A stretch of DNA of 64,000 bases, from assembly GCA_034440575.1 (NCBI GenBank), contig JAOTOL010001633.1, positions 3,247,911 to 3,311,910 on the forward strand, read 5' to 3'. Source of the DNA: Imbricaverruca yamaguchii (taxonomy: Eukaryota; Arthropoda; Thecostraca; Neoverrucidae). The notes under the pieces were generated by a model that was not told where the DNA came from, did no database searches, and saw only the letters and a list, made by a program, of their open reading frames with translations. A program made the translations under genes and the position numbers. Positions 1 to 64,000 of the stretch are shown piece by piece; within the stretch, counting starts at the first letter, position 1; every line of letters starts with the position of its first letter.

Positions 1-1066
1 GGCCCATTGTCTGCAGTACCGGCGACGGCCCATTGTCTCCAGTACCGGCGACGGCCCATTGTCTGCAGTACCGGCGACGGCCCATTGTCTCCAGTACCGA
101 CGACGGCCCATTGTCTCCAGTACCGGCGACGGCCCATTGTCTGCAGTACCGGCGACGGCCCATTGTCTCCAGTACCGGCGACGGCCCATTGTCTCCAGTA
201 CCGGCGACGGCCCATTGTCTCCAGTACCGGCGACGGCCCATTGTCTCCAGTACCGGCGACGGCCCATTGTCTCAGTACCGGCGACGGCCCATTGTCTCCA
301 GTACCGGCGACGGCCCATTGTCTCCAGTACCGGCGACGGCCCATTGTCTCCAGTACCGGCGACGGCCCATTGTCTCCAGTACCGGCGACGGCCCATTGTC
401 TCCAGTACCGGCGACGGCCTTGTCCAGTACCGGCGACGGCCCATTGTCTCCAGTACCGGCGACGGCCCATTGTCTCCAGTACCGGCGACGGCCCATTGTC
501 TCCAGTACCGGCGACGGCCCATTGTCTGCAGTACCGGCGACGGCCCATTGTCCCAGTACCGGCGACGGCCCATTGTCTGCAGTACCGGCGACGGCCCATT
601 GTCTCCAGTACCGGCGACGGCCCATTGTCTCCAGTACCGGCGACGGCCCATTGTCTGTCTCCAGTACCGGCGACGGCCCATTGTCTGCAGTACCGGCGAC
701 GGCCCATTGTCTCCAGTACCGGCGACGGCCCATTGTCTGCAGTACCGGCGACGGCCTCATTGTCTGCAGTACCGGCGACGGCCCATTGTCTCCAGTACCG
801 GCGACGGCTCATTGTCTGCAGTACCGGCGACGGCCCATTGTCTGCAGTACCCGCGACGGCCCATTGTCTCCAGTACCGGCGACGGCCCATTGTCTGCAGT
901 ACCGGCGACGGCCCATTGTCTGCAGTACCGGCGACGGCCCATTGTCTCCAGTACCGGCGACGGCCCATTGTCTCCAGTACCGGCGACGGCCCATTGTCTG
1001 CAGTACCCGCGACGGCCCATTGTCTCCAGTACCGGCGACGGCCCATTGTCTGCAGTACCGGCGAAC
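1..1066. repeat. 26-bp minisatellite
   Basis: About 41 head-to-tail copies of a 26-bp unit built around GTCTCCAGTACCGGCGACGG followed by CCCATT. The main variation is GTCTGCAG versus GTCTCCAG, and a few units are shortened or duplicated (near 274, 416, 550 and 655). Because 26 is not a multiple of three, all frames stay open and cycle through the same peptide, so the long open frames here are not evidence of a gene. The array runs off the left edge of the window. Confidence 0.97.
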
Positions 1067-1340
1067 GCTGATTGACCCCGGTGCCACAGTCGGTGCCTGC
1101 GGACCCAACAGCGCGGACGGTGCCCCATGACTCGGCGGTGACATTTGTGCCGCAGGCGACGCCCCGCTGTGGAAGCCAGTGGGCTCGCACGCGTGTCGTC
1201 ACTGGCCCTCGCTGCAGTGCGAGCACATGCACTGCTCGGGCCGCGGGGTGGTCGACTGTCGGGACAGACGGAGCGCACTCGGTGAGTTAGTGGATGTCAC
1301 GGGGCCGGTCAGACACGACCCTCGCTCTGCTTTGTTTATT
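1067..1340. other. unassigned GC-rich spacer
   Basis: Sequence between the 26-bp minisatellite and the first SINE copy. I see no repeat and no convincing splice-flanked reading frame in it. Confidence 0.5.
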
Positions 1341-1510
1341 GGGTGATTCACGACGCACTTTATGCACATTCACGGCTAATGGCGCCGCCCAAACTGTTTC
1401 GCCGGTGGGCCGCGGGATTGAGAAATATCCTGAGCGGTGTGAGTGTCGAACACCGGGACCTTTGGTACCCAGAGCCCAGCACCTCAACCACTCGGTCACC
1501 CCTACCCCGA
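1341..1510 (-). mobile_element. tRNA-derived SINE, copy 1
   Basis: This is the reverse complement of the copy at 2930-3105. It shares the body segment (GCGCCATTAGCCGTGAATGTG in the other copy) and the tRNA-like head, read here on the minus strand. Mismatches are scattered through both parts. The family has an RNA polymerase III type head and a tRNA-unrelated body. It would move only with the enzymes of a partner LINE. No protein is encoded. Confidence 0.8.
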
Positions 1511-1544
1511 ACCCCACTCTGCGACGCCGACTTCACGGAGCCGG

Positions 1545-2550
1545 TTCGATCTGACCCTCGTTCTATGACACAGATGGCACGGAGCCAGTCCGACTAGACT
1601 GCGACACAGACGTTACGGAGCCGGTCCGACTTGACCCTCGTTCTGTGACACAGATGTCACGGAGCCAGTCCGACTAGACTGCGACACAGACGTTACGGAG
1701 CCGGTCCGACCTGACCCTCGTTCTGTGACACAGATGGCACGGAGCCAGTCCGACTAGACTACTAATCTGCGACACAGACGTTACGGAGCCGGTCCGACCT
1801 GACCCTCGTTCTGTGACACAGATGTCACGGAGCCAGTCCGACTAGACTACTAGTCTGCGACACAGACGTTACGGAGCCGGTTCCATCTGACCCTCGTTCT
1901 GTGACACAGACGTCACGGAGCCAGTCCGACTAGACTGCGACACAGACGTTACGGAGCCGGTCCGACTTGACCCTCGTTCTGTGACACAGATGTCACGGAG
2001 CCAGTCCGACTAGACTACTAGTCTGCGACACAGACGTTACGGAGCCGGTCCGACCTGACCCTCGTTCTGTGACACAGATGGCACGGAGCCAGTCCGACTA
2101 GACTACTAATCTGCGACACAGACGTTACGGAGCCGGTCCGACCTGACCCTCGTTCTTGAACAGATGGGGCGCTTGGAGACACAGATGTCACGGAGCCAGT
2201 CCGACTAGACTACTAGTCTGCGACACAGACGTTACGGAGCCGGTCCGACCTGACCCTCGTTCTGTGACACAGATGTCACGGAACCAGTCCGACTAGACTG
2301 CGACACAGACGTTACGGAGCCGGTCCGACCTGACCCTCGTTCTGTGACACAGATGTCACGGAGCCAGTCCGACTAGACTACTAGTCTGCGACACAGACGT
2401 TACGGAGCCGGTTCCATCTGACCCTCGTTCTGTGACACAGACGTCACGGAGCCAGTCCGACTAGACTACTAACCTGCGACACAGACGTTACGGAGCCGGT
2501 CCGACCTGACCCTCGTTCTGCGACAGACGTCACGGAGCCAGTTCGGTTCG
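1545..2550. repeat. 80/88-bp compound tandem repeat
   Basis: About 11 units made of two diverged halves, GACACAGACGTTACGGAGCC and GACACAGATGTCACGGAGCC, each followed by a GGTCCGAC or AGTCCGAC block. Units alternate between 80 and 88 bp depending on an 8-bp TACTAGTC insertion. One unit near 2155-2180 carries a short foreign segment. The array seems to have arisen from a roughly 40-bp monomer that was dimerised. Confidence 0.93.
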
Positions 2551-2782
2551 ACTATGCGACCCCCTCACGGACGACTGCACAGGGCTGGCTTCGTGCTCGT
2601 AGCTGAGTGGAATAAAGTATCTGGGTTCGGTCTGGACCAGGTATGGATAGCTGTAGAGAAGGGTAGCCCATTTTCAACTTCAATTTCAACAGCCGCGGTG
2701 CTGCGCCGGTGACCCTAGTGCCATCTATAGTTGAACGATGGCGTGCCCACCAACTTCCGAACTTTATTTATAGGAATACCAA

Positions 2783-2855
2783 GTTAGTTAGTATGTTAGT
2801 CAGTTAGTTATTGTGGTTTAGGGGCGCATCGACTGCATAGTTCACCTAGCGCCCC
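2783..2855 (+). mobile_element. tiny hairpin element, copy 1 (73 bp)
   Basis: Inserted between the direct repeats GGAATACCAA (2773-2782) and GGAAATACCAA (2856-2866). The 5' part is GTTAGT-rich and is followed by TTATTGTGGTTTA. A hairpin comes next, with perfect 7-bp arms GGGGCGC (2821-2827) and GCGCCCC (2849-2855), and ATCGACTGC directly after the first arm. It shares this layout with copies at 7128, 26305, 39599, 51106, 56563 and 57899. There is no coding capacity. The near-identical flanks read as a target-site duplication. Confidence 0.7.
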
Positions 2856-2929
2856 GGAAATACCAAATAAGAAAGTGGATGATATTTGCGCCGACATGTA
2901 GATAAAGGGGTGCACTATATTCCCACTGA

Positions 2930-3105
2930 TCGTGGGGTGGGGGTGGCCGAGCGGTTAAGGTGTCGGGCTCTGGGTACCAAAGGTCCCGGGTTCGACAATA
3001 GCGCCGCTCAGGACATTTCCCAATACCGTGGCCCACCGGTGAAACAGTTTGGGCGGCGCCATTAGCCGTGAATGTGCTTGAAGTGCGTCGTGAATAAACA
3101 AACGA
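2930..3105 (+). mobile_element. tRNA-derived SINE, copy 2
   Basis: Best preserved copy of the family. A Leu/Ser-tRNA-like head carries an A box TGGCCGAGCGGTT (2944-2956) and a B-box-like GGTTCGACAAT (2989-2999). A roughly 100-bp unrelated body follows, ending in GAATAAACAAAC. A real tRNA gene is unlikely because the head does not close into an acceptor stem and continues into a body shared with the copies near 1341 and 62,170. Confidence 0.85.
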
Positions 3106-3415
3106 TATATCCCCGTTGGACATTTATCACAAATGCGTGCATGCCTATCTTGCTGACAAACCGAAATGCGTAAGGAGGGCATCCCCCGATACAAAAATCC
3201 TGCTACGATGTTTTTGTTTATAAAAAACCGCATTTTGTATGTCATATCTAGAATTAGAGCACATAAATGTACCTGAAACGAACACCGGAGTAAAACTTTT
3301 CAACAACAAAAACAACGTTGAACAATGTCACTCCAATGTAGAGAGTGGTATAGATGGGCGCCGAGCAGGACCCCGTCTGGTCTTCGTTCACACATCTTTT
3401 GTAGTCTGGTCGATT
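3106..3415. other. unassigned AT-rich spacer
   Basis: No repeat, RNA gene or splice-flanked reading frame recognised. Confidence 0.5.
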
Positions 3416-3875
3416 CTTGACTGCAACTGAAGTAACCTTGTCCGATCTAGGCTGCAGCTGAGGTGACCTGGTCAAATCTAAGCTACAGTTGAGGTAATAC
3501 TTGGTCAGACCTAAGCTTCAGCTGGGATGGTTTGGTCAGATCTAGACTGCAGCTGAGGTGGCCTGGTCATATCTAGGCTGCGCAGCTGAGGTGGTCTGGT
3601 CATATCTAGGCTGCGCAGCTGAGGTGGTCTGGTCAGATATAGGCTGCAGCTGAAGTGGTCTGGTCAGATATAGGCTGCAGCTGAGGTGACCTGGTCAGAT
3701 ATAGGCTGCAGCTGAGGTGGTCAGGTCAGATATAGGCTGCAGCTGAGGTGACCTGGTCAAATCTAAGCTACAGTTGAGGTAATACTTGGTCAGACCTAAG
3801 CTTCAGCTGGGATGGTTTGGTCACATCTAGACTGCAGCTGAGGTGGCCTGGTCAGATCCAGTCTGCAACTGATGC
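3416..3875. repeat. 31-bp tandem repeat
   Basis: About 13 degenerate units of roughly 31-36 bp with the core GGCTGCAGCTGAGGTGGTCT and then GGTCAGATATA. A block at about 3452-3540 recurs nearly unchanged at about 3748-3840, so a later segmental duplication acted inside the array. Confidence 0.9.
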
Positions 3876-4564
3876 AGGAGGCAGGGAAGAGCTAAACTGG
3901 CAAACCAGGGCTCAGTGGAGGTGAAAACGTGGTACGGACGCCATTCGATGCACTGTTTTGTGGGGGTTGGGGGACTTCTCTCAAGGTGAACTTGCGACAA
4001 GTTCATACATTTATTAGCATGAAACCACACGATGCTACTCCGCCCATCTCCAATGCTTGATAGAATACAAACTAATAATGTATAAGCCTGCTAGTTATGC
4101 GTGTGCTAGTAATTCACTGCCACTGCTACAATTACTATCGGATCATTAATGCTAGTAATAGTAGTGCACACGTTTATTTGCGCCGATCAATCCGATGAGT
4201 GGTGGCTCACGTAGGATCTAGGTACCATAGACTGGACGCAGGCTAGCTACATTGCAATGAACTTAGACTGCTCCTAGCGTCGGGTGGACTGGTTATTGAA
4301 CAACCCTACTGTGCATGACGGAAATAAATAAAACGAAGCCTTGTCTTTCCAGAAGTGTATGCAGCCACGAAATGTTTCAGTGGAATGCCGTCTCCACACG
4401 GCTCAGCTCACTGTCACGCATTCACTGAGCACGAGCTGTGGTGGCCAATATTAGCAAGGGTAGGCGAGAAGAAGACAAAATAGTGTCGCTTTGCCTCTTG
4501 CATCTCCGTGTACATAACGAGGGAACTGATTGGATTGACGACTGACAACTCGCGTCTCTTGCAG
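3876..4564. other. unassigned spacer upstream of the 4.6-kb exon
   Basis: No supported gene. Its end, CGCGTCTCTTGCAG (4551-4564), is a good 3' splice site with a pyrimidine tract, so at least its right part is probably intronic to the gene candidate that follows. Confidence 0.45.
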
Positions 4565-6291
4565 CTGACAGGGCTGCGATGCGCCAGCTCGCGTCCTCCT
4601 TCTACCTGCACCTGAAGAGCACCGTGTTGGCTCGATTTGTGCGGCCGCGTGTGCGACCTTCCCACGACATCGAGGTCACCAGCGCACCTGTCTCATGGCC
4701 ACCTCGAGTGGGGTCTGACGCGGTCAGGTCACCGCCGCCCCCTGACACGGCGGCCGGCCCCGGCCCCGGCCCCGGCCCCGGCCCCGGCCCCGGCCCCGGC
4801 CCCGGCCCCGGCCCCGGCCCCGGCCCCGGACCCGGACCCGGACCCGACCCGGACCCGGACCCGGACCCGGACCCGGACCCGGACCCGGACCCGGACCCGG
4901 ACCCGGACCCGGACCCGGACCCGGACCCGGACCCGGACCCGGACCCGGACCCGGACCCGGACCCGGACCCGGACCCGGACTCGGCCAGGACGTCGACACG
5001 TCGGGAAGCGTCCTCCGCCGGCTGCCTACGCAGCCGCACACGACGGGATCCACTGGGCCCGTCCGCGGCGGTTCGCTGCTGGCACGGACGCCCACTCGCC
5101 CGCAGACACTCATGGCGACATCCAGTCCAGCGTCACGGACACTCATGGCGACATCCGGTCCAGCGTCACGGACACTCATGGCGGCATCCGGTCCAGCGTC
5201 ACGGACACTCATGGCGGCATCCGATCCAGCGTCACGGACACTCATGGCGGCATCCGGTCCAGTGTCACGGACACTCGTGGCGGTACCGCAGACAATCATA
5301 TCCGTATCGACGGACTCGGTATCGAAATACGATTTTGACGTCTCGACTGACCTCATCGACCCGCAGATAGACGGTTCTCCGGTCGCACTTCGCATGGGCA
5401 ACACGCTGACAGTGCCATATATGGTCGGACTACGAAGCTCCGGATTTCCGCCGGAATCGTGGACTCCTCCACGGGTGCGAACATCCCTCGCGGGACATTG
5501 GATTCGCCCGGCAATGTCGACCTCTCGGGAGGCTCTCGTCAGCGCCGGGGCCGGGAGCGTCGAGGCAAGCGATGCTGAAGCCAGCGCCGGTCGGTCGCCT
5601 ACCCCGGTCGTGGGGATCGAGGATGGCGCAGCACCGACAGGCAGAGCGCAGCCAGTGACCGCCATTCCCGCGCAGGCGTTCCTTGTTGTCCCGTCTGACT
5701 CGGCTGCTAACGCAGGTGGACGTGTGTCCACTTTGAGGGAGGCACCTTCAGAACGTCGTACAATTTCGGTGTCCACAGTTCCACCCTGGAGGAGCAATCA
5801 CAAGTCATCTTACTCGCTGGTTCGCGTCTTCACGGGCCGGCCGAGGTATCGCTCGCAGCTGGGCGCCCGCGCGCTCTCCGACGATGCGGCTGAAGTGTCA
5901 CTGCGGGCGGCGAGGTCGACCTCTCCGCTGCCACCGGCAACAACCGCCACGCCGGCCGCCATCAAAGTGAACATGTCGACTGCAAACCAGCAGGGCACTG
6001 TCGGCCCCACAGACAATGCCGTCACCTGGCTGTACCTCGGCCGCCATGTCACGTCGAGGTCACATCTGCGGCCGACAGGCCCGACCTCAGTCGTGATGAG
6101 ACCGCGGATTGGACTGGACACCCGCGTGCAACAGACAGCGACCTCCGAAGCCCACCCGTATCCGTCCGACGCTCCTCCGGAAGCGGAGAATCGCCGCCTG
6201 CCCCTGCAGGAGCAGCTGAACGAGTTTCAGCGCACCCTCATCGAAATGGCGCGCCGGGACATGGACTTCCACCCCCACGACCGTGGCACCG
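4565..6291 (+). CDS. candidate exon, Pro/Gly- and Ser/Ala-rich protein (internal frame break at 4846)
   Basis: Starts after a strong acceptor (TCTCTTGCAG) and ends at ACCG|GTGAGG, in phase 1. The frame beginning CT|GAC AGG GCT (first ATG at 4579) runs into a GGCCCC/GGACCC repeat that encodes Gly-Pro. At 4846 one G is missing from a GGACCC unit, so the apparent frame changes from GP to DP and later stops at 5370. The frame on the other side of that gap is open from about 4746 to 6365. Allowing for one base, the exon gives about 575 codons. After the GP run come five 11-residue repeats of the type TLMAASGPASR (5109-5275), then a Ser/Thr/Ala-rich region, then a charged segment containing LQEQLNEFQRTLIEMARRD, possibly helical. 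No known domain is recognised. The gap may be a sequencing error in a hard repeat or a real mutation. The phase match with the exon at 6402 and codon-multiple repeats in one consistent frame support coding. The 5' end of the gene is not seen. Confidence 0.55.
4746..4980. repeat. GC-rich hexanucleotide repeat (GGCCCC)n then (GGACCC)n
   Basis: Uninterrupted GGCCCC units to about 4828, then GGACCC units to about 4980, with a single 5-base unit GACCC at 4846-4850. Inside the candidate exon the repeat encodes Gly-Pro before the irregular unit. It is highly prone to slippage. Confidence 0.97.
5105..5285 (+). repeat. 33-bp coding-type tandem repeat
   Basis: Five full units and a degenerate sixth, of 33 bp each (core ACTCATGGCGGCATCCGGTC). 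They encode an 11-residue repeat TLMA(A/T)SGPASR in the frame of the surrounding exon. Unit length is kept at a multiple of three, and most differences between units are single-base substitutions. Confidence 0.9.
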
Positions 6292-6401
6292 GTGAGGACA
6301 GCCGCGTGTGCTTGCGCTCTGCTCAGGCGCAGGCTCTGCGAGTACAGTGTGTGTTAGGCCTCTGAACGGGGTGTCAACTGTCGTGTCATCGGTTCATGCA
6401 G

Positions 6402-6838
6402 GTACATCGTACGTCTCTGGGTGGCCAGCAGTCGTGACGCACCTGTCCTCTTCCGGTACCGACCAGCCCACTACCGCCACGAGTCCCGGTATCGACCAGC
6501 CCACTACCGCCACGAGTCCCGGTACCGACCAGCCCGCCACCGCCACGAGTCCCGGTACCGACCAGCCCACTACCGCCACGAGTCCCGGTACCGACCAGCC
6601 CACCACCGCCACGAGTCCCGGTACCGACCAGCCCACTACCGCCACGAGTCCCAGTACCGACCAGCCCGCCACCGCCACGAGTCCCGGTACCGACCAGCCC
6701 ACTACCGCCACGAGTCCCAGTACCGACCAGCCCGCCACCGCCACGAGTCCCGGTACCGACCAGCCCACTGCCACCCAGGGCAGCACTGAGCGCAACACGT
6801 CACAATGTGCTGAATGCCCGTATCTACTAGCGGAGTAA
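6402..6838 (+). CDS. candidate terminal exon with mucin-like 11-residue repeats
   Basis: Acceptor TTCATGCAG|GTACATCG. The intron (6292-6401) is 110 bp. Its donor leaves one base (G), and this exon supplies GT to make a Gly codon, after which the frame stays open to the TAA at 6836-6838. About ten copies of TDQPTTATSPG, encoded by 33-bp units, make the product Thr/Ser/Pro-rich like the O-glycosylated stalks of mucins. A short non-repeat tail containing CAEC ends the protein. Function is unknown. No transmembrane segment or GPI signal is evident. The nearest AATAAA is about 600 bp downstream (near 7435), so the poly(A) site is unsure. Confidence 0.55.
6455..6775 (+). repeat. 33-bp tandem repeat
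   Basis: About ten units with the core GGTACCGACCAGCCCACTAC and then CGCCACGAGTCCC, all 33 bp with few substitutions (ACTACC/GCCACC, GGTATC). They lie inside the candidate terminal exon and keep its frame. Confidence 0.95.
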
Positions 6839-7116
6839 AGCTAATCATTGCAAACCGTACGCAAATGTCACTAGCCGTGATGGCGAGTTGATGTGGCGAC
6901 GCTGCCACACCAGAATGCACGGTTTCTAACTACCACTCAGTGGAGTTATTCACAATTATGACATTCGATACGACAATGCGTGCTGTGACAATATTGTCGT
7001 ACCAATGTCGTACCAATCAACGCACAGGCAAACACACTATTAGCTAAGCTTGATCCATGGGCGCAGCCTCATATCAAGTTCCGGGAACTATGGCCACCGG
7101 CACTCATGGGATGGCA
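6839..7116. other. unassigned AT-rich spacer
   Basis: Region downstream of the candidate stop codon. Nothing recognised. Confidence 0.4.
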
Positions 7117-7127
7117 ATTGCAATTAT

Positions 7128-7184
7128 CGGTTGGTTGGTTATTGGAGGTCAGGGCGCATTGACTGCGTCGGTTATGCAGCGCCC
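7128..7184 (+). mobile_element. tiny hairpin element, copy 2 (57 bp)
   Basis: Flanked by ATTGCAATTAT (7117-7127) and ATTGCAACTAT (7185-7195), an 11-bp direct repeat with one mismatch. The 5' part is CGGTTGGTTGGTTATTGGAG. The hairpin arms are GGGCGC (7152-7157) and GCGCCC (7179-7184), with ATTGACTGCGTCGG after the first arm. The insert ends exactly with the second arm. Confidence 0.75.
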
Positions 7185-7195
7185 ATTGCAACTAT

Positions 7196-8381
7196 TTAGT
7201 TGCAATGCTAGGTGTATGACAATCCACTGTAAAAAAAACACCTAAAAGTGCCCGGTATGGGTCACACAAAGCTTTCTGGACATTTTCCTGAAGAGTTAAA
7301 CCGATGATCAAATATCAAGATTAGTATTTATGAGTGACATGGGCATTTTTAAGCAGGACAAGTTTTGAAGTTGTCCACGACACAGTGATAAACTACTTGT
7401 GAAATAAGGTAGCATACGCCACTTCCTAAGCACTGAATAAACACCATGTCCAAGGAAGTATCGGTATCATACTTGTTAATATATGCTGGTAAAGTGTCCA
7501 TTACTCGTCTCCAAGAATATGCTGCCTTTAAGTATCATACTTATGCTCACTATTACATATTATGATATACAAGCATCTTGTAACACAATTCCCGATACAG
7601 GGATCATCCATATGGTCTGTAAATCAATGTCATCTGTTAATACCATGGTATTGCAATTTTTATAATTGGATAGGTATCCCTATATATAAGGTTTCCTCCA
7701 AATTAAACAAAAATATGCAGTATTATGGACACTATTCGCTCAAAATTCGCCTGGAAGGACTGAAACAATATTTCAGCTGGTATGCTATCATGATAAAACT
7801 TCGACATCCTAGTGGACTCGTTTCGACATCTCACACCAAACGATAAACCATTATATTAAAAATACAACAGCGTTGGTAACGCCCCGTTGGTTGCTAAGCG
7901 ACGTACAGCAGCTGCAGCAGCAACAGAAGCAACAGCAGCAGCTGCCAGCTGCAGCAGAAGCATGAAATGCAGCAGCGACGGCAGTAGAGCGGCGCCATCC
8001 AAAGATATCCGGTAATTTTGTGAAATACGGTCTCACACAAATTGATGAGTGATGCAATGTACCTACAGTTCCGAACTGATCTCAGTCCACACTCAGTGCG
8101 TCTGAATATGAGACGGGGTAAGTAGCCGTGGCCGTGTCAAAACGGCAAAACCCAAACCTCCCCATCACCAACACCCATGGTTCATCGTTATGATTCCTTG
8201 CAATAGATCCGACTCCCAGGATTGTTCAGCGCCCGGTAACCGCCAGCCGTCACATTTAGAAAGCACCGATCGGCCGAAGTCCTAGCAGCGTGTGCGTTTT
8301 GAACACGGGACATACTCATCCACAGTCACCGCTGGACGCCAGGCTATCGGCTACGTCACCTGCGGCGTGTTTGCGTTGCAG
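7196..8381. other. unassigned, with a short CAG/CTG-rich stretch
   Basis: AT-rich sequence without a supported gene. At about 7907-7965 there is an imperfect CAG/CTG-rich patch (cagcagctgcagcagcaac). From about 8300 the GC content rises towards the exon at 8382. Confidence 0.5.
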
Positions 8382-8531
8382 TGCTGTCCGTGGTGCTGCA
8401 GCAGACGCAGTTTCCGCAGCTGCCGCGGCCGGTCAGCCGTCCAGGAGAGTGCACGACGTACAACATCACGTGCACACTGGGGCCGCCCCTGCTGCAACAC
8501 TGCCGAGGCATCTCACCCGTCGTCTGTGTCC
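8382..8531 (+). CDS. candidate phase 1-1 Cys-rich exon
   Basis: The 150-bp segment lies between an acceptor TTTGCGTTGCAG and a donor C|GTGAGT. Starting with two bases of a split codon, it stays open for 49 codons and ends with one base, giving a symmetric phase 1-1 exon, the class usual for extracellular modules. The translation has four Cys residues (ECTTYNITC, QHCRG and PVVCV) and one N-glycosylation sequon NIT. I do not recognise the domain. The partner exons on either side were not found, so the call rests on splice signals, phase and composition only. Confidence 0.45.
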
Positions 8532-8595
8532 GTGAGTGCACGGGTGCACAAGCCCGTGAAGCGTTTCGCATTCGGCACGTGCCCGCTCAAGCGGT

Positions 8596-8635
8596 CACAC
8601 CTTATCACGCCAATGCATTGGCGTGATAAGGTGTG
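8596..8635. repeat. perfect 40-bp palindrome
   Basis: CACACCTTATCACGCCAATG followed directly by its exact reverse complement, with the centre between 8615 and 8616 and no spacer. It abuts a second palindrome. Confidence 0.97.
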
Positions 8636-8671
8636 GCCGACATCTCGTCATTGCAATGGCGAGATGTCGGC
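8636..8671. repeat. near-perfect 36-bp palindrome
   Basis: GCCGACATCTCGTCATTG followed by its reverse complement with a single mismatched pair (T/G), centre between 8653 and 8654. It starts at the base after the preceding palindrome ends. Their sequences are unrelated although both centres contain CAATG/CATTG-type motifs. Confidence 0.95.
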
Positions 8672-10640
8672 TACTTCCTGCGGGGCGGAGGTTCCCGCTG
8701 TAGCCTACAGGGGCTGACACGGCTTCCCTGTGGACCGGCTGTGCGATTGGCTGGAACCTGTCACCTGCCATCCACGGCCGGCTAGATTAACTCTGAATAG
8801 CCATATCTGTGAAATGTGTGAGAACGCCTACGTGAAGCGCAAGTTTCGGCAGGAACCTGAGTATGGCGGCGAGTGGGCGAGGGATGGGGATAGTGCAGGA
8901 TATTGAGCACCAAAGAAATATCTATGCTATCATGAAGCTTGCGATTCTTCCCGTTCCTTGCAAATATTGCTGTCTGCGTACTTCTGAAAACGTTCCAGCT
9001 CACATACCCGTAAGCCAGTCCTGGTCTCACCCCGTCACTGGCATGAGGGTCCCATGTATCCGCCGCTGGCGGCCAATACGAGACCCATAAGACAAGGCTC
9101 GTTGACTGTGTCCACTCGGGAACAAGCGAACATGGTGGTTGCCGGCTCTGAAACAACCAACTACACGAAATGCCGCGAACAATACTGTTGTTTTCCTTCC
9201 TTGTGGCTGGAAGTGGAAGAGAACGCATCTAAATAGTAAGGCCGGCGTAAGAGGCTCCTATATCCGCCCAATGCCGTTCGTGTGTGACACCAGCTGATAT
9301 TGCGGCAGGAGCAGACCGAGGTCGGAGGTCATCTGCTGCGGCGACGCCCATTATACTGCTCACGTTGGTCGCAATCATGGTGGTGTTGCTGTCAGTCTGG
9401 CGCAGCTCATGTCGGTAGGTATCCGGCTCCTCAAAAATATCGGAAGCAGAGACGAGTCCAGGCATTTTTATTGGGGATAGGGGGTTCCAGTCTGGAGATG
9501 TACCACTGATTGAGAAACTCTCAAGGCTGCACCCAAGTGTACCCGGGGGGACTTTCAGCTAAAAATAAATTCAAGAATGCAATGGTGCGTCTTTTCGAGT
9601 CAGAGGGGTGCTGCATTTTCATCGGGGGGAGGTACAAGGCTTCTATCCCCTGTAGAGCCGACCCTGGTCGAAATTCCGGGCATGCTGTTGCTACTCGACT
9701 GGATTCCATGTAGATAAGTATACTCAAAGGGATCGCAACTACGGCGATGTCCGCGTTACTCGGATGAATTTATGTAGGTAACTCCCAGGCTCCTTGAAAA
9801 ATTTTGCATTATCGCGATATGTTGTGACTCAGATGGACCCCATGGAGGAAATTCTTAGCCGCGTCAAAGGAGTGGGAAGTTTGTGGTGGGAATTGAAGCA
9901 GGCGATAAGCATGTGCTTGATTTACATCTCTTGAAGGGGTCGGGTCTCCCATGTTGGCTCGTCCCCCTCGAAGAAAGAGCACCATGAGCAGCCCTCGTAA
10001 TGGCGTCTCCTGACACCAGCTGATACTCGCCTCCCACCCAAGGATTTGCATACGTAGACACACTTAACCTAATTGTGTAAGGGATGCAGTCATTCAATTG
10101 TCAAGAGGGAGATTATTCGGCAGTACATTGAGACCTCGATTATTCGTCGATCAATTGTTTGCAAAATGTCGTCCGAGAACTTGCATCGTTAACTACATGT
10201 TTAGAAAAGCAAAACTGGGAGATTGTGAAAACGACACTTGCAGAGGGAAAAAATTGAAATAATGCGAATAATTGTTTTACTTTACCTCTTCGACGTTGTT
10301 CCACCTTCGGGTCCTCCCAGTCGACTCAGACTGTATATTAGTCAGTGCACAAAACATGGCGAAACTTCACGCGATCTGATATCTCAGTAACCGTCAAGCT
10401 TGCCTATTTCCTAATTACTGCGAACCATTCCCGTTACTGGAGCATAACTACCACAGTCCAATGCTGACTTTTTTCTTCTTTAAACAACTTATTTTATTTT
10501 AAAATCTAACCCGAGTTCTTGCTGGGTAGTTTTATGAACCAGGATCCTATTGCTAAGCAGAGCATGTTGCGTGAACGCTGGCTCCACCACTCGATCCATT
10601 CATTCCAGTTCAAACAGCAGAATTTTGACCGAAAGTTTAG
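8672..10640. other. unassigned
   Basis: About 2 kb without a supported gene. Open frames are short and lack paired splice signals. No strong repeat was recognised. Confidence 0.5.
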
Positions 10641-10830
10641 CGTGCTGTCAATGCACGGACACGACCGCCCGGCAGCTCGTCCCCGGCCTTATTGGGCCAG
10701 CTGCCAACTGACCCTCCCAGCTGGTGGGTCAGTCAAATGCGAGCGCGTGAAGCGACTAGAACCATGTGTCGCCATGATCGGCGAGACCAGAGCAGGCCAG
10801 TGTTCAAAACCAACTGCGCTACTAGGGCGG
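10640..10830 (-). mobile_element. probable tRNA-derived SINE fragment
   Basis: On the minus strand there is an exact A-box match TAGCGCAGTTGG (10821-10810) and, about 46 bases further, a mutated B box GGTTCTAGTC (10763-10754), a tRNA-like spacing. The following segment at 10681-10718 resembles 11892-11929, which suggests a dispersed body sequence. It could instead be a lone decayed tRNA pseudogene. Confidence 0.4.
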
Positions 10831-11429
10831 GGCGACCTTGATCCGCCTATGCCTAAAATTATTATAATCTTTCACCATAGGACTCCCAGAAAATGACCAA
10901 TGTGATGTGTCAGATACTTGCCTTGTGTTGTCATGATGAAGATAACCATAAACTCCTTACTTCATTATCATGGAACTACCTCTGCCATTTATGTGCATGC
11001 CTAGTAAGGACAATGTCCAGCATACGTGTCTTGGATCAATAGTAGTGACTGGAAGGTAGCAATTACGAACATGACGTGTAAATATATGACTGACTATGAA
11101 GCCTCGGCAAACGATGAAATTGTCCCGACATGCTCTCCGGAATTTATGCCTGGAGTTCCCTCTAATTACCCCCCCCAACAACAAACAGTATTGATGTCAT
11201 AATACATGCAAAAGGATTTCCAGCATGATATTTATTAAGTTGGTCCTTTCTCTTACTTCTCGGTGCCACCCCTGTACCCACACTAGTAGATGTAAACGTT
11301 AGCGTAGAGCAGCGATCAGCATGCATTAGTGTTATTGATGTTCACAAACCTAGTCCGGATGATTGCTCGCGTGGTTTAATGTAGCAGGATACCGAGCAAA
11401 GCAGACCTGGCTGCTGCAACTGTGACCAC
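10831..11429. other. unassigned AT-rich spacer
   Basis: Nothing recognised apart from a poly-C run at about 11170. Confidence 0.4.
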
Positions 11430-11880
11430 ACAAGCCGATCCGAGCATGCCGAGCATGTCACTCTGACGACAGCATGCCATTCTGACGGCGGTATGTCACT
11501 CTGACGGCGGTATGCCACTTTGACAACATGCCACTCTGACAGCAGCATGCAACTGATAGAAGCATGCCTCACTGACAGCAGCATGCCACTCTGACAGAAG
11601 CATGCCACTCTGACGGCGGCATGCTACTCTGACGGCTGCATGCCACAAAACAGAAGCATGTATCACTGACGGCAGCATGCCATTCTGACGGTGGCATGCC
11701 ATTCTGACGGCGGCATGCCATTCTGACGGCTGCATGCCATTCGACAGCAGCATGCCACCCTGACAGCGGCATGCTACTCTGACGGCTGCATGCCACAAAA
11801 CAGAAGCATGTCTCACTGACGGCAGCATGCCACTCTGACAGCAGAATGCCAGATGATGAAATGCCACTCTAACGGCCACC
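11430..11880. repeat. 19-bp tandem repeat
   Basis: About 23 degenerate units with the consensus CATGCCATTCTGACGGCGG. A larger block containing CATGCCACAAAACAGAAG occurs twice (about 11638 and 11788), showing a higher-order duplication. Open frames across it on the minus strand are a by-product. Confidence 0.92.
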
Positions 11881-12630
11881 CCGTTGCTGTAGTCCCGGCC
11901 TTATCGGGTTAGCTGCCAGCTGACCTATTCCTTCCCCCAGCATAGGTTTGGGCTTCTAAAAATTATTGGGAGGGCGCAATACGCGAAGGCATTGGCGGGC
12001 CAAATGGATTCGATGGGGACATACCACGGAGGATCCAATGCTAAAATTATAAATTACTAGGATGGCAAAGCCAACATGGGGGAAGGGGTAAGTACCATTC
12101 CAAAAGCATGCAAAGCCTCTGCCCCGTCCCCCAGGCAGTGGCTATCCGCGTGTGTATAGGGACACGAGCTCTGTGTTGCCAGGACGTGAGGAAAACGCCG
12201 GACGGACACCGGACCAACTGAGCCAATTGTGGGTGTGGCGTATTTCCTTCGTTCATGTCATTACAAAATCATCTAACTAGGCGTGTGTTTTCCAACCACT
12301 ATGTACTGTCGCACACTATGTTATATTATAGGCTCGTATAATAATGCTGGTGCTGAACCTTTATGAAATGACAGGTTGACCTAATTTGCATTCACCTAAT
12401 TTTGAAGATTTCCTTTAGTCCTCAAAATGCACCAACCAGTTTGACGCTAAGAGTAGGTGTCCTACGCATCGCAGGTTAGGACCCACTGGTGGCGAGTGAC
12501 GTCAGCCCACTCATGCCCCGCAGGAAACCCTCCAGCCAGGTGGTGCCCCATGCGGAGATGTAGCCCGGCGTGCCGCGAAGCCACTCGAGACACCACATGC
12601 AAAACGGACCGTGGGCAGCATCAGCATGCA
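11881..12630. other. unassigned; dispersed-repeat match at 11892-11929
   Basis: 11892-11929 resembles 10681-10718 (CCCGGCCTTATYGGGYYAGC). Near 12518-12533 CATGCCCCGCAG is a possible acceptor, but no consistent exon follows because the downstream plus-strand frames meet stops in the next repeat. Confidence 0.4.
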
Positions 12631-12633
12631 CCC

Positions 12634-12905
12634 GCCACGCAGCTGGTCAACTGGAGGCTGACGCAGCTGGTCAACTGGAGGCTGACGCAGCTGGTCAACT
12701 GGAGGCCGACGCAGCTGGTCAACTGAAGGCCGACGCAGCTGGTCAACTGAAGGCCGACGCAGCTGGTCAACTGGAGGCTGACGCAGCTGGTCAACTGGAG
12801 GCTGACGCAGCTGGTCAACTGCGGGCTGACGCAGCTGGTCAACTGGAGGCTGACGCAGCTGGTTAACTAGAGGCCGACATAGCTGGTCAACTGCGGGCTG
12901 ACGCA
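12634..12905. repeat. 24-bp tandem repeat of uncertain coding status
   Basis: Eleven or so units of CTGACGCAGCTGGTCAACTG plus GAGG. Unit length is a multiple of three. Plus-strand frames are interrupted (TGA at two units, then TAA and TAG near 12863-12885). The minus strand stays open from 13044 to 12511 with an 8-residue repeat QPPVDQLR, while a non-repetitive 60-codon plus-strand frame (12900-13079) follows the array. I cannot decide which strand, if either, is coding. Confidence 0.85.
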
Positions 12906-13079
12906 GCTGGCCATCGCGCCACGCGTCAAGCCGCCCTGCAGCGGCCGATACAGCGGAATCACGAGCCAGCTGCGATTTGTGCGGGCCGCTGCACATGCGC
13001 TGGCCGAGGTCGCAGCAGGTACGCTGCACCGGCCAAACGCCCACTTGGAGGACATCCGGACGCAGCTGCTGCGCTGACT
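12899..13079 (+). CDS. possible C-terminal coding segment (weak)
   Basis: The frame reading LTQLAIAPRVKPPC and later VRAAAHALAEVAAG is open for about 60 codons and closes at TGA 13077-13079. A possible acceptor CTGACGCAG lies at its start. Amino-acid composition looks protein-like, but the opposite strand is also open, so this is a weak call. Confidence 0.2.
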
Positions 13080-13985
13080 GTCACACAGCAGCATGCTCAT
13101 ACTCTTGGATGTCTTGATGCTGACGTGCCCCGGTACATGTACGTCCATTCTGGCGGATGCCGCGCTAACACCGCCCGCGTCAGCTGATTAGCCGTGGCGA
13201 GACCGATCACTGGCACAACAGTATAAGGCCATGTAATCATACCCGAGACGGACACGACGTCCACCGACGGCGTCCAGCCCTGAAGCATCATAGTCCTGCA
13301 GCTGTGTACGTGGGACGTGTCCCGTCGTCCTCGAAAGCAGCTAACAGTCTGCCTCGTAAGACAATCCAGAGAAGATGCATTCTGCTTTGATTTGCCGGCC
13401 GCGGGTTGGTGGGAAGTGCACGCAGCCACAGGCGTGTGTGACCAATGAGCGACGTGGTGCGCTGCGTGACGCCCCACTGTCGATCATCGCCACGGAAGTC
13501 TGTTCTAAGTCCGTCGGGAATCTGTTGGGTGAGGCGCACGCCATGACGCCACATAAGGTGTAGTGCATGCCACACAATGTGTCACAATTGGAACTTAATA
13601 TCCTACCTACACCGCCTGACAAGTGACTGCGGAACTTCCAACAGTTTTCCCGTCAGTTCCTTCTTGCCGTCTTTCCCACCAGTCTTCGTCGCAAATCCGC
13701 CTCTTCGCTGTATGCTATTCGTGGGACGAAATATTCTGCTCAATCAGCCAAGTACAAACGCAACAACGGGCATGATATCCGCTTCTTGTACGCCGACGTT
13801 GCGACGACATCGCTCGCTATACGCTTCAACACCAAGAGAGGACGTGGAATATATATTTATAATGCAATATGCAAAATATATTTAACGTTAGAAAACTAAT
13901 TTTACAAATACCTCGTTGTGAACAGATTACAAGACCATCACGGCCCACCGCGTACCTGGCCCCCACCAGGTTAGCTTATCCATTC
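13080..13985. other. unassigned
   Basis: No supported gene or repeat. Short open frames on both strands lack splice partners. Confidence 0.45.
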
Positions 13986-14077
13986 AGCCGACACTATCAC
14001 GCAGGCACTGGTAGAGGCACTATCACGCAGGCACTGGTAGAGGCACTATCACACAGGCACTGGTAGAGGCACTAGGT
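13986..14077. repeat. 26-bp repeat, three copies
   Basis: Three nearly identical units CACTATCACGCAGGCACTGG plus TAGAGG, the third with CACACAGG in place of CACGCAGG. Confidence 0.9.
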
Positions 14078-14104
14078 AGCAGGCACGCGAGTTGATCCCA
14101 TACG

Positions 14105-14266
14105 ATGCTGCCGGCGGAGCGCGGCCACAGCTCCGAGTCGCCTAGTGCGCCCCATCCACACCGGGCCGTCTCACAGCACAGGGGGCCACCAGCGGCGGCC
14201 GCTGCCCGGCGCGGCGCGCTCCTACAGCCGCTTGGTGCCCGACAGCTTGGACGCGTCCTGGGGGAG
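14105..14266 (+). other. GC-rich exon-like island
   Basis: GC-rich patch in an AT-richer setting, ending at a possible donor GGGGGAG|GTGAAC (14267). Two plus-strand frames are open (one containing SYSRLVPDSLDASWG, another beginning at ATG 14105). No acceptor or phase match allows a choice, so it is recorded only as an exon-like island. Confidence 0.25.
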
Positions 14267-14749
14267 GTGAACCGGTGTTACTGGCAGTGGTGGGGTCGCT
14301 GGCCAGCGTTATTGGCCGTGGTAGGGCGATGCTGCGGCTGTCGCAGCAGCACCAGCGTGTAGTGTCAGACGTTCGGATCATAGTAGCGGACACTGTGATT
14401 TGGTCCCACATCTGACAGAATCAGACGGTGCCCAGGCCACCGACACCGTAGCGCACATAGTGATATTGAACCATGGTGCGTGGTTAATAAGGATCCCTTC
14501 AGTTCAGGTCCTGCCACATTTCACAGTCATCGCCTGAACAAAAACAACCATAGCAAACAACACACATATGTAACCAAACGCGGGCAAAGCGTAGATTCCT
14601 GGCAGCACGGAACCACGACAACCACCAAGTCAACTAGCGGCTTAAGTCCCGACAAGAATAACATATTCTAAGTTGACTAAAAAAGGACTCGAGTCCTGCG
14701 TCCTTGATCAGAAACTTGTGTGCTGACAGGGAATTGAAGACAGTGGCCA

Positions 14750-14998
14750 GTAGAGGGGTGACATGTGGAGGGAGTAACTAGCGGAGGGAGCGACTAGTGA
14801 AGTGATATAGTAGAGGGTGACTAGTGGATTATTGACTAGTGGAGGGGTGACTAGTGGAGGGGTGACTAATGGAGGGAGCGACTAGTGGAGGGAGTGACTA
14901 ATGGAGGGGGTGACTAGTGGAGGGGTGACTATTGGAGGGGTGACTAGTGGAGGGAGCGACTAGTGGAGGAAGTGACCAGTGGAGGGGTGACTAGCCGA
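14750..14998. repeat. 15-16-bp tandem repeat
   Basis: About 15 units of GACTAGTGGAGGGGT and variants (GAGGGAGC). The array ends directly before the exon candidate at 15006. Confidence 0.9.
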
Positions 14999-15005
14999 GC
15001 CGGGC

Positions 15006-15098
15006 ATGGCGCGACCACCGCCCACCTGTGACTGGCGTCTGGACGAGGGCGCAGACCCGACCGCCCCGGTCGGCAGTGACCCTGGTCGCGAGATGTTG
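15006..15098 (+). CDS. candidate first coding exon
   Basis: ATG in a good context (CCGGGCATGG) opens 31 codons, MARPPPTCDWRLDEG and on to GREML, ending exactly at a strong donor TTG|GTGAGT in phase 0. No upstream acceptor is needed if the ATG is the start, because the array before it could hold the 5' leader. The product is unrecognised. The possible next exon at 15356-15409 has compatible phase. Confidence 0.4.
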
Positions 15099-15138
15099 GT
15101 GAGTGAGCCGGTGGCCCCCGCACACCGGCGTACGCCTG

Positions 15139-15336
15139 CGGCACAGGGGGTCCGCGCGCCGTTAACAGCGCGACGGCCGACCAGACAGCGGCACAGGGGG
15201 TCCGCGCGCCGTTAACAGCGCGACGGCCGACCAGACAGCGGCACAGGGGGTCCGCGCGCCGTTAACAGCGCGACGGCCGACCAGACAGCGGCACAGGGGG
15301 TCCGCGCGCCGTTAACAGCGCGACGGCCGACCAGAC
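15139..15336. repeat. 50-bp tandem repeat, four near-perfect copies
   Basis: Starts at 15139, 15189, 15239 and 15289. The unit contains GGGGGTCCGCGCGCCGTTAA and then CAGCGCGACGGCCGACCAGA, and the copies are identical over the visible length. Identity this high points to a recent expansion or a gap-filling artefact. It lies in the putative intron between the exon candidates at 15006 and 15356. Confidence 0.97.
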
Positions 15337-15355
15337 GGGTAGCTGAGATTTTAAG

Positions 15356-15409
15356 CGCGTCACCCGCTTCGGCTACATCGCACCCGGAAGAGCCGATTCC
15401 CTGGATGTG
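15356..15409 (+). CDS. possible small exon (weak)
   Basis: 54 bases between GATTTTAAG and a donor GTG|GTGAGG, reading RVTRFGYIAPGRADSLDV in phase 0, which would join the ATG exon at 15006-15098. The acceptor ends in AAG, which is less common, and the pyrimidine tract is weak. Confidence 0.25.
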
Positions 15410-16108
15410 GTGAGGATATGAGTCAACTAAAACATAAATTCGATCAACTTGCATTATCCTGACGAGTCAACACATAGTCCACCGCAAAGAATATTACCTA
15501 AAACACAAACCACAACTTTCATGTTTCATCGAAAGCAAGATCAGACACAGTACCGGTAAGAAATAATGAAAAACCGATGCTTTGCAAGCATGAAAACATC
15601 GCTGTGCCGGATCAGGCTGGTTGATGGATAATGCATGCTTTGAGTTGTGCTTACCAATATTTCTCAGAAAAACTTCTCCATGGATTATGTACGTCTATTT
15701 GTGTTATTTTACGACATATTCCCCAGAGAAGACATGCACCAACGTTGGCGTAGAGTCAATTGAATCAAGGTTTTGTATTTGAGTCTTAGGATAATATGTT
15801 CGTCGAAGAAAGACATACCAGTGTTCGGATATTCCTGCTGAAATGTAGGAACCTGGTCATACCCAGAAACCAGGACTTAATTATTTTCACCCTATTAATT
15901 GCCAGAATAAAAGTATTCCATAGAAAGACGTGTAGGTAAAAGAAAACATTCAACCGGTAATTATCAAAGAGTACACATCTGAATGCACCTCTCCTACCAG
16001 CATACCAATATGACGAAGCTCGAAATAGGCAACGCAACACATATGTCCCACAGACAGCTGGGATATTGGACAATCCTTAGGAGACCGACGAAAGGGGCTC
16101 CATGAGCA
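15410..16108. other. unassigned AT-rich spacer
   Basis: No gene or repeat recognised before the Penelope-like sequences. Confidence 0.45.
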
Positions 16109-17035
16109 TCAAGTCCTACAAGTATGCATCAGAACATGAGCAGAAAGAAAAAACATGATTAGAACGATTAACATTACATGAGAAGTTGAGTTTTCGGAGA
16201 GCCCTTTGAATGGTGGGGTACGTAATACATGTAGATGGACTTCAGTGTTAGCCAGTATGCCGCAGACCTCCTTAACTAAAGGACATCTGGTGAACATCAC
16301 TGGAGGCTCTGGTAGCTCTAAACAGAGCCGGGTACGTTTCGGAGACGCCTTGTTGCGGAGGGTGCAGGGGAGTTGGCAGACGACACTGTTGGTGCGGCAT
16401 GTGCCTCTGATGCCGACTGTGCAGGCATGGCACCGTCTGCCTTCGGGACAGGGGCCGTGTGCCAATGTCGAGCGCACTAAGTGTCCTCTGATGGTGGTGC
16501 TTATCCACGCGACACCCAGGTACAGCTGACTAGTGGTAATGATGGTTTGAATAGAGCTAGCCAATTTGTCGTTCATGGAAGGTAGGATCATTCTTGCTGT
16601 GCAGGTCATACCGCTCCTTGGCCCTTGAAGTTGGCAGGTCTTGATGGCTGTGACAATTGCGTTATTCGTGTAGTTTTTGTTGGGCATGAATGCGATGAAT
16701 GCGATTTTGATGACATGAATGCGATCGATGCTGCGGTTGCATGCAGACTGGTTGCTGGACAACCCGTTGGCTCTGCTTGTTTGTGAGCACAGCACTGCAT
16801 TTGTATCTTCCACAGCAGGACTGAGCCGGCGTTTGGTATGACGTCCGATGATGCGGGCTTGACGTGAGCTCGGTGGTGTGGTTTCTGTTGGACTCTGTGG
16901 TGATCTTGGTATCCAAAAATTGCATAGAGCCATTGCTCTCCGATGACTGTCTGGTGAACTTCTTGACAAGGTGTTTCGTTGATGTTTGAGGTACTTTCGG
17001 AGGCCCTCTGGTCAATGGGTCAAAATGTCACACAC
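16109..17035 (-). pseudogene. decayed Penelope-like element, minus-strand copy
   Basis: Two overlapping minus-strand frames give pieces of a Penelope-like polyprotein. One (17015-16662) includes GSMQFLDTKITTES, typical of the end of the reverse transcriptase, and then SPHHRTSYQTP. The other (16969-16109) includes RSTLAHGPCPEGRRCHACTV and on to TCRTNSVVCQL, the Cys-containing linker before the endonuclease. The same order and similar residues occur in the plus-strand copy at 17090-18700 (SPHHRTSY, LLTNK, VVQ). At least one frameshift separates the pieces and the GIY-YIG part is not seen, so it is inactive. Confidence 0.7.
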
Positions 17036-17059
17036 GCCATCAAAGTAGCTCGTGTAGAG

Positions 17060-18705
17060 ACTGTGTTTGGCTGGTAGCGCGCCTCCATGCCATCCGTGAA
17101 GCCGACGGTGAAAGGAGGCCCCACCAGAAAGGTCTTGTCATTTCAGACAGCGCTGAGTACATTATCAAAGCCAACACCGTCTCGGACGACTATGAAGAAA
17201 TACACGCAATCCCACCAACGAAACAGAGTCCGCCATCAAGCTCATCATCAAGAATACAATCGACGGCAAAGTGGGTGGCATCATCATCCAAGCAGCCTGG
17301 AGGGTCTCTGCGACCGACCGTCTCGCCCCGTGGCGACTCGCTGGATAAGACCACCCAGGCACTGGAGAAGGTGCTCAGCCAGCTGATATACTGCTCCGGA
17401 GAACGTGATCCGCTGAAATAGCGTATGTGAAGTATTTTACAGCCAATCTCCGCAAAACCGATGAGTACCTCCATCGCCTATTGGAGCAATGCCCGGGCCA
17501 TAAAGTGCCTGCCGGTAGCCTCCTCTCCAGCGTGGATGTCACGAACTTTTATAGCAACATATCCTACCACGAGGCCAGCACTTCCTAGAACACTAAGAGG
17601 TGATTAACACGCTGGGGCTGAGCGCGGCAGACATCACCAGCCTACTGATCCATCGATCTCGAACAGCTACCCGTGGTTCAGCGACAAAGACTAGCTATCA
17701 CCGGATCACCGGCATCGGCATGGGTAGCGGAGTGGTGCTCGCTTCGACATTATGTTAATGGGTAGCCCGAAGACACGCTGCGCCAGCACGTTTTCAGCTA
17801 AACCAGGCTTCTACGCGAGGCATACCGATGACGTCTCGAGCCACTGACCAGAGGCCCTCCGAACACACTTAGAACACATCAAAGAAGCATACGCTACGAT
17901 CAACTTCGTCTTCCGGACTTCTTAAAACGGCGCCGTCCCGTTTCCGGATACCAAGATCACCACAGAGTCCAACGGAAAATACACCTGTACGTCAACTACA
18001 GCTGTACGTCAAGTACAGATGTACGTCAAGCCCACACCATCGGACATCATACTGAACGCCGAAACAGTCCAGTTCTGACAGACCAAGAAAGTAGTTGCTC
18101 ACAAACAAAAAGAGCTAAATGGTTGTCCAGCATCCAATCCCATCCATGACACCTCGTCGAACAACGGCCACACCAACAAGGTCACGGCCATCAACACCTG
18201 CCAACTTTAACGACTAAGGAGAAGCAGGACCTGCACCACAAGGACGATTTTACCTTGCATGGATGACAAATTAGCGAGCTCCATCCAGCCCATCATCAGC
18301 ACTAACTGGCCGGATCTGGACGTCGCCTGGACAGGCACGAGGAGAGAGGACACCGATGCCATGCCTAAGAGTCGACATCGCACGCAAATGTCACGCCAGC
18401 AGTGTCGCCTACCAATCCAACTGCAACCTCTGCAATAAGATATGCATCGGCGAAACCGGTTCACGTTCAGACTGCGCTACAATGAGCACCCCAGAGACGC
18501 CAAGCACAAAGGCCTAGATAAGCCGCGGATGACCACCTCCGCAAGGAACATCCGGACATGAAGCTGGACGCCGAGAGACCATCGCTGCCAAGATCCAACA
18601 GTGCACCAACGATCAGAAAGACAGGAAGATCACCAAGTCGCTGTACATCAGACGACTCCGCCCAGCGCTAAACATCAACATTGCGTCCTGGTGTCTCCTC
18701 TGAAG
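17060..18705 (+). pseudogene. decayed Penelope-like element, plus-strand copy (RT plus GIY-YIG)
   Basis: Reading across frames from left to right gives RT-like LLSSVDVTNFYSNISYHEA (17520-17575), then FRIPRSPQSPTEN and SPHHRTSY. A GIY-YIG endonuclease signature follows: CNLCNKICIGETGSR (18420-18465) and, one base out of frame, RYNEHPRDAKHKG (18476-18513). The domain ends with SLYIRRLRPALN (18641-18675) and a stop at 18703. These are hallmarks of endonuclease-bearing Penelope-like retroelements, which prime reverse transcription at nicks made by GIY-YIG. Many frameshifts and stops make it a relic. It sits head-to-head with the minus-strand copy. Confidence 0.8.
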
Positions 18706-18860
18706 ACGGAAGCGCCGCACGGCCATTCGGTACCGTCTGCGCATGAGTCGCCGCAAAAACCGTACCATCCGCCGTGATGATCCGATACCGTATGTACATG
18801 TGCGTGACGGCGTAGCTCCCGCCGCCTTACTGTCCGGCTGAACAACGGGAAAACTATACT

Positions 18861-18912
18861 CTTACTAGACAGTCACAACACGCAGTCTTGTGTGGTGTGA
18901 CTGTCTAGTAAG
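18861..18912. repeat. long hairpin 1
   Basis: Arms CTTACTAGACAGTCACAACA and a near-complementary TGTGGTGTGACTGTCTAGTA plus AG, with about 10 nt between. One or two mismatches in about 21 bp. Confidence 0.85.
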
Positions 18913-18922
18913 CTGGCGATTT

Positions 18923-18972
18923 GTCTAGTAAGAGGCGTTGTTACTAGACAGTAACAACGCGTCTTACCAGAC
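18923..18972. repeat. long hairpin 2
   Basis: Arms GTCTAGTAAGAGGCGTTGTT and its near complement (AACAACGCGTCTTACCAGAC), 23 bp with two mismatches and a 4-nt loop. Shares the terminal GTCTAGTAAG with hairpin 1. Together they look like a small foldback element placed just past the end of the Penelope-like copy. Confidence 0.85.
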
Positions 18973-19486
18973 AGTCACATTCAAGGGGTTGAAGAGGACC
19001 CGTGGCCGAAACGTGTCCAGCTCATTCTAGAGCCATCAGCTTCTGTCATGTTTACCAGATGTCCATTATCATCGTAAAGGTTTCAGTGGTACGTGGACCA
19101 AGGACAAGCTTTCCTTAACTGCGGTGCACGCCGAATTGGTGCTTCCATTCGTGGAATCACGATCCATAAACAGGGATTCTGGAGCCGATGGCGCTCGATA
19201 TCGGAGCCCAAATGTTGAAAAATCGCATAGCCGAAGCTGGTAATTTTCAGTGAGTGGGAACAAGTTGCTTGTTTTAAAAGCAGCGAAGTCCAAGTCCGAA
19301 ACATTCCAACCTATTCGGCGGCAACATCGGGTATCAGTCCCGTTACAACACTCACCGCCGCACTCTGGAACGCTCAGCGGCATCCTTGGTATTGGTAGTA
19401 CGGGATGCGGACAAGGTCATAACACTCACCGTCGCACCCTGGAACGTATAGCGTCGTTGGGGTGCGTACCCGGCCACAACACTCAC
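18973..19486. other. unassigned; three donor-like repeats at 19350-19490
   Basis: On the minus strand a motif ending in G(C/A)G|GTGAGTGTT occurs at 19487, 19430 and 19356, the last two preceded by CGTTCCAG. Only the first belongs to the supported exon. No further downstream exon of the minus-strand gene was found. Confidence 0.4.
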
Positions 19487-19572
19487 CTCCTCGTCCTGAT
19501 ATCCGCGAAGTCGGGGCGGGCAGCTGGGAGCGTCGCGCCAACTGTTGCAGCGCCGACACGTCGCTGTCCGAG
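19487..19572 (-). CDS. exon 6 of the minus-strand gene
   Basis: Acceptor TGTCGGACAG|C and donor GGAG|GTGAGT, 86 bp. The first base C completes the Arg codon left as CG by exon 5. The next 28 codons read SDSDVSALQQLARRSQLPAP and then TSRISGRG, ending with one base of a split codon. It lies to the left of the duplicated block, so only one copy exists. Because exon 5 is in the block and exon 6 is not, the A copy is the one physically linked to the 3' part of the gene. Confidence 0.65.
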
Positions 19573-19575
19573 CTG

Positions 19576-20300
19576 TCCGACACACACACACACAGACGCC
19601 GACATATCAGTTACAACTATCCCGCCATACACACACATACGACGACACATCAGTTACAACTATCCCGCCACACACAGACAGACGCCGATACATCAGTTAC
19701 AACTCTCCCGCCACACACACATAGCGACACATCAGTTACAACTATCCCGCCACACACACACGCCGACACATCAGTTACAACTATCCCGCCACACACACAC
19801 AGCGACACATCAGTTACAACTATCCCGCCACACACACACGCCGACACATAAGTTACAACTCTCCCGCCACACACACACAGCGACACATCAGTTACAACTC
19901 CCCGACACACGCACACAGCGACACATAAGTTACAACTCTCCCGCCACACACACACAGCGACAAATCAGTAACAACTATCCCGCCACACACATACGACGAT
20001 CCATCCGTTACAACTATCCCGCCACACACATACGACGACACATCAGTTACAACTCCCCGACACACGCACGCCGATACATCAGGAACAACTCTCTGACACA
20101 CACAAACGCCGATACATCAGGAACAACTCTCCCGCCACACGCACACGCACACGCGCACGCGCACGCGCACGCGCACGCACACGCGCACGCACACGCACAC
20201 GCACACGCACACCGATACATCGGCTACAACCCTCCCACCACACACACGTCGATACATTAGCTACAACCCTCGACACACACAGATACCCACACATCAGCTA
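19576..20300. repeat. CACACA-rich tandem repeat
   Basis: About 17 units of roughly 34-40 bp built from CGACACATCAGTTACAACTA then TCCCGCCACACACACAC. At 20137-20215 the units give way to a (GCACAC/GCGCAC)n dinucleotide-like tract. It lies in the intron upstream of exon 6, and its start nearly touches the exon 6 acceptor. Confidence 0.95.
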
Positions 20301-20614
20301 CAACTCCCCAACACACACTAGGACACGTCAGTAAAAACCATCCGATACACACCATTCGCGGACACGTGCGGACGAACCCTTCGACGCGTCAGGTGGCCCA
20401 GACACGGGCACCATAGCAACAACTGGTCCACGTTAGCAGGTCAATAAGCGCCGGCCCATGTCACCGGCACACACCAGCTACCACGCTTACATGAAGAGCG
20501 AGATTACCGAGTACGGTGCGATTAGGAAAACGTACGCAACTATTGCTCGTGAAAACGGACTTTTGACACACCAGGTCATCTAAAACGTACATAAAAAGGC
20601 AACACATGACAACG

Positions 20615-20825
20615 TGACACTCGATTACAACGGCAGCAACTGACGGATATTCACCGTGCTACTCGATTACAACAGCCGCAACTGACGAATATTCACCGTG
20701 CCACTCGATTACAACGGCCGCAACTGACGAATATTCACCGTGCCACTCGATTACAACGGCCGCAACTGACGAACATTCACCGTGCCATTCGATTACAACG
20801 GCCGCAACTGACGAGCATGCACCGT
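20615..20825. repeat. 42-bp tandem repeat
   Basis: Five units of CGATTACAACGGCCGCAACT then GACGAATATTCACCGTGCCA and CT, with few substitutions. Confidence 0.93.
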
Positions 20826-21029
20826 GCCATAGAACGAACATCAACCGACTGGCGCCTGCGGCATATGGTCATGAGGATGACATGCCTTGCAAATCCTCTG
20901 GTTGGGTGGCACGTCCCGAGGTCACGGCTTCGCTTCGTGTCACTGGACCAAACCTGTCCCGCCAGGGTTACGAAAAATTCCACATGTCGTATAAGGAGTG
21001 CGTGTACATAAGAGTCTGAGCACACGGAC

Positions 21030-21200
21030 TGCGTTAGCAGGTGCCCCCCCCCCAACATAAACACGTCAATAGCAGCCGACCGACACCCACACAAGACGTG
21101 GGTAACAACTGCCCCCCCCCCAACACAAACACGTCAGTAGCAGCTGGCGGACCCCACACAACACGTAAGTGACAGTTGGCCCCCAACACAAGCACATCGG
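21030..21200. repeat. short repeat with poly-C runs
   Basis: Two to three degenerate units containing poly-C, AACAYAAACACGTCARTAGC and then AGC(C/T)G. The poly-C runs are likely to be error-prone. Similar ACACAAGCACATCGGTACAAGC follows at about 21187. Confidence 0.6.
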
Positions 21201-21364
21201 TACAAGCTGCCCGACACACAACCGCATTGATAGCCGCATATAACTCGCCTGGCAGTCCATGAGTGGTAATTTGGAGGCAAAATATGTCCCAACGCAAGTG
21301 CTCCCCGAGACGGACACATAAGCCACCAGCAGACTAGCCTGTCGCTCCGGTTGCCTCCACTCAC

Positions 21365-22116
21365 CGGCTCTCGAGGAGTGAAGGGTGGCTCCTGCTCTGA
21401 CTGAGACCAGCGCCCGCGGTTTGACTCGGCGTCGCCGGCCGGCGCACTTCCGAGGCGGACCGCCGCGGCTGAGATGGCTCGGCGGGAGGCCTCGCGCCGT
21501 CAGCCGTCGGCTGCTGAATCACGATGACGGGCTTCCTAAGCGCGCGGAGGGGCTGCCGCAGGCCGCTGCTTGGCTGCCGCAAGCCGCTGCTTGGCTGCCG
21601 CAGACCGCTGCTAGGCTGCTGCAGGCCGCTGCTAGGCTGCTGCAGCCGCTCTGGTTGTCGCAGCCGCTGTGCTGCCGCAGGCCGCTTGGCTGCCGCAGGC
21701 CGCTGCTTGGCTGCCGGCTGCTGCAGCCGCTAGGCTGCCGCAGGCCGCTGCTGGGTGCTGCAGCCGCTGGGCTGCTCAGGCTGCTGCAGGCCGCTGCTAG
21801 GCTGCTGCAGACCGCTACTGGGTTGTCGCAGGCCGCTGCTAGGTTGCCGCAGACCGCTGCTGGGCTGTCGCAGTCCACTCCAATGTTGTCGCAGTCCACC
21901 GCTAGGTTGTCGGTAGCCGACGGTGGCTGCCTGCCGGGGTTTAAAGCACAGGGCAGCGGCGGGGTCGCCCGCTGGACTGTCTGACCAGCCGTCGTGGGCC
22001 ATCGACTTGATGGGCGTGATACCTATGCTGCTGCCGCTGCTGCCGATCGAGTGACATGGTGTGGAAGTCAGCGGGCGGCGTGTGCCAATGCGGGCCTGGC
22101 ACGTGTCGCGAGCCAT
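21365..22116 (-). CDS. exon 5 of the minus-strand gene, A copy (frame broken)
   Basis: Acceptor GGTGGCTGTTGCAG|ATGGCT and donor GAGAGCCG|GTGAGT. The beginning (MARDTCQARIGTRRPLT...) and the end (...RSHPSLLES) are in the same frame. Inside the SGLRQP/SGLQQP-coding repeat (about 21,585-21,790) irregular units shift the frame and an in-frame TAG appears at 21,732-21,730. The exon is 165 bp (55 codons) longer than in the B copy, so net length is still codon-multiple. Either the repeat has expanded and mutated or it was mis-sequenced. The B copy keeps one open frame. Confidence 0.65.
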
Positions 22117-22255
22117 CTGCAACAGCCACCGTGCCAGCACTACTTGACACGCAAGTGAAGGTCGTGAAATGACAATATCATTGCCAGGATCAGCATGGTG
22201 TTGTAGTCTTTTACTCCATTGTTCCCTTGTTCACTTTCCTTCAGGATGCTCCTAA

Positions 22256-22424
22256 AACTGTGTGTTTTCGGCTCTATTCGACAATCCTCCACTTTGTGCT
22301 AGCCGTGCTCTTGATCAGCACTAGCTTGTCCAGTGACGACTGGTTTATCCTATTCAAAACGAGGAAGGGGAGAAGGACCGGGTTTTTTAGGGGGCCCCCC
22401 TCCCCCCCCCCCCCCCCCCCCCAA
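22256..22424 (+). other. copy-specific inverted insertion related to the exon 3 acceptor
   Basis: Absent from copy B, where CTCCTAAA is followed almost at once by TGACAAAATG (35,723-35,734). The first 100 or so bases match the reverse complement of 25,566-25,669 with a few differences. The match continues more weakly into exon 3 (ACGAGGAAGGGGAGAAGGAC here against ACCGAGGAAGGCGACATGGA there). The end is a G run and then more than 20 C residues. Confidence 0.85.
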
Positions 22425-23461
22425 TGACAAAATGCACCCATTGCCGAAGCAGCAACTTCTGCACTATGGTCAAGAGATACTTTTTAGTGAATTGAAGTGT
22501 TGAATTACTAAATGTACCTCCGTAATAGCATAAACTCGCACTTCCTAGTAACTGATACATCGTGCCATGCGTGCTTATGAGTGTGCAGTTTATATTTTCC
22601 CCAAATGTTGCCAAGATCACATAGGTTCTCATGACAATACAAATCATATTTGTCAAATGCGTCTAATCATGCATTTTTAAATTCATGATGCGATACATGG
22701 GATACCACTACTTACTTGCCTGGAGTCGATGAATCTTACTCTAACGAAGTTCGTTTTGGACCCCCTCATTTCAATACATTTGGATTCCATGGATCCTGGG
22801 ATCAGGCGTCTGGCTGGATACATCACGTGATGGCGTGGCGATCAGTCATGGTGTGTCTGTGTCACGTCATAAAATCCCTTCAGCCAATAGCGGCGGACAC
22901 CTGCACACCACCACCGTATAAGACTGGTGGGACTGTCACGTGATTGGGCAGTCGGTCAGGCTCGAACTCGCCCGCAAGGACAGTTCTCCGCTGACAAGCC
23001 ATTCGGCTCGGAACTGGCGGTGCGGGTGGACGTATGTGAGAGACGTGCTCACATACGGCACGGCTCACCGTATGTGAGACGGCGGCTGTGTCTTTGTTAA
23101 CGTTCGCATCCCTGAATTTGCGTCACTTTGCTAACGTTCGCATTCTTGAAACCGCTTAACCATTTGTAATCATTTGATTTGTCATTTAACAACTCAATAC
23201 AATGGCTTTAATCACGGTGGCTTTCCACAACAGCACTTGGATTTGGGAGAAGCGTCGAATGTGCGAACCAGTTATCGCAAAACCGAGGAAAAGCAGGACC
23301 ATCACTTCTGCCAGACAACATATTTCCTTATACTACATAGCGCATCGCACACGGGAGACAAACGTGAATAACGTACCAAAACTGGGGTGCCTGACTTCCG
23401 CCAAGGCTGGCGTCTGTTCCGATCTGGTGAAAAACCTGTCTCGCCGACAGCAGCTGCCTAC

Positions 23462-24483
23462 CTGTGTCCGCGGAGGTGAGCAGGACAGCGGCTCGGTCGG
23501 ACTCGCTGACCGTACGTCGCCACCACCACTCCACTGCGAGTCGCCCAGTGGGCTAGTGTCACCACCGCCGGTAGTGTCCGACGGATGCTCAGCACCAGAG
23601 CACCCGGATGTGCCATTCACGGCGACGGCGGCCGCCGCCACCAGCGACTTGTCCACCGTGAACGTGCCGAAGCGCTGCTTCTTGTCGACGCGGTACGTGC
23701 CTGTGGTGGGTCGGCACACGTTGTTGGCCTTGCGCGCCGGCTGCGCGCGAGACTGATGGGCGGTCGGGTCGCGCCCCTCGCTGGCCACCGGCCGATCCAT
23801 CGGTCTAGAAGCGAGACCGGTCGACTGCGCGCGCGTCTGATCGGCGGTCGGGTCGCGCTCCTCGCTAGCCACCGGTCGATCCATCGGCCTAGAGGCGCGA
23901 CTGGCCGGCTGCGCGCGCGTCTGATCGGCGGTCGGGTCGCGCTCCTCCCTGGCCACCGACCAATCCATCGGACCCGAACCGAGACTGGCGACGCCCTCGG
24001 ACGGGTCCTCGGCAGCGCAATCCAGCTCGCGCTGCTCCGTGGATGCCTGCTGGCGTGAGAAGGCGCAGGCGGCCGCCTGCCGGTCAACGCCTGACATTGA
24101 AGAGGTCGACCCTCGACTGGTCTCGGCGGCGGCAGGTTCCGGTGCAGGGTCACAACCGGCGCCAGCCGCATCTAAATTTGCACCAACTCTATCATCAGTC
24201 GTCCCCTTGCCCACCCTCATCTCGGGCATCGCGCACCGACTCTGGTCCAATCCAACGCCTGTCCGATGACCGCCGTCGGCGGGCGTCGCCGGCAGCGACC
24301 AGACGCACTGAGCTCGGACGTCGGCCGGCGTAGGGGACGGCGGCGGCGAGGCGTTCTCCAGGCATCCCGGGGGAGGCGAAACGCGCCCCAATGAGGGCAG
24401 CATCGCCGACTCCAGAGACATCAGCTCATTCTCGCCAGGTATGCTCATCTTAACGTCCAGCAACTCTGACGGCAAAGGCGGAG
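23462..24483 (-). CDS. exon 4 of the minus-strand gene, A copy (1022 bp)
   Basis: Acceptor GGTACCATGTCAG|CT, which completes an Ala codon with the last G of exon 3, and donor CGGACACAG|GTAGGC in phase 0. The 340-codon frame reads APPLPSELLDVKMSIPGENE, then Pro/Ser-rich sequence, then three diverged 28-residue repeats around MDRPVASEERDPTADQTRAQ. A short ordered-looking segment TGTYRVDKKQRFGTFTVDKS follows, then Gly/Ser/Thr-rich sequence. No domain was recognised. The frame stays open past the donor to 23,333, but the donor plus phase match with exon 5 favours splicing there. The large GC-rich open frame, kept in both copies without a stop, is the strongest coding evidence in the window. Confidence 0.8.
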
Positions 24484-25235
24484 CTGACATGGTACCGGGT
24501 AACAGGTATGACGGTGGACAGCAGAGTGGACAAAGTACCGGGTAATGCTCATGACGGTCGACAGCTTGCACAACACACGGTAGTTGGTGGCACACTTCGT
24601 AGCAATCAGGGAAGGGAAAACCTTAGAAACACGTAGTCGAAGCTGCCTATATCGCAACGGGGACACCAAGCACTTCAGCTGGGCATTTAAAGGCAGCAAA
24701 ATATAACAGCCAGGAATATAAAAAATGAACTACGTCGATGCGAAGGAGAAACACGCTAGTCTGTCCCTTTCCTCCCCTCTCGCACACATACCTTCACATG
24801 TCATCGCTTAACAGCCACTGGGCAAGGAGATTAATCCACTTCGTGCCCCTTGATGTGAACTGTTTGATCAAGTATATTTCACGGAAGTGTTCCTATCATC
24901 AATGTACGGTGTCTTGTAATGTTTAAAATGAAACAAGCATTGGCTTGTTCCCGTTGACTGGATCAATTGTCCGCTTTTTGCCCGTGAAGAAGGTATAAAG
25001 CAGCACGCATTGTTCCGATAAATTTTCCTGAAATTAATGATAAAACTAATACATTCAAAGGTCATCCTACGCTAGCTTCAACTGTGTACCATTCAGCAAT
25101 ACATTTATAAATATGGCAGATAAATATAAAAGGGGTGTGAGTTGGTGATAGAGAGTGAGAGCGAGTAATAGCGATTGAGTGAGTGATGGAGAGTGAGAGT
25201 GAGTAATAGCGAGTGGGTGAGACACCGTAGACAAG

Positions 25236-25236
25236 C

Positions 25237-25320
<84 letters not shown>

Positions 25321-25322
25321 GG
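25236..25322. repeat. (AGAC)n microsatellite, A copy
   Basis: About 21 tetranucleotide repeats, flanked on both sides by GAGTGAGA- and GACGGACAG-like simple sequence. Lies in intron 3. Length differs from copy B (38,526-38,613). Long Leu/Ser/Val/Cys-rich open frames here are an artefact of the repeat. Confidence 0.97.
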
Positions 25323-25483
25323 AGACGAACAGACGGACATACGGACAGAGATAGACGGACAGACGGACGGATGGACAGATGGCCAGACCAACAGACATAC
25401 AGATAGATAGATGGATAGAGACCGGGAGATAGGGAGAAAGTTAGAGTGAGAAATAGCACTTCATGCAGCACTCTCCCACTTAC

Positions 25484-25565
25484 CATCCTCCCTAGTCAGC
25501 GCGGCGAACTGGTCGGCGAGCATGAGCGCCTCCTGATACGCCAGGTCCATGTCGCCTTCCTCGGT
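25484..25565 (-). CDS. exon 3 of the minus-strand gene, A copy (82 bp)
   Basis: Acceptor CCTATTCAG|ACC and donor GATG|GTAAGT. Reads TEEGDMDLAYQEALMLADQF and AALTRED in phase 0, leaving one base. The peptide is acidic and could form an amphipathic helix. A diverged inverted copy of its acceptor region is present at 22,256-22,380 in this copy only. Confidence 0.75.
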
Positions 25566-26304
25566 CTGAATAGGATAAACCAGTCGTCACTGGGCAAGCT
25601 AGTGCTGATCAAGAGCACGGCTGGCACAAAGTGGAGGATTGTGGAATAGAGCCGAAAACACACAGTTTTAGTGATCGAATGCATCTGGCTTCCTTCATTT
25701 CGAGGAATGCAAATACGTGCAGGTACAATTTCAACACGTACGACACGGCATGTGATAATGATGCTTTGTGTTACTTGACACTGACCTTTAGCTTTATTCA
25801 TGCAACACCAATCTCCAAACAGATGTGAAAATATTGGTAAACTTGACAGTGGTAAGCATTTGCATGAGCTCACTGACTAAATTAAAGTAGATTCCTGAAG
25901 TGCTCTGGTAGCGAACGACATTGCATACGATGCTAGCATCTTAACGTGTCACAGCAATGAAAATGACTTTGTTGTGGACATATTTTTCGCGTTATCTTAA
26001 TATATGTATCTCATGAAGGCACCTTTCAGACATGCATATCATCTCCAGGACAATGTAGGACACCAAGAAGCGTATTCACCAAATTAAGTAAAGCTTGTGA
26101 GATGACACAAGGTGTGTTTGTCACAGTCGAGAAACTAGTCAGAATATTCACGAGAAATACCGAAACGCACTTTCAATGTGAACATAATTCACACTTGCAC
26201 ACACTCCGTACAATCTGATCCATGGTTGACATTATATCGCACAAAATCATCACATAATTTCGTTTTTTTAAAGCCAAATTTCTGCCCACAAAACCCGTAG
26301 TTGT

Positions 26305-26360
26305 GGTGGTGGTTGATTCGAGTTTAGGGGCGCGTCGACATCTAGGGTCACTTTGCGCCC
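26305..26360 (+). mobile_element. tiny hairpin element, copy 3 (56 bp), A copy of the block
   Basis: Flanked by AAACCCGTAGTTGT at 26,291-26,304 and at 26,363-26,376, a perfect 14-bp direct repeat. 5' part GGTGGTGGTTGATTCGAGTT, hairpin arms GGGCGC (26,328-26,333) and GCGCCC (26,355-26,360), GTCGACATCTAGGGTCACTT between them. Best example of the family. It lies in intron 2. Confidence 0.8.
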
Positions 26361-26409
26361 ATAAACCCGTAGTTGTACTTGCACTGGCGGCCAAAACGTC
26401 CGTCCGTCC

Positions 26410-27120
26410 GTGCCACTGCATGTCAACTCACGACCTGACCAGATCCGCTGCAGGTCAACTCACGACCTGACCACATCCGCTGCAGGTAAACTCACGACCT
26501 GACCACATCCGCTGCAGGTCAACTCACGACCTGACCACATCCGCTGCAGGTAAACTCACGACCTGACCACAGCTACTGCATGTCAACTCACGACAGGTCT
26601 ACATCCGACCACTACCCGAGACAACTCACGGCAAGTCAACACCCGACCACTACCCGAGACAATTCACGGCAGGTCCACACCCGACCACTACCCGAAACAA
26701 CTCATGGCAGGTCCACATCCGACCACTACCCGAGACAACTTACGGCAGGTCAACACCCGACCACTACCCGAGACAATTCACGGGAGGTCAACACCCGACC
26801 ACTACCCGAGACAACTCACGGCAGGTCCACACCCGACCACTACCCGAAACAACTCACGGCAGGTCCACACCCGACCACTACCCGAAACAACTCACGGCAG
26901 GTCCACACCCGACCACTACCCGAAACAACTCATGGCAGGTCCACATCCGACCACTACCCGAGACAACTTACGGCAGGTCCACATCCGACCACTACCCTAG
27001 GCAACTCACGGGAGGTCAACACCCGACCACTACCCGAAACAACTCACGGCAGGTCCACACCCGACCACTACCCGAAACAACTCACGGCAGGTCCACATCC
27101 GACCACTACCCTAGGCAACT
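26410..27120. repeat. 32-bp and 38-bp tandem repeats, A copy
   Basis: First about five units of 32 bp (CAGGTCAACTCACGACCTGA then CCACATCCGCTG), changing at about 26,580 into 14 units of 38 bp (CTCACGGCAGGTCCACACCC then GACCACTACCCGAAACAA). The array stops only 3 bases short of exon 2, so the GTGAGT donor of exon 2 is part of the last repeat unit (GGCAACTCAC on the plus strand). The open frames across it come from a unit that cycles through three frames. Confidence 0.95.
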
Positions 27121-27123
27121 CAC

Positions 27124-27276
27124 GGCGGCGAGGTCGTCGTCGGCGGGCGGCTGCGGCGAGCCTGCTGCTGTCTTCTGCTGACTGTTGTCGTGTTTCAGCC
27201 GTCCACTTGGGACGTCTGCCGGACGGCTGGCGGGCGTCCAGTTATTGTCCATGTCGTCATCGTCGTTGTTGTTGTC
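27124..27276 (-). CDS. exon 2 of the minus-strand gene, A copy (153 bp)
   Basis: Acceptor GTGCCCTACCCAG|GAC and donor GCCGCC|GTGAGT, phase 0-0, 51 codons. Starts DNNNDDDDMDNNW, an acidic Asn/Asp run, then a Pro/Ser-rich stretch ending PPADDDLAA. The donor lies in the first unit of the adjoining 38-bp repeat. Confidence 0.75.
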
Positions 27277-28135
27277 CTGGGTAGGGCACATTGGCATGAG
27301 CACGCCCTGCGCTGATCGGAAACACGGCTTGCACAAAGTGTAGTCTATTGCCGATGCAGATACGAACTGCGGTGTTACGCGCAGGTTCAACGTTGTAGTG
27401 AAACCGCGCCTCCAGTCATCTCGAAACATGCTAGCATAGTGTGCCAACGTCGTGTGTAACATATGTAATAACGTTGCTACTTGATACTGGCACGGTCTTG
27501 AAATAGCATATGAAAAGCTAAGTTAGCACTTGCTGGGTGGGGGGACTCCTAGAGTATGATGCCTGGTAGAGTATTATCGCACCAGTCTCACGTAAATCCC
27601 GATCCATATTGCATATCAGTGTGCAGTGAATCGGAATTAAACATAGCTTCGCTCCTGATCCCTGTCACCTTTGTAATACAATCGTGATTACACTTGGAAC
27701 AGGGTTGCAATACATCATGTAGTAAATACCCTGTGTGCAACGTTGATGTGGCTACTTCTACTACGAAAGATGAGATCGCACCAGGCCTGAGATTTAGCAA
27801 CGTTTCTGGACATCGTGAAAACCTACCTGAACGGCCTATAATATGCCTGCCTGCCTATATAGTACCATTGTCCAAGAAGTTGTGCTCCTTCAAAGTATGC
27901 AACGTGGATGAAAGTCGCTGATAGTACAACAGAAGGTAATTTACCACTCACGTGCCCGAAATAGTCTGACATTTTTTTTCTTCAACTTTACTTATTACAT
28001 TTGTCCAGAAGGTTTCTGTTTCACAGCCACATTTTTTCACACCAATCTGCACTGAAAGTAGACTTTTGTGGACCCATCCTCTCCCATACTCCCCCCACGC
28101 ATCCCCGATTGAACCCAACCCTAAATGCAAATGCA

Positions 28136-28745
28136 CTTAAGCGCAAAAGTACGTATGGGGAAATGTACGTAAGCGCAAATGTATGTTTGCGCAAAAATTC
28201 GTAAGCACAAATGCGCGCATGTGCAAAAGAACGCAAGCGCACATGTACGTAAGCGCAAACATACGTAACCACAAATATACGCAAACGCAAATGTACGTAA
28301 ACGTAGCGGCATGTAAACGTAAAAGTATGCAAAAGCAAATGTAGGTATGTGTCAATGTATGTACATTGAGGCAAACGTACTCGCACTCGCATACTTTTTG
28401 CGTTTAAGTACATTTGTGCAGACGTACATTTACGCTGACATACTCTTGCGCTTACGTACATTTGCGCATTCGTACATTTGCGCTTATATGTTTCTGCGCT
28501 TACGTACTTTTACGCTAAAGTACATTTGCTCTGACGTACATTCGCTTACGTACTTTTGTCATATGTACATTTGCTCTTTCGTGCATCTGCCATACGTGCA
28601 TTTGTCATACCTACTTTCGCGCTTTCGTATTTATGCGCTTACGTACATCTGCCATACGTACTTTTGTGCACATGTACATTTTCTTATGCACGCTTACGTA
28701 CATCTGCCATACGTACATTTGTCCTTACATATATTTGTGTTAGAA
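28136..28745. repeat. inverted array of a 16-bp repeat, A copy
   Basis: Left half (28,136-28,345) has about 13 units of ACGTAAGCGCAAATGT in one direction. The right half (28,370-28,745) has about 22 units of the reverse complement (ACATTTGCGCTTACGT). The two halves could pair into a very large stem. The array ends about 10 bp from the exon 1 donor. Confidence 0.9.
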
Positions 28746-28754
28746 TCAACTCAC

Positions 28755-29020
28755 AGTGATGAGGTCGCAGGGGAGCAGCTGCAGCGAGTCCTCGGACCGG
28801 CGACTGCTGCCGTTTCCTATCCGTTCATCCGACACATCTACCAGATGACCAGTGGGCACAGAAGTGGCCGAGGCACCCGTGGCGGGGGCGACAGGCCGGT
28901 ATCCGTCGCCGTCCAGCAGCGGTTCGGGCGACGCCTCCAGCTTGCTGTAGGGCAGCAGCAGGTTGAGCGGGTAGGTCGGCGGCGCGTCGGTGGTGTCCAG
29001 CAGCTCCACCAGCAGTTCGT
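28755..29020 (-). CDS. exon 1 of the gene model, A copy (266 bp; internal)
   Basis: Acceptor CCGTGTTTCAG|AC, taking two bases of a split codon, so an earlier exon must end in phase 1. Donor ATCACT|GTGAGT in phase 0. Reads ELLVELLDTTDAPPTYPLNL and further Pro/Ser/Gly-rich sequence to LPCDLIT. No domain recognised. The upstream exon was not found between 29,021 and the end of the block. Confidence 0.75.
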
Positions 29021-29154
29021 CTGAAACACGGAGGCACTGAAACGACGTCCGACACACGCAGGCTCGGCCACAACACAGCCTGCACAGCCGAGGCGAACGA
29101 AAGTAGTGTGGAGCACACTCGAAGCCATGCGCCGGACGTGCCTGCTGACACGAC

Positions 29155-29460
29155 ACTGTCGCCGTTTGTCGCAAGACAGTGGACACGACACGTCTGCTGA
29201 TTTGACACAGTCTGTCGCCGACACAGTGGACACACCGATACATCTGCTGACGCGACACAGTCGGTCACCGACACGTCTGCTGACGCGACACAGTGGACAC
29301 ACCGATACGTCTGCTGACGCGACACAGTCGGGCACCGACACGTCTGCTGACGCGACACAGTCGGCCACCGATACGTCTGCTGACGCGACACAGTCGGTCA
29401 CCGACACGTCTGCTGACGCAACACAGTCGGCCACCGATACATCTGCTGTGCGCGCCGTCC
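29155..29460. repeat. 33-bp tandem repeat, A copy
   Basis: About eight units of CACCGACACGTCTGCTGACG then CGACACAGTCGGC. Lies in the intron upstream of exon 1. Both strands stay open because the unit is 33 bp, but no splice-consistent exon uses it. Confidence 0.93.
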
Positions 29461-32400
29461 GGCCGGCCGGCCGAGTGCCACCGCCGGCCGGCGGACCGGA
29501 CGCTTATCAGTGCATGTCCGGCTGCTACTGACCAAGTCCCTACCACCGTCAGCGGAAGCTGTCTCACTTGCCTGCACACGTATGGCGTCACGTACACAGG
29601 CACCATTCGCCACACCCAACCTGGCTGTGGCTCCCAGACAGCTCGGTACATTGGCATGCGCATCGACGGTGGAGGGGGCGGTATCCGCCAAGCTCGTACG
29701 TTTTTCGACGATACCTCACAAACGGGCGGATATATTGTAATTCAATCTTACTATTTTGTTCAAATTCATTGGCAAATCCTATGCACGAAATCGAACTCCG
29801 TTCGTAGATATAGGGTAGACATAGGAAAATACGGTAAATATACACAGAACTGTGGGAAACAGTCTATTGACGTGCCGAAGTGCCGGCCGTCTGACCACCG
29901 AGCATTCAAGGCCACACAGGTTTCGTCGGCGCGGTCGCGCAGAGGCGAGTCGCGGCGGCCGATCTCAACGTCATTTGACCATGAAGTCATTGGCCTAGGG
30001 TCGATAAAATATACTGAAGGGAGTTCACTACAGCTGTGGTCAACTTCCCAAATGCTGTGCTTCCATCTTCTTAGGGGGCCAAACCCGCCTCTATGCTCCG
30101 GTGCGCGTTATGTGACAGGCCTTCCCGGGAGAAAGTTAAACTCAAGTGCATAAACTAATCTGCATCACTACTAATCTACATCGACGTTTTCAAACAAGTG
30201 ATGTGGGCTTTTTTTACAACCACGTAAATCAAGACAGATCATCGTTCCGAGTTGCCTCTTACACTGGTGACATGTGAACGTGACGCTGGGGTTCACGGGT
30301 CACGGCTCCAGGTGGTACACAAAGAAACACCAAATGTATGCAATTAAAAGTGAGTCATATGCTGAAGTGACAAACATTATGCTGCATTAGAGTCGTCGTT
30401 CGCTACATCTGACAACACTGACAGATTCAGCTGCACATCTCAGATGAGCAAAAAGGATGAATACTTGGAGTGTCTATTGTACTGACAAAAGTCAAAACTT
30501 TTAAATGAGGAGCAGATCCTGCTGAGAATCCTGAACATCGGATTTTGACAAAATACAGCTCTAGGAATCGCTGCATGAACATAATGTTGCTCCTTCGCGA
30601 ACATAAATTGATAGTCATATTTTCTTCCAGTTTTCAGGATTTAAAAATGTACTTGCATGTCTTGTATACAGTCTGCTGCATGCCTGAATTTGCTGATGTG
30701 TGGCACACGCTTCCAGACATAACTTAGAAATGCAGGTCTTTGCATACACGAAATTGAATGCGATTTTATCACTTTCAGAAAATACCAATAAATGGTTTTC
30801 ATGCACTAGCCATGCACAATCTGATGCCACTTAGGGACTTCCAAACAGAAGTAGTGGTATTGAAAGTTGCAAACTACATATCAGGAGTTTTCCAACTTAG
30901 GTGTGGTTGATCTCTATATGATCATGTCACATATATAACCATGCCTTCCACAAAACATACTGTGCATCACAGGTTGTACCCTGCTACATCTGCAGTGCCT
31001 CACTATTTTAAGGCCTCATGGAAAACTGTTCATGAAAGATATATAAATGCTATGGTACAACATCCTTGGTCACATACATACATGGAAGCAATACCAAAAA
31101 TCAAACTTTGTGCCCTATTCTGAGCAAGCATTGTCCTCTTGAAAGGTGTCCAGGTCCATACTGGGCCCAGTGAACAAAAGACTGCTTGGGTGAAATGGAG
31201 CAATGTCATAGGCATAGGCAGAGGTTCAGAGGCAGATTACCATTGTAATCTTTATACTGATGATGCAGGTCTGCCAGTGTTAATCCTATGACAGGATAAT
31301 ACTTCCCATTCCCTTGTATTTGGTAGGTAGCAAGTGGTTGCATAAAACTATGCCAAAGATTCTAATTCTAGAAAGAATACCCCACACTGGAATGACATAC
31401 CAACCTGTTGAACCATCAGAGTGGTTTGTCATGTCATATAAAATAGCAGATAAAATGTAACCATTTGCAGCCTATTATAGGTAATCTTATGGACTTCAGA
31501 GCAGTCTCTCAGATAAATATTTTGCAGCATGTGAGTGGAAAATTTGTTATCAAAAGGTAGTTCAAGAACAGGAGAATTTCAGCACAATATAGTGAGTTCT
31601 GGATAAGTGTGGTTCTCTCACCATTTCTGTGTGGACTTCCAGCAGTTTCTGGTATTTCTAACTGGCTGTCCATCACTGAACATGAAGGAGCCTGACACAG
31701 TGGAGAAAACGTCACAGCTGATCTGAAATCACAGTTGTATTGATAAGATTGCTTCTGTGTTATTATTGTGGTCTAGGGTCACATCAATTGCAATAATCTA
31801 TATGATTTACAAGAAACTGTCATGATGGTGGTACATGTCATATGCCATACATGCATAAAACATGTGTATGATTTAACAAATGCAGACAAATTGTGCAGGC
31901 AGATGGTATGATTAGTTCAGAGCATGAATCATAATGCCATGAGGCCATTCACCACAGCTTTCACAGGAAGTTGGGATATGGCACATACACCAGGCACAGT
32001 GTTCAGCAATGTCAGACATGTGCAGCTGCAAAAGGCTGGTAGTGGGCAGGAAGGGCACTTCAGTTAGGCAACATAAGAAATGAAATGCTTGAAAAATAAA
32101 AAAATGCCACATGATGTAAGGTAACCTAGACAAACCTCCATCCAGAAGTTTTTTTAATGGAGACATTAGTACTAATTTATATCATGAAGGTCTAAAAATA
32201 AAAAAACAACAACCCTACCCTAGCATAACATTAGCTGCTTTGAAAGAAAAACAATTGTTATTTTTTTCCTTAATAGCCAAAAACAACTTCCAACTTATAA
32301 AACCTAAACTAAACCTAACTAAACTAAACTAAACAAAACAAAACAAAACTAAACTAAACTAAACTAACCTGACCTGACCTGACCTAATCTAACCTATGCA

Positions 32401-33440
32401 AACTTGGCTGACATTTGCTTTATATTATAGTTATTAACAATGTACCACATTTGTGCTCAGAGTTGCTTTAAAACTATGTATATACATGTCAGCTTTGGAA
32501 ACAGTTCATTTATTGTCCATTATTGGAGATTATCTGCAAAATTTAGAGTACTAGGTCCCAGAAATGGGAATACTGACTCACCAGCTTTGCCAATTTTGGA
32601 ACAATCTTCACTGCCCTCATTTTTAGCAGTCAAGAAAAATTGTGTTTTTCAGCGATTGTGTTTGTCAATTTGGTCATGGTACTAAGGAAAACACAGTTGA
32701 AGCATAATCCTTACATGTAAAAAATGCAACAAAGACATATCAGGAAATTCAGGTATTACTGCAGATTAAGGTAACCAGAAATTAAGTTGTGCAACCATTT
32801 TTACCTCCATAAAGCATACAAAGGGGTTAGGTTTGGCTAAGTCAGGTCAGGTCAGAGTTTTGCTGTGTTACACAAATTTTAATTTGAAAACAAATTGAGC
32901 AAAACAAATAATTTGTTTTCTTCAAAACAGTTCAGGCAACCTTAGGTTAGTTTATGTCAGGTTTTCTATTATAAAATTTTGGGGAAAAAATAGCTTGGAA
33001 ATTGTACATTTTTAACAAAATAAGTTGCCCTCTTGCATGGAAGGATTAAGGTATGTAAATGTTTGCAGCATTACTTCATAAGATAGCATTAAAATTGTAT
33101 CACATTTTCCTCTGTTTTATGCAGGTGATGTCATAAATTGTATAAACCTTCTTAGAATTAAAGTTCAGTTACAGAGAAAATGAATGGTTGCACCATCTTA
33201 ACCACATCAAAAAACAGTATATTCAACAAGAAAGAAATCCAAGGAATCAAATTTTATCTTGATCTCCAAATTTACCAGATCATTCCATTATCAGTGGTCA
33301 TAAAGACACAAAGACATAACAGATTAGCACAACTATGAGGCACAAGGGCCCTTCTTGGATGCACTCTGTACACTCAACCAGATCCCCACCATATCTGTCA
33401 ATCAGCCCTCCCTGTAATACTGAAAAGCCAGCCCTCTGTT
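29461..33440. other. large unassigned part of the duplicated block, A copy
   Basis: GC-rich to about 30,000, then AT-rich. No supported gene. 32,290-32,395 is an (AAACT)n/(GACCT)n-like low-complexity stretch. A possible relative of the tiny hairpin elements (TTATTATTGTGGTCTAGGGT) is at about 31,757. Confidence 0.5.
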
Positions 33441-34215
33441 CTTATAATTATTGTCCATGCTGTTTTTTAAAGATGTTCAATGTGCTGCTACTGACAATGG
33501 TTTCTGGCAGCTGGTTCCAGTGTTCTACTACCCTGTTGGTAAAGAAAGTCTGTCTTAACCTTGTTCTGCTGTGGTTAACTTCAATTTTGAATTTATGACC
33601 TCTAATTGCATCATTTCTGTTAAATTCAAACATTTCCCCAAGATATCACCTCTCCAGACCATGGACAAATTTAAAGACCTCAATGAGATCTCCTCTCAGC
33701 CTTCTACATCTATGTGAAAAAAAAACATATTCAATTTCTTCAATCTTTCCTCATATGCCAGGTTGCTTATACCAATAACCATTTCTGTAGCCTTCTTTTG
33801 TACTCTCTCTAAAAGCCAACAATCTTTTTCATAGCTAGGAGACCAAGCTTGGATGCAGTATTCCAAATGTGGCCTGACATTTGCACAGAAAAGCTTCCTG
33901 ATGACTTCCTCACTTCTGTATGATACATTCCTATTGATTGCCCTGAGCATTCTCAGTGCCTCCTTCCTGGCTTCCTCAGTCTGTTCTGATGCCCCCAATT
34001 TTGTGTTTAGAATAACACCTAAATCATTCTCCTGTTGAGTCACTGATAGATCTTTACCACCCATCAAGTATGGAGCCTTCATATGCTGCTTACCTACATG
34101 AATGATTTTACACTTATCAAAACTAAATTTAATTTGCCATTCTTCGGACCAATTCACAAGTTTGTCTAAGTCTTTTTGTAACAAGATATGCTCATTGTGA
34201 CCTGTTATTGCCCTA
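33440..34215 (-). pseudogene. 5'-truncated CR1/L2-like LINE fragment, A copy
   Basis: Minus-strand frames encode the end of a non-LTR reverse transcriptase: LDKLVNWSEEWQIKFSFDKC, then NDLGVILNT, CANVRPHLEYCIQAWSPSY, LERVQKKATEM, and in a second frame FFTNRVVEHWNQLPETIVSS. The catalytic YADD motif lies upstream of the preserved part. A run of 9 A residues near 33,717 shifts the frame. The B copy has 10 and stays open about 17 codons further. The element is dead and encodes only a fragment. Confidence 0.85.
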
Positions 34216-34830
34216 GACCTTCAAATCATCTGCAAATTTCAAAACCTTACTGCTTATGCCACAAAATGGTCACAACATACCATAAATGATTTATGAATAC
34301 CATGTAGATTGGGTTGGCATTTTGGAAACTAGCATTCCCAATGATGGAAGTACTTTCCAAAAATGTAAGGCTTCCAAACATGGAAAGTTCTCAACGATGG
34401 AGAATAAATAAATAGATAACTACCTATTGTCTCACAAGCTGAAGCGTTGAGAATGGATGAACAGACATCCTTCAAAATAGACTTCTTGCACTGCACCTTG
34501 CACACTTGCTTCAAATAGTTGGTGCAGCTAGTGCATCTGTTCTTCCAAGGGTTGGTGCAACTTTTCCATGTGACCATACATAGGCTGTGCAGCCCATTGA
34601 GCTGTCTGCCATGTTGCACATGCAACTGGTCTAGGTCCTACCTACCCACCTGGTGCCTACATGCAAATGGCTGATGCTTCGACATGCCAGAAAGCAAAAG
34701 ATTGCCAAATTTCAATGCAAACAGTTCCTAGGTACCTACCTCTTAAATGTATAAATATTTGTGGTTGCATACCATACGTATTGAACGCATAACCCCCACA
34801 GGCTACGGCATTATTGCTGTTCAACGTAAC

Positions 34831-34844
34831 CGCATTCAACGTAA
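34831..34844. other. filler at the duplication junction
   Basis: Between the end of copy A (...TTCAACGTAAC) and the start of copy B (CCGACACACAACC...) lie 14 bases, CGCATTCAACGTAA. They repeat the end of copy A (CAACGTAA) preceded by CGCATT, which also occurs at the start of copy B (ACCGCATTG). This looks like templated filler at an end-joining junction, although an assembler joining two contigs could also leave such a trace. Confidence 0.75.
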
Positions 34845-34998
34845 CCGACACACAACCGCATTGATAGCCGCATATAACTCGCCTGGCAGTCCATGAGTGG
34901 TAATTTGGAGGCAAAATATGTCCCAACGCAAGTGCTCCCCGAGACGGACACATAAGCCACCAGCAGACTAGCCTGTCGCTCCGGTTGCCTCCACTCAC

Positions 34999-35585
34999 CG
35001 GCTCTCGAGGAGTGAAGGGTGGCTCCTGCTCTGACTGAGACCAGCGCCCGCGGTTTGACTCGGCGTCGCCGGCCGGCGCACTTCCGAGGCGGACCGCCGC
35101 GGCTGAGATGGCTCGGCGGGAGGCCTCGCGCCGTCAGCCGTCGGCTGCTGAATCACGATGACGGGCTTCCTAAGCGCGCGGAGGGGCTGCCGCAGGCCGC
35201 TGCTTGGCTGCCGCAAGCCGCTGCTTGGCTGCTGCAGACCGCTGCTAGGCTGCTGCAGGCCGCTGCTAGGCTGCTGCAGACCGCTACTGGGTTGTCGCAG
35301 GCCGCTGCTAGGTTGCCGCAGACCGCTGCTGGGCTGTCGCAGTCCACTCCAATGTTGTCGCAGTCCACCGCTAGGTTGTCGGTAGCCGACGGTGGCTGCC
35401 TGCCGGGGTTTAAAGCACAGGGCAGCGGCGGGCTCGCCCGCTGGACTGTCTGGCCAGCCGTCGTGGGCCATCGACTTGATGGGCGTGATACCTATGCTGC
35501 TGCCGCTGCTGCCGATCGAGTGACATGGTGTGGAAGTCAGCGGGCGGCGTGTGCCAATGCGGGCCTGGCACGTGTCGCGAGCCAT
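34999..35585 (-). CDS. exon 5, B copy (open frame)
   Basis: Same splice sites as at 21,365-22,116, but 587 bp with an uninterrupted frame: MARDTCQARIGTRRPL, then seven or more SGLRQP/SGLQQP repeats, then a basic Ser/Arg/Pro stretch ending SHPSLLES. Ends with CG of a split codon. This intact frame is the reference for judging the damaged A copy. Downstream of its donor lies the end of copy A rather than exon 6. Confidence 0.75.
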
Positions 35586-36761
35586 CTGCAACAGCCACCG
35601 TGCCAGCATTACTTGACAGGCAAGTGAAGGTCGTGAAATGACAATATCATTGCCAGGATCACCATGGTGTTGTAGTCTTTTACTCCCTTGTTCCCTTGTT
35701 CACTTTCCTTCAGGATGCTCCTAAACGATGACAAAATGCACCCATTGCCGAAGCAGCAACTTCTGCACTATGGTCAAGAGGTACTTTTTAGCGAATTGAA
35801 GTGTTGAATTACTAAATGTACCTCCGTAATAGCATAAACTCGCACTTCCTAGTAACTGATACATCGTGCCATGCGTGCATATGAGTGTGCAGTTTATATT
35901 TTCCCCAAATGTTGGCAAGATCACATAGGTTCTCATGACAATACAAATCATATTTGTCAAATGCGTCTAATCATGCATTTTAAATTCATGATGCGATACA
36001 TGGGATGCCACTACTTACTTGCCTGGAGTCGATGAATCTTACTCTAACGAAGTTCGTTTTGGACCCCCTCATTTCAATACATTTGGATTCCATGGATCCT
36101 GGGATCAGGCGTCTGGCTGGATACATCACGTGATGGCGTGGCGATCAGTCATGGTGTGTCTGTGTCACGTCATAAAATCCCTTCAGCCAATAGCGGCGGA
36201 CACCTGCACACCACCACCGTATAAGACTGGTGGGACTGTCACGTGATTGGGCAGTCGGTCAGGCTCGAACTCGCCCGCAAGGACAGTTCTCCGCTGACAA
36301 GCCATTCGGCTCGGAACTGGCGGTGCGGGTGGACGTATGTGAGAGACGTGCTCACATACGGCACGGCTCACCGTATGTGAGACGGCGGCTGTGTCTTTGT
36401 TAACGTTCGCATCCCTGAATTTGCGTCACTTTGCTAACGTTCGCATTCTTGAAACCGCTTAACCATTTGTAATCATTTGATTTGTCATTTAACAACTCAA
36501 TACAATGGCTTTAATCACGGTGGCTTTCCACAACAGCACTTGGATTTGGGAGAAGCGTCGAATGTGCGAACCAGTTATCGCAAAACCGAGGAAAAGCAGG
36601 ACCATCACTGCCAGACAACATATTTCCTTATACTACATAGCGCATCGCACACGGGAGACAAACGTGAATAACGTACCAAAACTGGGGTGCCTGACTTCCG
36701 CCAAGGCTGGCGTCTGTTCCGATCTGGTGAAAAACCTGTCTCGCCGACAGCAGCTGCCTAC

Positions 36762-37783
36762 CTGTGTCCGCGGAGGTGAGCAGGACAGCGGCTCGGTCGG
36801 ACTCGCTGACCGTACGTCGCCACCACCACTCCACTGCGAGTCGCCCAGTGGGCTAGTGTCACCACCGCCGGTAGTGTCCGACGGATGCTCAGCACCAGAG
36901 CACCCGGATGTGCCATTCACGGCGACGGCGGCCGCCGCCACCAGCGACTTGTCCACCGTGAACGTGCCGAAGCGCTGCTTCTTGTCGACGCGGTACGTGC
37001 CTGTGGTGGGTCGGCACACGTTGTTGGCCTTGCGCGCCGGCTGCGCGCGAGACTGATGGGCGGTCGGGTCGCGCCCCTCGCTGGCCACCGGCCGATCCAT
37101 CGGTCTAGAAGCGAGACCGGTCGACTGCGCGCGCGTCTGATCGGCGGTCGGGTCGCGCTCCTCGCTAGCCACCGGTCGATCCATCGGCCTAGAGGCGCGA
37201 CTGGCCGGCTGCGCGCGCGTCTGATCGGCGGTCGGGTCGCGCTCCTCCCTGGCCACCGACCAATCCATCGGACCCGAACCGAGACTGGCGACGCCCTCGG
37301 ACGGGTCCTCGGCAGCGCAATCCAGCTCGCGCTGCTCCGTGGATGCCTGCTGGCGTGAGAAGGCGCAGGCGGCCGCCTGCCGGTCAACGCCTGACATTGA
37401 AGAGGTCGACCCTCGACTGGTCTCGGCGGCGGCAGGTTCCGGTGCAGGGTCACAACCGGCGCCAGCCGCATCTAAATTTGCACCAACTCTATCATCAGTC
37501 GTCCCCTTGCCCACCCTCATCTCGGGCATCGCGCACCGACTCTGGTCCAATCCAACGCCTGTCCGATGACCGCCGTCGGCGGGCGTCGCCGGCAGCGACC
37601 AGACGCACTGAGCTCGGACGTCGGCCGGCGTAGGGGACGGCGGCGGCGAGGCGTTCTCCAGGCATCCCGGGGGAGGCGAAACGCGCCCCAATGAGGGCAG
37701 CATCGCCGACTCCAGAGACATCAGCTCATTCTCGCCAGGTATGCTCATCTTAACGTCCAGCAACTCTGACGGCAAAGGCGGAG
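36762..37783 (-). CDS. exon 4, B copy
   Basis: 1022 bp, same acceptor (CCATGTCAG) and donor (CACAG|GTAGGC) as 23,462-24,483. The predicted protein appears identical over the whole exon. Perfect conservation while neighbouring introns carry indels may reflect either recency or allelism. Confidence 0.8.
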
Positions 37784-38525
37784 CTGACATGGTACCGGGT
37801 AACAGGTATGACGGTGGACAGCAGAGTGGACAAAGTACCGGGTAATGCTCATGACGGTCGACAGCTTGCACAACACACGGTAGTTGGTGGCACACTTCGT
37901 AGCAATCAGGGAAGGGAAAACCTTAGAAACACGTAGTCGAAGCTGCCTATATCGCAACGGGGACACCAAGCACTTCAGCTGGGCATTTAAAGGCAGCAAA
38001 ATATAACAGCCAGGAATATAAAAAATGAACTACGTCGATGCGAAGGAGAAACACGCTAGTCTGTCCCTTTCCTCCCCTCTCGCACACATACCTTCACATG
38101 ATCGCTTAACAGCCACTGGGCAAGGAGATTAATCCACTTCGTGCCCCTTGATGTGAACTGTTTGATCAAGTATATTTCACGGAAGTGTTCCTATCATCAA
38201 TGTACGGTGTCTTGTAATGTTTAAAATGAAACAAGCATTGGCTTGTTCCCGTTGACTGGATCAATTGTCCGCTTTTTGCCCGTGAAGAAGGTATAAAGCA
38301 GCACGCATTGTTCCGATAAATTTTCCTGAAATTAATGATAAAACTAATACATTCAAAGGTCATCCTACGCTAGCTTCAACTGTGTACCATTCAGCAATAC
38401 ATTTATAAATATGGCAGATAAATATAAAAGGGGTGTGAGTTGGTGATAGAGAGTGAGAGCGAGTAATAGCGATTGAGTGAGTGATGGAGAGTGAGAGTGA
38501 GTAATAGCGAGTGGGTGAGACACCG

Positions 38526-38527
38526 TC

Positions 38528-38613
<86 letters not shown>
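38526..38613. repeat. (AGAC)n microsatellite, B copy
   Basis: Counterpart of 25,236-25,322 with a slightly different repeat number and left junction (CCGTCAGAC against CCGTAGACAAGC). Confidence 0.97.
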
Positions 38614-38615
<2 letters not shown>

Positions 38616-38778
38616 GGAGACGAACAGACGGACATACGGACAGAGATAGACGGACAGACGGACGGATGGACAGATGGCCAGACCAACAGACATACAGATA
38701 GATAGATGGATAGAGACCGGGAGATAGGGAGAAAGTTAGAGTGAGAAATAGCACTTCATGCAGCACTCTCCCACTTAC

Positions 38779-38860
38779 CATCCTCCCTAGTCAGCGCGGC
38801 GAACTGGTCGGCGAGCATGAGCGCCTCCTGATACGCCAGGTCCATGTCGCCTTCCTCGGT
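38779..38860 (-). CDS. exon 3, B copy
   Basis: 82 bp, splice sites and sequence as at 25,484-25,565. Confidence 0.75.
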
Positions 38861-39598
38861 CTGAATAGGATAAACCAGTCGTCACTGGGCAAGCTAGTGC
38901 TGATCAAGAGCACGGCTGGCACAAAGTGGAGGATTGTGGAATAGAGCCGAAAACACACAGTTTTAGTGATCGAATGCATCTGGCTTCCTTCATTTCGAGG
39001 AATGCAAATACGTGCAGGTACAATTTCAACACGTACGACACGGCATGTGATAATGATGCTTTGTGTTACTTGACACTGACCTTTAGCTTTATTCATGCAA
39101 CACCAATCTCCAAACAGATGTGAAAATATTGGTAAACTTGACAGTGGTAAGCATTTGCATGAGCTCACTGACTAAATTAAAGTAGATTCCTGAAGTGCTC
39201 TGGTAGCGAACGACATTGCATACGATGCTAGCATCTTAACGTGTCACAGCAATGAAAATGACTTTGTTGTGGACATATTTTTCGCGTTATCTTAATATAT
39301 GTATCTCATGAAGGCACCTTTCAGACATGCATATCATCTCCAGGACAATGTAGGACACCAAGAAGCGTATTCACCAAATTAAGTAAAGCTTGTGAGATGA
39401 CACAAGGTGTGTTTGTCACAGTCGAGAAACTAGTCAGAATATTCACGAGAAATACCGAAACGCACTTTCAATGTGAACATAATTCACACTTGCACACACT
39501 CCGTACAATCTGATCCATGGTTGACATTATATCGCACAAAATCATCACATAATTTCGTTTTTTAAAGCCAAATTTCTGCCCACAAAACCCGTAGTTGT

Positions 39599-39654
39599 GG
39601 TGGTGGTTGATTCGAGTTTAGGGGCGCGTCGACATCTAGGGTCACTTTGCGCCC
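39599..39654 (+). mobile_element. tiny hairpin element, copy 3, B copy of the block
   Basis: Duplicate of the 26,305-26,360 insertion with the same AAACCCGTAGTTGT flanks (39,585-39,598 and 39,657-39,670). It was present before the 13-kb block doubled. Confidence 0.8.
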
Positions 39655-39704
39655 ATAAACCCGTAGTTGTACTTGCACTGGCGGCCAAAACGTCCGTCCG
39701 TCCG

Positions 39705-40415
39705 TGCCACTGCATGTCAACTCACGACCTGACCAGATCCGCTGCAGGTCAACTCACGACCTGACCACATCCGCTGCAGGTAAACTCACGACCTGACCAC
39801 ATCCGCTGCAGGTCAACTCACGACCTGACCACATCCGCTGCAGGTAAACTCACGACCTGACCACAGCTACTGCATGTCAACTCACGACAGGTCTACATCC
39901 GACCACTACCCGAGACAACTCACGGCAAGTCAACACCCGACCACTACCCGAGACAATTCACGGCAGGTCCACACCCGACCACTACCCGAAACAACTCATG
40001 GCAGGTCCACATCCGACCACTACCCGAGACAACTTACGGCAGGTCAACACCCGACCACTACCCGAGACAATTCACGGGAGGTCAACACCCGACCACTACC
40101 CGAGACAACTCACGGCAGGTCCACACCCGACCACTACCCGAAACAACTCACGGCAGGTCCACACCCGACCACTACCCGAAACAACTCACGGCAGGTCCAC
40201 ATCCGACCACTACCCGAAACAACTCATGGCAGGTCCACATCCGACCACTACCCGAGACAACTTACGGCAGGTCCACATCCGACCACTACCCTAGGCAACT
40301 CACGGGAGGTCAACACCCGACCACTACCCGAAACAACTCACGGCAGGTCCACACCCGACCACTACCCGAAACAACTCACGGCAGGTCCACATCCGACCAC
40401 TACCCTAGGCAACTC
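39705..40415. repeat. 32-bp and 38-bp tandem repeats, B copy
   Basis: Counterpart of 26,410-27,120 with a few unit substitutions (for example CACACC/CACATC near 40,200). Confidence 0.95.
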
Positions 40416-40417
40416 AC

Positions 40418-40570
40418 GGCGGCGAGGTCGTCGTCGGCGGGCGGCTGCGGCGAGCCTGCTGCCGTCTTCTGCTGACTGTTGTCGTGTTTCAGCCGTCCAC
40501 TTGGGACGTCTGCCGGACGGCTGGCGGGCGTCCAGTTATTGTCCATGTCGTCATCGTCGTTGTTGTTGTC
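40418..40570 (-). CDS. exon 2, B copy
   Basis: 153 bp, splice sites as at 27,124-27,276. One synonymous-looking difference (CAGCAGCAGG versus CGGCAGCAGG on the minus strand). Confidence 0.75.
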
Positions 40571-41430
40571 CTGGGTAGGGCACATTGGCATGAGCACGCC
40601 CTGCGCTGATCGGAAACACGGCTTGCACAAAGTGTAGTCTATTGCCGATGCAGATACGAACTGCGGTGTTACGCGCAGGTTCAACGTTGTAGTGAAACCG
40701 CGCCTCCAGTCATCTCGAAACATGCTAGCATAGTGTGCCAACGTCGTGTGTAACATATGTAATAACGTTGCTACTTGATACTGGCACGGTCTTGAAATAG
40801 CATATGAAAAGCTAAGTTAGCACTTGCTGGGTGGGGGGGACTCCTAGAGTATGATGCCTGGTAGAGTATTATCGCACCAGTCTCACGTAAATCCCGATCC
40901 ATATTGCATATCAGTGTGCAGTGAATCGGAATTAAACATAGCTTCGCTCCTGATCCCTGTCACCTTTGTAATACAATCGTGATTACACTTGGAACAGGGT
41001 TGCAATACATCATGTAGTAAATACCCTGTGTGCAACGTTGATGTGGCTACTTCTACTACGAAAGATGAGATCGCACCAGGCCTGAGATTTAGCAACGTTT
41101 CTGGACATCGTGAAAACCTACCTGAACGGCCTATAATATGCCTGCCTGCCTATATAGTACCATTGTCCAAGAAGTTGTGCTCCTTCAAAGTATGCAACGT
41201 GGATGAAAGTCGCTGATAGTACAACAGAAGGTAATTTACCACTCACGTGCCCGAAATAGTCTGACATTTTTTTTCTTCAACTTTACTTATTACATTTGTC
41301 CAGAAGGTTTCTGTTTCACAGCCACATTTTTCACACCAATCTGCACTGAAAGTAGACTTTTGTGGACCCATCCTCTCCCATACTCCCCCCCACGCATCCC
41401 CGATTGAACCCAACCCTAAATGCAAATGCA

Positions 41431-42040
41431 CTTAAGCGCAAAAGTACGTATGGGGAAATGTACGTAAGCGCAAATGTATGTTTGCGCAAAAATTCGTAAG
41501 CACAAATGCGCGCATGTGCAAAAGAACGCAAGCGCACATGTACGTAAGCGCAAACATACGTAACCACAAATATACGCAAACGCAAATGTACGTAAACGTA
41601 GCGGCATGTAAACGTAAAAGTATGCAAAAGCAAATGTAGGTATGTGTCAATGTATGTACATTGAGGCAAACGTACTCGCACTCGCATACTTTTTGCGTTT
41701 AAGTACATTTGTGCAGACGTACATTTACGCTGACATACTCTTGCGCTTACGTACATTTGCGCATTCGTACATTTGCGCTTATATGTTTCTGCGCTTACGT
41801 ACTTTTACGCTAAAGTACATTTGCTCTGACGTACATTCGCTTACGTACTTTTGTCATATGTACATTTGCTCTTTCGTGCATCTGCCATACGTGCATTTGT
41901 CATACCTACTTTCGCGCTTTCGTATTTATGCGCTTACGTACATCTGCCATACGTACTTTTGTGCACATGTACATTTTCTTATGCACGCTTACGTACATCT
42001 GCCATACGTACATTTGTCCTTACATATATTTGTGTTAGAA
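41431..42040. repeat. inverted array of a 16-bp repeat, B copy
   Basis: Counterpart of 28,136-28,745, with both half-arrays in opposite orientation. Confidence 0.9.
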
Positions 42041-42049
42041 TCAACTCAC

Positions 42050-42315
42050 AGTGATGAGGTCGCAGGGGAGCAGCTGCAGCGAGTCCTCGGACCGGCGACT
42101 GCTGCCGTTTCCTATCCGTTCATCCGACACATCTACCAGATGACCAGTGGGCACAGAAGTGGCCGAGGCACCCGTGGCGGGGGCGACAGGCCGGTATCCG
42201 TCGCCGTCCAGCAGCGGTTCGGGCGACGCCTCCAGCTTGCTGTAGGGCAGCAGCAGGTTGAGCGGGTAGGTCGGCGGCGCGTCGGTGGTGTCCAGCAGCT
42301 CCACCAGCAGTTCGT
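42050..42315 (-). CDS. exon 1 of the gene model, B copy
   Basis: 266 bp, splice sites and frame as at 28,755-29,020. If a transcript crossed both copies, exon 5 of this copy (phase 2) would splice to exon 1 of copy A (needs phase 1). The resulting frame meets a stop inside that exon. Confidence 0.75.
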
Positions 42316-42449
42316 CTGAAACACGGAGGCACTGAAACGACGTCCGACACACGCAGGCTCGGCCACAACACAGCCTGCACAGCCGAGGCGAACGAAAGTA
42401 GTGTGGAGCACACTCGAAGCCATGCGCCGGACGTGCCTGCTGACACGAC

Positions 42450-42755
42450 ACTGTCGCCGTTTGTCGCAAGACAGTGGACACGACACGTCTGCTGATTTGA
42501 CACAGTCTGTCGCCGACACAGTGGACACACCGATACATCTGCTGACGCGACACAGTCGGTCACCGACACGTCTGCTGACGCGACACAGTGGACACACCGA
42601 TACGTCTGCTGACGCGACACAGTCGGGCACCGACACGTCTGCTGACGCGACACAGTCGGCCACCGATACGTCTGCTGACGCGACACAGTCGGTCACCGAC
42701 ACGTCTGCTGACGCAACACAGTCGGCCACCGATACATCTGCTGTGCGCGCCGTCC
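42450..42755. repeat. 33-bp tandem repeat, B copy
   Basis: Counterpart of 29,155-29,460. Confidence 0.93.
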
Positions 42756-45700
42756 GGCCGGCCGGCCGAGTGCCACCGCCGGCCGGCGGACCGGACGCTT
42801 ATCAGTGCATGTCCGGCTGCTACTGACCAAGTCCCTACCACCGTCAGCGGAAGCTGTCTCACTTGCCTGCACACGTATGGCGTCACGTACACAGGCACCA
42901 TTCGCCACACCCAACCTGGCTGTGGCTCCCAGACAGCTCGGTACATTGGCATGCGCATCGACGGTGGAGGGGGCGGTATCCGCCAAGCTCGTACGTTTTT
43001 CGACGATACCTCACAAACGGGCGGATATATTGTAATTCAATCTTACTATTTTGTTCAAATTCATTGGCAAATCCTATGCACGAAATCGAACTCCGTTCGT
43101 AGATATAGGGTAGACATAGGAAAATACGGTAAATATACACAGAACTGTGGGAAACAGTCTATTGACGTGCCGAAGTGCCGGCCGTCTGACCACCGAGCAT
43201 TCAAGGCCACACAGGTTTCGTCGGCGCGGTCGCGCAGAGGCGAGTCGCGGCGGCCGATCTCAACGTCATTTGACCATGAAGTCATTGGCCTAGGGTCGAT
43301 AAAATATACTGAAGGGAGTTCACTACAGCTGTGGTCAACTTCCCAAATGCTGTGCTTCCATCTTCTTAGGGGGCCAAACCCGCCTCTATGCTCCGGTGCG
43401 CGTTATGTGACAGGCCTTCCCGGGAGAAAGTTAAACTCAAGTGCATAAACTAATCTGCATCACTACTAATCTACATCGACGTTTTCAAACAAGTGATGTG
43501 GGCTTTTTTTACAACCACGTAAATCAAGACAGATCATCGTTCCGAGTTGCCTCTTACACTGGTGACATGTGAACGTGACGCTGGGGTTCACGGGTCACGG
43601 CTCCAGGTGGTACACAAAGAAACACCAAATGTATGCAATTAAAAGTGAGTCATATGCTGAAGTGACAAACATTATGCTGCATTAGAGTCGTCGTTCGCTA
43701 CATCTGACAACACTGACAGATTCAGCTGCACATCTCAGATGAGCAAAAAGGATGAATACTTGGAGTGTCTATTGTACTGACAAAAGTCAAAACTTTTAAA
43801 TGAGGAGCAGATCCTGCTGAGAATCCTGAACATCGGATTTTGACAAAATACAGCTCTAGGAATCGCTGCATGAACATAATGTTGCTCCTTCGCGAACATA
43901 AATTGATAGTCATATTTTCTTCCAGTTTTCAGGATTTAAAAATGTACTTGCATGTCTTGTATACAGTCTGCTGCATGCCTGAATTTGCTGATGTGTGGCA
44001 CACGCTTCCAGACATAACTTAGAAATGCAGGTCTTTGCATACACGAAATTGAATGCGATTTTATCACTTTCAGAAAATACCAATAAATGGTTTTCATGCA
44101 CTAGCCATGCACAATCTGATGCCACTTAGGGACTTCCAAACAGAAGTAGTGGTATTGAAAGTTGCAAACTACATATCAGGAGTTTTCCAACTTAGGTGTG
44201 GTTGATCTCTATATGATCATGTCACATATATAACCATGCCTTCCACAAAACATACTGTGCATCACAGGTTGTACCCTGCTACATCTGCAGTGCCTCACTA
44301 TTTTAAGGCCTCATGGAAAACTGTTCATGAAAGATATATAAATGCTATGGTACAACATCCTTGGTCACATACATACATGGAAGCAATACCAAAAATCAAA
44401 CTTTGTGCCCTATTCTGAGCAAGCATTGTCCTCTTGAAAGGTGTCCAGGTCCATACTGGGCCCAGTGAACAAAAGACTGCTTGGGTGAAATGGAGCAATG
44501 TCATAGGCATAGGCAGAGGTTCAGAGGCAGATTACCATTGTAATCTTTATACTGATGATGCAGGTCTGCCAGTGTTAATCCTATGACAGGATAATACTTC
44601 CCATTCCCTTGTATTTGGTAGGTAGCAAGTGGTTGCATAAAACTATGCCAAAGATTCTAATTCTAGAAAGAATACCCCACACTGGAATGACATACCAACC
44701 TGTTGAACCATCAGAGTGGTTTGTCATGTCATATAAAATAGCAGATAAAATGTAACCATTTGCAGCCTATTATAGGTAATCTTATGGACTTCAGAGCAGT
44801 CTCTCAGATAAATATTTTGCAGCATGTGAGTGGAAAATTTGTTATCAAAAGGTAGTTCAAGAACAGGAGAATTTCAGCACAATATAGTGAGTTCTGGATA
44901 AGTGTGGTTCTCTCACCATTTCTGTGTGGACTTCCAGCAGTTTCTGGTATTTCTAACTGGCTGTCCATCACTGAACATGAAGGAGCCTGACACAGTGGAG
45001 AAAACGTCACAGCTGATCTGAAATCACAGTTGTATTGATAAGATTGCTTCTGTGTTATTATTGTGGTCTAGGGTCACATCAATTGCAATAATCTATATGA
45101 TTTACAAGAAACTGTCATGATGGTGGTACATGTCATATGCCATACATGCATAAAACATGTGTATGATTTAACAAATGCAGACAAATTGTGCAGGCAGATG
45201 GTATGATTAGTTCAGAGCATGAATCATAATGCCATGAGGCCATTCACCACAGCTTTCACAGGAAGTTGGGATATGGCACATACACCAGGCACAGTGTTCA
45301 GCAATGTCAGACATGTGCAGCTGCAAAAGGCTGGTAGTGGGCAGGAAGGGCACTTCAGTTAGGCAACATAAGAAATGAAATGCTTGAAAAATAAAAAAAT
45401 GCCACATGATGTAAGGTAACCTAGACAAACCTCCATCCAGAAGTTTTTTTAATGGAGACATTAGTACTAATTTATATCATGAAGGTCTAAAAATAAAAAA
45501 ACAACAACCCTACCCTAGCATAACATTAGCTGCTTTGAAAGAAAAACAATTGTTATTTTTTTCCTTAATAGCCAAAAACAACTTCCAACTTATAAAACCT
45601 AAACTAAACCTAACTAAACTAAACTAAACAAAACAAAACAAAACTAAACTAAACTAACCTGACCTGACCTGACCTAATCTAACCTATGCAAACTTGGCTG

Positions 45701-46729
45701 ACATTTGCTTTATATTATAGTTATTAACAATGTACCACATTTGTGCTCAGAGTTGCTTTAAAACTATGTATATACATGTCAGCTTTGGAAACAGTTCATT
45801 TATTGTCCATTATTGGAGATTATCTGCAAAATTTAGAGTACTAGGTCCCAGAAATGGGAATACTGACTCACCAGCTTTGCCAATTTTGGAACAATCTTCA
45901 CTGCCCTCATTTTTAGCAGTCAAGAAAAATTGTGTTTTTCAGCGATTGTGTTTGTCAATTTGGTCATGGTACTAAGGAAAACACAGTTGAAGCATAATCC
46001 TTACATGTAAAAAATGCAACAAAGACATATCAGGAAATTCAGGTATTACTGCAGATTAAGGTAACCAGAAATTAAGTTGTGCAACCATTTTTACCTCCAT
46101 AAAGCATACAAAGGGGTTAGGTTTGGCTACGTCAGGTCAGGTCAGAGTTTTGCTGTGTTACACAAATTTTAATTTGAAAACAAATTGAGCAAAACAAATA
46201 ATTTGTTTTCTTCAAAACAGTTCAGGCAACCTTAGGTTAGTTTATGTCAGGTTTTCTATTATAAAATTTTGGGGAAAAAATAGCTTGGAAATTGTACATT
46301 TTTAACAAAATAAGTTGCCCTCTTGCATGGAAGGATTAAGGTATGTAAATGTTTGCAGCATTACTTCATAAGATAGCATTAAAATTGTATCACATTTTCC
46401 TCTGTTTTATGCAGGTGATGTCATAAATTGTATAAACCTTCTTAGAATTAAAGTTCAGTTACAGAGAAAATGAATGGTTGCACCATCTTAACCACATCAA
46501 AAAACAGTATATTCAACAAGAAAGAAATCCAAGGAATCAAATTTTATCTTGATCTCCAAATTTACCAGATCATTCCATTATCAGTGGTCATAAAGACACA
46601 AAGACATAACAGATTAGCACAACTATGAGGCACAAGGGCCCTTCTTGGATGCACTCTGTACACTCAACCAGATCCCCACCATATCTGTCAATCAGCCCTC
46701 CCTGTAATACTGAAAAGCCAGCCCTCTGT
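42756..46729. other. large unassigned part of the duplicated block, B copy
   Basis: Counterpart of 29,461-33,440, with no supported gene. The (AAACT)n stretch is slightly shorter here (45,598-45,685). Confidence 0.5.
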
Positions 46730-47506
46730 TCTTATAATTATTGTCCATGCTGTTTTTTAAAGATGTTCAATGTGCTGCTACTGACAATGGTTTCTGGCAG
46801 CTGGTTCCAGTGTTCTACTACCCTGTTGGTAAAGAAAGTCTGTCTTAACCTTGTTCTGCTGTGGTTAACTTCAATTTTGAATTTATGACCTCTAATTGCA
46901 TCATTTCTGTTAAATTCAAACATTTCCCCAAGATATCACCTCTCCAGACCATGGACAAATTTAAAGACCTCAATGAGATCTCCTCTCAGCCTTCTACATC
47001 TATGTGAAAAAAAAAACATATTCAATTTCTTCAATCTTTCCTCATATGCCAGGTTGCTTATACCAATAACCATTTCTGTAGCCTTCTTTTGTACTCTCTC
47101 TAAAAGCCAACAATCTTTTTCATAGCTAGGAGACCAAGCTTGGATGCAGTATTCCAAATGTGGCCTGACATTTGCACAGAAAAGCTTCCTGATGACTTCC
47201 TCACTTCTGTATGATACATTCCTATTGATTGCCCTGAGCATTCTCAGTGCCTCCTTCCTGGCTTCCTCAGTCTGTTCTGATGCCCCCAATTTTGTGTTTA
47301 GAATAACACCTAAATCATTCTCCTGTTGAGTCACTGATAGATCTTTACCACCCATCAAGTATGGAGCCTTCATATGCTGCTTACCTACATGAATGATTTT
47401 ACACTTATCAAAACTAAATTTAATTTGCCATTCTTCGGTCCAATTCACAAGTTTGTCTAAGTCTTTTTGTAACAAGATATGCTCATTGTGACCTGTTATT
47501 GCCCTA
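46730..47506 (-). pseudogene. 5'-truncated CR1/L2-like LINE fragment, B copy
   Basis: Counterpart of 33,440-34,215. The A-run near 47,008 is one base longer, so the frame continues through RRLRGDLIEVFKFVHGLER before stopping at 46,936. A second frame gives FFTNRVVEHWNQLP. Confidence 0.85.
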
Positions 47507-48121
47507 GACCTTCAAATCATCTGCAAATTTCAAAACCTTACTGCTTATGCCACAAAATGGTCACAACATACCATAAATGATTTATGAATACCATGTAGAT
47601 TGGGTTGGCATTTTGGAAACTAGCATTCCCAATGATGGAAGTACTTTCCAAAAATGTAAGGCTTCCAAACATGGAAAGTTCTCAACGATGGAGAATAAAT
47701 AAATAGATAACTACCTATTGTCTCACAAGCTGAAGCGTTGAGAATGGATGAACAGACATCCTTCAAAATAGACTTCTTGCACTGCACCTTGCACACTTGC
47801 TTCAAATAGTTGGTGCAGCTAGTGCATCTGTTCTTCCAAGGGTTGGTGCAACTTTTCCATGTGACCATACATAGGCTGTGCAGCCCATTGAGCTGTCTGC
47901 CATGTTGCACATGCAACTGGTCTAGGTCCTACCTACCCACCTGGTGCCTACATGCAAATGGCTGATGCTTCGACATGCCAGAAAGCAAAAGATTGCCAAA
48001 TTTCAATGCAAACAGTTCCTAGGTACCTACCTCTTAAATGTATAAATATTTGTGGTTGCATACCATACGTATTGAACGCATAACCCCCACAGGCTACGGC
48101 ATTATTGCTGTTCAACGTAAC

Positions 48122-48950
48122 AACCCAAGTCAGGTTTTGGGGCGTATCAGAAATTGTAAGGATTGTAATAGTTTAAGAATTTAAGATTCCACAATAAAGT
48201 TTAATTCCTCGAACGGTTCAAAACCACTAATCGGAGGAAACTTCTTTCAGTTAGCAATATCCAAAACTTCTAACGTGTCAAAGCGGCGAACAGTTCAAAA
48301 CCTTAAAACGGTGAAATCTCCGAACGTCCAAATCAACTAACTGTTCATTAAACCTAACGGTTCAAAATTACTACTGTATCAAAATACGTATGATTTAAAT
48401 CATCGAAGTACGAAAAGTATCTAACGGTCAAAACCTTTAGATCGTTCAAAGGCGATAAGGTCCAGAAACCACAACGTTCAGAATATCTAAACGTCTAAAA
48501 CCTCTAAACCTTGAGAAGTATTGAGTATGAATGTGCACTCTGTACATTTGTGCACTGAGTATACTTGAGCAGGGTGGGAATTAAGGCACTTTTTAAGAGA
48601 TTTCATCTCTTAAAACATTTTTGCACTCCGAATTCATACTGGATAGAATGGGCTTCACATGTACTCCGACACAAACATGCAGAAGGAACAAATATACCAC
48701 TAAAAACAAAGACAAGACTGAAGGAAACATCCACCAAACAGCATGTTATTCTACTTACGATTACCAAATAAACTAGCCACTTTTCGTACCATCAAACACC
48801 GCATACAGCTTCCCGGCACACACTAACACACCCAAACACAACCACCAGAAATGTCCACAACAACGCGCCAGACCGTGCGCATGCGCACTGAAGAAAGTGC
48901 CCTCCGGTCGCTCCGAATTCGGCCGAGGCGTCTCCCGGCCGTGTGCCGGA
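48122..48950. other. right flank of the duplication; degenerate AACGGTTCAAAACC repeats
   Basis: From about 48,190 to 48,510 the sequence is a very degenerate repeat of roughly 20 bp around AACGGTTCAAAACC / TCTAACG. No exon of the minus-strand gene was recognised here, although upstream exons would be expected to the right of copy B. Confidence 0.5.
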
Positions 48951-50460
48951 GGCGTGCGGTTTGGACTTTTGTGACCTTGGGTCAGGTCAAAGGTCACGAA
49001 ATCGCAGAAACACAATTTTAGGCTAACCGACATGACCGATCTCGGTAACCGCTGGGTCGATTCCAATGAAACATTCACCAAACGAACGGCCGTGTGCCGG
49101 AGGCATGCCGTTTGGACTTTCGTGACCCTGTGTCAGGTCAAAAGTCACGAGATCGCAGAAAAACCATAGTTTTAGGCTCACCGACATGGCCGATCTCGGT
49201 AACCGCTGGGTCGATTCCAATGAAACATTCACCAAACGAACGGCCGTGTGCCGGAGGCGTGCGGTTTGGACTTTCGTGACCTTGGGTCAGGTCAAAGGTC
49301 ACGAAATCGCAGAAAAACACAATTTTAGGCTCACCGACATGGCCGATCTCGGTAACCGCTGGGTCGATTCCAATGAAACCTTCACCAAACGAACGGCCGT
49401 ATGCCGGAGGCGTGCCGTTTGGACTTTCGTGACCCTGGATCAGGTCAAAGGTCACGAAATCGCAGAAAAACCATAGTTTTAGGCTCACCGACATGGCCGA
49501 TCTCGGTAACCGCTGGGTCGATTCCAATGAAACCTCCACCAAACGAACGGCCGTGTGCCGGAGGCGTGCCGTTTGGACTTTCGTAACCCTGGGTCAGGTC
49601 AAAGGTCACGAAATCGCAGAAAAACACAATTTTAGGCTCACCGACATGGCCGATCTCGGTAACCGCTGGGTCGATTCCAATGAAACCTTCACCAAACGAA
49701 CGGCCGTATGCCGGAGGCGTGCCGTTTGGACTTTCGTGACCCTGGGTCAGGTCAAAGGTCACGAAATCTCAGAAAAACCATAGTTTTAGGCTCACCGACA
49801 TGGCCGATCTCGGTAACCGCTGGGTAGATTCCAATGAAACCTTCACCAAACGAACGGCCGTATGCCGGAGGCGTGCCGTTTGGACTTTCGTGACCCTGTG
49901 TCAGGTCAAAGGTCACGAGATCGCAGAAAAACCATAGTTTTAGGCTCACCGACATGGCCGATCTCGGTAACCGCTGGGTCGATTCCAATGAAACCTTCAC
50001 CAAGCGAACGGCCGTATGCCGAAAGCGTGCGGTTTGGATTTTCGTGACCTTGGGTCAGGTCAAAGGTCACGAGATCGCAGAAAAACCATAGTTTTAGGCT
50101 CACCGACATGGCCGATCTCGGTAACCGCTGAGTCGATTCCAATGAAACCTTCACCAAGCGAATGGCCGTATGCCGGAAGCGTGCGGTTTGGACTTTCGTG
50201 ACCTTGGGTCAGGTCAAAGGTCACGGAATCGCAGAAAAACCATAGTTTTAGGCTCACCGACATGGCCGATCTCGGTAACCGCTAGGTCGATTTCAATGAA
50301 ACCTTCACCAAACGAACGGCCGTGTGCCGCAGGCGTGCGGTTTAGACTTTCGTGACCTTGGGTCAGGTCAAGTCACGAAATCGCAGAAAAAACAGTTTTA
50401 GGCTCACAGACATGACCGATCTCGGTAACCGCTAGCTCGACCTTAATGAAACCCTCTCCA
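48950..50460. repeat. ~154-bp satellite array, left (10 units)
   Basis: Ten units of about 153-155 bp containing GACATGGCCGATCTCGGTAA, CCGCTGGGTCGATTCCAATG, CGGCCGTATGCCGGAGGCGT and then GTCAGGTCAAAGGTCACGA. Two subtypes, with ...AACACAATTTTAGG or ...ACCATAGTTTTAGG at the junction, alternate in the first six units. Most units carry AGGTCAAAGGTCA; the last has lost one half-site. Short open frames across it are by-products. Confidence 0.97.
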
Positions 50461-51105
50461 AACGAATTAAAAAAGCATGTTTCGCTTGCAGATCGCCGGA
50501 CATCTCATGTCAGCGATAGTTTAGTATTCGCCTCGCTTGTACTATTGGCGTCATAAATAGCTCGGCGGCAGTCAGGCTGGGCATCCTGGCACCTGTACAT
50601 CCTGCATGTGTATAGGGGTGGTGGGAAGCAGCATACGTAAGCAGGGCATTCAGATGCTGGGACGTTCGGCCTTGTTGCCAATCCATTTATGAGATCAATG
50701 GCGAGTATGTGTGGTTGGAAACAATATATCTATACAGGATGTAGGTGTCAATACGCCCAACCTGACTACCAAGCTATTTGTGACGCCAATAATACGACCT
50801 TTAAGTCCAACAACCCTTACTGGCCTTGTATTGGCCTGGGTGATAACTAACTAAACAGGAACAGCTTGTTATAAAAACAGTTTTACCGGCAACTGAAGCG
50901 TACGACGGCGCGTAGTTTTGCAATGAAGTATACGACGGCGCGTGGTTTTGCGAGATTCGTATCTGAAAGTTTTTAGACGCATCCGTCACGCACAACCGCT
51001 CAATTTTGGCTCACTCAGTTACACATCGCGGTAACATGATCAATTACGCGGTAACGTGACCGGTAACGTAGAAAGGTTTCGAGCCGCGCACAACACGCAT
51101 TGCTG
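50461..51105. other. unassigned
   Basis: No gene or repeat recognised between the satellite and hairpin copy 4, apart from a duplicated GAAG(C/T)(G/A)TACGACGGCGCGT (50,895 and 50,927). Confidence 0.45.
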
Positions 51106-51157
51106 ATGATTATTGGGGTTTTAGGGTGCGTCAACCCATGTGGAGTATACTGCACCC
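51106..51157 (+). mobile_element. tiny hairpin element, copy 4
   Basis: ATTATTGGGGTTTTA followed by arms GGGTGC (51,124-51,129) and GCACCC (51,152-51,157), with GTCAACCC after the first arm. Relative to other copies both arms changed together (GGGCGC/GCGCCC to GGGTGC/GCACCC), which keeps pairing. No clear target-site duplication is seen. Confidence 0.55.
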
Positions 51158-52049
51158 ATATCAGACTAGCTTAGAAACGCGTCAGATTGTCACGTTCGGG
51201 TAAAACATGTCTGGGGGAGTAAGATGTCACCTAGGCAGGTACATATATGACTTGAACTAGTATCTCCGCGAGGAAGGCCAAAACTGCTCTGTTGTATACA
51301 AATCGGGAATCGTTTCCAAGTAAGTCCACTAATCAGGGATGCGGAGCCGGAGCCGTCAAAAGCAGGGCGGCTCCGACTCCGAGACGGGTGAAATTAAACA
51401 ACCAAAATTAGCAAACGTGAAAATGAATGCAACACATCATACCTAGTATGGTATGGTATGGTATGAAAACGGACTTTTAAAAGCAAAAATGTTGAAATAC
51501 GAGTAACATGTATAAATATCAGCAAACAATGGTAGAATAACCAGAAACCATATTCTAGCCTCAGTAGTCAATGCAATAGTTCCATGTTTAGTTTAGTTAA
51601 GTTCATTGTTTCAATCATCTACGGGTTCTTGTACCTTATTTGAGATGAGGTCAAACATTACAATTTACAACGGTATTCCTTGGACCATTCGCGGGATCGG
51701 GAGTGTTGTTGATTCGAGTCTCCCCTCTTCTGATTGCTCCAATACGGCACGAAGCAAGCGTCAGTTTACGAGGTCATAACACCGAGAAGTGATTTGGGCG
51801 GGTGCTGGTGTTTATTTAAAGAGAGATACAGGGTTTATATTGGAAAGTTACTTATAATTGTCTGAAGTTAGCGCCTCTGAGTGGTCGGGGCTAGTTAAAA
51901 AAAAAATTATCCTAGCTCTTACTTAATGGATCTATCACGTTTGGGATGTACGGAGCCGGCGCCGGTACATTTTTCCCGGAGCCGGAACCGGAGCCGCCGG
52001 GAGCCGGAGCCGGAGTCGTCCAAAATTTCCCAGGCTCCGGATCCTTGCC
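51158..52049. other. unassigned, with two GGAGCCGGA patches
   Basis: 51,338-51,395 and 51,945-52,045 share GGAGCCGGAGCCG-type low-complexity sequence next to GTCAAAA/GTCCAAAATTTC, suggesting one dispersed element in two copies. The second abuts the end of the Jockey-like element. (TATGG)n at about 51,450. Confidence 0.5.
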
Positions 52050-53255
52050 ACTAATCTAAGAGTATGCGCTTCATATCCGAAGTGCCGCCTGCGTTCTTCT
52101 GCATATGCTGGGCACGTCACCAGCACGTGATGCACAGCCAGCGCGGCATTACACTTCACGCATTTCAGCCTGTCGTCCCCGCACAGTAAGTATATATGTG
52201 TTGCTAGCGTGTGTCCAATTCTGAGTCGACAAATGGCAACTTCGTCCCTCCTAGCTCGGCCGAATGACAATGGCCATAGCGTTAAGTGTGGTTTGATTCA
52301 CTTTAATTTGCCTTGCTCCATTCGGTGCCAGCTTTCCTGTCACTGCCTGTAAGGAAATGATGATATAGTTTGGTAGTGGTCACTTGCTGGAAGTGGAAGC
52401 GCACGACATTGCGCATATCCCGCACGCCCTGCAGCCTGATCTGCCAGCTCATTTCCGCGGATTCATACATGTGTTTGAATCCAACAAAGTGTGACTTGCT
52501 TTCCCATACGATGGAGCGAAGTGAGTTGTAATAAAATGTCTTGTACAATGACGTTTTGGGGATAGAAACTACGCAATGCCAAGAGACTGCTGAGAGAGTC
52601 AGTCAGGATAACATGTGAAACCTCGTCATCAACCTCGATGTATGCCAGTGATTTGCTGATGGCAATCAACTCGGCAGTGAAGACCGTGGCATGTGGTGGC
52701 AGGGAAAATGATCTTTTGACGGATCCTGTCACAAAGGTACCACCCACTCCGGTGTTTACCTTCGAGCCGGCCGTGTAGGTGGAGGCAATTTTGGTACATC
52801 GTGGATATATGTTCTAACGAGTTTAAGTGCAACTCCTCTTTTGTGACATTTCGCTTTCTCCTGTCAGCAAGGGGAACATCGATAGACGGGGAGATCAGCT
52901 CCCACGGAGGAACAGACAGTTCTTCATATTGCCGAATTCCTTGTAGTCGTATTTCCATTTGTCCCAGGAGCGTCTTCATTCGCACATAGTATGACGTTCC
53001 TCTCCTAATGTGATTTCGAAGAATCGCGTGCGCGTCATGAGAAAAAACTACCGGATAAGATGGGTGTGTCGGGAACTGTCGCATTTTGCAGGCGTATCGA
53101 AGGTCTAGCATGTCTCGTCGCATAGACAGTGGAGGCTGATGAGCATCTACTAGCACGCGAAATGCCCCCGTAATTATGTGTACCGCGGCATGATGTACTG
53201 GGTCAAGCGTACGCTTTGTAGTAGCTCACGCGCCATTGTATATAAAACAAGCGTA

Positions 53256-54589
53256 CAGGGTGCGCGGAAAGTCCTGGCGCTTTTCAACATTTTCGCAAAC
53301 AAATGCAACTGGCTCATATATATTCAACAACAGGTCGTAACAGTGACTGGGAACAACAAGCCACATCCTTTCACCAACCGCTCACTCGATGTAACCGCCC
53401 TCGGCGGCGATGACGGCCTCGACGCGAGAGCGGAAGCCCTTGCAGGTCCTGATGATGTAGGCCGCCTCCAGCGCCTCCCACGCCGCCACGATGCGAGCCT
53501 TGAGCGACTCCAGGTTGGGATGAGAAGTGGCCTAGACCTCATCCTGCAGAACGCTCCACACGCTGTAATCGAGCGGGTTGAGGTCGGGCGACTGAGGCGG
53601 CCACATCTCCTTCCGCCAGAAGTGATCTGGCCCGCCGAGCTCCTCTGTCAGCTTGGCTTGGATGGCGGTGGCGTTGTGGGCGGGCGCTCCGTCCTGTTGG
53701 AAGACAAAATTGCCCTCCGGGTAGGTCGCCTTGACCCAGGGGATGACGTGCGTGTCCAGGAGCCCCTCGTAGACCTGCCTGTTGATTTTCTCGTTGGCGT
53801 CGATGAAGATGATGGGGCATTTCTGCCCGTCGGACCCGACGACACCCAGGACCATCACCTTCTGCGGGTGCTTGTTCACGGAGTTGAACCGAATCCGGGG
53901 GTCCACTTCGTCAACAGGTTGGTCGGACAGGTAGCGGGAGTTCCTCCGGTTCAGCTGGGCGTCGACGTGGAAGAGCTTCTCATCGGAGAAGATCCGAACG
54001 AAGCCGGTGGTCACCGGGCTCTTGAAGAAGTTGAGCAGCAGCTTGCTCTTCTCCAGACGGCGGAGACGCGTGGCCTCGGTTAAACGCGGCCTGTTATGGA
54101 GCACTCTGGACTCCATGTTCAAGTCTTGGTGGATCAATTCCCGCATTGATGTCTCGGGAAAGCTGAACTTCTTCGCCAGTTTTCTGATTGACTGCCGCGG
54201 ATTTTCTTCGATTGCTTCTGACACGGCGGCCACGTTCTCGGGAGTTCTGAGCGACCGCGGCCGACCTGACCTGGGGGCATCTTCTAAGGACTCCACAGAT
54301 CGGATCTTCGCCTTTATCCGCTTGAACCGTTCGCCGAGAAACGCTGCATCGTTCCGCAACTTGCGCCTCGGTTAAGCCGAACCCGGCCGCCGCGCGCAGG
54401 CAGCCAGCGACAAGGTGCCGCTTCGTCTGTTTATCCATGACTGAACGCGATTCGAAGGCCATATTTGCACGCCCCCCGGCTGACCGGGTCGGCGAGGGTC
54501 ACGCCTGCGGCCATTGACAGACTGGCCACCAATCACAGCGCGCGCTGGCAAGCATACCAGAAAAGCGCCAGGACTTTCCGCGCACCCTG
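53256..54589 (-). mobile_element. Tc1/mariner-superfamily element nested in the Jockey-like element
   Basis: 1334 bp with perfect 30-bp terminal inverted repeats (outer end CAGGGTGCGCGGAAAG) at 53,256-53,285 and 54,560-54,589, flanked by TA at 53,254-53,255 and 54,590-54,591. The transposase gene lies on the minus strand. Removing the element and one TA restores the host frame exactly (SKLDY joined to ACFIYNG), which fixes the insertion site and order of events. The perfect inverted repeats suggest a recent arrival. Confidence 0.97.
53382..54462 (-). pseudogene. mariner-like transposase, one frameshift and one nonsense codon
   Basis: Begins MAFESRSVMDKQTKRHL (an alternative start, Met 54,438) with a helix-turn-helix region TEAQVAERCSVSRRTV. 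A one- or two-base indel near 54,320-54,335 then shifts the frame into RIKAKIRSVESLED. The AT-hook-like GRPRS linker follows, then catalytic motifs IFSDEKLFHVD, FQQDGAPAHNA and PPQSPDLNPLDYSVW. Forty residues separate the second and third catalytic Asp. TAG at 53,534-53,532 replaces a codon after LQDEV, and the frame continues as SHPNLESLKARIVAAWEALE to the expected end GGYIE-stop. All three catalytic Asp are kept. The enzyme would cut and paste at TA sites, but this copy cannot make a full protein. Confidence 0.93.
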
Positions 54590-54900
54590 TAGTCAAGCTT
54601 CGAGCGGATCAGACTACAATACAACAGGTGTAGTGTCTTTCTATCAGCACCGTATGACGTACGAGCCACATACTTCAGTATTGCAATTGCTTTAAAACAT
54701 TTGTCTCTGAGTGTTTTTATATGATCTCTGTATGTTAGATGATGGTCAAGCTGCACACCAAGGAAACGAGACACTGTTGCAGGTACATTTTGCCCATACA
54801 AACTCAACGCCATGTCAGGGCAGCTACGCCTACGTCGACAGAAATGAATCTTGAATCCACCACAACACGCATTGTGAAGTGTCTTCTTCGGGCGGGGTGA

Positions 54901-55975
54901 CTCTCGCGCCATCACCAGGTGACTTCTTCGTCCTCTTATGCAGGACGTCCAAGAGTTGGTTGACCAGTCCACCTGTCAGATACTTGTCCAGCCATGATAC
55001 TCAGGCACCTGTTTGCTATCATGAACTGTCTGTGGCGCGTGATGAGTTGAGCTGGACCGACTCATCCAGCTTGATGATCCTGTCAGACACGCGCTGACCT
55101 GCCGATCGGATGTCAGCTCGTCTTCACCAAGCGAAAGGGGCGGGGGTCGATGGCTGTCCTGGGTTCTGGGGAACAGAGATCGTTAAGTGGATGAGGACGT
55201 GATGGCCAGGTAAATGGAAAACGATTTTGACTGCCATATACATTCCACCAACCGTGGTGGTGTACACTCGAGCCTCGCTGTCCGTTACCAATGCACTGCA
55301 CGATCACGGTATCTGTATTCGTTATACGCGGCATGGCTAGACACGCTGTTGTCTATGGCCTTGCTCTCAAGCAACTGGCTTTGCCGGGCCGAACAGATCT
55401 GAGTGGGTCGCACATCCGTGGTGCTATAACCATAAAGCACTGTCCGCGTACACACATGCGACACACGCACGACACCAACAAACAACAGTGTCACAAAGGA
55501 CTTTAGGTTCACATGCGTTGAGTGCATGAGCATTTATTTCAACGTTTCCCATTTGTTATTTAATTCGGGCCATCATAGCCTCGTTATATATCCATGTTAA
55601 CCACCACAACTGCGCTTTGTTTCTCCACAACTCATTCAGTTTGTTTCTCTATTCTATTCTATCTATTCGTCGATTAGCACACATAACAAACAGGAATCGT
55701 ACGGCGATATTGTATGACTTGATGATGCAGCCCAATTGGTGGTCAAAATCGGAAGGGATTTTGTTAAAGGAGTTCAGGTAACTTGGGCTCGCGGTTTTCT
55801 CGTTGAGGTATCGGCAAGCCGGCAGAAGATTAGTAGTGACGGCGGCTGTCCAACGTCGCGTTGACAGCCGTGATAACTCCGGGTCAGGTCACAAAACCTG
55901 GCGATGGATCGACAACAGCTGTGGGTCGCCAGGTCGTCAGACTTCTTCGGTATTCTCATCACCTCGCGGCAAGTG
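54901..55975. other. unassigned
   Basis: No supported gene. A minus-strand frame (about 55,000-54,870) that is continuous with the beginning of the Jockey-like remnant may be part of it or of other sequence. I cannot decide. Confidence 0.4.
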
Positions 55976-56280
55976 GTAATATTTCAGGTTGTACTCCTTC
56001 AACTTGTATTCTTCAAACTTGCATGATATTAACCTGTATTCTTTCACTATGTATTATTTCAAATTGCTTTTCATAGATGTATTATTCTTTGGACTTGCGT
56101 TATTTTAGCTTGTATTCTTCTGACTTGTTTCCATAATATTGTATGCCTTCAACTCGTCCGTACAACAACAAAATAAAACAATATAACAATGGGGTGTACA
56201 ATTATTATTGGCCAAGAATTTCGATTTTGGGTTTCAATTACTGGTGGAGGAGGATGTGACTTATGCCTGTAGGTGTACAC
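55976..56280. repeat. ~300-bp segment repeated at 56,455-56,800, copy 1
   Basis: AT-rich CTTCAACTTGTATTC-type sequence ending with a variant of GGTGGACAATTATTTTTGGCCAAGAA and TTCGATTTTGGG. It is the empty-site version of copy 2, because it lacks the hairpin insertion found at 56,563. Confidence 0.8.
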
Positions 56281-56454
56281 TCTGCAGGACCTTTAAGCAG
56301 GCATGGATGGGCGAAATGTATTGATTGGGAGTTCGATCCACACATGTTATAAGTTATAAAGTCTATAGGGCTAGATGGATATTGGTATGTGTGTAGAATG
56401 TTGGTAGACAGTTTCCTTTGAACTTAGGATGCAGTATTCATTTAACCGACATTA

Positions 56455-56800
56455 TCTCAGGTTGTATTCCTGCAACTGGTAATATTTCAGGTTGCATTCC
56501 TTCATCTTGTATTCTTCAAACTTGCATTATCTTCACCTGTATTCTCTAACATACATTATTTCGAGATTAAGAGCGCATCGACTGCGTCGGTCATGCAGCA
56601 ACATACATTCTTTCAAATTGCTCTTTGTTCATCTATTATTCTTTGGACTTCCATTATTCCAGAGTGTATTCTTCTGACTCGTATCCATAATATTTCATTC
56701 TTTCAACTTGTCTGTTCGACCAAAAAGAAAAAGAAAAAGGAATGGGGTGGACAATTATTTTTTGTCAAGAAGTTCGATTTTGGGTTCGAATTACTAGTGG
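56455..56800. repeat. ~300-bp segment, copy 2, with a hairpin insertion
   Basis: Same order of blocks as 55,976-56,280 (CTTCAACTTGT, TTGCATTAT, CAAATTGCTCTTTG, TTCGATTTTGGG). It contains the 37-bp insertion 56,563-56,599 and a duplicated 15-bp target. Confidence 0.8.
56563..56599 (+). mobile_element. tiny hairpin element, copy 5 (37 bp, 5'-shortened)
   Basis: GAGATTAAGAGCGCATCGAC plus TGCGTCGGTCATGCAGC, flanked by AACATACATTATTTC (56,548-56,562) and AACATACATTCTTTC (56,600-56,614). The paralogous segment at 56,050-56,070 has a single uninterrupted target. This pair is the clearest filled/empty comparison in the window. Confidence 0.75.
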
Positions 56801-57885
56801 ATGATGATGTGACTAATACCTGCAGTTCCATCACTATAGTCCAACACCGTGAGAAGTAATTTTCAGTGATGTGCAATGACCTATGATGACCTCGCAGAGG
56901 TCATAGAGTAAATTATTGACTCGCATATTCATGCACAACCTCAAAGTGCATGAGATTCACAGCGGACAACCGAGGCCAACTATGTACCCAAGCAGGAATA
57001 TGTTTTACTCCAAAACTGACCTCAGTCAAGGCAGTGATGAATTATTCGTGAAATAGGGTGGAATATACCACTTTCTGAACACTCAATCGACATCCTTCCC
57101 CAAGAAGTATCAACACCCTGCTCCTTGGAACCTACACCAACAGCTTGAATTTGAGTCTGAGGCATCAAAATCATTTTAAATGACACTAATCCCATGGCAA
57201 ATTTCGACATCCTACTGTGCTCGTTTCGACATCTCACACCTAACGAAAAATCAATATTTTAACCCTGAATCAAGGTCATGATGTAGCATAGGGAGGTCAT
57301 GTAATGTATCAATCAATACATCTTGTAGACACCAGAACAATGACGGTAATTACAGCCTTCTATCTCAATGCAGTGTAGTATAATGGGCAGAATGTACTAG
57401 TGATCTCAGGTGACCTCAGATGACCTTGGTGAGCTCACTGAGCACACATGTCAGTGGTAACGTTGAGAATAGCTTCAAACTATACTTATTCTCAAAACAT
57501 CTGCCCGCCTACGATTATTGTCAGCATGGAATCCAGTCCAGTCATATGACTGCTTTTTAGTGCATACATTCTGAGCTCTCACTTTATCTGAATCATGTTC
57601 TCATTAATGTTTCAAAAACATGAAATCAAGGAGATATTCTCATAACATGACCATGAAAACAAAGAGATCTTTTGGCAGGAATCCAGCCATGTCTTCAAAT
57701 TCATTACTCTCCCAAGCAGTGATAAATTGCTTATGAAATAGGGTGGAATATACCACCTACCGAGCACTGAATCAACACCATTCCCAAAGAAGTATCAACA
57801 TTGTGCTTCTTGGGGCATGGTAGTGAGGTATTCATCCCTTGCTTCTTACAGTATCCCGTTGATAAATAGCATGCTTATGCTCACC
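56801..57885. other. unassigned AT-rich sequence
   Basis: No supported gene. 57,040-57,140 and 57,720-57,810 share a diverged repeat (GTGAAATAGGGTGGAATATA / CCACTT; AAGAAGTATCAACA), also seen weakly near 7390-7470. Confidence 0.5.
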
Positions 57886-57898
57886 ATAATGGATATGG

Positions 57899-57991
57899 TG
57901 GTGGCAGTGGATTGGAGTTTAAGGTAGCATCGACATCAAGGGTCATTTTGTGCCAGAACTGAGTTTTAATAAATCAGATTTTAATATTTTA
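57899..57991 (+). mobile_element. tiny hairpin element, copy 6 (93 bp)
   Basis: Flanked by ATAATGGATATGG (57,886-57,898 and 57,992-58,004), a perfect 13-bp direct repeat. 5' part TGGTGGCAGTGGATTGGAGT, then TTAAGGTAGCATCGACATCA and GGGTCATTTTGTGCC; the arms have decayed (GGTAGC/TGTGCC). An extra AT-rich 3' tail of about 37 bases precedes the second flank. Confidence 0.7.
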
Positions 57992-58008
57992 ATAATGGAT
58001 ATGGGATT

Positions 58009-58060
58009 CAGTTAGTTATTTGGGATTTAGGGTGCTTCAACCCGAATTGATCATTTGTGG
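58009..58060 (+). mobile_element. tiny hairpin element, copy 7 (degenerate)
   Basis: CAGTTAGTTATTTGGGATTT then AGGGTGCTTCAACCCG, matching the 5' half of the family, directly after copy 6. The second arm is not clear and no duplication is seen. Confidence 0.4.
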
Positions 58061-58136
58061 GATCTAGCATTGTGATAACGAACATTCTGTAGTGCAACTC
58101 CAGGTAAGGGATCATCCATGTGCTATGTTATACAAG

Positions 58137-58290
58137 GGGACAGGTAGTCTAGGGTCAAGTTTCTCACCTAACAATCAAGAGATTGTAGGTTCGAGTCTCA
58201 GCTGTTGCTACTCTTCACCAGCGGCCAATCAATGTGAGATTAACAAAGCTATATGACTCAGCTGTTGATTGGGGTTAATTTTGGGGATAT
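58137..58290 (+). mobile_element. second tRNA-derived SINE family, copy 1
   Basis: A-box-like TAGTCTAGGGTCAAG (compare TGGTCTAGTGGTTAG of Asp/Glu/Gly tRNAs), a tRNA-like middle and an intact B box GGTTCGAGTC (58,191-58,200). A body CAGCTGTTGCTACTCTTCAC follows that is shared with the minus-strand copy near 61,262-61,140. Confidence 0.75.
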
Positions 58291-59164
58291 ATGAAAAAAC
58301 AAAATGTATTTGGAATAAGAAAAGGACAGCCAAATTGACCAGGGCTATAATTTTTGGGGACCCCGATTTTTTTTGTTGAAAATTTTGAGCCTTCAAGTTT
58401 TCCTTAATTTTCCTTTTCCAATGGGTAGAGCAGACCGAGAAACGTTGTTGGAAGTCAACTTGCCCCAATAAGAAATCCGTGCTTTAGCCAGAATCCTCTA
58501 TTTGAACTGCCATTTGGAAAATAAGCAAAATTTATTAGTCAAAAACGAAAAAAAAAGAATTCCACTCGTACGTTTTGTTGCATTCATAAAGGTAAGCAAA
58601 CTCTGAAAGTTTCATTGAAATATCTGCATCCGTTAAAGCGTGACCACTGGTTGAACTTTTTTCGAGGTGACCTCACTTGACCTCGACTAATTCGTAGATT
58701 CTAGATGACCGGACTTCAAAATTTTGAAACAGCATGCCAAATTGATGTGGGAAAAGATTTGCGAAATTTGGGTACGCTGACGCGCGCCGTTCGTCTGCTA
58801 TCCGCAAAAAAACCTGAGGGGGCGTTTGAAGACCCCCCCCGAGACGGGACGGGTGAAGGATTAAAAAAGTGGAATGACTTTCACTTCAGTCAGATGCATT
58901 TTACAGTATTTGGCAGTGGTGTGCATGATGACTGCCCATACATCATGTGGCAAACTCGTAAAAACCTAAGACAAGGATGAAATAGCACAATTCCATTAAC
59001 TGTGAATTTTCAGGTCACATCGTCAATTATTTTACACTGATCTCAAGGTTTCTCCTCTGTAGACACTGCATGACAACCTCAGTTGATGTGCCCAGGAGGC
59101 TCCAAATGGCTCTAGGAAAGAGCCATGTGGTACTCCACCATCATTAAAATAATTCCTTGTTAAC

Positions 59165-59525
59165 ATGCGCCTTGGAGGGGAGGGCGAAATCCGCCCACCC
59201 CTCCGGTTTTTCGTAGATAACTCCAGATTTTACTGGCCAATATACACGATTGTTTGTGTACCTGCTTATAAATGACCAGCATGTCGTTTAAAGTAAGAAA
59301 AATGAAAATCGACCATAAAAATTTCAAGCTAGGGGTCGCTAGTCAAAAATTTTATCGGCATCAGATCACAAATATCAGCGCTGATGTGCTTCCCGTATAT
59401 TGGCAAAAGGGAAGTGTTCTTGGCAAAACTAGCGACTTGTTTGGTGTACATTATTATGTTATATTGCTTCAAAGTCATTTCAGGTCACCGAGGTCAAATC
59501 AGGTCAAGTTTATGACAGGCTAACA
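59165..59525 (+). repeat. ~355-bp direct repeat, copy 1
   Basis: From GGAGGGGAGGGCGAAATCCG to CAGGTCAAGTTTATGACAGG. Shares about three quarters of positions with the adjacent copy (AAAGTAAGAAAAATGAAAAT, TATTGGCAAAAGGGAA). Each contains an AAATCCGCCCACC block and ends in several AGGTCA half-sites. Encodes no consistent protein. Confidence 0.85.
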
Positions 59526-59529
59526 CACG

Positions 59530-59885
59530 AACTGGAGGGGATGGCGAAATCCGCCCACCCTCCAATTTTTTCATGCATAACTCCATATTGTACTAGCTGA
59601 TACACACCATGTTTTGTGTACCTACTTGGAAATGTCCGGCACATTGCTTAAAGTAAGAAAAATGAAAATCGGCCGAGAACTTTTCAAGCTAGGGGCCGTT
59701 AAAATAAAAATAATTCGCAGCGCCAGATCACAAAAATCGGCGCTGATGCCTTTCCGGTATATTGGCAAAAGGGAACTATTCTTGACAACAATAGGGACTT
59801 GTTTGATGCATATTGTTATGCTATATAATTTAAAAGTCATGTTAGGTCGCCAAGGTCAAGTCAGGTAAAGTTTATGATAGGCTAA
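59530..59885 (+). repeat. ~355-bp direct repeat, copy 2
   Basis: Adjacent diverged copy of 59,165-59,525. A third, more distant relative may be 60,290-60,470, with GACCTCATTTGACCTTGAAG and GGGGGTGGAATCCACCCCCC. Confidence 0.85.
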
Positions 59886-61100
59886 TAGAGCCAAACTTGG
59901 TCAACTGGAATGTTGTCAAAAGGCAAATGACTGTCATGCAACTGATGTCACTTTACATGTTACTCCCTACACATCCCAAAATATACTGTGTCATTGTGTG
60001 CCGAAGCATTTCCATACTTTATTCATGTATTTCACTCCTTTCTTTGCAAAGTCAATTATGCTGAACCTCCCAACGGAGCAGTCGGGTGGTCAGCCCGGTT
60101 CTGGTAACTGGAGCAGGTATTGACCTGCTAAAGTGCTCCTACATAGGTGACCTGAGGTCAAATGGCAGATCTAGCATCTGTATTGGATCATTTGTAATGT
60201 CCATAACATCATTAATGCCAATTGAGCACTTAAACACAATAATAGCGATCCATAACACTGAGAAGCCAATTCATGCACAACCAGAACATTTTTCTCTTAT
60301 GACCTCATTTGACCTTGAAGATATTGACCTAAGGTTATGAAATTTGCATACAGTAGAGTTCACTGTGGTGCCCATCCACCCTGCGAATTTCATTGCTCTA
60401 GCCTCAGTAGGAGCTGAGATCTTAGAGGGGGTGGAATCCACCCCCCTTCAGTGTGCCTAATTTTCTAAGGCCCTCCATGGTGCATGTTAAGTGAGATGTC
60501 AAAATCACCATGGAAGCAATGCTATTTATAATCATGTAAGTCTTGCAAACCTAGTTTAAGATAATTGCATACATATGACTGTTCCAATTTTGCATATTCT
60601 GAAAGGTGCATTCTCTGGAGATAATGATACCAACAATAATTATGCAAACACCTATGCTATAAACTGGCATTGTTTAGCAGTGCATCATAGATAATCTCTT
60701 CACCTGAAATTTCACTAAGGGATGTTCTTCATCATGATCCAAGATATGCTGCAGTGGGCAAAATATTATGATGCTTGTGAATGGGATACAGTTACAGAAA
60801 AGACATGCAGACTTCACAAACATGCACCAAGAAGCATGATGGTAGTACTTCTTTCACAAGGATGTCAATTCAGTGTGTATTAAGTGACATTTACACCCTG
60901 TTCCATGAATAATTTAACTTTTTCAACACTCCCAACAATCATGTTGCTGAAGTTGATGACTTAGCCTCAGATGTGTAACTTTATTAAAAGCTTTGCTAGT
61001 TTTAAATGAGGTTTGCAACATCCATCCTTGGATGTTGTAGAGATCTTCAAGATAAAAATGCACATTGAGAACTTCAAGATCAAATTCTGTGTTGAGTATC
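59886..61100. other. unassigned AT-rich sequence
   Basis: No supported gene. Hairpin-like GGGGGTGGAATCCACCCCCC (60,427-60,446) is noted. The rest shows no repeat or splice-flanked frame. Confidence 0.5.
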
Positions 61101-61265
61101 CCTTAAAAGACTGTGCCTATCAAGATGGTGGTGGTTATTGATTTTGGCAAAACATTGACCACTGAGTCATGTAGTGTCACCAATCTCTCACCTTGATTGG
61201 TCATGGGTGAAGAGTAGCAACAGGTGAGACTCAAACCCACAATCTTTCCATTGTGATGATGATGA
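61100..61265 (-). mobile_element. second tRNA-derived SINE family, copy 2
   Basis: On the minus strand: AAGATTGTGGGTTTGAGTCT, then CACCTGTTGCTACTCTTCAC and CCAATCAAGGTGAGA, matching 58,180-58,270. The B box is GGTTTGAGTC. The A-box part is replaced by (ATC)n at 61,255-61,280. Confidence 0.7.
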
Positions 61266-62165
61266 TAATGATGATGATAGCACAATGTCTATAGCATGCC
61301 TTGTAATACAGTCCCAATGTTGTCTATGTTTTTGGCAATGTAGGTGTCCTCAGGGACTTCAACTAGCACTTATGTTTGCCTATGGAATGGACCAGGCAAG
61401 ACCTTTCATCTCATTTGAGGACTAGACATTGAAGCACTAGGCATTTGAGCACTAGGCATCTCCATTTTGCAGTTTGTTACAACCTGCCTTTTTAGCATAT
61501 AGCTTATAATCTGGTGTCTGGACTCGCCATGCTCCCTGGTTCCAAGGTGCTTCTCTACCAGATGCTAACTTTTCCCATCTTAACTCACTCAACCTTGATG
61601 ATTGGAATTTTAGTTCACACCAAATTGCAGCACATCCAAATCCAAATAGCACCACATTGTGGCAGATCCAAACTGTGGAGTAATAGTCTTCCCTTAGGCT
61701 GAATGACAGATCAATGACCACAAAAGATGTGGTCTGCATCTGTTACTTAGATTATTGTTCATAGTTGTGACAATTCCATATTTCTGTTGCAAAGAATGAT
61801 CCTGGTATTCTGTCAATGCAAGCAGATTATATTCATTTGACATGAGGATGTTGTTCACCATCAAATATATGGATCAAGTGGATAACCTTACTCAAAGATT
61901 TACCACTCACACTTTCTTTATATCAACAGTGCATCTGAGTCGCCATCAGCAGACCACCAGTCAGCTATTGGTGACATTACTCAAATGTACACACACATCC
62001 AGCCAGGTGCAATGAATAACCCCCACAGAATCACCAGGGATATCTCCAAGGGGGTGAAAACATAACCTAGCCTAACCTAAACCTTCTGGGAGCTTGTCTT
62101 GGTATGTTTGATGTCACCATCAGCTGACTGGCTGAGTAAGCTGATGATGGCTTGCATACATTGTA
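61266..62165. other. unassigned AT-rich sequence
   Basis: No supported gene. CCTAGCCTAACCTAAACC near 62,066 is low-complexity. Confidence 0.45.
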
Positions 62166-62169
62166 TATT

Positions 62170-62335
62170 TATTGGCTGGTTCTCACCAAACTTTATGCAC
62201 AATCACAGCTAATGGCTCCACCCACTGTTTTGGTGGAGGGCTGAGGGATTGGGAAATGTCCTGAGTGGTGCTAGTGTTGAACCCAGGACCTTTAGTACCC
62301 AGAGCTCAACACCTTAACCATTAGGCCATTGTTGA
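62170..62335 (-). mobile_element. tRNA-derived SINE, copy 3 of the first family
   Basis: Minus-strand copy of the family at 1341 and 2930. Body TTTATGCACAATCACAGCTA and ATGGCTCCACCCACTGTTTT, head GGACCTTTAGTACCCAGAGC and TTAACCATTAGGCCATTG. It is more diverged and AT-shifted than the other two, matching the composition of its surroundings. Confidence 0.75.
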
Positions 62336-62393
62336 ATACATTGTTGAGATAAAGGAAATGTGGATACATTGTTGAGATAAAGGAAATGTGATG
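62336..62393. repeat. 29-bp direct repeat, two copies
   Basis: ATACATTGTTGAGATAAAGG plus AAATGTG(G) occurs twice in tandem, directly at the end of the SINE copy. Confidence 0.9.
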
Positions 62394-63227
62394 GCTCTAT
62401 GAATACTGAGCAAGTGTGCCATGACAACCTCCAGTGAAAAATCACAATTGGACCCCGCTCTTCTGATGGTGAAGCTTTTGCTCCACTGGAGGAAGATGGC
62501 AGCATAAAAATACCCACTGGGTTTGACAGGAATGACCTGTGGATGTTTGTGAAGCCACAGAAACAAACCCTGTAACTATTTTTTGTACAAAATGAAAGCT
62601 CAACACAAAATTAGCTTTTCACACTGCACACAAAAGTTCATCCAATCGCTAATTAAACTACAATATTCTGTTGAGCAAGACCATATTACATGATACGAGT
62701 TGTGTGCACAAAGCTTAAACCAACTTGATGCACAGACTAAAGGTAAGACATTACAATTTACCATTAAACTGACACATATACCAAACTAAAATCACAGCTA
62801 AAATTACTTAACACAACTACCTACAATAGTAATTGCAATGTTCATCACATGCGCACTCCGAAAATGTAGTGAATAAATTTTGAAGAATTATAAGTAAACA
62901 TTGTACTTTATTCGGAATTGGTTAACTCCTACCGCTAAATAACATTCCATTCAGATATACATCCATTAAAGATCCGGAAAAGGACGAAAATCAGCCTCAT
63001 ACTAACACAAGCAGCAACTCCGCAAACCACATGGGCCAAGAGAACTATCCAAGGTTGTTGAAATGGAACGTTCATTGAAGTCACTTGCTACCAAAACAAG
63101 TGTTGATTGTATCATTACTGACGTCATATAAATAAGTATTCGTTAGTTCCTCGTGAGTGCTGTAAATAAGATAGGAAGTGAATAACATTGAAATCATTAT
63201 AGAAGCCAAAAATTATGATTCAAATCT
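62394..63227. other. unassigned AT-rich sequence
   Basis: No supported gene or repeat before the right satellite array. Confidence 0.45.
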
Positions 63228-64000
63228 GCACACGGCCGACGTTGGTCGTTTGGTGAAGGTTTCATTGGAATCGACCCAGCGGTTACCGAGATCGGCCATG
63301 TCGGTGAGCCTAAAACTATGGTTTTTCTGCGATTTCGTGACCTTTGACCTGACCCAAGGTAACGAAAGTCGAAACCGCGCGCCTCCGGCATACGGCCGTT
63401 CGTTTGGTGTAAGTTTCATTGGAATCGACCCAGCGGTTACCGAGATCGGTCATGTCGGTGATCCTAAAACTATGGTTTTTCTGCGATTTCGTGACCTTTG
63501 ACCTGACCCAGGGTCACGAAAGTCCAAACGGCACGCCTCCGGCATACGGCCGTTCGTTTGGTGGAGGTTTCATTGGAATCGACCCAGCGGTTACCGAGAT
63601 CGGCCATGTCGGTGAGCCTAAAACTATGGTTTTTCTGCGATTTCGTGACCTTTGACCTGACCCAGGGTCACGAAAGTCCAAACGGCACGCCTCCGGCATA
63701 CGGCCGTTCGTTTGGTGAAGGTTTCATTGGAATCGACCCAGCGGTTACCGAGATCGGCCATGTCGGTGAGCCTAAAACTATGGTTTTTCTGCGATCTCGT
63801 GACCTTTAGACCTGACCCAGGGTCACGAAAGTCCAAACGGCACGCCTCGGCATACGGCCGTTCGTTTGGTGAAGGTTTTCACTGGAATCGACCCCAGCGG
63901 TTACCGAGATCGGCCATGTCGGTGAGCCTAAAACTATGGTTTTTCTGCGATCTCGTGACCTTTGACCTGACCCAGGGTCACGAACGTCCAAACGGCACGC
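63228..64000. repeat. ~154-bp satellite array, right, inverted
   Basis: Five units in the reverse orientation to the array at 48,950-50,460 (here GACCTTTGACCTGACCC, then TCCAAACGGCACGCCTCCGG and CATACGGCCGTTCGTTTGGT). The last units carry single-base insertions and deletions. The array runs off the right edge. Confidence 0.97.

Follow-up and report, generated by a model that had tools for sequence, protein, structure and literature searches.

Tiny hairpin insertions in Imbricaverruca yamaguchii carry the 3' end of a LINE family

Results

Hairpin-bearing insertions in the window

The window analysed here is a stretch of 64,000 nucleotides of the forward strand of contig JAOTOL010001633.1 (positions 3,247,911 to 3,311,910; assembly GCA_034440575.1) of Imbricaverruca yamaguchii. 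The original prediction, made from these letters alone, described a family of tiny hairpin-bearing insertions with target-site duplications, and the motif is indeed present at all eight of the sites that it named. The corresponding features are the following, in window coordinates.

2783..2855, minus strand: hairpin-only insert, made of hairpin, box and ACTAAC-type tail (minus-strand sense); direct repeats GGAATACCAA at 2773-2782 and GGAAATACCAA at 2856-2866
7128..7184, minus strand: hairpin-only insert that starts exactly at the hairpin base; direct repeats ATTGCAAYTAT at 7117-7127 and 7185-7195
26305..26362, minus strand: hairpin-only insert with AT ahead of the stem (element sense); direct repeats AAACCCGTAGTTGT at 26291-26304 and 26363-26376
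39599..39656, minus strand: duplicate of the 26305 insertion through a 12.4-kb duplication; repeats at 39585 and 39657
51103..54860, minus strand: 5'-truncated LINE, of which the 51106 copy is the 3' end
51124..51157, minus strand: 3'-terminal hairpin of this LINE, of the GGGTGC...GCACCC subfamily
56563..56599, minus strand: copy of 37 bp, truncated within the 5' arm of the hairpin; repeats AACATACATTMTTTC at 56548-56562 and 56600-56614
57899..57991, minus strand: copy running 36 bp past the hairpin; direct repeats ATAATGGATATGG at 57886-57898 and 57992-58004
58007..58063, minus strand: additional copy of hairpin and tail (the 58009 site)

The sense of the element is that of the minus strand, in which the hairpin (GGGCGC...GCGCCC) is followed by a box of approximately TAAACYCNAAT, then by tail repeats (units AACC, AACT, ACC or ATC) and finally, where present, by the target repeat. 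The GT-rich side, which had been taken for the 5' part, is therefore the 3' repeat tail, and the orientation first proposed has to be reversed. We take the motif to be reminiscent of the tails of arthropod SINEs, a likeness that is not used as evidence.

The five direct repeats described at first are found where they were placed (2773/2856, 7117/7185, 26291/26363, 56548/56600 and 57886/57992), but they are not the only ones: the 51106 copy also has such a repeat, CACAACACGCATTG, which had been missed because it spans 3758 bp. The repeat at 56563 is weaker evidence than the others, because a degenerate 15-bp tandem array (56462-56544) adjoins it. For the 58009 copy, exact matches of at least 11 bases were sought up to 63240 and no direct repeat was found.

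As the inserts at 26305 and 39599 both lie in a 99.76% identical, 12.4-kb alignment, they represent one insertion event, so that the eight sites amount to seven independent copies. The direct duplication itself (22424-34830 and 35728-48121) is either a very recent segmental duplication or the trace of two haplotypes retained in the assembly. The seven unique copies were used, as had been suggested, to build a covariance model, which recovers the eight sites, all matched on the plus strand, with E values from 4e-15 to 7e-7, the next best match in the window having an E value of 0.03; the model was trained on these same sites, and the gap measures separation from the background only.

Elsewhere in the window, a dispersed repeat that begins like a tRNA (GGGGTGGCCGAGCGGTTAAGGTG) occurs at 1335-1508, 2934-3095 and 62168-62328 and is probably a SINE with a different tail; it was considered as a SINE carrying the hairpin tail and rejected, its 3' parts differing when compared by eye. 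A reverse transcriptase fragment of another LINE lies on the minus strand at 33696-34220 and 46936-47511, the former giving an RVT_1 match under the cut-off, and a 154-bp satellite forms two arrays in opposite orientation (48936-50466 and 63246-64000). ARAGORN (bacterial code) detected no tRNA gene in the window, and no Rfam family matched it at the gathering threshold. Viral contigs gave no exact match to one 21-base form of the motif.

LINEs ending in the hairpin

The LINE at 51103-54860 is a 5'-truncated insertion, because the 14-bp repeat CACAACACGCATTG flanks it at both ends (51089-51102 and 54861-54874). Pieces of its ORF can be followed from about 54860 to a stop in the vicinity of 51230, below which lie the hairpin and the tail. 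They comprise a C-terminal piece of the reverse transcriptase, a piece of RNase H and what looks by eye like a C-terminal domain. The RNase_H family is matched in Pfam with an E value of 1.1e-8, one stop being read as X. The reverse transcriptase pieces have no Pfam match, either singly or joined through X, and over 88 columns the reverse transcriptase piece has 58% identity (E 3e-30) to that of another LINE of the genome (L109, see below); a 198-aa piece of the window LINE has no protein relative at E ≤ 0.001. Two further elements are nested in this LINE, a mariner-like element (53254-54591), which has 32-bp inverted repeats and a frame that matches DDE_3, and a hAT-like insert (51334-52047), which has similar inverted ends and the 8-bp sequence ATTAGTGG on either side. 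The LINE and mariner content marks the window as eukaryotic.

The RNase H piece of the window LINE was searched for in the whole assembly (767.5 Mb, 1430 contigs), where 150 of 7592 first-look candidates were scored. Twenty loci were taken from these 150, spanning 62-100% identity to the window LINE, and 1.3 kb downstream of each was examined. The same hairpin, in the sense orientation, lies downstream of RNase H at 16 of the 20 loci, its 3' arm being about 520-795 nt past the RNase H match. None was seen at three loci (L030, L035 and L048), and the remaining one (L029) gave a weak match only (E value 0.04), truncated where the stretch ends. At the LINE ends read, the hairpin is usually preceded by GTTAT or a near variant such as GATAT.

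The LINE L109 has a single frame of 1105 aa that contains an endonuclease (PF14529, 1.6e-19), a reverse transcriptase (PF00078, 2.6e-27) and an RNase H (PF00075, 4.3e-9), and the stretch that follows this frame (L044) includes the hairpin. Its upstream frame has zinc-knuckle-like cysteines by eye, an 85-aa piece being without Pfam match. Sequence matches in the PDB (R2, LINE-1 ORF2p, TRAS1 and one 'RNA-directed DNA polymerase') are too distant for the clade to be placed; we take RNase H-bearing LINEs to be the I superfamily in the wide sense.

All these results show that the hairpin, the box and the AAYC-like tail are the 3' end, approximately the 60 last bases, of a LINE family. The proposal of a separate mobile unit without a parent is thus not supported, as the hairpin ends 16 of the 20 RNase H LINE loci as well as the window LINE: the LINE with the same 3' hairpin that was to be looked for exists, and the motif is part of a longer LINE tail.

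Among the matches listed, 12 RNase H places are 100% identical to the window LINE. They probably include copies of one insertion, because two copies of the hairpin read elsewhere (L133 and L139) match not only the 3' end of the window LINE but also the flank beyond its direct repeat. This insertion seems to be carried within a larger duplicated segment.

Fold and covariation of the hairpin

Thirty-three hairpins were picked by hand from 93 distinct ones, truncated ones and many near-repeats being left out. The fold consists of a 6-bp outer stem, an asymmetric internal loop (4 and 2 nt in the single folds of three subfamilies) and an inner stem; an alternative inner stem was rejected, since it pairs in just 47% of cells. 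Across the 33 hairpins, 93.0% of the cells of the 10 pairs are paired, and 6 of the 10 pairs vary on both sides, a number reached in 5 of 500 shuffles. The covariation score is 0.288, compared with 0.170 ± 0.013 in shuffles (0 of 500 as high), and falls to 0.115 or less when the partner is shifted by 1-3 columns. Further pair types are no more numerous than in shuffles (10 vs 10.4; 429 of 500 as high). RNAalifold, unprompted, gives nearly the same fold, and three subfamilies taken singly fold alike (z from -2.4 to -3.8). Judging from these alignments, the hairpin covaries between subfamilies.

Direct repeats and 5' boundary of the genomic copies

Exact matches to the hairpin pattern number 11,425 in the genome, split almost evenly between the strands (5583 and 5842), while reversed-pattern controls give 0 and 1; with over 11,000 exact copies, the predicted family is thus real. 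The tail-side pattern, composed of the tail-side arm and the box, ignores the 5' arm, so that intact hairpins are not selected; it has 11,818 matches (6070 and 5748; controls 0 and 0). The main sample comprises 96 copies read of 100 places listed (L009-L028, L049-L108 and L110-L129), which were the first listed and lie on contigs below 65 kb, and is not a random sample of the genome. Removal of 6 duplicates and of 6 copies in tandem arrays leaves 84; a duplicate pair (L120/L123) is still within these, and without it 83, 42 and 27 replace the numbers 84, 43 and 28 used below. Inserts within arrays (e.g. L072, L080 and L097) adjoin uninterrupted units, and direct repeats there prove little.

To find direct repeats, the tail side was compared with the last ~250 nt upstream, a score of at least 10 being required and the expectation being derived from 3325 swapped flank pairs. 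Such repeats are found in 43 of the 84 copies, against 3.0 expected, and the length of the repeated segment varies from 10 to 20 nt. Repeats are thus far above chance, contrary to what would have spoken against the family, and the LINE-style, target-primed insertion with variable-length duplications that had been proposed is supported. Of the first 76 copies, among which are 3 duplicates and 5 tandem cases, 42 have repeats scoring at least 9 within 40 nt, compared with 11 of 597 swapped pairs. In the last 20, which were fetched later and judged by a score rule fixed beforehand, 14 score at least 10, compared with 55 of 751 swapped pairs, duplicates on both sides and one tandem case being included. 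The other 41 of the 84 copies have no repeat scoring at least 10; many of them have the longer LINE context and would start beyond the ~250 nt read, and others may be old. When flanks were joined as empty sites, they matched across the junction their own loci only, one of them also matching the overlapping locus L004, among the sequences fetched.

The position of the 5' start is highly constrained. In 28 of the 43 copies with repeats, it lies 0-4 nt before the hairpin base, where 0.1 would be expected. Another 8 have their start within the hairpin (4 of them by 1-5 nt and 4 deeper), 2 start at +5 to +9 and 5 further out (+10 to +250), a region in which about 2.9 are expected by chance. Starts from the hairpin interior to +9 make up 38 of all 84 copies (45%), and those at 0-4 nt make up 28 (33%); a third or more of the copies sampled therefore consist of hairpin and tail alone. 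The claim that inserts end at or close to the second arm needs correction for the 57899 copy, which runs 36 bp beyond. With the target repeat at 0-4 nt from the hairpin, these copies also agree with the claim that there is neither a tRNA head nor room for a promoter. Such 5' ends are unusual, as they are not scattered over the element in the way that is usual for 5'-truncated LINE copies.

Among 52 intact copies, the stem is preceded by T in 49, by AT in 38 and by GTTAT in 19; without these 19, 30 of the remaining 33 have T and 19 have AT. In the whole genome, AT precedes the stem in 5828 of 9416 intact 33-mers (62%) and the GTTAT context accounts for at most 2,387 copies (counted with a looser right end), so that AT outside the GTTAT context clearly exceeds 1 in 16. 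This excess indicates that many copies retain only one or two LINE bases past the stem, the AT class being partly made of LINE-context variants. The preference for a target site is weak, T being ahead of the duplication in 14 of 26. A minor class of inserts begins ahead of GTCGA, at the apical loop or within it, and keeps only the 3' arm and the tail (L051 and L115, with L104 and L106 at a lower or ambiguous score).

The second, smaller subfamily (pattern TTGANGCACCC...) has 536 copies, of which the first 20 listed were read (18 without the duplicate pairs L133/L139 and L134/L137). Repeats score at least 10 in 10 of the 20, compared with 27 of 763 swapped pairs, two of the ten (L131 and L143) lying within longer repeats. 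Partly by eye, L131, L134 and L145 start inside the 5' arm, at the GC of GGGTGC, L132 starts in the apical loop and L130 60 nt upstream, and the appearance of a whole-stem, hairpin-only insert is limited to L149 and L141, the latter having an internal deletion; four or five copies are long (L133, L140, L144, L146 and perhaps L138). The boundary at the hairpin edge is thus not universal, and the usual stop differs by several bases between the subfamilies, which speaks mildly for an abortion of synthesis over an RNA end made by a nuclease.

Discussion

It is very probable, in our opinion, that the segment is the 3' recognition module of a LINE family and that the tiny inserts are target-primed products that often end at the far end of the hairpin. 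The parent LINEs would encode endonuclease, reverse transcriptase and RNase H, with their own RNAs as template; the enzyme would start on the repeat tail and then copy the hairpin. In a large share of events, synthesis would reach the far end of the hairpin and stop there or just beyond, and hairpin and tail alone would be joined between the duplicated target bases. As to the enzymology of this cDNA stop, we infer that the preferred cause would be early abortion, with a protein that does not release its recognition hairpin. Within this overall reading, early abortion appears moderately likely, a short RNA template is a possible but doubtful cause, and any other cause is improbable.

The alternative that survives best, which we nevertheless consider rather unlikely, is that the template itself is short. 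LINE RNA would decay from its 5' end up to the hairpin, where the stable 3' structure, perhaps protein-bound, would block the nuclease, and the remnant of ~60 nt would still prime and be copied fully. The 5' boundary of the main subfamilies is indeed as sharp as an RNA end (T in 49 of 52 copies, AT in 38), and the bases past the T are sometimes unlike the LINE (GT, GGCT, TAGT), as is possible at the end of a template. However, the 8 of 43 copies that start inside the hairpin fit a stalled nuclease less well, and so do the several copies of the second subfamily that begin four bases within the 5' arm. Early abortion of reverse transcription thus remains the cause that we prefer.

A SINE-like or independent unit, with a transcription of its own and merely sharing the LINE tail, is very unlikely. 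SINEs that share the tail of a LINE are a known pattern (PMC3747384), but in 28 of 43 copies the hairpin is separated from the target repeat by 0-4 nt, which leaves no space for a head or a pol III promoter. Moreover, hairpin-only inserts are found with many different hairpins, and one of them (L118) has a 33-nt hairpin identical to that of the LINE ends L040, L042 and L044.

Ordinary random 5' truncation, in which a hairpin-sized class would be seen only because hairpins were sought, is slightly less likely still. Truncated copies predominate in LINE families generally (PMC3747384; PMC2887409), and long copies are present in this genome too. The concentration of 28 of 43 starts in a 5-nt interval is nevertheless obtained with a pattern that needs no 5' arm, and just 5 starts lie between +10 and +250, where chance would give about 2.9. 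Finally, a small DNA transposon or foldback element, suggested by the inverted repeat and the target duplication, is hardly conceivable, as the duplications range from 10 to 20 nt rather than being fixed, one of the arms is followed by the box and repeat tail so that the arms are not at both ends, and the same sequence terminates LINEs.

A further reading, in which our belief and our doubt are nearly balanced, is that hairpin and tail could form a minimal retro-unit of ~60 nt, the hairpin end acting as a checkpoint comparable to promoter escape. A large share of products would then end there, either by programmed abortion or by the use of a discrete LINE 3' RNA of ~60 nt as template. If true, solo hairpins would constitute a class of retro-insertions in their own right, and a very abundant one. 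Why LINE copies truncate where they do is a long-standing question, and here many natural insertions record a stop at nearly one position, which is the edge of a recognition-type hairpin. The idea that the enzyme must release its recognition hairpin in order to proceed becomes testable. For annotation, our results are also a warning that repeats of ~60 bp with target duplications can be LINE ends and not a new class of element. Among the matches listed in the open-licence literature, there was no report of LINE insertions made of hairpin and tail only as a main product.

Recognition of a 3' stem-loop is a property of stringent LINEs, and the stem-loops that have been compared contain an asymmetric loop (PMC5135761; PMC3747384). 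The hairpin described here is shaped like these recognition hairpins, and a recognition role is predicted for it by analogy. As in UnaL2, ZfL2-1/2 and SART1, the stem-loop is 3'-terminal and is interrupted, a few pairs short of the apical loop, by an asymmetric internal loop, and, as in UnaL2, a short repeat tail follows (PMC5135761); in contrast, the LINE group here is RNase H-bearing, with endonuclease, reverse transcriptase and RNase H in a single frame (L109) as in other LINEs of this kind, and both the sequence and the repeat unit differ. In zebrafish L2, the region between endonuclease and reverse transcriptase is described as binding the loop (PMC4176376), and, for the R2 protein, unstable templates are reported to go with more 5'-truncated insertions (PMC11331408).

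Among families of short inserts, HaSE1 is a SINE having the same 3' end as its partner LINE HaRTE1 (PMC3272025), whereas the elements here are without a pol III head or body. The lepidopteran microsatellite families, which are 5'-truncated RTE copies easily mistaken for SINEs, are reminiscent of the present inserts by their truncated 3' ends, simple-repeat tails and target duplications (PMC2887409); the words hairpin and stem-loop are absent from the main text of that article. The RTE copies described there keep reverse transcriptase coding sequence (PMC2887409), whereas here hairpin and tail alone, with a fixed start, are a main product. The module and the insertion route are therefore of known kinds, and it is the clustering of the 5' ends at the hairpin edge that is the surprising part.
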